This document shows positions 1 to 33,810 of a stretch of 33,810 nucleotides of DNA, in pieces. The notes beneath the pieces were generated by a model, which worked only from the letters and a program-made list of their open reading frames with translations, had not been told where the DNA came from and searched no databases. A program made the translations under genes and the position numbers. The stretch's first letter is position 1. The number at the start of each line of letters is the position of its first letter. This DNA is from Saccoglossus kowalevskii (lineage: Eukaryota; Hemichordata; Enteropneusta; Harrimaniidae). Where the stretch lies: contig NW_003156237.1 in the NCBI RefSeq assembly GCF_000003605.2, forward strand, positions 177,705 to 211,514, in the 5' to 3' direction.

Positions 1-319
1 CAGGGTACTCGACCGTAATTAGCCAGGGTACTCGACCGTAACTAGCCAGGGTACTCGACTGTAACTAGCCAGGGTACTCAGCTGTAACTAGCCAGGGTAC
101 TCAGCTGTAACTAGCCAGGGTACTCAGCTGTAACTAAGCCAGGGTACTCAGCTGTAACTAGCCAGGGTACTCAGCTGTAACTAGCCAGGGTACTCAGCTG
201 TAACAAGCCAGGGTACTCGACTGTAACTAAGCCAGGGTACTCGACTGTAACTAGCCAGGGTACTCGACTGTAACTAGCCAGGGTATTCGACTTTAACTAG
301 CCAGGGTACTCAACTAATG
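1..319. repeat. 23-bp minisatellite, about 14 copies
   Basis: The sequence cagggtactc recurs at about 1, 24, 47, 70, 93, 116, 140, 163, 186, 209, 233, 256, 279 and 302, a period of 23 bp with occasional 24-bp units. Variants are grouped in blocks: the first copies read tcgaccgtaa, the middle ones tcagctgtaa and the later ones tcgactgtaa. The last unit is degenerate. The array touches the window edge, so its true left end is not visible. It lies in the intron upstream of the first visible sorting nexin exon. Confidence 0.97.
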
Positions 320-527
320 TTATATTGATTTTATTTCTTATATTTGAGCATAAAAATTCTAAGCGTATGCACTACTATTAGAACAAATACAGTATTCGGA
401 TTAACAGCATGCCAATCATGGTTAGCGAGTGACTGGAAGCGAGATATTAGCAGAATGTTAATGAAGAGTGGCTAACCAGTGGAATAGTTATCTGGTATCT
501 TAGCATACATGTTATTTTCTCTTTCAG

Positions 528-697
528 GTGGTTAGAGATACAGGTCAGTGACCTGACAACCCCGACAAAATGGGCGTTTTATATCTCAGAGTTAAGAGAA
601 GCAATATGGAGTAAGAAGAAAACCAAGCCGAGAACAAAAGATGAGAAACATGAAATCAAACAACTTGCTCATCAAAGTCTGTGTGAATTCTTTCCAA
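528..697 (+). CDS. Sorting nexin exon (antepenultimate part of nexin C domain)
   Basis: A polypyrimidine acceptor (ttctctttcag, AG at 526-527) precedes the exon, and the donor gtgagt begins at 698. The exon is 170 bp: one base closing the previous codon, 56 whole codons, and one base of the next. It encodes WLEIQVSDLTTPTKWAFYIS followed by ELREAIWSKKK and ends CEFFP. The only frame that stays open also joins correctly to the next exon. Confidence 0.8.
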
Positions 698-1746
698 GTG
701 AGTACAGATTTGAATGTTCACGCATCATACTTTGGCTTTATAACTGCCTTTTTCTGATTTCATCACAATAACCATTGTCTGCCATTGTTACACTCACTTT
801 TCACTGTTAAGCAATTCTCTTTATTTACTTTTGTTACTATATTTGCTCTATAGATGTCCACAGAAATAAAGAGTTGCATTTATTGTATACTGGGCCATTA
901 ACATGATTTATTACAACCATAAACACACCTATCAAGTGTAAATATAGTACAGACGTTTTAAAACACTGCAACTTGTCATTTACTATACAGCTTCACCATG
1001 ATTGTTCACAGTGAAATAATTTGGATAATATTAAAGAAAATATATTTTTGAAAATTATTTTTTATTTATTGTTCAGGTTTACTTAAAACCATAGTAGGCG
1101 AGGATGAGTACAGATTGTCACTGGAGGATGCTTTACAATCATTACAACATGAAAGAATTAACAGGTAAGGATTCACTTGCAAAACCAGTAACACCTTTTA
1201 ACTGTCTTTATCTTACCGGTTCCAAATATGTTAGGGTATGTTCATTATCTGTCGCCTATCTGCAACATTTTCAAAGGGCAAACTATACCGTAAAATCTTT
1301 ATTAAAAGCCGCATCTCTAATAGAAGCCGCACCCATTCTTTTTGAATAATTGAGACCCAAAAATTCATTATTTCTCATATGTGTAGATGCTCTAATAGAA
1401 GCCGCATCCCCTCTGTTGCATTGTACCATTTTAATAGAAGCCGCAGCTTCTAATACAGATTTTACAGTAATAGTTTTCCTATACTTTTGTCTGGCTACAA
1501 TTTTCTAGACCTGGATTGGTGTTACTCACATAGGCAACACTTATACGTCAAAGGGCACTTAAAATGTGCTTGTCCTGGATGGATGTTGCTTCCATAGGTA
1601 ACTATATAGGTCAAGTAACCATTTTAAGTGTATCATTTTCTTTTTTCAGGAACTTTTTGTTTATTATGCTGGATATTGCCATGGATATGATTGCTCCAGA
1701 AATTAGAACAATGAAATTACAGCATAGTCTACTGGAAAAGAAATAG
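528..1746 (+). CDS. Sorting nexin, 3' end (SNX14-like, C-terminal nexin domain), join 528-697, 1077-1164, 1650-1746
   Basis: These are the last three coding exons of a gene whose 5' part lies left of the window. The joined reading is open for about 117 codons and ends in TAG at 1744-1746. The product has a loop-helix pattern with FYISELREAIW, then SLLKTIVGEDEYRLSLEDAL, then a hydrophobic helix with FLFIMLDIAMDM and a terminal APEI. This matches the nexin C-terminal domain that follows the PX domain in the SNX13/14/19/25 family; the LREAIW...GEDEY...LD pattern looks most like SNX14. These proteins are membrane-anchored endosomal or ER-contact proteins involved in lipid and endosome handling. 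The PX and RGS domains are not in view, so the subfamily assignment is tentative. The gene runs convergently toward the NACHT-WD gene at 4268. Confidence 0.8.
1077..1164 (+). CDS. Sorting nexin exon (penultimate)
   Basis: The acceptor is ttattgttcag (AG 1075-1076) and the donor gtaagg begins at 1165. The 88-bp exon finishes a Ser codon, encodes LLKTIVGEDEYRLSLEDALQ and then SLQHERIN, and leaves AG for the next exon. A 246-bp open frame from 1104 crosses the donor and is read-through, not a separate gene. Confidence 0.8.
1286..1469. mobile_element. MITE with 13-bp terminal inverted repeats, in sorting nexin intron
   Basis: The left end TACCGTAAAATCT (1286-1298) is the inverted complement of the right end AGATTTTACAGTA (1457-1469) with one mismatch. 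The ends carry TA, the usual Tc1/mariner-type target. Inside are four imperfect copies of AGAAGCCGCA (about 1305, 1322, 1398 and 1437). There is no coding capacity. The TIR starts like that of the element at 2005-2219, so the two may belong to one superfamily. Confidence 0.65.
1509..1636. repeat. Degenerate two-copy tandem repeat, about 64 bp each
   Basis: The segment gacctggattggtgttactc (from 1509) through cacttaaaatgtg is followed directly by a diverged copy starting tgtcctggatggatgttgct (from 1572) and ending near ttttaagtgtatc. Both copies share cataggyaac and the gtcaa block. It lies in the last sorting nexin intron, just upstream of the 1650 acceptor. Confidence 0.5.
1650..1746 (+). 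CDS. Sorting nexin terminal coding exon
   Basis: The acceptor is ttcttttttcag (AG 1648-1649). The exon completes the Arg codon left by the previous exon, then encodes NFLFIMLDIAMDMIAPEIRT and MKLQHSLLEKK before TAG. The hydrophobic helix plus a final Pro-Glu and a charged tail is the usual end of the nexin C-terminal domain. Confidence 0.8.
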
Positions 1747-1792
1747 CATTTGACAAATAGAATCCACAATACAATGTCACTTTATACCGGTC

Positions 1793-1798
1793 AATAAA
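1793..1798 (+). terminator. Polyadenylation signal of the sorting nexin gene
   Basis: A canonical AATAAA lies 47 bp after the stop codon of the + strand gene; a second AATAAA occurs near 1886. No other + strand gene is nearby to use them. Confidence 0.6.
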
Positions 1799-2004
1799 TC
1801 AGACTCCAGAACTATTGTTATATATTTATTCATATTCTTGTTATCATTGACACAGCTTTTTATTTTGATTAAATCAAGCAAATAATAAACCATGTAGTGC
1901 GAAATACATGTTACAAGAATATATTCTTTTTATTTTATTTCCTGTAGCAGTGAAATTAGATGTCCTATTGCTTCCTTAACCAAACTTACATTATTCAATC
2001 TAAA

Positions 2005-2219
2005 TACTGTAGAATACTTTATTTTTGTGTATGGAATTTATTTTCGCTATTTTCGCTTAAGGGATAATTCCGTGAAAATAAAATCCAGCGAATATGCTTT
2101 TTTTCCTATATTTCACATTAAATTCATTAAAAAATCAGTGAAAATAAATTCCATATCAAATGCCCAAAAAGCCTTTTCAGCGAAAATTAATTCCAGCGAA
2201 AATGAAGTATTTTACAGTA
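2005..2219. mobile_element. MITE with about 22-bp terminal inverted repeats, TA flanks
   Basis: Left end ATACTGTAGAATACTTTATT and the inverted right end ATACTGTAAAATACTTCATT match at 18 of 20 bases, and the match extends slightly further. The interior is built from repeated, alternately oriented attttcgc / gcgaaaat and aattcc motifs, which give subterminal palindromes. TA dinucleotides flank the core, as expected for a Tc1/mariner-type insertion. There is no coding capacity. Confidence 0.75.
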
Positions 2220-2931
2220 TCTTTACATATCAAGTAATTTTTGTCGCTATAAATGTGTCTTTCAAAAATGAAAATATTTACAATATTTAAAATATTATCT
2301 TTAATATATATTATATCATTGTGTCACAAATACATTATTGCGATTGGACTAAGAACAAATAAAAATGATCACACAACAAATTTTATTAAAATTAAACATT
2401 TTGTTTCACATGCAATAGTATTGTAGAGTTTGTATTTCAGGGGCTTGATATTCTGCCAATCCTCGGGGGGGGGGGGAGCTACATCACAAGACGTTCCACA
2501 TTGCTAAGACGTGTACCACTGTACCACGTATTTCTACGGGCTCTGCCCATGCTGCTGAGGAATGCGGAACGCCGAGCGAAGAGCCGGTGGAAATTCGAGA
2601 AAACAATAGAAACTCAACTTTGAAGTAATCCTGAAAATCAAATTTATACGAGTTACACAGGGGTAGTCTTGTAACAGTGTTAAGGGGAGTCTCAACAACC
2701 ATCAATGTTTTTACAGTGATGGTTGCCATGTCCACCCCGAGAATACGCAAAGACTGTAAAGTACAGTCCAAAGTAACATTTAGTTGTGTTAAAACTACCA
2801 TGAATCTAAAATGTGCAGAATAATCTGTTTAAATATGTATTATATTTGAAATAGTTTTACTTATAGCAGTAAAAAGTAATTTGAAATGATTGGTGACAAT
2901 GATAATCTCTTTTAAAGTTGTGTGCAGGGAG

Positions 2932-3136
2932 TTAACCTTTTCACCACCAGATTTTTTTTGTATATTTCTGGACATAATTTTAGAACCAACATACAAAATT
3001 TGAGTCAATTTTCATTTTTGACACAAAAAATTTGACTAGTTTTGTTCCAATCTTCTGGAGGGAAAGTGCAGACTATGCACAGGACTATTTTGTGATTTTT
3101 TGACGAAAATAGGGAACTGGTGGTGAAAAGGTTTAA
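2932..3136. mobile_element. piggyBac-like MITE flanked by TTAA
   Basis: TTAA at 2932-2935 is followed by CCTTTTCACCACCAG. The right side reads CTGGTGGTGAAAAGG, one T, then TTAA at 3133-3136. The 15-bp inverted repeats are perfect apart from that one extra base. TTAA target duplications and CC-initial termini are typical of the piggyBac superfamily. The roughly 197-bp interior is non-coding. Confidence 0.7.
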
Positions 3137-4267
3137 GCTGTATGCTGATATTAATTTCAATGAAGTCTATATGCCAAATCTGGTTGAATCAGACATACAC
3201 GTGTGTATGCTTATCACGTGTTCATGAGGTAGTTCATGTACACTAAGCAAATATTGCAACAAATTATATAAATATATTCATTTTATCTTTAATCTCAATA
3301 ATCCAAACATCTGTGATTGACATAAATTTATTTGATTAATTGATAGTTAAAATCTGATGATGCAATTACTATTAGTATTTTATGGACTCAATTAACACAA
3401 TACAAATTTTAGGTTCAATTGTAGAAGGAAATATTTATTATTGCTTTATATCGGTTGTTTTGGTGATATAAGCCCTACCATACTCACTCATTATACCATC
3501 TACTGTAGTCTGTTTCAAATTATTTTGTGTGTTTTAAAAGAAATCTTCATCATTTTAAACCTTTCATAATGTGCCACAGTCTGCATTCTAAAATGTTTTA
3601 CAATGTAAAATTCTAGATTATTTTACAATGTAAAATTATTATTATATTTAATTTAATTTATTATTATATTATTGCATTGCATTTTATTGGCTTTTAAGAC
3701 ATGTGGACTGGCATAAATAACACTTCTAACACACTTTGCCATTCACGAAACATATGTTAATGGCCATTCAGTTTGTTGCTATTTTATTTACTCTAACCTG
3801 GTTCTTTAAACTGGAAAGTTCTGTTTTTCTTTATTTTGTGTTACTTCATATCAGTTGCTTGTTTTACTAAAAACTTGTATCACTGTTTATTGTAATTTTA
3901 GTAGGAACATCAATTTTGTATGCCTGATCTAAACATTATAATTATACCTTGTTGCCATCAGTTATACCCAGTCATTATTACAAAACCTTTCAGGAAATAC
4001 TATAATTGTTCAAATAATTCATTTTCATTGCATGAACATGCAATAAATAAATTAATGTATGATACATACAATAGTGAAAAAGTCTGTTATGATTACTAAT
4101 CTGTTAAAACTAAATATTATAAGAACAATGAATTTCCCATAGTCATATTGATTGTCTGTGAGACATAGTGGAGCTCACATACCGACTGTGCTGTCCATTG
4201 TGGGATGTTTGATGTGTCAGGATGCTGATATCTGAAAGTTGTGGTTATTGGTGGCAGAGACATGTTC

Positions 4268-6618
4268 TCACAAAACACTGCATGACACTGACCTCCCTGG
4301 GGATGGCTGTACAGGTGGTCGATAACTTTGTTGAATTTTATGTTTAGCTGGATCTGTGTGTTTTGGCGGTGTGTTTTTCACTGACTCGGGTTGCAGGGGT
4401 ACTGGAGTGGAGGGTTTTGCTTGACGTTGCTCCACCTGACTTTCAACTTTAGCAGGTTCTTGTGGTTGCTCTGTAGTTGGCGCAGAAGGCACCTCATCTT
4501 CTGGTACTTGGTCTGCTACACCATTTTGTGTTACGGGAGATGGTGAAGACTCCTGTGCAAAGTCTTCTTTCGGGGGTTCTGGTGATTGTTCCCTAACAAC
4601 ATTTTCATCTTCCACAGTTTTGGAAACAGAAGGCTCAGAAGACTCTTCATCTACATCCTCTGTTGGGGTTTCTGATGATTGTTCTTCTAGAACAACGTTG
4701 TCGTTCACTGTGGGTGTTGGAGACTGTTGTGTTGGTGTTGAAACATCCCTCTGTTCTGTGTCATTCATTTCGTTTGACTGAATAATTTCTTCAGACTTGG
4801 ATTCCTCCACTTCTTTCTGCTCACACTGTGACTGTATATTTTGTACTTTGAAGAACATTACTCTCTCATCTGCTGTAGTTACAACAACTCTGTTAGTCTG
4901 TGGCAGAATGAACATTGTACTAATTAAAGAGTATCCCATAATATTCACCAGGTGCTCCCCAGATTTGGCATTCCATACTTTAAAAAATATTTCTGTTGAT
5001 GATGTCAGGATGAATTGGTCATCACCTGTTATTTTTGCATTCATCACTGTATTTGTATGACCCTTTAATACATGGATCTGTTCTAGAGACGAAACATCCC
5101 AGACCTTTGCTGTTTGATCGCTCGAAGCTGTGACAAAGAAACTATCATCAAATGACATTGTTATATCCGTGAAAATCTTCTCTTCATGCTCATGTCCGTT
5201 TCTCAGTTGACTTTCATGGGCTTTAGTTTCGCGAATATTGTTACCAGATTGAACTTCAAACATCTTAATTATTCCATTGCCATAACCAGTAACCAATATT
5301 TTCTCATCAGATGTCATGGCCCCACAAATCATAAAATCATTTGCATCATTGGGATTATAGTTATGGTTGTATATATCTTCTGCTGTGTTTAGATCCACCA
5401 TTGTCAGATGATTGTTGCACAGTAAGAGCATTCTCTGGTCTGTCAGTAATATAATATTACCTACCCCACTGTGTGGTTTGTACTTTTTCAATGTCTCTCC
5501 ATTGTCAATGTTATATAGGACAATTTCATCGATTTGTCTGCTCCCAGCAAGTAGAAGGCCAACACTGTTATTATTTGAAATCAGTAAACCATTACATGGT
5601 ACGTCTACCTGTGTTGATTTGTCTGTCAATGGTTCCAAAGTTTCAGAGTTGTATTCTGTCAAGTCATGACCACCTAATGAAAGCAATCTGTTCCCATTTA
5701 CAGTAGCCGCTATTCCGATACCTTTTGCATGCCCCACACTTTCACGAGATGAAATCAGCTGCCCTTCTGTTACATCATATAAAGAGATATTGCAACCATG
5801 ATTATCAAGTATGGCAACTCGTTTTTCTTCGTCAAGAGACACAACTCGGTTGACAATTTGCCGGAAATGTGGTTTTCTCTCCGCAAAGGTTTCACTTTCT
5901 TCTAGATTAAAATCTTCTTTCAAATTTCTGATAGATTTAGCGGTTTGTGCAAAACTTCTAATATTCCAAATTTTGATGCTCTTGTCAGATGACCCAGTGA
6001 TGGCGAATGTTGCTGGAGAATCATTTACAAAAACCATTGTATTAACTATGTTATTGTGTGAAAGATTACCCAAGGGTGTACATGTAATGCACATTAAGGG
6101 GTTATCACTCTGGTCCAGCTTCCAAACTATGCCTTTCTCAAATTTATCATGTCTTGTGATTATGGTTTCCCAACCATTCGTGTGATACAACTGCTTGATG
6201 CTCCCACCATGACCACCAGGGAATAGCACGTGTCGTACTATTTCATTGTCATCAGTATTGAAAACAAAAGCAGTCTCCACGTGACCATCATTTTTAAATA
6301 ATACATGTTTATGATTGTCCAGAAACTTTACAATACCAGCATTGTCGACTTCAACTTTACCCAGGTAAGTGAATTCACCATTACTGACATCTAATATACC
6401 TGGTCGGTCAAAATGAAATGCAATATAGCGACCATTTTTTGACGTGGACAGTTGCTTACACGGATTATGACGAGGGATGACTTTATCTCTTATTTCATGG
6501 ATGGACTGCCCGGTGAGTAGGTCCCAAATCTTAATACAGGGGTCCTGCTTATCACCACACGTGACCACTAGGTAGCATCCCTCAGAAGATCGTCCGACAG
6601 CAATGTCATTAATGTAAT
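4268..6618 (-). CDS. NWD1-like: Gene A exon 6: WD40 array, S/T/P/E-rich tail, CaaX-like end
   Basis: The acceptor is ttctaactcag (- strand), with the first codon shared with exon 5. The exon encodes residues 1,077-1,858. WD-type strands are plain: KIWDLLTGQ, KIWNIRS, AKVWDVSSLE, FKVWNAKSGE. The family-specific block AFHFDRPGILDVSNGEFTYL is conserved in all four arrays of the window. After about residue 1,677 the sequence becomes a 182-residue tail rich in Ser, Thr, Pro and Glu with many acidic residues, likely disordered. It ends ...SVSCSVL followed by TGA, a C-terminal CaaX-like box (Cys1855). The stop is at 4268-4270. Confidence 0.88.
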
Positions 6619-9600
6619 CTGAGTTAGAAAAGTGAAGCAAAGTAATATTATTAAACAATAATGACACCCACAATATTTGTTTAATTCTAATGGTAGTGAT
6701 TTATAACAAATTTAATGAATTCTCTGTAGCAGGTCATCAAATGTGGAGAAGGGTCTAAAGCAAGATATTGTGTGAGACAAAGCCAGCAAACATTCTTGCA
6801 TCTAGACCCTTCTGTGATTCCAATATGACACTGTAGGGAATTCATTATTGATGCAAAACATCACCACCAACAGAAATTTAATTTTTTACTGAAATGAATT
6901 CACTTGTAAATAGACGTTTACATTATTGTATGATATGTTGTCATGAAAAAGGCATGACGTCATGAAAAACCTGTAATTCAGATACATGTCATCTATAACT
7001 GTTTGCTACATTATTGACAAAATTAGTTGCATATATAATGAATAATCTCAAAAGAAATTTTTGAAAATGCTATTTGCTATGTTACCTGCATGGGCTTCAA
7101 CTCTAGAATATAATTTCTGTCCATCTTCTAAGCTCCAAACCATAAAATAATGCCCACTCTTTTGAATATTGTTGTCCAATTGATCAGTGTACATTGCACT
7201 CACTGCATACTTCGAATCTGATGTGAATGTCATGTCACATTTACTGTTTCCCGTGTGACCTTCAAGTGTAAGGAAATGTTCGCCAGACTCAATATTCCAG
7301 ACGTTAATCTCATCACTAGTATCACTGTTTTTTTCTGAAATTATTTTATAAGAATACATAGTTAGCCATGTGAAGTGCCAGGAGGTATATACATTCACAT
7401 CATACACATACCAAATTTGGCGTATAAGCTTATTGATCATATCTTTTACATGTAATGAATTCGTTAGTAAATACATACTTAAAGTGAATATGAAAATGGT
7501 ACAATGAATTGCTAAATACAATTATGTACACAACCATTTTAAGTATATTATCCACCTGATCAAGATAACACAAATGGTAAATGTTAATGATAGTTTTTTT
7601 ATCATGATAACCCCTAAAAAACTTACTTGATGTGTAGCAATACGTTACTGTCATCAGGTTATTAGGAGCTATCCCAACATTGGCGATTGGTGATTCATGA
7701 TGGCCTTCTAGTCGATGTAGCAAACTGCTACCTTCTATTTCCCATACAATTGCTGTCTTGTCCTTTGAACCACTGACAATGTACATGTTGTCTGATGTAA
7801 CTGCCAAAGATGTAACTTCGTCTGTGTGTCCCAGCAGCTGGGTGCGAAGTGGGCCACCAGGTGGTGGGTAACACTGATTGTATGGGATGAGTGGGAGTTC
7901 CACAGACTCTGCTTGTTCCGCATCAGAAACCAATTGATGTAGAAACGTTTCCTTAGAATCTTTCAATCTACCAATAAGTTCAACTTTGAGATTATCAGGA
8001 TGTTCACGTATATTAGAAGCACCTAATCTCAGAGTATCACTGGTCAATGCGATTTCATCATCATCTTCGTACTTTGCAAGCGCCATAGTAAAATCTTGTA
8101 ACACTTCACCAAGAGACATGCCTCTCAATTTTGCCGATATAAACTGAAAGTTACATAGAGTATATTCCTTGAGAAGATCTGGATTTCTTGCATGAATAAG
8201 GTGGTAAGGGAGTTGTTCCAATTTACGAATGTTGAATTTTCCAGTTTCAAACTCGAGGGGCTGTGTAGAGACCATTCTGTCAGCTTCATCTTGTTTTTCA
8301 GTTTTGTTGAACTTCTTCATTTGTTCATCTGTGTATTCAAACGTTTTTTTCTTCCCACCACTCCATTTACCAATAAAGTACTCTGCGCAGAGCATATGCA
8401 ACTGTGTCACAAATTCAGAGTCGTGTAGATACCTTTCAGCTGCTACTTCAATAAACTGTCGATGATACCAGTATATAACGCGAGACCCTTCTGATTCTCT
8501 TTCTACCAGATAATCATTAATTTCAGCTCGAATACGTGTCCACAGCAGTTGTGGTATTCTCCGTGTTGGTGGTAACCAGTAAGCATACACATCTTGTAAG
8601 ACTTCATCATCCAGTGACAGTAAGTCTTCCAATTCAGCTTCTCCGATACCATTCTGTGAAATGGTCATGTAACTCAATGCATGGGAAACCAATACTTTGC
8701 CGTGATATTCTTCAAGGCGATCAAATATAATTGAAATCATGTCCTTAACTGATGGTTGTACATTGATGTTATCAGTTGATAAATACGATTGCCAGCTAGA
8801 TGCTTGGTTGAATAGCAACTTTAAGAAAAGTGGTAAACTACATTGTTGAATGGCATTAGATACTATCTGCTGCTGACCATCTGTATTTACTCTGTTAATT
8901 GACTTTAGCCATGACTGCATTATAAAAGTACTGTCATCAATAGAAAGTTTATTGACTTCTTGGTATCTTGTTTCTTCTGGTAGAATGGTCTTCAAAGTTT
9001 TAAGTATGCTGTGTTCCTCTGGTAGGGTTGATACGACCATAGCAACATGAGCTGGTAAGCGTCGTGGTAACCAAGCCATCCTATGTGCTCCTTCAACTGA
9101 TGAAAGCTGATCCAGAGAATCCAGAAAGATTACCAATGGCTTACTTTGTGTTGCGTATTGTAGGAGCTTTGGAAACAACTGAACCAGCTGAAAATATCCA
9201 TCTGGAATTTCTTGGGTTGTGTCGCCATATATACAAAGTATATGCTTGCATAAAGACTTCAATAATTGCCGTATACCAGTACTGGCCGGTGTTGTGCCCA
9301 GGAATCTTACTATTGATGCTGTATTATTGGTAACACACCACTCCGAGCCCGCTAGATAGGCTGCTTTAGCAATCACTGAAGTTTTACCACTACCAGACTC
9401 ACCATGTACAATTAAAGGAAATCCTTTCATAGAATTCTCGACGCATTCCCCTAAATAATCTTTGATGCAAGATAACAAATCTTCCCTCCCGTGAAAAGAT
9501 TGACATTTCGAGTCACAAAAAGTTAGATGCTGCAAAATCTCTTCATACACGGGGTGGTTACTGAGGTTGTTTTTGTCATCTTCCACGGCACGATCAATCA

Positions 9601-12600
9601 ATTCAACAATGACATCATTGAATCTCTCAAGAAATTGATTTAAGTATTGTTTATGTTCGGGTATATCGACATCTATGCCTTTGGCTGACCAACTATTTAA
9701 ATTTGAAACTATTATGTTTGCTTTATCTAAACATCCGGGAACCTTCGTATCTCTCAAGTCATTCAAAATCTCTTGCGCTGCTTCATCTACAGTATTATTC
9801 TCCCAATTGATGTCGATGTAATTCTGAGCTTCTTTCTCCTCTATGCGTTGTGGCAGGTCTTCGAATTTCCGAACAAAGCACAGACAATGGTTTTCTCGTT
9901 TGGTATCATAGTCAAGTATGCCATGTAAAACCTCGTCGTGTGTGACTAGGGAATTAAACATAATTACAAAAATCATTACAACACTTATTTTATTTATTTA
10001 AACATGCGTTACGGGTGGAAATATTGTAGTTAAAAACACATTTTAGCAATCAGAGGAAACAGTTATTCTTATATAACTTTAGTCAGATCCCGGTCCATAA
10101 ACTTATTCCAGTCAATAAACTGTGGACGTATTACATTTTTTTTGACGGACGGACGGATACACATATTTCACATATTGCTACTTCATGTTGTTGACCAAAT
10201 TTCTTTATGATATGAACTGAAATGCTCGCAGCATACCGTGTAATATTCGTACAATGAAAAACATCAACGCATGCGCAGTGATAGTTATTGTACGTACCAA
10301 AACATTCAGCACACATATTTATTATAGAATGAGATTGTTTGAATAACAATATTGATTTAGTTCAAAATAAATCACAATCCAATGCATTCATATACATATA
10401 TAATCAAATAAAAATATTGAAAATTACATGTTCTCAATCCCAGTGTAACGAAAAACATCAACGCATGCGCAGTAATAGTTATTGTACGTACCAAAACATT
10501 CAGCACACATAATTATTATAGAATAAGATTGTTTGAATAACAATATTTTTTAGTTCATAATAAATCACAATCCAATGCATTCATATACATGTATAATCAA
10601 ATAAAAATATTGAAAATTACTTGTTCGCAATCCCAGTGTAATGAATCAAAAAGAAAATCAGTTTCACCTGATATGGTATACTTGGCTCTTTGCTGTTCTG
10701 TAATCATCCCATTTTTCTGAGATATATCCGATACATATCTCAGTTGTTTTTGCAAATGTTCCAATACATTCCACCATTTCTGTCTATCCTCTGCCATTTC
10801 ATCTTCATGTTCATTATCATTGTAATGTTTCAATATAGAGCTAATGGGTTGTAGGATCCAGATTGCTGGGTCGGCGTTTTCATCTTTCTTGAACCACTCT
10901 TGTAATAGTTCAACGGATTGATTTTCTTCAGTTAATATGCTGATAAATGACTTGAACTCGTCATCGGGGATCTTTGGTGGAAACGGGCGGTAACCGTATT
11001 TCTGACACAGGAATGTCTGCGAAAATGTTGCAGAATCAAATTGGAAAATGACATTTTTATTAAAATAGTGTTTATTTATTATGTTCTATCGGACATATAT
11101 TTAGAAGACTTATGAGAAACAAAAAGAAAAAAAATGCATAAATATGCACATAACATGTACTAATTTGATACAGAATTCAAAGATATTTTCATAGTGTTAT
11201 TAAAATCTGACATCAATCTCAACATTGGACAGTTCACATGTCTATCCGACTACTATCTACATGTATATTGAAAAGGTCAGTGGTTCATAGCGAATCATAG
11301 CACCTGATAATTAGTGTATGTATACAATTAATGTCTAAAATCTGCCGTCTATTTACCAGTGATGTTAATCTAAAACGTTGCGCATCGCAAGTCATAACAC
11401 ACAACGCCATACTATGAATGGCACACAAATCATTTTCGATGAATACACTCAATGCTATCAATGTAGAACGATTGCCACGGACACCGGGCTACATTTAAAG
11501 TAAATTGGTTAGAAGTAATAAAGCAAAATTAAACATATTCCAGATGCACATACGTACATACACAATAAGCTTACCACGAAATTCGGTCCAATTGATAATC
11601 TCTGACACGCTGCGATTTCATTCATACATAACTGTGACGTCATGTGATCATCTGTAGCTTCGTCTCGTACTCCCCATCTCATATCCACGACTTGAAATTC
11701 TAATCCATATTTAGATTTACAGTAATCCCTGAGTTTGGGATAAACATCTTGCATCAATGCATTTCTTTCTACTGATGTATCTGAAACGGATTATAATAAG
11801 ATTTAAAAACGATTATTTACTATGAATGAGTTCATATGTATATTACACATCACAGTAGTCATCGGATATAGCTTGCCTGGTTACGAACGACTATGATACG
11901 TTCACATTACGGGATCTCGGCACGTGCCGAAATTTGTAATCATTCATGTTTGGAGAGGGGTTACAGTCTTATCAGTTCACAGTTCTTACCTAAGAGACAT
12001 GACGTAAATACAGTTGCTATGTTTTCAAACGTGTGACAGTGGTGGCAGTATTTTACAGGTGTGTTTCTTTAGTTTAGTATAGTGAAAATGGAAAAACAAA
12101 TTGATAGAATGAATTGATAAGTAAGATTTTAAGCCCTCAAGTAAAATGTCTGCCCAATATCTGGATGGGGAACTTCTAATTTACACTTGTGTCCGTGATG
12201 CAACCATAACAATTAATTTGTCTGGACAATGCATTGAAGAAAATACCTCAAGTATTACCAGAGAGGGCGCACTTAAATATACGTTGGCTACATAGCCAAG
12301 GTGTTAGTAGTGGTGAGGCGATGACCGAATTAACTAACCATGGCTGGCGAAGATGAACGCCCTGTAGTACCTGCTTAAACATAGAGACATGCAACTTCGT
12401 ATACACATCTGTATTACTGTCAATACATTTATACCGATATTGTCGTAAACTGCAGATCTTACTGAACAAATAGACGAATTCGGCGAGTTAGAGTTAAATT
12501 ATAATACGTTCTAATAATTGTAAATAAACATATTTAGTTTTTGCCTGTAATTTTTACAGAAAGAGATAAACGGTAAAGCAAATATCCGAACCGGAATAAT

Positions 12601-13170
12601 CAACAAGATTGTTGATGTAGCTATTAATTAATATACTATTACATGTACTACTGATTTAAAATAAAGTCCAAGACATGTGTGCATCGTTTTGTAAGTTTCC
12701 ACAGTGTGTTTCAAAATTGATATTGACTGGATTAAAAGGCGACAATCTCCCATCCGATCTGCAGACGAAAAAAGCTGCTTTATTTAAATCTATAAATAGT
12801 CCAGTACGTCTTGCAATTCCTTGGAACCCACTATGATTATAACGATGGCGAATGCACGTGCACTTTCAAATCAGTTTACAACAATTGAACCGAAAGGTTT
12901 GGGTGTTATAAACAACTTGAAAACGATAATGTTATCCTTGTAAACGTTATACGTGAAAATGGCAAAATAAGCCTATGTTCATGTTGCTAAAGGTGTCGGA
13001 CATAACCTACAAGGAAATTTCCGATGTGTGGATACGTGGTAATCTCAAGGTTACAACTGATTCCCACCTGTGAACGTTGAACTTGTGAATATCCTCACTA
13101 TTCTAGATCGGACTGCAGGCAATGGCTTTCCGAGTCTACCCAGCAACAATTGCTCCGTTTGCTCCGACAT
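4268..13170 (-). CDS. NWD1-like: Gene A: NWD1/TEP1-like NACHT-WD40 protein, 1,858 aa, six coding exons
   Basis: Join (in - strand order): 13170-13068, 11780-11575, 11016-10668, 9945-7627, 7334-7086, 6618-4268. The sum is 5,577 bp, 1,858 codons plus TGA. Domain order: a DUF4062-like N-terminus with FTSSTFTD (about 28-35) and MRWGVRDE; NACHT ATPase with Walker A GESGSGKTS (401-409) and Walker B LVIFLDSLDQ (490-499); a winged-helix-like segment; one WD40 array from about 917 to 1,675; then an unstructured tail to 1,858. This is the domain order of the NACHT-WD proteins NWD1 and TEP1, cytosolic STAND-family ATPases in which the WD array is thought to sense and NACHT to oligomerise. It is a head-to-tail paralogue of gene B and shares its first intron positions and phases. 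The ligand and output are unknown. Confidence 0.9.
7086..7334 (-). CDS. NWD1-like: Gene A exon 5: WD40 blade exon
   Basis: The 249-bp exon is phase 1 on both sides. Acceptor ttatttcag, donor gtaaca. It encodes residues 994-1,075, including EINVWNIESGEHFLTLEGHT and HYFMVWSLEDGQKLYSRVEA, one full WD repeat and part of the next. Homologous exons in gene B are 26515-26754, 22587-22832 and 19438-19686. Confidence 0.88.
7627..9945 (-). CDS. NWD1-like: Gene A exon 4: NACHT ATPase and start of the WD40 array
   Basis: Acceptor ttccctag, donor gtaagt, 2,319 bp, residues 221-992. The Walker A Lys is residue 407; Walker B has LVIFLDSLDQ. RFLGTTPASTGIRQL between them is typical of the NWD1/TEP1 NACHT group. 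A helical, winged-helix-like region (ISQNGIGEAELEDLLSLDDE, AYWLPPTRRIPQLLWTRIRA) is almost identical in gene B at protein level. The last 76 residues (LGHTDEVTSLAVTSD, AIVWEIEG) begin the WD40 array. The open frame continues past the donor to 7430, but that part shows no homology and is intron. Confidence 0.92.
10253..10641. repeat. 194-bp direct tandem duplication in gene A intron 3
   Basis: 10253-10446 and 10447-10641 align almost base for base (shared landmarks: aaaaacatcaacgcatgcgc, ccaaaacattcagcacacat, aatccaatgcattcatatac, cccagtgtaa), with about 193-194 bp between matching positions and few differences. The second copy ends 27 bp from the exon 3 donor at 10667. Each copy carries acgcatgcgcagt, which resembles an NRF1 half-palindrome. 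Confidence 0.9.
10668..11016 (-). CDS. NWD1-like: Gene A exon 3: linker after the DUF4062-like domain
   Basis: Acceptor attttcgcag, donor gtgaaa; 349 bp, residues 104-219 plus one base. It encodes TFLCQKYGYRPFPPKIPDDE, an acidic helical region (EWFKKDENADP) and ends KYTIS. The donor is fixed by the paralogue: gene B exon 3 (30071-30419) is also 349 bp and stops at the same Ser codon in phase 1. The open frame runs on to 10597, past this donor, but using it would break phase with exon 4. Confidence 0.88.
11575..11780 (-). CDS. NWD1-like: Gene A exon 2: DUF4062-like core
   Basis: Acceptor atccgtttcag, donor gtaagc, 206 bp, residues 35-103. It encodes TSVERNALMQDVYPKLRDYC, then GLEFQVVDMRWGVRDEATDD and MNEIAACQRLSIGPNFV. 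The ERNAL...YPKLR...VDMRWGVRDE pattern is the hallmark N-terminal module of NWD1/TEP1/NPHP3-type proteins (DUF4062), with a TIR-like flavour. The nucleotide sequence is nearly identical to gene B exon 2 over about 100 bp. Confidence 0.9.
11781..13067 (-). other. Gene A intron 1, with a possible decayed coding remnant on the opposite strand
   Basis: This 1,287-bp intron separates the start exon from exon 2. On the + strand, 12673-12834 is open from an ATG (55 codons, including LPSDLQTKKAALFKSINSPV). A second frame from about 12838 then reads ANARALSNQFTTIEPKGLGV, and a third reads NVIRENGKI. Three protein-like stretches in successive frames suggest a frameshifted remnant of some inserted gene or transposon. 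I do not recognise the family, and chance is possible. Confidence 0.25.
13068..13170 (-). CDS. NWD1-like: Gene A exon 1: start codon and FTSSTFTD motif
   Basis: This 103-bp exon encodes MSEQTEQLLLGRLGKPLPAV then RSRIVRIFTSSTFT, and leaves a G that makes Asp with exon 2. The donor is GTGGGA, weaker than most here but placed identically to the gene B exon 1 donor (32305). The FTSSTF.D motif is exactly what should precede the ERNAL motif in DUF4062 proteins. The ATG (13168-13170) is the only in-frame Met nearby and has a purine at -3. The upstream promoter and any untranslated exon were not identified. Confidence 0.85.
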
Positions 13171-14382
13171 CTCTGCTACTGTACTACGTCGAATCCTGTA
13201 TATGCGGATAACATTAACAGTGTATACATATTAAACCGTGTTATGTGTTCTTCAAATCATTGGATGGCAATATGTTGTCACGTACGTACACGCTGGTCGT
13301 TACAATGGGACATACGGCACACTCGATGCTTACAATATTATGTATCAACGTAAAAACTATTAGGTAGATTTCCCAAGAGACAGTGCGTTCATTAGCCTAT
13401 CTTTGTAACGTACTAGTATACGTTTGTTATACTTGACTGACTTGATACACACGTTATTTATAATTACATATTTAATAAAGAGTTCACTCTGTTCGTACAT
13501 GGCTCTCTACTCGGTCTAACGCGTCTTTAGTTATATGTATTGTTTGTGTGGCGGAGTGAAAATTGAATCACCCTCGATCAGGGCAAACTACGTCGAATAA
13601 ACGACCCACGAAGACATTAACACAATATACCGAACTGAAGCAGTTATTTTGCATGGCAATAAATGTCTCATAACTAATTGCATGTACTTGTTATTTCAGT
13701 GCACTGACAACGTAATATGACGTCACTACGATACATAAACATATCATTCCACAATGAAATCGACAATGTGTTCGTGTTCAAGGACACCCGATGATTTGAC
13801 ATGCTATATACGCAATGTATTAACTGTGTTCTTACCTGCTGGGTGATTGCCAATAGTAACACAGCACTGAGCAATCTAGTCGTATCTGTCATGACGAGGG
13901 CAATTGACCCAGTACGCATGGGCACAACCTTCTTACAATAGAACATTTCACTGTATAGTGTGTTGCCATGGCGAGGTTAAACAAGCATCTATACATTTAG
14001 TACGTAGGTGTGTTTATACGGCTGTTTAATATAATCATATTGTCTGAAATCTCGCAAGCTTCATTAGCTTCTCCCTAGTGCTGTGCTTTGAATGGGGTGC
14101 GGTTCGACGAAACAATTAGATTTGGTGGCAAACCAGGCTGGTAAATCACCTCTCGCGCAACGAATACCGCGAGGTTAAAACGCAACAGTGGGACCCATTC
14201 GACAAGACGCACGCGATTTCATACTTGTATTCTAGATCAAAATTGACAAAATACCGATCTCCAATGGTAAAGCGTCCACATAGCGTTATTTCTAGCCTGT
14301 GGTTGGTTTGTTATTCGAGATACCTATAGTTGTATCGGCGTTCAATCGTATTGTTCATTATAAAAGGTGACAATTAGATCGC

Positions 14383-14520
14383 TGTAGTGCTTTTATTATT
14401 TGACAAGCAAGTTTTATGCTCTGTTCTGTAAACGTATGCATACGCCACAGCACAGTCTAGTGAGTTGAATTTATATGTTATTGTTTGTGTATGTTTTTTT
14501 AATATGAAATGTACGAGTTT
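14383..14520. repeat. Dispersed repeat, copy 1 (partner at 26240-26378)
   Basis: Shared landmarks in the same order and spacing: gtag..cttttattat.tgac, tgttctgtaaacgt, tacgccacag, gaatttatat, ttttttaatatgaratgta. Copy 2 sits inside gene B intron 5, in the same orientation. The copies are diverged. No terminal repeats or coding sequence were visible, so the class is unknown. Confidence 0.6.
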
Positions 14521-14758
14521 TTGATTAGACTAAGTTATACTGTGCCAATATTCACATTTATCATAGTATTTTGGTTTCATATTAGAACTGAAGAAAATGT
14601 TTCCATCGCAATTTTTAGATTCACTCGTATCAATTATCTTCTAACTAGGAATTTGGCTTATTTCATGTGGATACACCCTAGACGCCGTACTAGAAACGTA
14701 CAATTTAAAATTAAATAATAAGAATTACACTATGTTTTTAACGCACGATTGACCGCGA

Positions 14759-14900
14759 ACGTACGAGTTATAAGTAAATAATATAATTAGGCTGTGCTTG
14801 TACGCACGAGATATTAGTAAATAAATAAATAAAAAAAATGCCGTACTTGTAACGTATGAGTTGTAGGTAAATAAATAAAAATAATACGCCGTGTATATAT
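14759..14900. repeat. Degenerate tandem repeat, about three units of 45-50 bp
   Basis: Each unit has the form gtacgAGttrTarGTAAATAAATAA followed by an A-rich run and rcCGTacttgtaacg. Three diverged copies follow one another, which also produces the spurious, internally repetitive - strand open frame at 14725-14958. Confidence 0.55.
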
Positions 14901-15759
14901 AACCACAAGTACTCAATTTATGAGTGTATGAAATAAAAAACATATGTGTGGCCAACAAGGTGGCAAATGGTGGCCGAAGCTCCGCCCACCGATGGAGCAG
15001 GAGAGGATGGTCATTGGTGTTGACGTAGCTTTGTTTTCCGCCACCCTAAGGTGTAGAGCATTTTAATTAAGGTTACACGAAAAGGATACCTACAGTTGCA
15101 TGCGTGTTACACATCCCTGTTTTCTAAGGTCTGTTTTAAAACCAGAGACAGTACAATGAAACAGGACGCATTTTTCATGTAATGTAAATTGTTTTTGAGA
15201 ATTCTACAAAATTCGTACGCAGTATCTTCGATGTTTTCCCCTATATTTTTGCTTTATAAAAACATGTGGTAAATGATAGTTTTCAAAGAGATAACAAAGA
15301 ACTCTTTATTCAAAAATGTCATCATAGCCGTCCCAATACATTACAAACTAAACTGGTAAATATATTAGTTATGTACAATATTTAAACAAAATGAAGCTAC
15401 ATATACCTGAAATTCGGTTGAATGTCGTGTATTTTACTACAATGGTAACAAGTTAGTCATCATTAAATCATCATTAAATTAGTACACAGCGTTAATGATA
15501 TATGTTTTAAATTTTATTCAATTTAGGGCGAGCATTTCAGAGAAAGGCTCTGGTCAACATATGGTAACACTTACATATACCCAATGATGATCAATATATG
15601 TTATTATTTCACTTTCACAAATATATCGTATTCCGGCGACCATCCCGCTTAGTTGTCGCATTGATGCTTTCTCCCAAAGATTTCGCAAAAACATCGTCAA
15701 TAGCCAACTGAGCCAATTCCTATAAATACTTGACAGAATAATTCAATCAACCCAGTATC

Positions 15760-16100
15760 AGGGGGAAATTCTCTTTCTCTCGGGTTCTCCACACTGTCGG
15801 GGGGAATCTCGTCTCGTCTCTCTATCTCGTCCCCTTGAGGTACGGGATCGGGAATGTCACTTTAACTTTACAGTCAAATAAGACACACACAACGAAATAC
15901 GTTTCAGCTCTCGTCTTAGTCGATCTTTTGGAGCACTCTATAAGACACAGCGCCCTGGGGAAAAGTCCCCAAGATTCTCGCAAGGCTGACCCAAGACTAG
16001 CCCAAGACTGGACTGCCTCAAGGCTCGCCCCTGGACTCTCTCGGACTCGACTCGACTGCCCAAGGCTGCGTCTGTCGTGGAGTATTCGCCAAGACCAACT
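15760..16100. other. GC-rich, low-stop patch of unknown nature
   Basis: The local composition is clearly more GC-rich than its AT-rich surroundings. There are pyrimidine-rich tcgtctcgtctctc runs and imperfect short repeats of the type caagactrg and caaggctcgcc. Open frames of over 100 codons exist on both strands at the same place (15822-16136 - and 15835-16161 +), with neither resembling a known protein. It may be a fragment of a transposon, but no ends were found. Confidence 0.3.
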
Positions 16101-17123
16101 CAAACTCTCTATATTCATTTTCAAAACTCTAACCAATTACAATGCAGTAAAAAGACTCTAGGGCGTAACCTTCAATCATAAAGCCAATCACACTAAGTAC
16201 TGAATACGTCATATATTTTGATTAATCGTTCACTACATTAATAACTATGGATATAAACTGTCAGAATGGCGACGATTATCTGGTAATTAGTTCCAAATCA
16301 CTGAGCCAAGTTCCGTCCAAAACTTCAAATAGACCTAAACGATGACAGACATAACACAGCAATTCAGCTAATAATCAGTTAATTAAGTCGGTTAACAGAT
16401 ACGCGAAAACAAATTCATGACACCAGTCTAACGTACTGTGTGTCATTTCTGTCACTACTCTACAGCAATGTGTTTTGAGAGTACTGTCATCGGTTGTCTA
16501 TAGTGGTTTATTTGTACCATCTTGAGTTTTATTCCAGATGACTGCCTCCACATATTCATGGAGAATAAAATGTCCGGATATGAAACCGTGCGAATTGTAT
16601 CACGACAACGACAACGGCTAGCCTGACAGTGACGAATCTGGTTGGTAGATCTCGATCAATTTACTAATAAATATGTAGAAAATTGCTTAGGCCGTATTTT
16701 ATGTGACGCCATAAAACCAAGCACTATGCAAGAATTTTAATTAAATGATAGTATAACTGTACTACTCGATGTTTACCGGGGTCAACTGTGTTCTACATTG
16801 CTTTTGTCTAAAAACTATCGCACTGGAACGAGTGAGTGAATCCACGTTCCAATAAAGTAATACGTGCGATAAAAAGCTGTGGCGGAATATCTAAAGTGAC
16901 ACCCGAATTTGATATCCATTAACGTAAAGTAATGTTAATATGACTGGGCCACGCAAGGAACATGTTGATTAAATTACTCTCAATAACACAAAGGAAAATC
17001 GGTGTGGTTCGCGGCTCAATAGCTAACAGTATATCTATCGATCGCTTTACTGTTGTTGGGTCACTTTATACCCCACAATTGCTGCGTGTGATATTGTATA
17101 ATATTTTATAACACTCAATACAT

Positions 17124-19204
17124 TCAATGCTCATCTTTTTTCTGATTTTTAGGATCTTCGTGTCTGGAAGCGGACTCATGTTCTTTCGCACTATTCTTGA
17201 CACTATATTCAAAGATATTAGACAGAGCATTTTTCTCCAACGTGGATCTTCTTTTTATAGAAGTTGGGAAACTAGGAAGTCTTGAAGCATACTGATTTAC
17301 TGCAAGCATGCGTTGTTCTTGCCGTGCCTGTTTGTCAATGAGAAGCTGGTCACTTGTAACTCCACTTTCTTCTTTCTCTGAACTTTGAAATTGTGCACTT
17401 CCAGTTTCAATTTCTTGTTCCATCTGTTTGTCAATATTGAAAAACAACACTTTATCATCGGCTGTGGTTATAACTACTTTGTTCGTGAAAGGAAGGATGT
17501 ACAGGCAATCTACGGGCGGATAGTGTAGTATATTGATAAGCTGTTGACCTGATGATACACTCCAAATCTTCAAATCCACGTCAGCAACAGTCAACACATA
17601 CCGATCATCACCCGTAATGCAAGCTTGTACAACAGTTCCTGTATGTCCAACAAAAGTGTATTTCTCCTGATAAGATTTCATATCCCAAAGTTTGGCCGTT
17701 TTGTCACTTGAAGCAGTCATGAAGAATTTCCCATTTGTGGAGATTGTGATAACCGTGAAGATGTTGAAAGTATGTCTGTATCTGGTGTCACTTGGGAGGT
17801 TATGCGCACTGAACTCATGGATGGGTTTCCCGCTTTCAATTTCAAATATCTTCACGTACCCATTATCCCACCCTGTCACCAGTGTGTGTTCCTCTTTCGT
17901 AATGGCACCGCAGAGCATCTGTCCTGCTTTGTAATTAGATGGAAAGGAAATATTATAGATTTCGTTTCCTGAATTGACATCTAGCATAACAAGGTTCCTT
18001 AGACAAACCATCAATATTCTTTGACCACTCAGAAGAATGATGTTTCCTGGTCTGGACTGTGTTTTGTATTCTTTAATATACCACCCCTTGTTGATATCAA
18101 ATATTTGTATTTTCTCAACATAAGTACTTCCAACCAGTAAAGCAGCTCGAGAACAATCATTGGGAATCATCATACCAATGCAAGGTATATCCAACTTCTT
18201 TGGCTTATGCGCACACTGTTCAAGATTATTTGGATTATATTCTCTTAAGGCAAATCCACCAATTCCAAACAACCTCGTACTATCCGAAGTCATGGTCAAG
18301 CTGTCAAGTTCGCGTTTGTTCAAACCATCCCACTCTTGTGTGACTATTTTCGTTCCATGCTCGATGTCGAACAATGTAATGTTTGTTCCCCAGTTTCCTA
18401 TTACGGCCATGTGACTTTCGTCATCTAAGATCTCAACACGGTGTGTCATGCGCTGTATATGGGGTTTCCTGTCTCGGAATAGTTCGCCAGATATTCTGTG
18501 ATACTCAGGTTTTATTTTGTCTGTTAGTTCTGTCTCGGATACTGTTAAATCTTCAATGTTCCAAATCCTTATGCTTCTGTCTGATGATGCTGTTACTGCA
18601 TAAGAAAATAATCCTGTTGTGATATATCTAATATCATTGACAATTTGTTGATGTCGAAGATTTGCCAGAAACTTCAGTTCACATTTTGTTGAATGGGGTT
18701 TCTTTTGAGCCATCCATACAACTCCACACTCAGATCTGTGGTGTTGTGTTACGATGGTTTTAAAGTCATCTGAGAAGAATATTTGGCTTATCATCCCACC
18801 ATGGCCACCACCAAATACCATGTTCAGCACAACCCTTGCTTCTTTAATATTATAAACAGTGAGGTAGTTATGTGTACTAAAGAACATAACTTCACTGTCG
18901 TCATTAATGAATTTTATCATCTGTGCATCACCATAGTTCTCTTCAGATAAATATGAAAACACACCAGTATTGACATTCAGAATTCCGGGACGATAAAAGT
19001 GGAATGCTACACATTGACCATCAGATGACACTGACATCTTTCGACATGGGCGTCGTTGTAGTTTGGTGCGATCAAGAATAACTTTCAGTAATTGACCTGT
19101 CAATAAATCCCAAAGTTTAATACCAGGATCTTGTTCTGCTCCACATGTTACTACAATTTGATGCCCCTCAGCGAATTGTGCAAGTACAATGTCATTTATG
19201 CGCC
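17124..19204 (-). CDS. NWD1-like: Gene B exon 10: WD40 array 3 and C-terminal tail
   Basis: Acceptor tctatatttgcag; residues 2,831-3,522, TGA at 17124-17126. It begins GRINDIVLAQ, parallel to the starts of the other two arrays, and carries VTCGAEQDPGIKLWDLLTGQ, AFHFYRPGILNVNTGVFSYL, RIWNIEDLTV, AKLWDMKSYQ and LKIWSVSSGQ. The last ~104 residues form a charged, Gln- and Lys-rich tail ending KKDEH; unlike gene A it has no CaaX-like box. The upstream Met used by the long open frame lies in the intron and should not be taken as a start. Confidence 0.85.
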
Positions 19205-22200
19205 CTGCAAATATAGAAAAAAATGTAGCATTAGTTGGGATAATTTTGTACTTAATAGACCTTTTTTCATTGCACCCTCTAATGACGAAGTGCTTTTGTG
19301 AGGGAAATGATGTACTGTGAGTGGTTTTGTAGAAGTACAGCATAGCAAATTTCTTCAAACAGTCAATTTATCAGTTCAACCCTGTATTACTGAGCTAGTG
19401 TTGTTTGAATGAAAACATCTTCCCAATATGCACTTACCTTTGTGTGCCTCAACTTCTTCATATAACTGTTTTCCGTCTTCCAAACTCCAGACTATGAAAC
19501 AGTATTTATATCTATTAGATGATCTCTCCCTGTATTTGTTGTACATTTCACTTATCGCAAAGTTTGAGTCTGCAGTAAACTGCATATCGCAATGTCCTAG
19601 TCCAGTATGCCCTTGAAGATCAAATAAATGCTCACCAGATTCAATGTGCCATACAGTGATGTGTTCAATACTCTCATTAGTACCATCTACAATAAAAGCA
19701 AACAGTTTCACTTTTTTGCTTTTTAATGTAAACAAAAAATCAATAGTCATATAGGAATTTCAACAATGAATATATAACAATAACAAGTAATGTTATAACA
19801 ATAACAATATAAATTATGTTTTGATCAAAATTATAATCAACTATATTAAACTAAAAATATGATAAACATGTTAATTTTCATGAACAATACTTACTGTAAC
19901 CATATGTAATCACTTTCAAATCATCTGGAGTGATACCAATTCTGGCAACGGGATAGGTGCACACAAATGTATGAATCTTAGAACATGTTTCTATATTCCA
20001 TAATATAGCTGTTTTATCTTTACTTCCACTGATAAATAATTGTCCATCTGAAGTAGCTGCCAAAGATATTACTTCATCAGTATGCACCAGTAATTGTCTA
20101 CCCAGCAAACTATTCGATTGATTTGTTTCTTCCCCGTACATCACAAGGGGATTGCCCAGACTCTGATAATCAGTGTGAAGTCTTAGTGATCTTGGTGACC
20201 GGGTCTTTCTAATTTGCCGAGTTTGTTGGCGATGTTTTTGTGTGATAGTACATTTCGAATGGGATGGTTTTAGCTCTGACACAATTTGACAATTGTTCTT
20301 GTCAACTGCAGTTACCCGATGATAAGGCAAATCTTTTGTAGATAATTTGGATGCAGTTTGAATTGCTGGAAGTGGTGGTAAACCTTTATTTGCTGTATAT
20401 TTCTTCAGGACTGATTCTCCTATCAATGTTTGTTGCGAGCGGAGTTGCAACTGGTCTAGAGTTTGTGTATCATGTGCCTGCAAAGCCCCGGCATGTTGGT
20501 TGTTCACATTGTAGAACATTACTCTTCCATCCACTGTAGTAACAATCACCCTGTTAGATTTTGGTAAAATGTGTAAAACATCGATTGGCCAATATTCTGT
20601 AACTGTCATTAATCGACCTCCTGACACAGAGCTCCAAACTATTACATTCATGCCAGCAGAAGTTAATACATACTGATCATCTCCAGTAATCTTTACATTG
20701 CTCACAGGTGCATTATGACCTGTTAGAAAATGACATTGTTCAAGTGCCATCACGCTTCGCACTTGCACTTCATCACTCAATGCTGCTACAATAAACTTAT
20801 TGTTATTAGAAAGTAAGATGTCTCTGAATATATCACCACCATCGCTGTATCTTGCCTTCTTTACCTTATGATGAGCTTCAAAATTATGGACTATTTCCCC
20901 AGAATCAACTCTAATCAGCTTTATGAAGCCATCATTCCATCCTGTCACTAGCAGTGCTTCATCCTTTGACAATTCTCCACAAATCAAGCTTGAATCACCA
21001 AAGCGTTGTCTGTAATGATGACTGTAGATACTGTCTCCTGTTGTCAAATCGACCATAGCTAAATCGTTTGTGCATGGTAGCAGCATCCGATGTCCACTTA
21101 AAATAAATATGTGCTGGGGTCTACTAGGAGGTCTGTATGTTTCCATATACCATTCCTTGTTGATGTCATATATATAGATTGTGTCCACATAATTACTTCC
21201 ACCAAGTAATAAAGACATATTGCCATTTTCAGCAATGAGGCCTATGCAATTGGGGTCCAATTTCTTTGGTGTCTTTGTTAGGGGTTGTAAATTATCTGAA
21301 TTGTATTCCTGTAAAAACAATCCACCAATTCCAAATAGCCTCTTTCCACTTACTGTTGATGCCATGCCATCCAACCTATGTTTATTTGGGCAATTCCATT
21401 CTTGGGTGCTAATTTCCTTTCCACTGGACATATCATACAGTGTTATATGTTTGCCCATGTTGTCGACCAATGCTACTTTTTTTTCATCATTTAATGCTTC
21501 AATTCTGTGCACAATGCGTCTCAAATATGGTTTTCGATCTGAAAAAGTTTCAAGTAATTCCCTGTTGTATTCAAAAGTCATTTCATTTGTGAACTCTTCC
21601 CTTGACCCAGCATAACTCGTGATATTCCATATTCTGATATTCTTATCAGCTGAACCAGTAATGGCAAGTAAACATGATGTGTTGTCCACCAAAACCATAG
21701 CATTAACACACTCAGGGTGCGCAAGGTGGGTTGTGAAGATGCATGATTCTTTCATGACATCATGTCCACTTTTCTTTGTTTTCCAAAGTGAACCACATTC
21801 ATATCTGTCACAACGAGTGAGAAGTGCATCCATGTCACCCACAACAAACAACTCTTCAACTAGCTTACCACCACTAAATGATGACAACCTTCTCACTAAA
21901 CGTCTTTCCATAGTGTCATAAACATATACATGGGACATACTGTTATCAGTAAACATTACTTTCTTGTCACCATCAATGAATTGGACCATCTTTGCATCGC
22001 CACTTTCCTCTTCAGACAGATAAAAGAACTCACCAGTATCAATATCGAGAATCCCGGGTCTATAGAAATGAAATGCCACTTGTTTCCTATTTACTGATGC
22101 AGCCATTTTTCTACAAGGGCGATGATGGAGCTTAGTGCGATCAAGAATTACATTAAGCAGATGACCAGTCAACAAATCCCACATTTTGATACCTGGATCT

Positions 22201-25200
22201 TTATCACCTCCACATGTGACGACAATGTGGTGTCCTGTAGACGACTGCGCAATTACAATATCATTGATGGGACCTTCAATAAAAATAAAATAAACACAAA
22301 TATTACGATATGGATATGGTAATGTTTCACATGTTCAGTTTTCACATTTGACAACAGACAATACAAATGTGAAGGGTTATTATTTTTTAGCTGTGCTCAA
22401 AGTAAAATAGAATCTGCCAAAAATTTCAAACAATGGAAAGAATGTAAACGCATTTAACAAACATGCCATTCATTCATGGTGCTACTGTTGAGTTATTTTG
22501 TATGTATATATAGCAGAATAGAAATTGATTGGCTTTAAAACAAGATGAAACAAGACACAATTTCTATAAATAATACTATGTCGTACCTGTATGTGCATTT
22601 ATTGCATCATATATTTGTTTCCCATCTTTCAAACTCCATACTATGAAGTAGTATTTATATTTAGTTGTTCTACCTTCTTTTATTTTAGTGATAAGGTCAC
22701 TCACAGCATACTTTGAATCATTCGTAAACTGTATTTCACACTTTCTGACACCATAATGCCCTTTGAGGTCAAATGCATGTTCACCATCTTTGATGTTGAA
22801 CACCATAATTTCATCATTTACAATGTTCTGCCCTGTAAATAAATAAATAAATAAATGAATATGTATACAGATACGCTATAAAATATAATATCAACTACCA
22901 TTTCACATCATGAACACATGAGTTGGGTTAGTTGATTAGATTGTTGAATTATGGTAATGAGACACAAAGGAGACACATGAATTTCTTCAAATAATTACAC
23001 ATAATTACACTACATACAGCCTATTTAATCTACTCACCATATCCATATGTGATAGCCAATAAGTCATTAGGTGTTACTGAAATCTTCAATATTGGATATC
23101 GGTGATAACCTTCCAGTGTGTAAAGAGGTGAATTATTTTCCAAATCCCATATCATTACCATCATATCCTTGGAGCTACTAACAAGATACTTGCCATCAGA
23201 AGTAACTGCTAGTGATAAAACCTCATCATAATGACCTACAAGTTGGGTACAAGGTGGTCCACCAATTGTTTGTTTCGATTTGCTGTATAACACTAACGGG
23301 TCCCTGACAGTATCTTCTTGTTGTTGATTTTGTAGTGTCCTTGGTTTTAGTCCAATGTGCTTTTTACTAAATGTTTTAGTAGGTGATTGTTGATACGGAC
23401 TTGTTGCATAGTAATTACGCGGTGTTGCCAATGTTACTGGTAGTGGCTGATTAATTTTAACTTTGAGAGCTTGGTTTGGTAGTTTCAGTTCATTTGATTG
23501 TGGTTCAGATATTATAGGAGGTAGTGGAACACGATTCTGTATTCGCTGATGATTCAAATCACCCTTCTGTGTGCCCGGGGCTGTATTGCGGATTACTGGA
23601 ACTCTATTTTCAGATGGCACTACAGGAACTGAAATCGCTGGCTGATCATTAACATTGCGAGACTTGGCATGGTTGGATATCTTGCACACATTGAAAAACA
23701 TAACTCTCTCATCTGATGTTGTTATGATAACCTTGTTTGTTTGGGGCAAAATATATAACCCATCAATGGGGGAATATCCTAATATAGCAGTCAATTGGTG
23801 ACCTGATGCAACACTCCAGACTTTGACATTCATCTCGGCACTTGCTGATGTCAATACATAAAGGTTGTCTGCAGTAATACGCGTAGTATTGACAGGAGAG
23901 GTGTGACCATGAAACACGTGACGGAGCTCCAATGATTTTATATTCCACCACAGCTTAGACGTATTGTCGCTGGATGAACTCACAAAAAAGAAATCATCAG
24001 AGGACAGGGCTATTTCTGAAATTATATCAGCTTGACGTTTTTTCTTAGTTATTTCATGTGCCTGGAATTCGTATACAATTTCTCCAGATTCAATTTTGAT
24101 TACCTTTATATGACCATTGTCCCATCCTGTTATCAGCATTGACTCATCACTTGCAATAGCCCCACAAATCAAGCTTGAATCACCAGAGCGTTGTCTGTAA
24201 TGATGACTGTAGATACTGTCTCCTGTTGTCAAATCAACCATAGCTAAATCGTTTGTGCATGGTAGAAGCATCCGATGTCCACTTAAAATAAATATGTGCT
24301 GGGGTCTACTAGGAGGTCTGTATGTTTCCATATACCATTCCTTGTTGATGTCATATATATAGATTGTGTCCACATAATTACTTCCACCAAGTAATAAAGA
24401 CATACTGCCATCACCCGGAATCAATATACTGTTACAGTTTGGATCCAATCGTTTTGGTTTCTCTGAAAGAGGTTTTAGATTCACTGTGTTGTATTCTCTC
24501 AGTGCAAAAAATCCAATTGCAAACAACCTCTTGCCATCAGACATTGAAGCTAAACCATCTAGTTCATGCTTGTGTGTGCCTTCCCACTTTTGAGTTGCAA
24601 TTTCTTTTCCGTTTGATATATCATATAATGATATATTTTGTCCATGGTTATCTATGACTGCAACACGTTGTTCATTATCAAGTACTTCAAGCCTGTGGGT
24701 AATGTGCTTCAATAGCGGTTTTCTTTCGGAGTATGTTTTAGTGTCCTTGCTATAGTCAAGCTTTGATCCCTGGTTGGCTGACTTCAAGAGACTAGCAATA
24801 TTCCACACATTTATGTTTTTATCTGCTGATCCAGTGACGGCAAATGTTGAATGTTTATTTTCAATAAGGCGTATAGAATTGATTTGTTTATTGTGTGGAA
24901 GGAAAGATAACAGTTCACAATCAGAACTCTTCATACGTTGCTCATTCATATGTGAATTCCACACAGTAGCACACTCAAAACCATCATGTACTGATACAAT
25001 AGTTACCAAATCTTTGGTAAAGCATATTTCTTTAATTTCTTTACTGCTTCCACCATACATCTTTAGAGATCGCACCACTCTCTTTTCAGCTATGCTATAT
25101 AAAGATATGTGATCACGTTGGAATATTACTTCTTTGTCTTCATTGAAGAAACACACCATCTTTGGATCACCCGTATCATCACATATATATATGAATTCCC

Positions 25201-28200
25201 CAGTGTTGACATCTAGGATACCTGGATGATGAAAGTGGAATGCAATCAACTGACCATTGGATGATACTGCCATTTTCTTGCAGGGGCGATGGTCAATCCG
25301 TCTTCTGTCCATAACTGCTTTTATTAGTTCTCCTGTTAGTAGATTCCAAATCTCAATGGCACATTCCTTGCGCTCACCACATGTCACTATTACTTGGCGC
25401 CCGTCAGACATTGTTGCTAAGACAATTTCATTGATCTTACCTGCATAAAATATAAAACATTATATTAACTACATTTCAATCTCAAAATATATTCGCTTGG
25501 AGACAAACGTCGTGTTACAATAGTTTTTCCCAAATAGCACCCTAAGATAAATTGTCTGATATAAACCATCCATTCTGAACTACTACTTGATTTTCCATGA
25601 TATATCGGTGGAATGAAATCACAAGGAGCAGGATGTGTGGACTATTTTGATGAACACATGACTTCACTTTCTTGAAATCTATTGGGGAACTTTATAATTT
25701 CTGTTGGAACGGCATTCAGGTAGCATTGAGTCTGTACTTGTCAATGTATATTGTGTTTTTTTAAAGTCATCTAAAGTGGGATGTTTCATGGGTGGGGTTG
25801 TTATCAAAAATATGATGTGTGCTGATGACTTGGTTATATTGAGCCCGTTCTTCCGGGGTTTGCTAATATAATATAATGTTTCCAATTTCTCACTTGCATC
25901 AGTAGTGATGTTAAAATTACATTATTCCGAACATGTATTGATCACAACTGTTTTTTCACAAAACACTCGACTTTTTCAAACGGGTTTGGCATGCCAGCAG
26001 CAGATGCTTACCCTTCACGTGCACCTGGTCTGACTGCCTTGTTTGTGATGTTGCGGTTCCATCGATTTTGTCAGTATATTTTTTTCTAGACTACTGATAT
26101 TTGGAGAATGGCTTATTGGTACTACTATAATTATTCAATATAATTGCAAAAGTATTTCATTTATTCCTGGGTTGGCCGACAACATTCTTACATTTGACAC
26201 TCTCAGACGAAATATGTTTTTTTTTCACTCTATACTCATTGTAGTTTTTTTATTATCTGACACACGTGTCTTGCCTTGTTCTGTAAACGTGCGTATACGC
26301 CACAGCTACTCTGGTGTATTGAATTTATATTTCATTTCTTTTTGTGTGTTTTTTTAATATGAGATGTATGGGCTTTTTCACTTTATATTCTGCAAAAAAT
26401 ATTTAATGATAACATTGTATTTTTAGACTTTCGCTAGCAAACTATGATTAAGGATTTTATTAAAAAGCATTGTGTAAGATGTTATGCTATTTGATTCTGA
26501 GTTACTGTACCTACCTTTTAATTCTACTTTCTCGTATAACTGCTTGCCATTCTCTAAACTCCAAACTATAAAGTAGTGTGAATACGTAATTCGCTTTTCT
26601 TTTATTCTGGCAAACATATCACTCACAGCAAATTTGGAGTCCTGTGTGAATCGCACATCACAACGTCCCATTCCAGTATGACCATTTAATTCCAAGAAAT
26701 GTTCTCCGGTCTCTATATTCCATACATGTATTTCATCATTTGTGTATTCTTGACCTGTGGGTAGAAATAATACATCCATTGTTGTATTACGACTAATATT
26801 ATTACATATGATAATTGTTTTTTATTGATCGCCCCATCAAAGCATAGAGAATCACTTCACATAAATAAATCTGGAAATATCAGCGATTCACGTTACATGC
26901 ATGCCTTCAGTGGTGTAGCATTTCATTTGTTTTGCGTGTTTATATGTTCACATCATTTACAGTACAAAACAAGACAAATAGTAATAATAACAATAATGAA
27001 CACCCAACAGTGTTATATTCAATGCAGAGATGATTCTGCTCTTATTAGTCTCGTGTAGAATCAACTAAACAACTGATGCTTTGGGTCGTCAGTTGAATCA
27101 TGGTATGTTAATATTGGGGATATAATATTTGCGAGTATCATTGGTTACTTTATTAAAACAATGTCTATCCCTACTTACCATATCCATATGTAACTGTTAA
27201 TAAGTTATCGGCTGTAATGCCTATCTTTGTTATAGGATGTTGGTGATGACCTTTCAATGTGTGAAGTGGAGTGCTATTTTCCAAATCCCATACAATAGCA
27301 GTCATGTCCTTGGATCCACTAACTAAAAAACGGCCATCCGATGTATGTGCCAGTGATAACACCTCATCTGAATGACAAGAGAGCTGAGTCCGCAATAATC
27401 CACCTGGTTCAGGGTAGCACTGGTTGTATGGTATTAGAGGGACATTCCCAAGAGAAGACTTCTCTGCATCAGAGATCAGCTTTGCAATGTGGATATTCTG
27501 AGAACTTTTAAGTCTTCCAATCAGTTCAATGGCAAGATAATCAGGATCTTCCCTTAAGGTTGATGCTCCAACTCTCAGCAGGTCGTCAACTGATCTTATT
27601 GCATCATCGTCATATTCTTCAAGAGCCATAGTAAAATCTTGTAAAATATCTGCCAAAGACATGCCTTTCAGTTTAGTTATTATAAAATCAAAGTTGCATA
27701 ACACATGCTCCTTCAACTTGTCTACATCTCTAGCATGAATAAGGTGGTATGGCAGCTGCTGTAATTTTCTTATATTATACATATCATCACTGAATTTCAA
27801 GGGCTGTGCTTCAACTTTCCTATCTGCCTCAGCTTGTTTTGGTCTCATGAACTTCTTCACTTGTTCTTCTGTATATTCAAATGGTTTCGCCCTCCCCCCA
27901 CTCCACGTTCCTAAATAGTATTCTGTACAAAGTTGATGAAATTTAGAAAGCATGTTGATATCTTGTAGATATCGCTCTCTGACAGTTTCAATAAACTGAC
28001 GGTGGTACCAGTAGATAGTTCTTAGACCATCTGCTTCTCGTTCTACTAGATAATCATTGATGTCAGCTCGAATACGTGTCCACAGTAATGGAGGTATCCT
28101 CCTTGTTGGTGGGAGCCAGTAAGCATAGACTTCTTGTAATACTTCATCGTCCAATGACAGTAAGTCTTCTAACTCAGCCTCTCCAATACCATTCTGTGAA

Positions 28201-31200
28201 ATGGTCATGTAACTCAAGGCATGGGACACTAATGCCTTACCATGATATTCTTCAAGACGGTCAAAAATTACTGCAATCATTCCTTTTACTGATGTCTGCA
28301 GATTTATCTTTGAGTCTGGTATGTATGACTGCCAACTTGAAGCTTGATCAAACAACAGTTTGAGGTAAAGTGGTAGGCTACATTTCTGAATTGCATGGCA
28401 TATTGTACGTTGTTGTTCACTGGTGATTACTCGTTCCTTGGATTGTAGCCAGGACGTCATGGTATTCAAACTCTCATTAGTGGACAGTTCTTTAACCTCA
28501 GCATATCTAGTCATAGTTGATGATAAAATAGACCTCAGTGTAGTCAATATGTTGTTTTCATTCGGCAATGTTGATACTATCATCGCAACGTATGGTGGCA
28601 GGTATCGTGGGAGCCAGGCCATTCTATAAGCACCATCTGCAGGTGAAAGCTGATCTAACGAATCAAGGAATATTACTATTGGTTTTTCCTTTGTAGCATA
28701 TTGCAGTAGCTGTGAAAATAATCGCACTAGTTGAAAGTAGTCAGATGGAACATGTTGAGTGTCATCATATATGGTTAATATCTGCAAGCACACAGACTTT
28801 ATCAATTGCCTGATACTTGTACTAGCTGGAGTTGTACCAATGAATCTCAATATTATTGCTGCCTGTGTTAATCCATACCACTCAGACCCTGCGCACAAAG
28901 CTGCTTTTGCCATAACTGATGTTTTACCACTACCAGATTGACCATAGATGACCATTGGAGATGATTTTGTTGTGTTGTCTTCTAATCTCCCATTGATGTA
29001 ATCTTCTATTCCTGACAACAAATCATTGCGTCCATAAAATAATTTACACTTCAACTTACAAAAGATGAGATGCTGCATTATTTCTTCGAACATCGGATCT
29101 TTGCTGATGTTATTCTTGTCCCTTTCTACACCTTTGGCAATCAAACTTATAAGCTTCTCATAAAACGTATGTAAGAATGTGTCCAAGTACTCTTTATGCT
29201 CTAGTATGTCCACATTGACTCCACCACTTGACCAATTTGATAATACGGATTCAAATACATTGGATTTTGGCAAAACCTTGGGTACTAATTTGTCTCTCAA
29301 ATCTGATAGCAGCAGTTGTGCTTCCTCGTCAATTTCGTCAGTAGAGGTGATGTCCAGGAATTGTCTAACTTCTTCCGTAACTGTTTTATTCTCCAAATCT
29401 TTGAACTTTCTTATGAAACAAAGACAATGGTCTTCTCTTGGTAAACTGGCATCGAATAGACCACGCATAACCTCGTCGTGAGTGACTGAAATAAAACAAT
29501 TCCACTATAATCGTTTTTCCAAGTCACTAATAATATTACAGTTTCTAATGTTTTTTTTCTTTGACAAATGATCAACAGTAATAATATGATAATACAAAAT
29601 GCATCAAATATATTTTAGAGTTTGATAACAATTTGTGTAGCAAATAATGTAAGTTTCATTATGTATCAATTAATCCCGTAAAGCCGAGGTAGATCGGCAA
29701 GTGTCTTAGCGTGGATGTAAATTATGCAAACTTAGGAAGAATCGCACGTGACTAATTTGGATGTTTGTTGTATCCTATTAATATACGACCAATTTTCCCG
29801 TGCAATATTTTTCTAAATATACGTTTGATTATTAATAAACAAACGTCTATATGGTACGAATTCTGAAAAGTTAATTATTTACATAATTACTTGAATACAT
29901 CTTTATTAAATAGTTATTTAGTTAAATAATATTAACGAATTTATTTTTTTACGATCTTAGTATTTACTTTTCATAGTGAAATATACCATACATATGAGCG
30001 TGGTCAACCAGGAATCATCCAATTTCCCATACTTTACATATATATCAATTAAGCATTGTAATGTTATTACCCGAAATCTTGTATTTGTCAGCTACTTTTA
30101 CACTCATAGCACCAGTACTACTGCATATGGTCGAGGCATGTCTGAGTTTCTCTTGTAGCGTTATACGCACGTCTTCCCATTTCGCTCTGTCCTTTGCCAT
30201 TTTATCTGGATCGCCATTGTCATTAAAATGACACAATTTTGAGCTGATTTTTTGGAGTACGTAAACTGGTGGAACAGCATTGTTGTCTTTTTGAAACCAT
30301 TCGTCCATTACATCAACTGACTTTCCTTCTCTGGTTAAAACATTTCTCATTGATTCGAATTCTTCAGCTGGTATTTTGGCCGGGAATGGTCGGTAGCCAT
30401 ATTTCTGACACAAAAACACCTGAAAACATAATAAAAACGCTCAACTTAAAAAAACCATTATGAAATATAATATTACGTGTATTGCATATCAAACTACATA
30501 ATGATACAGTTTAATTACAGCAATTCCAGGCACTGATTTGACGCTGAAGTAGTGCTAGATGTTGATAACTTACTACAATAGGTTACACACTTTATTTTTA
30601 ACATTTACATAAGTTGTTACAAATAATGCAGACAGCATGTCTGCAATTTGAAGCGCACCGGGAAAAAAGCTCCGCCCATAAAAGTGGCAGTACATTAGTT
30701 TTGAATTTCTCCTCCAATAAACGATCGAGGCCCTCAACTTAGTTTAGTACTACTTGTTTTGCGTCACATGTTATTTCAGTGAGAGGGCGCATACAGTGGT
30801 GACACTGTAAAGAACGTTATTTTACAGAACCAGCTGGCCGACTGATCATGACAGAATTATTGATCAAAGTGCATTCATTATTCCTACTATGGAAATATCC
30901 GTATCACGTCGATGTATATAACTGAAAACTGCCTGCAACCAATGTCTTATAAAGACTTCATCCAGTATATCAATAATGAAATTGAATACATAAGTAGTTC
31001 TCGACGATGAGAACCAAAAGGTTGATGTGCCACCAAATAATCGCTTTAAAAAGCTTATCACTGGCAACACACGATCACACGTCGGGGGAGGGTTGCCGCT
31101 GTACACAAGTAGTTTGCGCGGTCGCAATGTTTTATAATATTCGACAGGATACTCTCGGTGGTAACAAACCGTTTGACGATATTATAAGCTGTCTGCTTTG

Positions 31201-32413
31201 AAACAGCATTCCGATCTCTAATCTCAGCAAATGACAGTCCACGAAAATACAAATCGACAACTCTTGTTCTCACTTCAACTGTTTTTTTGACTCCTTGCTT
31301 CTCCATCATGGAGCGTTAAACAACTTGGACAAATGCCGATTTGTAGACGCAAACTACACGATGACCGACCAAAAGTGAATGAAAGACAGGCGCGCCTCAA
31401 AGTCTAGGTGTACCTGGCTTTGTAGCAAAAATAGAAAACATTGTAGGCAATATCTGTCAATCATTCCTCTGATTTGCAGTCGATGTGTATATTTCTAGTT
31501 ACAACTTCTGTCAATTTGAAAACAAAGTGTGTAACCTACTGTAGTAAGTTATCAACATCTAGCACTACTTCAGCGTCAAATCAGTGCCTGGAATTGCTGT
31601 AAGACTTCACATCCTATATCATGTGAATTCTTACCACAAACGTTGGACCATCAGATATTCTCTTGCATTCCTCAATTTCATTCATACATAACTGTGACGT
31701 CATGTGATCATCTGTGGCTTCGTCTCGTACTCCCCATCTCATATCCACGACTTGAAACTCTAATCCATATTTTGATTTACAGTAATCTCTTAGTTTTGGA
31801 TAAACATCTTGCATCAAAGCATTTCGTTCAACATAAGTATCTAAAAGAGAAGTACAATGTAAATATGAGAATGTAAGTTAATAAAGCGCGGTAGACATCG
31901 TGCCGCGCATGCATTGGATTATGGGAAAATCAATGTTTATCAAAACAAATATCGCACATGCGAGCCCTTTAATATCTGAGCTTGAGACTCCAATCATCTG
32001 AATGATAAATTCTACAATGTTCCGTATCCACCATGTGCTTTATCACTCCAGTGATCTGATTTGTATGTTCTGCAGGTTTCGTACCACAGTCCCTCTGTGT
32101 TTGTACTCTTGTTCGTACTATTATAGGTGATACTTCGTTCACTGCGAGATCTTGCCCGCCATATTTTGACATGATAGATTTTCACTGAGAGTGAGGGAGT
32201 CATGTTTTGCTCCTCAAATAATATTCCAAATTATTCTCTCCCCTCATTGGGTCCATATTTCCCAATACCGTGGTTACCTTAGAAGGTGAAAATGTTTAAC
32301 CTACCTGTGAACGTTGAGCTTGTAAATATACGCACTACTCGCGATCTGATTGGCGGAAGGTCACAATTTGTTCTACCCAACGATAACGCACGTTTCAAAT
32401 CACTGTCATCCAT
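17124..32413 (-). CDS. NWD1-like: Gene B: giant NACHT protein with three tandem WD40 arrays, 3,522 aa, ten coding exons
   Basis: Join (- strand order): 32413-32305, 31840-31635, 30419-30071, 29485-27179, 26754-26515, 25440-23038, 22832-22587, 22273-19895, 19686-19438, 19204-17124; 10,569 bp in all. Domain order: DUF4062-like N-terminus (FTSSTFTD, ERNAL, MRWGVRDE); NACHT with Walker A GQSGSGKTS (393-401) and Walker B IVIFLDSLDQ (481-490); WD array 1 (about 916-1,655), basic linker 1 (about 1,656-1,796), WD array 2 (about 1,797-2,543), basic linker 2 (about 2,544-2,675), WD array 3 (about 2,676-3,418), charged tail. Every junction has consensus GT/AG, and frame is kept throughout. NWD1-type proteins normally carry one array. 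The arrays could be separate genes, but none has its own start region or NACHT, and all fit as phase-1 internal exons. Confidence 0.8.
19438..19686 (-). CDS. NWD1-like: Gene B exon 9: short WD40 blade exon of array 3
   Basis: The 249-bp exon is phase 1 on both sides. Acceptor ttttattgtag, donor gtaagt. It encodes HITVWHIESGEHLFDLQGHT and YCFIVWSLEDGKQLYEEVEA, residues 2,748-2,829. It is equivalent to gene A exon 5 and gene B exons 5 and 7. Confidence 0.85.
19895..22273 (-). CDS. NWD1-like: Gene B exon 8: hybrid exon, WD40 array 2, linker 2 and start of array 3
   Basis: 2,379 bp, residues 1,955-2,746. The acceptor (ttttattgaag) is weak but positioned exactly as in the other units; the donor is gtaagt. 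It begins GPINDIVIAQ, carries VTCGGDKDPGIKMWDLLTGH and AFHFYRPGILDIDTGEFFYL, then a linker very rich in Lys, Arg and His (KHRQQTRQIRK). From about 20153 it switches to sequence that matches the end of exon 4: NPLVMYGEE, LLVHTDEVISLAATSDGQLF, AILWNIETC. The linker may contain a nuclear localisation signal (inference). Bases 20977-21225 are nearly identical to part of exon 6. Confidence 0.85.
22587..22832 (-). CDS. NWD1-like: Gene B exon 7: short WD40 blade exon of array 2
   Basis: 246 bp, phase 1 on both sides. Acceptor tttatttacag, donor gtacga. It encodes NDEIMVFNIKDGEHAFDLKG and YYFIVWSLKDGKQIYDAINA, residues 1,873-1,953. Confidence 0.85.
23038..25440 (-). CDS. NWD1-like: Gene B exon 6: hybrid exon, WD40 array 1, linker 1 and start of array 2
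   Basis: 2,403 bp, residues 1,072-1,871. Acceptor attttatgcag, donor gtgagt. It begins GKINEIVLAT and carries VTCGERKECAIEIWNLLTGE, AFHFHHPGILDVNTGEFIYI, VKVWSVASGH, and then a Pro-, Gln- and Lys-rich linker of about 140 residues. From about 23302 the sequence turns into an exon 4-type WD start: DPLVLYSKSK, LVGHYDEVLSLAVTSDGKYL, VMIWDLENNS, ITYGYG. This repeats the organisation at the end of exon 4, so the array 1 end and array 2 start are fused in one exon. Confidence 0.85.
25441..26514 (-). other. Gene B intron 5, 1,074 bp
   Basis: The longest non-transposon intron of gene B. Apart from the dispersed repeat copy at 26240-26378 I see no gene or RNA in it. The short open frames at 25679-25885 (-) and 26172-26357 (+) have no domain or splice support. 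Confidence 0.6.
26240..26378. repeat. Dispersed repeat, copy 2 (partner at 14383-14520)
   Basis: It aligns with the intergenic copy over about 138 bp, sharing ttgttctgtaaacgtg, tatacgccacagc, ttgaatttatat and gtttttttaatatga in the same order. It lies in gene B intron 5. Confidence 0.6.
26515..26754 (-). CDS. NWD1-like: Gene B exon 5: short WD40 blade exon of array 1
   Basis: 240 bp, phase 1 on both sides. Acceptor ttctacccacag, donor gtaggt. It encodes NDEIHVWNIETGEHFLELNG and HYFIVWSLENGKQLYEKVEL, residues 992-1,070. It is slightly shorter than the other copies of this exon because of an altered end (VELK instead of EAH). Confidence 0.85.
27179..29485 (-). CDS. NWD1-like: Gene B exon 4: NACHT ATPase and start of WD40 array 1
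   Basis: 2,307 bp, residues 223-990. Acceptor ttttatttcag, donor gtaagt. Walker A GQSGSGKTS (Lys399), Walker B IVIFLDSLDQ and RFIGTTPASTSIRQL identify the NWD1/TEP1-type NACHT. The winged-helix-like segment ISQNGIGEAELEDLLSLDDE is identical to gene A. The last 75 residues (CHSDEVLSLAHTSDGRFLVS, AIVWDLENS) start WD array 1. The donor gives TAT G|GTAAGT, the same codon split as exon 6 (TAT G|GTGAGT). Confidence 0.92.
30071..30419 (-). CDS. NWD1-like: Gene B exon 3: linker after the DUF4062-like domain
   Basis: 349 bp, exactly as in gene A. Acceptor attatgttttcag, donor gtaata. It encodes VFLCQKYGYRPFPAKIPAEE, EWFQKDNNAVP and ends KYKIS. It is clearly more diverged from its gene A counterpart than exon 2 is. 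Residues 106-221. Confidence 0.88.
30516..31601 (-). mobile_element. Tc1/mariner-type DNA transposon with 78-bp terminal inverted repeats, in gene B intron 2
   Basis: 30516-30593 and the inverted complement of 31524-31601 match at 77 of 78 bases. Each end begins TA-CAGCAATTCCAGGC, consistent with a TA target duplication. The unit between the TAs is about 1.08 kb, too short for a full transposase. On the - strand it carries a helix-turn-helix fragment (31058-31309) with degraded sequence after it. It fills most of the 1,215-bp intron, ending 33 bp from the exon 2 donor and 96 bp from the exon 3 acceptor. The near-identical TIRs point to recent mobility, probably with help from another copy. 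Confidence 0.85.
31058..31309 (-). pseudogene. Transposase N-terminal helix-turn-helix fragment
   Basis: An 83-codon open frame with VEVRTRVVDLYFRGLSFAEI and RNAVSKQTAYNIVKRFV, a paired-type helix-turn-helix as found at the N-terminus of Tc1/mariner transposases (an arginine-rich helix, a GLS turn, then a recognition helix). After about residue 60 homology fades. Another frame then reads DRPRKL, which resembles the usual G-R-P-R-K linker, so a frameshift is likely. No DDE/D catalytic triad was found in the remaining 550 bp. Non-functional as seen. Confidence 0.6.
31635..31840 (-). CDS. NWD1-like: Gene B exon 2: DUF4062-like core
   Basis: 206 bp, as in gene A. Acceptor cttctcttttag, donor gtaaga. 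It encodes TYVERNALMQDVYPKLRDYC, GLEFQVVDMRWGVRDEATDD and MNEIEECKRISDGPTFV, residues 37-105. It ends in phase 0, the only such coding junction in the gene. Confidence 0.9.
31841..32304 (-). other. Gene B intron 1, 464 bp
   Basis: Between start exon and exon 2. Two overlapping - strand open frames (31969-32203) look vaguely protein-like, but have no recognisable domain and no splice signals that keep the frame. Nothing else was identified. Confidence 0.5.
32305..32413 (-). CDS. NWD1-like: Gene B exon 1: start codon and FTSSTFTD motif
   Basis: 109 bp of coding sequence: MDDSDLKRALSLGRTNCDLP then PIRSRVVRIFTSSTFT, with a G left to make Asp with exon 2. The donor is GTAGGT. The IRSRVVRIFTSSTFT stretch matches gene A exon 1 almost residue for residue, which confirms both start exons. 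A good acceptor (acaactcttttcag, AG 32434-32435) lies 20 bp upstream of this ATG, so an upstream leader exon is likely, and the real start could be 10 codons earlier (see the leader exon). Confidence 0.85.
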
Positions 32414-32711
32414 TGTCGCCGTTATCGATGTTGCTGAAAAGAGTTGTGAACATTAAATCAAATGATCGGTCCATTGCAATTCCCCTCGCTGTTCTACCGA
32501 CCTACAAGCAGCACGTCAGGCAGTGCATGTGAAACGTCGCCAGCAAACACAAATAGGGGACGCAGTGTGTGTGCCAACAGTTCTTATTTGAAAGCGTAAA
32601 ACACATAGCAGGACAGTTGTATGGCTGTCACGCCGTGTTATCTATTATACCGTATATCAATTACAGGTATATTCTAATATTACGTCATATACATTTACAT
32701 AAACTATAATT

Positions 32712-32731
32712 TGTATATAATAGTACTTACG
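32712..32731 (-). other. Putative 5' leader exon end of gene B, with short upstream reading frames or an alternative start
   Basis: On the - strand a donor GTAAGTACT follows 32731. The exon end carries three overlapping ATGs (aatgaatgaatgc). Joined to the acceptor before exon 1, the first gives a 9-codon frame that stops, the second a 13-codon frame that stops just past the main ATG, and the third reads MLPPTSITAT in frame into the main ATG. The 5' limit of this exon is not visible; the start given here only covers the supported end. Confidence 0.45.
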
Positions 32732-33810
32732 TGGTAGCATTCATTCATTGTCTTCCTGTGTAATGCTTATGTTCAATCAAGGAGGTCAGTTTAAACTGAC
32801 ATTAGCGTAACTGCGCACGCTCCGTCGGTTGTTATGGTGATAACACAACACGCCACGTGTTTGTGCGGTGGTTGACCCACAATCACGCAAAACAAGAACC
32901 CGCGGACATACACCGGCATCGTGTACGCTGAAAGGTAATGTTCCATACGTACTCCGTTACGGACAGCATTATAAATTATAGCAGAATGTTTGAAATAAAA
33001 AACATTTTAAACTCCACTGCAGTTTGTACATTTTTGTAGGAAATTTGTCAACCCCGGTTGTCCACTCTTAAAACAAACGTTTCTGACAATAATCAGTTTT
33101 CTATTTTCTTTCACTTCTCATGTTTTAATGTATTACCTCAGTCAATTGAATTGATTAACAAAGCCAATCTAATTATTTCGTAAATACAATGGTGGGCAGA
33201 TGCTCAAGGTCAAGTGAAGTGCATGGTTTTATATTATGTTCTGCTATTCTGGCATTCATGTCAATATTTGCGCAGTCCTTTGATAGAGGGCGCAGTCACA
33301 CACATGTCAACTTTGTCCCAGGACCCAGTATTCACTCTCATAAATATTAAACACAGTGGCGGCACGGGGGGGTGGGGGTGGTGGTAAGAGGCGGTCGTCC
33401 CATCGAAACAAATCGCCCCTCCAAAATGAAGCTGAAACCTTTGTATCAGCAACATTTGCTCTCTCAAAATCCAGGAAATAGCGTTTCAGAGGGTCTGATA
33501 TTTAAAAATTGTTAAGGGGGAGCGTGCCTACGGACCCCCATGGTGAGATCGCACCTATTATAAGGCGCAACGTAGGCGAGAATATCTCGCTCCATGCAAA
33601 ATTTTGTGCAAGTTCGAATTTCATGTAAATAAACAATGTATTTTACACTCGTTGATTGCTACCCCAGACCATTCGTCCCGGTGTTATCGCTATCGCCACA
33701 CGAGACTCCAGCTTGTCTCCTATACAATTTGACTGCGCACATCCAGAAAGTAGATGTAGCTGTGATTGGTGGAATACTAATGAGTTGAGTGTCAATCAAA
33801 CGCCCACGCT
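32732..33810. other. Upstream region of gene B, no gene seen
   Basis: It probably contains the gene B promoter; no TATA box was convincing. A palindromic E-box CACGTG is at 32854-32859. A transposon-like end lies at 33354-33545. The 68-codon - strand frame at 33261-33467 runs through repeat sequence and is not supported. Confidence 0.5.
33354..33545. mobile_element. Probable terminal segment of a DNA transposon (hAT-like), degraded
   Basis: It starts cagtggcggcacggggggg, with a long G-rich run. It continues with aaatccaggaaatagcgttt and cagagggtctgatatttaaaa, and closes with ttaagggggagcgtgcctac followed by ggacccccatgg. This layout (CAGTGGCG start, G-run, CGTTT core, GGACCCCC close) recalls the 3' or 5' ends of common hAT-type elements in marine invertebrate genomes. 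No partner terminus is in the window, so the assignment rests on pattern memory. Confidence 0.35.

Follow-up and report, generated by a model that had tools for sequence, protein, structure and literature searches.

How many genes lie behind the three consecutive WD arrays that follow one NACHT ATPase region in the hemichordate Saccoglossus kowalevskii, and what a protein carrying all of them might do, are the questions raised by the locus described here. The window, the whole stretch of DNA that was analysed, covers 33,810 nucleotides of NW_003156237.1 (contig C4558 of a 572-Mb assembly), and positions are counted from its first letter. Gene B occupies the minus strand from 32413 to 17124. 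Re-derived from the sequence, it consists of ten exons that join in frame, as the initial annotation had proposed: all nine introns are bounded by GT..AG, and the coding sequence of 10,569 nt encodes 3,522 residues and contains a single, terminal stop. Exon 1 (32305..32413) supplies the start codon and the first DUF4062 strand, exon 2 (31635..31840) the DUF4062 core, and exon 3 (30071..30419) the remaining DUF4062 region. Exon 4 (27179..29485) encodes the NACHT ATPase, an NWD1-type winged helix, APAF1_C-like helices and the first WD blades of array 1, which continues in exon 5 (26515..26754). Exon 6 (23038..25440) holds, in one open frame, the remainder of array 1, linker 1 (residues 1656-1784) and the first blades of array 2. 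After exon 7 (22587..22832), which belongs to array 2, the same arrangement recurs in exon 8 (19895..22273), with the remainder of array 2, linker 2 (residues 2544-2661) and the first blades of array 3. Exon 9 (19438..19686) lies within array 3, and exon 10 (17124..19204) encodes its remainder, a C-terminal tail of 102 residues ending in KDEH, and the stop. Exon 5 is homologous to exons 7 and 9.

The Pfam matches bear out the reading of a DUF4062-NACHT protein followed by three WD modules of about 750 residues, which are judged complete by their sequence. DUF4062 (PF13271) matches residues 28-115 of the spliced product with 30.8 bits against a cut-off of 24.7. Within exon 4, NACHT (PF05729) reaches 36.4 bits (cut-off 26.7), HTH_NWD1 (PF25469) 55.5 bits (cut-off 27) and APAF1_C (PF17908) a marginal 25.0 bits (cut-off 22.8), and the gene B translation contains GQSGSGKT, which we take to be a Walker-A-like motif. 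Neither CARD nor NB-ARC is among the matches listed for the exon frames or for residues 1-391. The modules span residues 904-1655 (752 residues), 1785-2543 (759 residues) and 2662-3420 (759 residues). WD40 (PF00400) is matched in each of them, as are related propeller models, including that of the TEP1 C-terminal propeller. For array 3, TEP1_C scores 61.9 bits (cut-off 32) and NWD2_C (PF23586) 51.7 bits (cut-off 33), the latter, among the matches listed, in module 3. Comparison of the array profile with solved structures yielded 343 matched sequences, in which APAF-1 chains were included, below some other WD proteins. Searches of NCBIfam (3 proteins) and PADLOC (2 proteins) returned weak ATPase-type matches only.

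Each module can be cut by eye into 16 WD-like motifs, a number that is not a measured blade count. Structure prediction, which had been put forward for all three arrays, was carried out for exon 6 and goes part of the way: the AlphaFold model, built from four sequences, is weak (mean pLDDT 58.9, pTM 0.42), and it suggests two propellers per WD module. In the numbering of the exon, strands extend up to residue 213 and are followed by a break of low confidence (220-247), by 29 strands between 250 and 583 and by a linker modelled as disordered (588-739). The next array opens with its first blade at 740, and over linker 1 the pLDDT is mostly 21-36.

Independent support for the gene B model comes from its paralogues. 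Gene A (4268..13170, minus strand) has six exons, 1,858 residues and one WD array, and so keeps the single-array form ascribed to it initially. Its intron phases are identical to those of gene B, the lengths of its first five exons are 103, 206, 349, 2319 and 249 nt as compared with 109, 206, 349, 2307 and 240 nt, and the start exons of genes A and E are similar to exon 1 of gene B. As genes A and B differ at 38% of their NACHT-exon residues, the agreement of their intron positions indicates that both gene models are likely right.

The non-coding parts of the window contain several repeats. Intron 2 of gene B contains, at 30515-31602, a pair of 87-nt terminal inverted repeats (97% complementary) that enclose 914 nt with a weak match to a helix-turn-helix model (22.8 bits against a cut-off of 24.6); this element is probably a decayed DNA transposon. 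A dispersed repeat is found both between genes A and B (14408-14522) and in intron 5 of gene B (26263-26377), its two patches being 80-83% alike with the same spacing. In gene A, the intron that follows exon 3 contains a tandem duplication of about 193 bp (10253-10645) with copies that are 95-96% alike, and the window starts with a tandem array (1-315) of 13.6 copies of a 23-bp unit. Rfam models at their gathering scores and a tRNA scan found nothing in the window.

Does the region between 32413 and 17124 nevertheless represent more than one gene? The initial annotation had named, as the outcome that would speak against a single protein, separate genes with promoters before 25440 or 22273. Internal promoters or polyadenylation sites might indeed split the region, into separate genes or into alternative transcripts, and the 3,522-residue protein would then be rare or absent. 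The gene B model was read from DNA only, the long intron 5 (1,074 nt) would leave room for regulatory sequence, and an in-frame Met at residue 2665 lies four residues into the array 3 module. The coding signal of linker 2 is also weak: its in-frame codon score is only 0.08 (0.02 and 0.06 in the other frames), as compared with 0.13 for linker 1 and 0.12-0.14 for the modules, and one of the nine introns, which score between -0.18 and 0.05, comes near it. The junctions themselves, however, argue against a division. Each lies inside one long exon and in one frame, no in-frame Met is present in either linker (129 and 118 residues), and arrays 2 and 3 have neither a NACHT of their own nor a stop ahead of them. 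The linkers are moreover stop-free beyond chance, as first-order Markov simulations of their own composition remained open in 22 of 20,000 runs for linker 1 and in 142 of 20,000 for linker 2. Internal starts before 25440 or 22273 are disfavoured by the undivided junction exons and the Met-free linkers, and we regard separate genes or transcripts as very improbable. One single gene with three WD arrays is predicted from this sequence with high confidence.

An assembly echo was considered as the source of the three modules and was ruled out, the modules differing at about half of their residues (pairwise identity 42-53%). In all six pairs compared, inter-module differences are most frequent at codon position 3 and least frequent at position 2, a pattern as found under selection on the protein. 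This bears on the possibility that arrays 2 and 3 are passive, that is, relaxed duplicates that have no sensing role and are kept by chance or as a scaffold. The arrays diverge most in their sixth to eighth motifs, with mean identities of 0.33, 0.28 and 0.38, and array 2 is without some typical WD residues in the module alignment, both of which would fit relaxation. Yet all three modules have remained open over about 750 codons, with change greatest at third positions, and 133 of 842 columns are invariant in an alignment of the last or long WD exons (gene B's three arrays and gene A). Passive extra arrays are, in our estimation, unlikely, and three putative sensor inputs on one ATPase appear plausible from the sequence.

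The arrays have not evolved entirely separately from one another. Whole-array identity is 63% between arrays 1 and 2 and 53-57% in the other pairs, the former value including a tract of 250 nt, at 24162..24411 in array 1 and 20977..21226 in array 2 (both on the minus strand), in which 246 of 250 nt are shared. This tract scores 233, whereas none of 1,000 codon shuffles exceeds 56, indicating gene conversion; the remaining five pairs score 13-22, within their own shuffles, and it is the only converted tract found between arrays. The output end of the cluster shows a different picture. Exon 2, which encodes the DUF4062 core, is 92-97% identical in DNA among genes A, B, C and E over 113-166 nt (144 of 151 nt are common to genes A and B), and genes A and B agree at 87% of positions over 236 nt of exon 4, whereas residue identity of the arrays across the cluster is 37-53%. 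The near-identity of exon 2 alongside diverged arrays indicates that the output module is homogenised while the sensors diverge.

How the three arrays came to lie on one gene can be approached through the other members of this cluster. Five NACHT-WD genes (A-E) were found, and the search of the genome with the NACHT exon gave at least 32 matches. The close matches among these, namely B, A, C, D and an incomplete E, all lie on the same contig, C4558. At least eight matches were obtained with the array exon: three are the arrays of gene B, genes A, C and D account for a further one apiece, and the other two, both weak, lie on C1276 and C1268; strong array-type matches are thus found at no fewer than six places (three in B and one each in A, C and D), all on one contig. 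Genes A and D end after one array, gene D being a single-array end, located near position 135816 of C4558, with its own stop and with its first exons falling in a stretch of N. The sequence of gene C leads into a run of N, and its WD exon contains a frame shift; gene E is cut by N. The N runs of the contig, be they gaps or withheld sequence, may hide a second multi-array gene. The WD exon of gene C (C4558:116202-117202) switches frame after a very acidic, Asp-rich stretch, which may reflect a pseudogene, an extra intron or a sequencing error. More distant NWD-like NACHT exons lie on C1276, C3179, C2732, C2562 and C4557, some of them with internal stops. Scans with the NACHT alignment of genome contigs and viral contigs outside this genome returned 50 and 56 pattern stretches and no relatives, and a scan of viral contigs with the DUF4062 alignment returned 26 pattern stretches, again without relatives.

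In trees to which genes C and D were added and from which the converted tract was removed, arrays B1, B2 and B3 group apart from A, C and D with an ultrafast bootstrap of 94. Support for this group is lower in subsets of the data: it drops to 88 when the first 430 columns are used, to 73 in a tree of five sequences and to 55 when exon 6 is the only region used, again for five sequences. In these array trees, the aligner scattered about 30 residues at the end of the incomplete gene C module. Six of the eight trees that break up the group are rejected by the AU test (p < 0.05), the other two having p values of 0.059 and 0.090, and four of the eight are not rejected by the SH test. The three trees that keep the B arrays together are indistinguishable, and four-sequence trees leave the order of the array duplications unsettled. 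The introns of the three array units share short patches only and therefore do not date the duplications.

As an alternative to duplication, loss of the NACHT parts in between could have fused three neighbouring NACHT-WD genes, and the arrays would then stem from different genes. The presence of five such genes in the cluster lends itself to this, and so does the make-up of the junctions, which join a tail-like stretch to a homologue of the NACHT exon end, as a deletion between neighbours would: at its start, each downstream module is similar to the NACHT exon end from 'PL..Y' onward. The linkers and the C-terminal tail are similar in composition and lie on the disordered side of the charge-hydropathy rule, which agrees with a putative origin of the linkers from former C-terminal tails, though their sequences align too poorly to establish it. 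Two of the eight mixed trees also survive the AU test. The other six do not, and the separation of the B arrays from those of A, C and D speaks against a fusion of neighbours, which we consider improbable. As the B arrays group together, duplication inside gene B probably gave rise to the three arrays, with moderate support from sequence comparison. The single-array gene D with its stop and the array trees likewise lend moderate support to the proposal that a single array is the ancestral form and that the expanded form lies beside it.

What the DUF4062 domain of gene B might do as an output can be considered in relation to TEP1. PMC13174449 describes DUF4062 as a TIR-like NADase family of which TEP1 is active in vitro, and reports no NADase activity in vitro for human NWD1 and NWD2. 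A phmmer search with residues 1-391 of gene B (E up to 1) found a single solved relative, TEP1 chain 11gz. When its numbering is inferred from the three arginines named in PMC13174449, R908, R954 and R976 align with T36, M83 and K111 of gene B, the arginines being replaced. E1008 aligns, at an ungapped position, with Asp144 in gene B and with Gln in gene A; Glu145, one residue past this position, is conserved in both genes, so that exon 3 of gene B carries D144 and E145 near the position of the TEP1 catalytic Glu. From the replaced arginines, with the catalytic Glu uncertain, the active site is probably degenerate and little or no NADase activity is expected of the gene B domain, and the loss of the active-site arginines makes a scaffold-type output likelier than NAD hydrolysis.

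Several known systems share parts of this architecture. NWD1 and NWD2 have the DUF4062-NACHT-WD40 order, the NWD1-type winged helix, APAF1_C-like helices and C-terminal WD propellers in common with gene B, but a single WD array is usual among them, although not defining. The C-terminal region of human NWD1 is described in PMC4039239 as comprising 12 WD repeats, whereas gene B has a whole module of about 755 residues three times. TEP1 and the DUF4062 TIR-like NADases (Swarozyc) resemble gene B in placing DUF4062 beside NACHT and WD propellers. TEP1 has TROVE and vWA, which were not matched in residues 1-391 of gene B (E up to 1), nor among the best 25 matches per exon frame. APAF-1 is likewise a STAND ATPase with APAF1_C-like helices and WD propellers, of which the weak model of gene B suggests two per array; it differs in having CARD instead of DUF4062, NB-ARC instead of NACHT, and one array instead of three. 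According to PMC13174449, the WD module of APAF-1, whose architecture is CARD, NB-ARC and one array, folds back on the ATPase and releases it when ligand binds. The nearest parallel is the concerted evolution of single WD blades in fungal HET-D and HET-E: these HNWD NLRs combine NACHT with WD repeats and, according to PMC1805685, exchange WD units both inside a gene and from one gene to another. What varies in the fungal genes is the number of single, near-identical blades, whereas in gene B whole diverged modules lie in tandem with one converted tract. A literature search over titles and the openings of abstracts, which included few subscription papers, returned no NACHT protein with several complete WD arrays.

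Taken as an NWD-type STAND ATPase whose WD module was duplicated twice within the gene, gene B might work as follows, an account as a whole to which we give about an even chance. Array 1 lies immediately after the helical domain and, by analogy with APAF-1, would fold back and hold NACHT closed; binding of a ligand to the WD surfaces would release NACHT, which would oligomerise, and the clustered TIR-like DUF4062 domains would provide the output, presumably by scaffold-type signalling. Arrays 2 and 3 would add ligand-binding surfaces, for more inputs or for avidity, and would not act as extra switches. In the part next to the helical domain, array 1 matches gene A at 58 of 87 positions, array 2 at 43 of 87 and array 3 at 41 of 86, as expected if only array 1 keeps this contact in cis; gene conversion, of which exon 4 bears traces in another part, could also account for the likeness of array 1 to gene A next to NACHT. 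With DUF4062 near-identical across the cluster, outputs would be shared while sensors differ.

The C-termini of the cluster differ as well: gene A ends in CSVL and gene D in CIML, both of which resemble prenylation (CaaX) signals, whereas gene B ends in KDEH. Judged by these residues, the two single-array neighbours seem to carry a C-terminal lipid-type anchor that gene B is without. A further reading, which is offered tentatively, is that of a multi-input STAND receptor in which one ATPase and one output domain would serve three independently diverged dual-propeller sensors of intragenic origin, the output being homogenised by conversion, which also copied a sensor piece between arrays, and no C-terminal lipid-type anchor being present.

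The gain of specificity in STAND receptors is usually framed in terms of more genes or of changing repeat numbers. Here, a whole sensor module has been multiplied on one switch, and the adjoining single-array paralogues form a built-in control, so that whether one array suffices to hold and release NACHT is directly testable by array deletions. If the proposed organisation is true, binding of the same ligand by all arrays would mean a gain in avidity, whereas different ligands for each array would point to a route by which multi-input receptors may arise.
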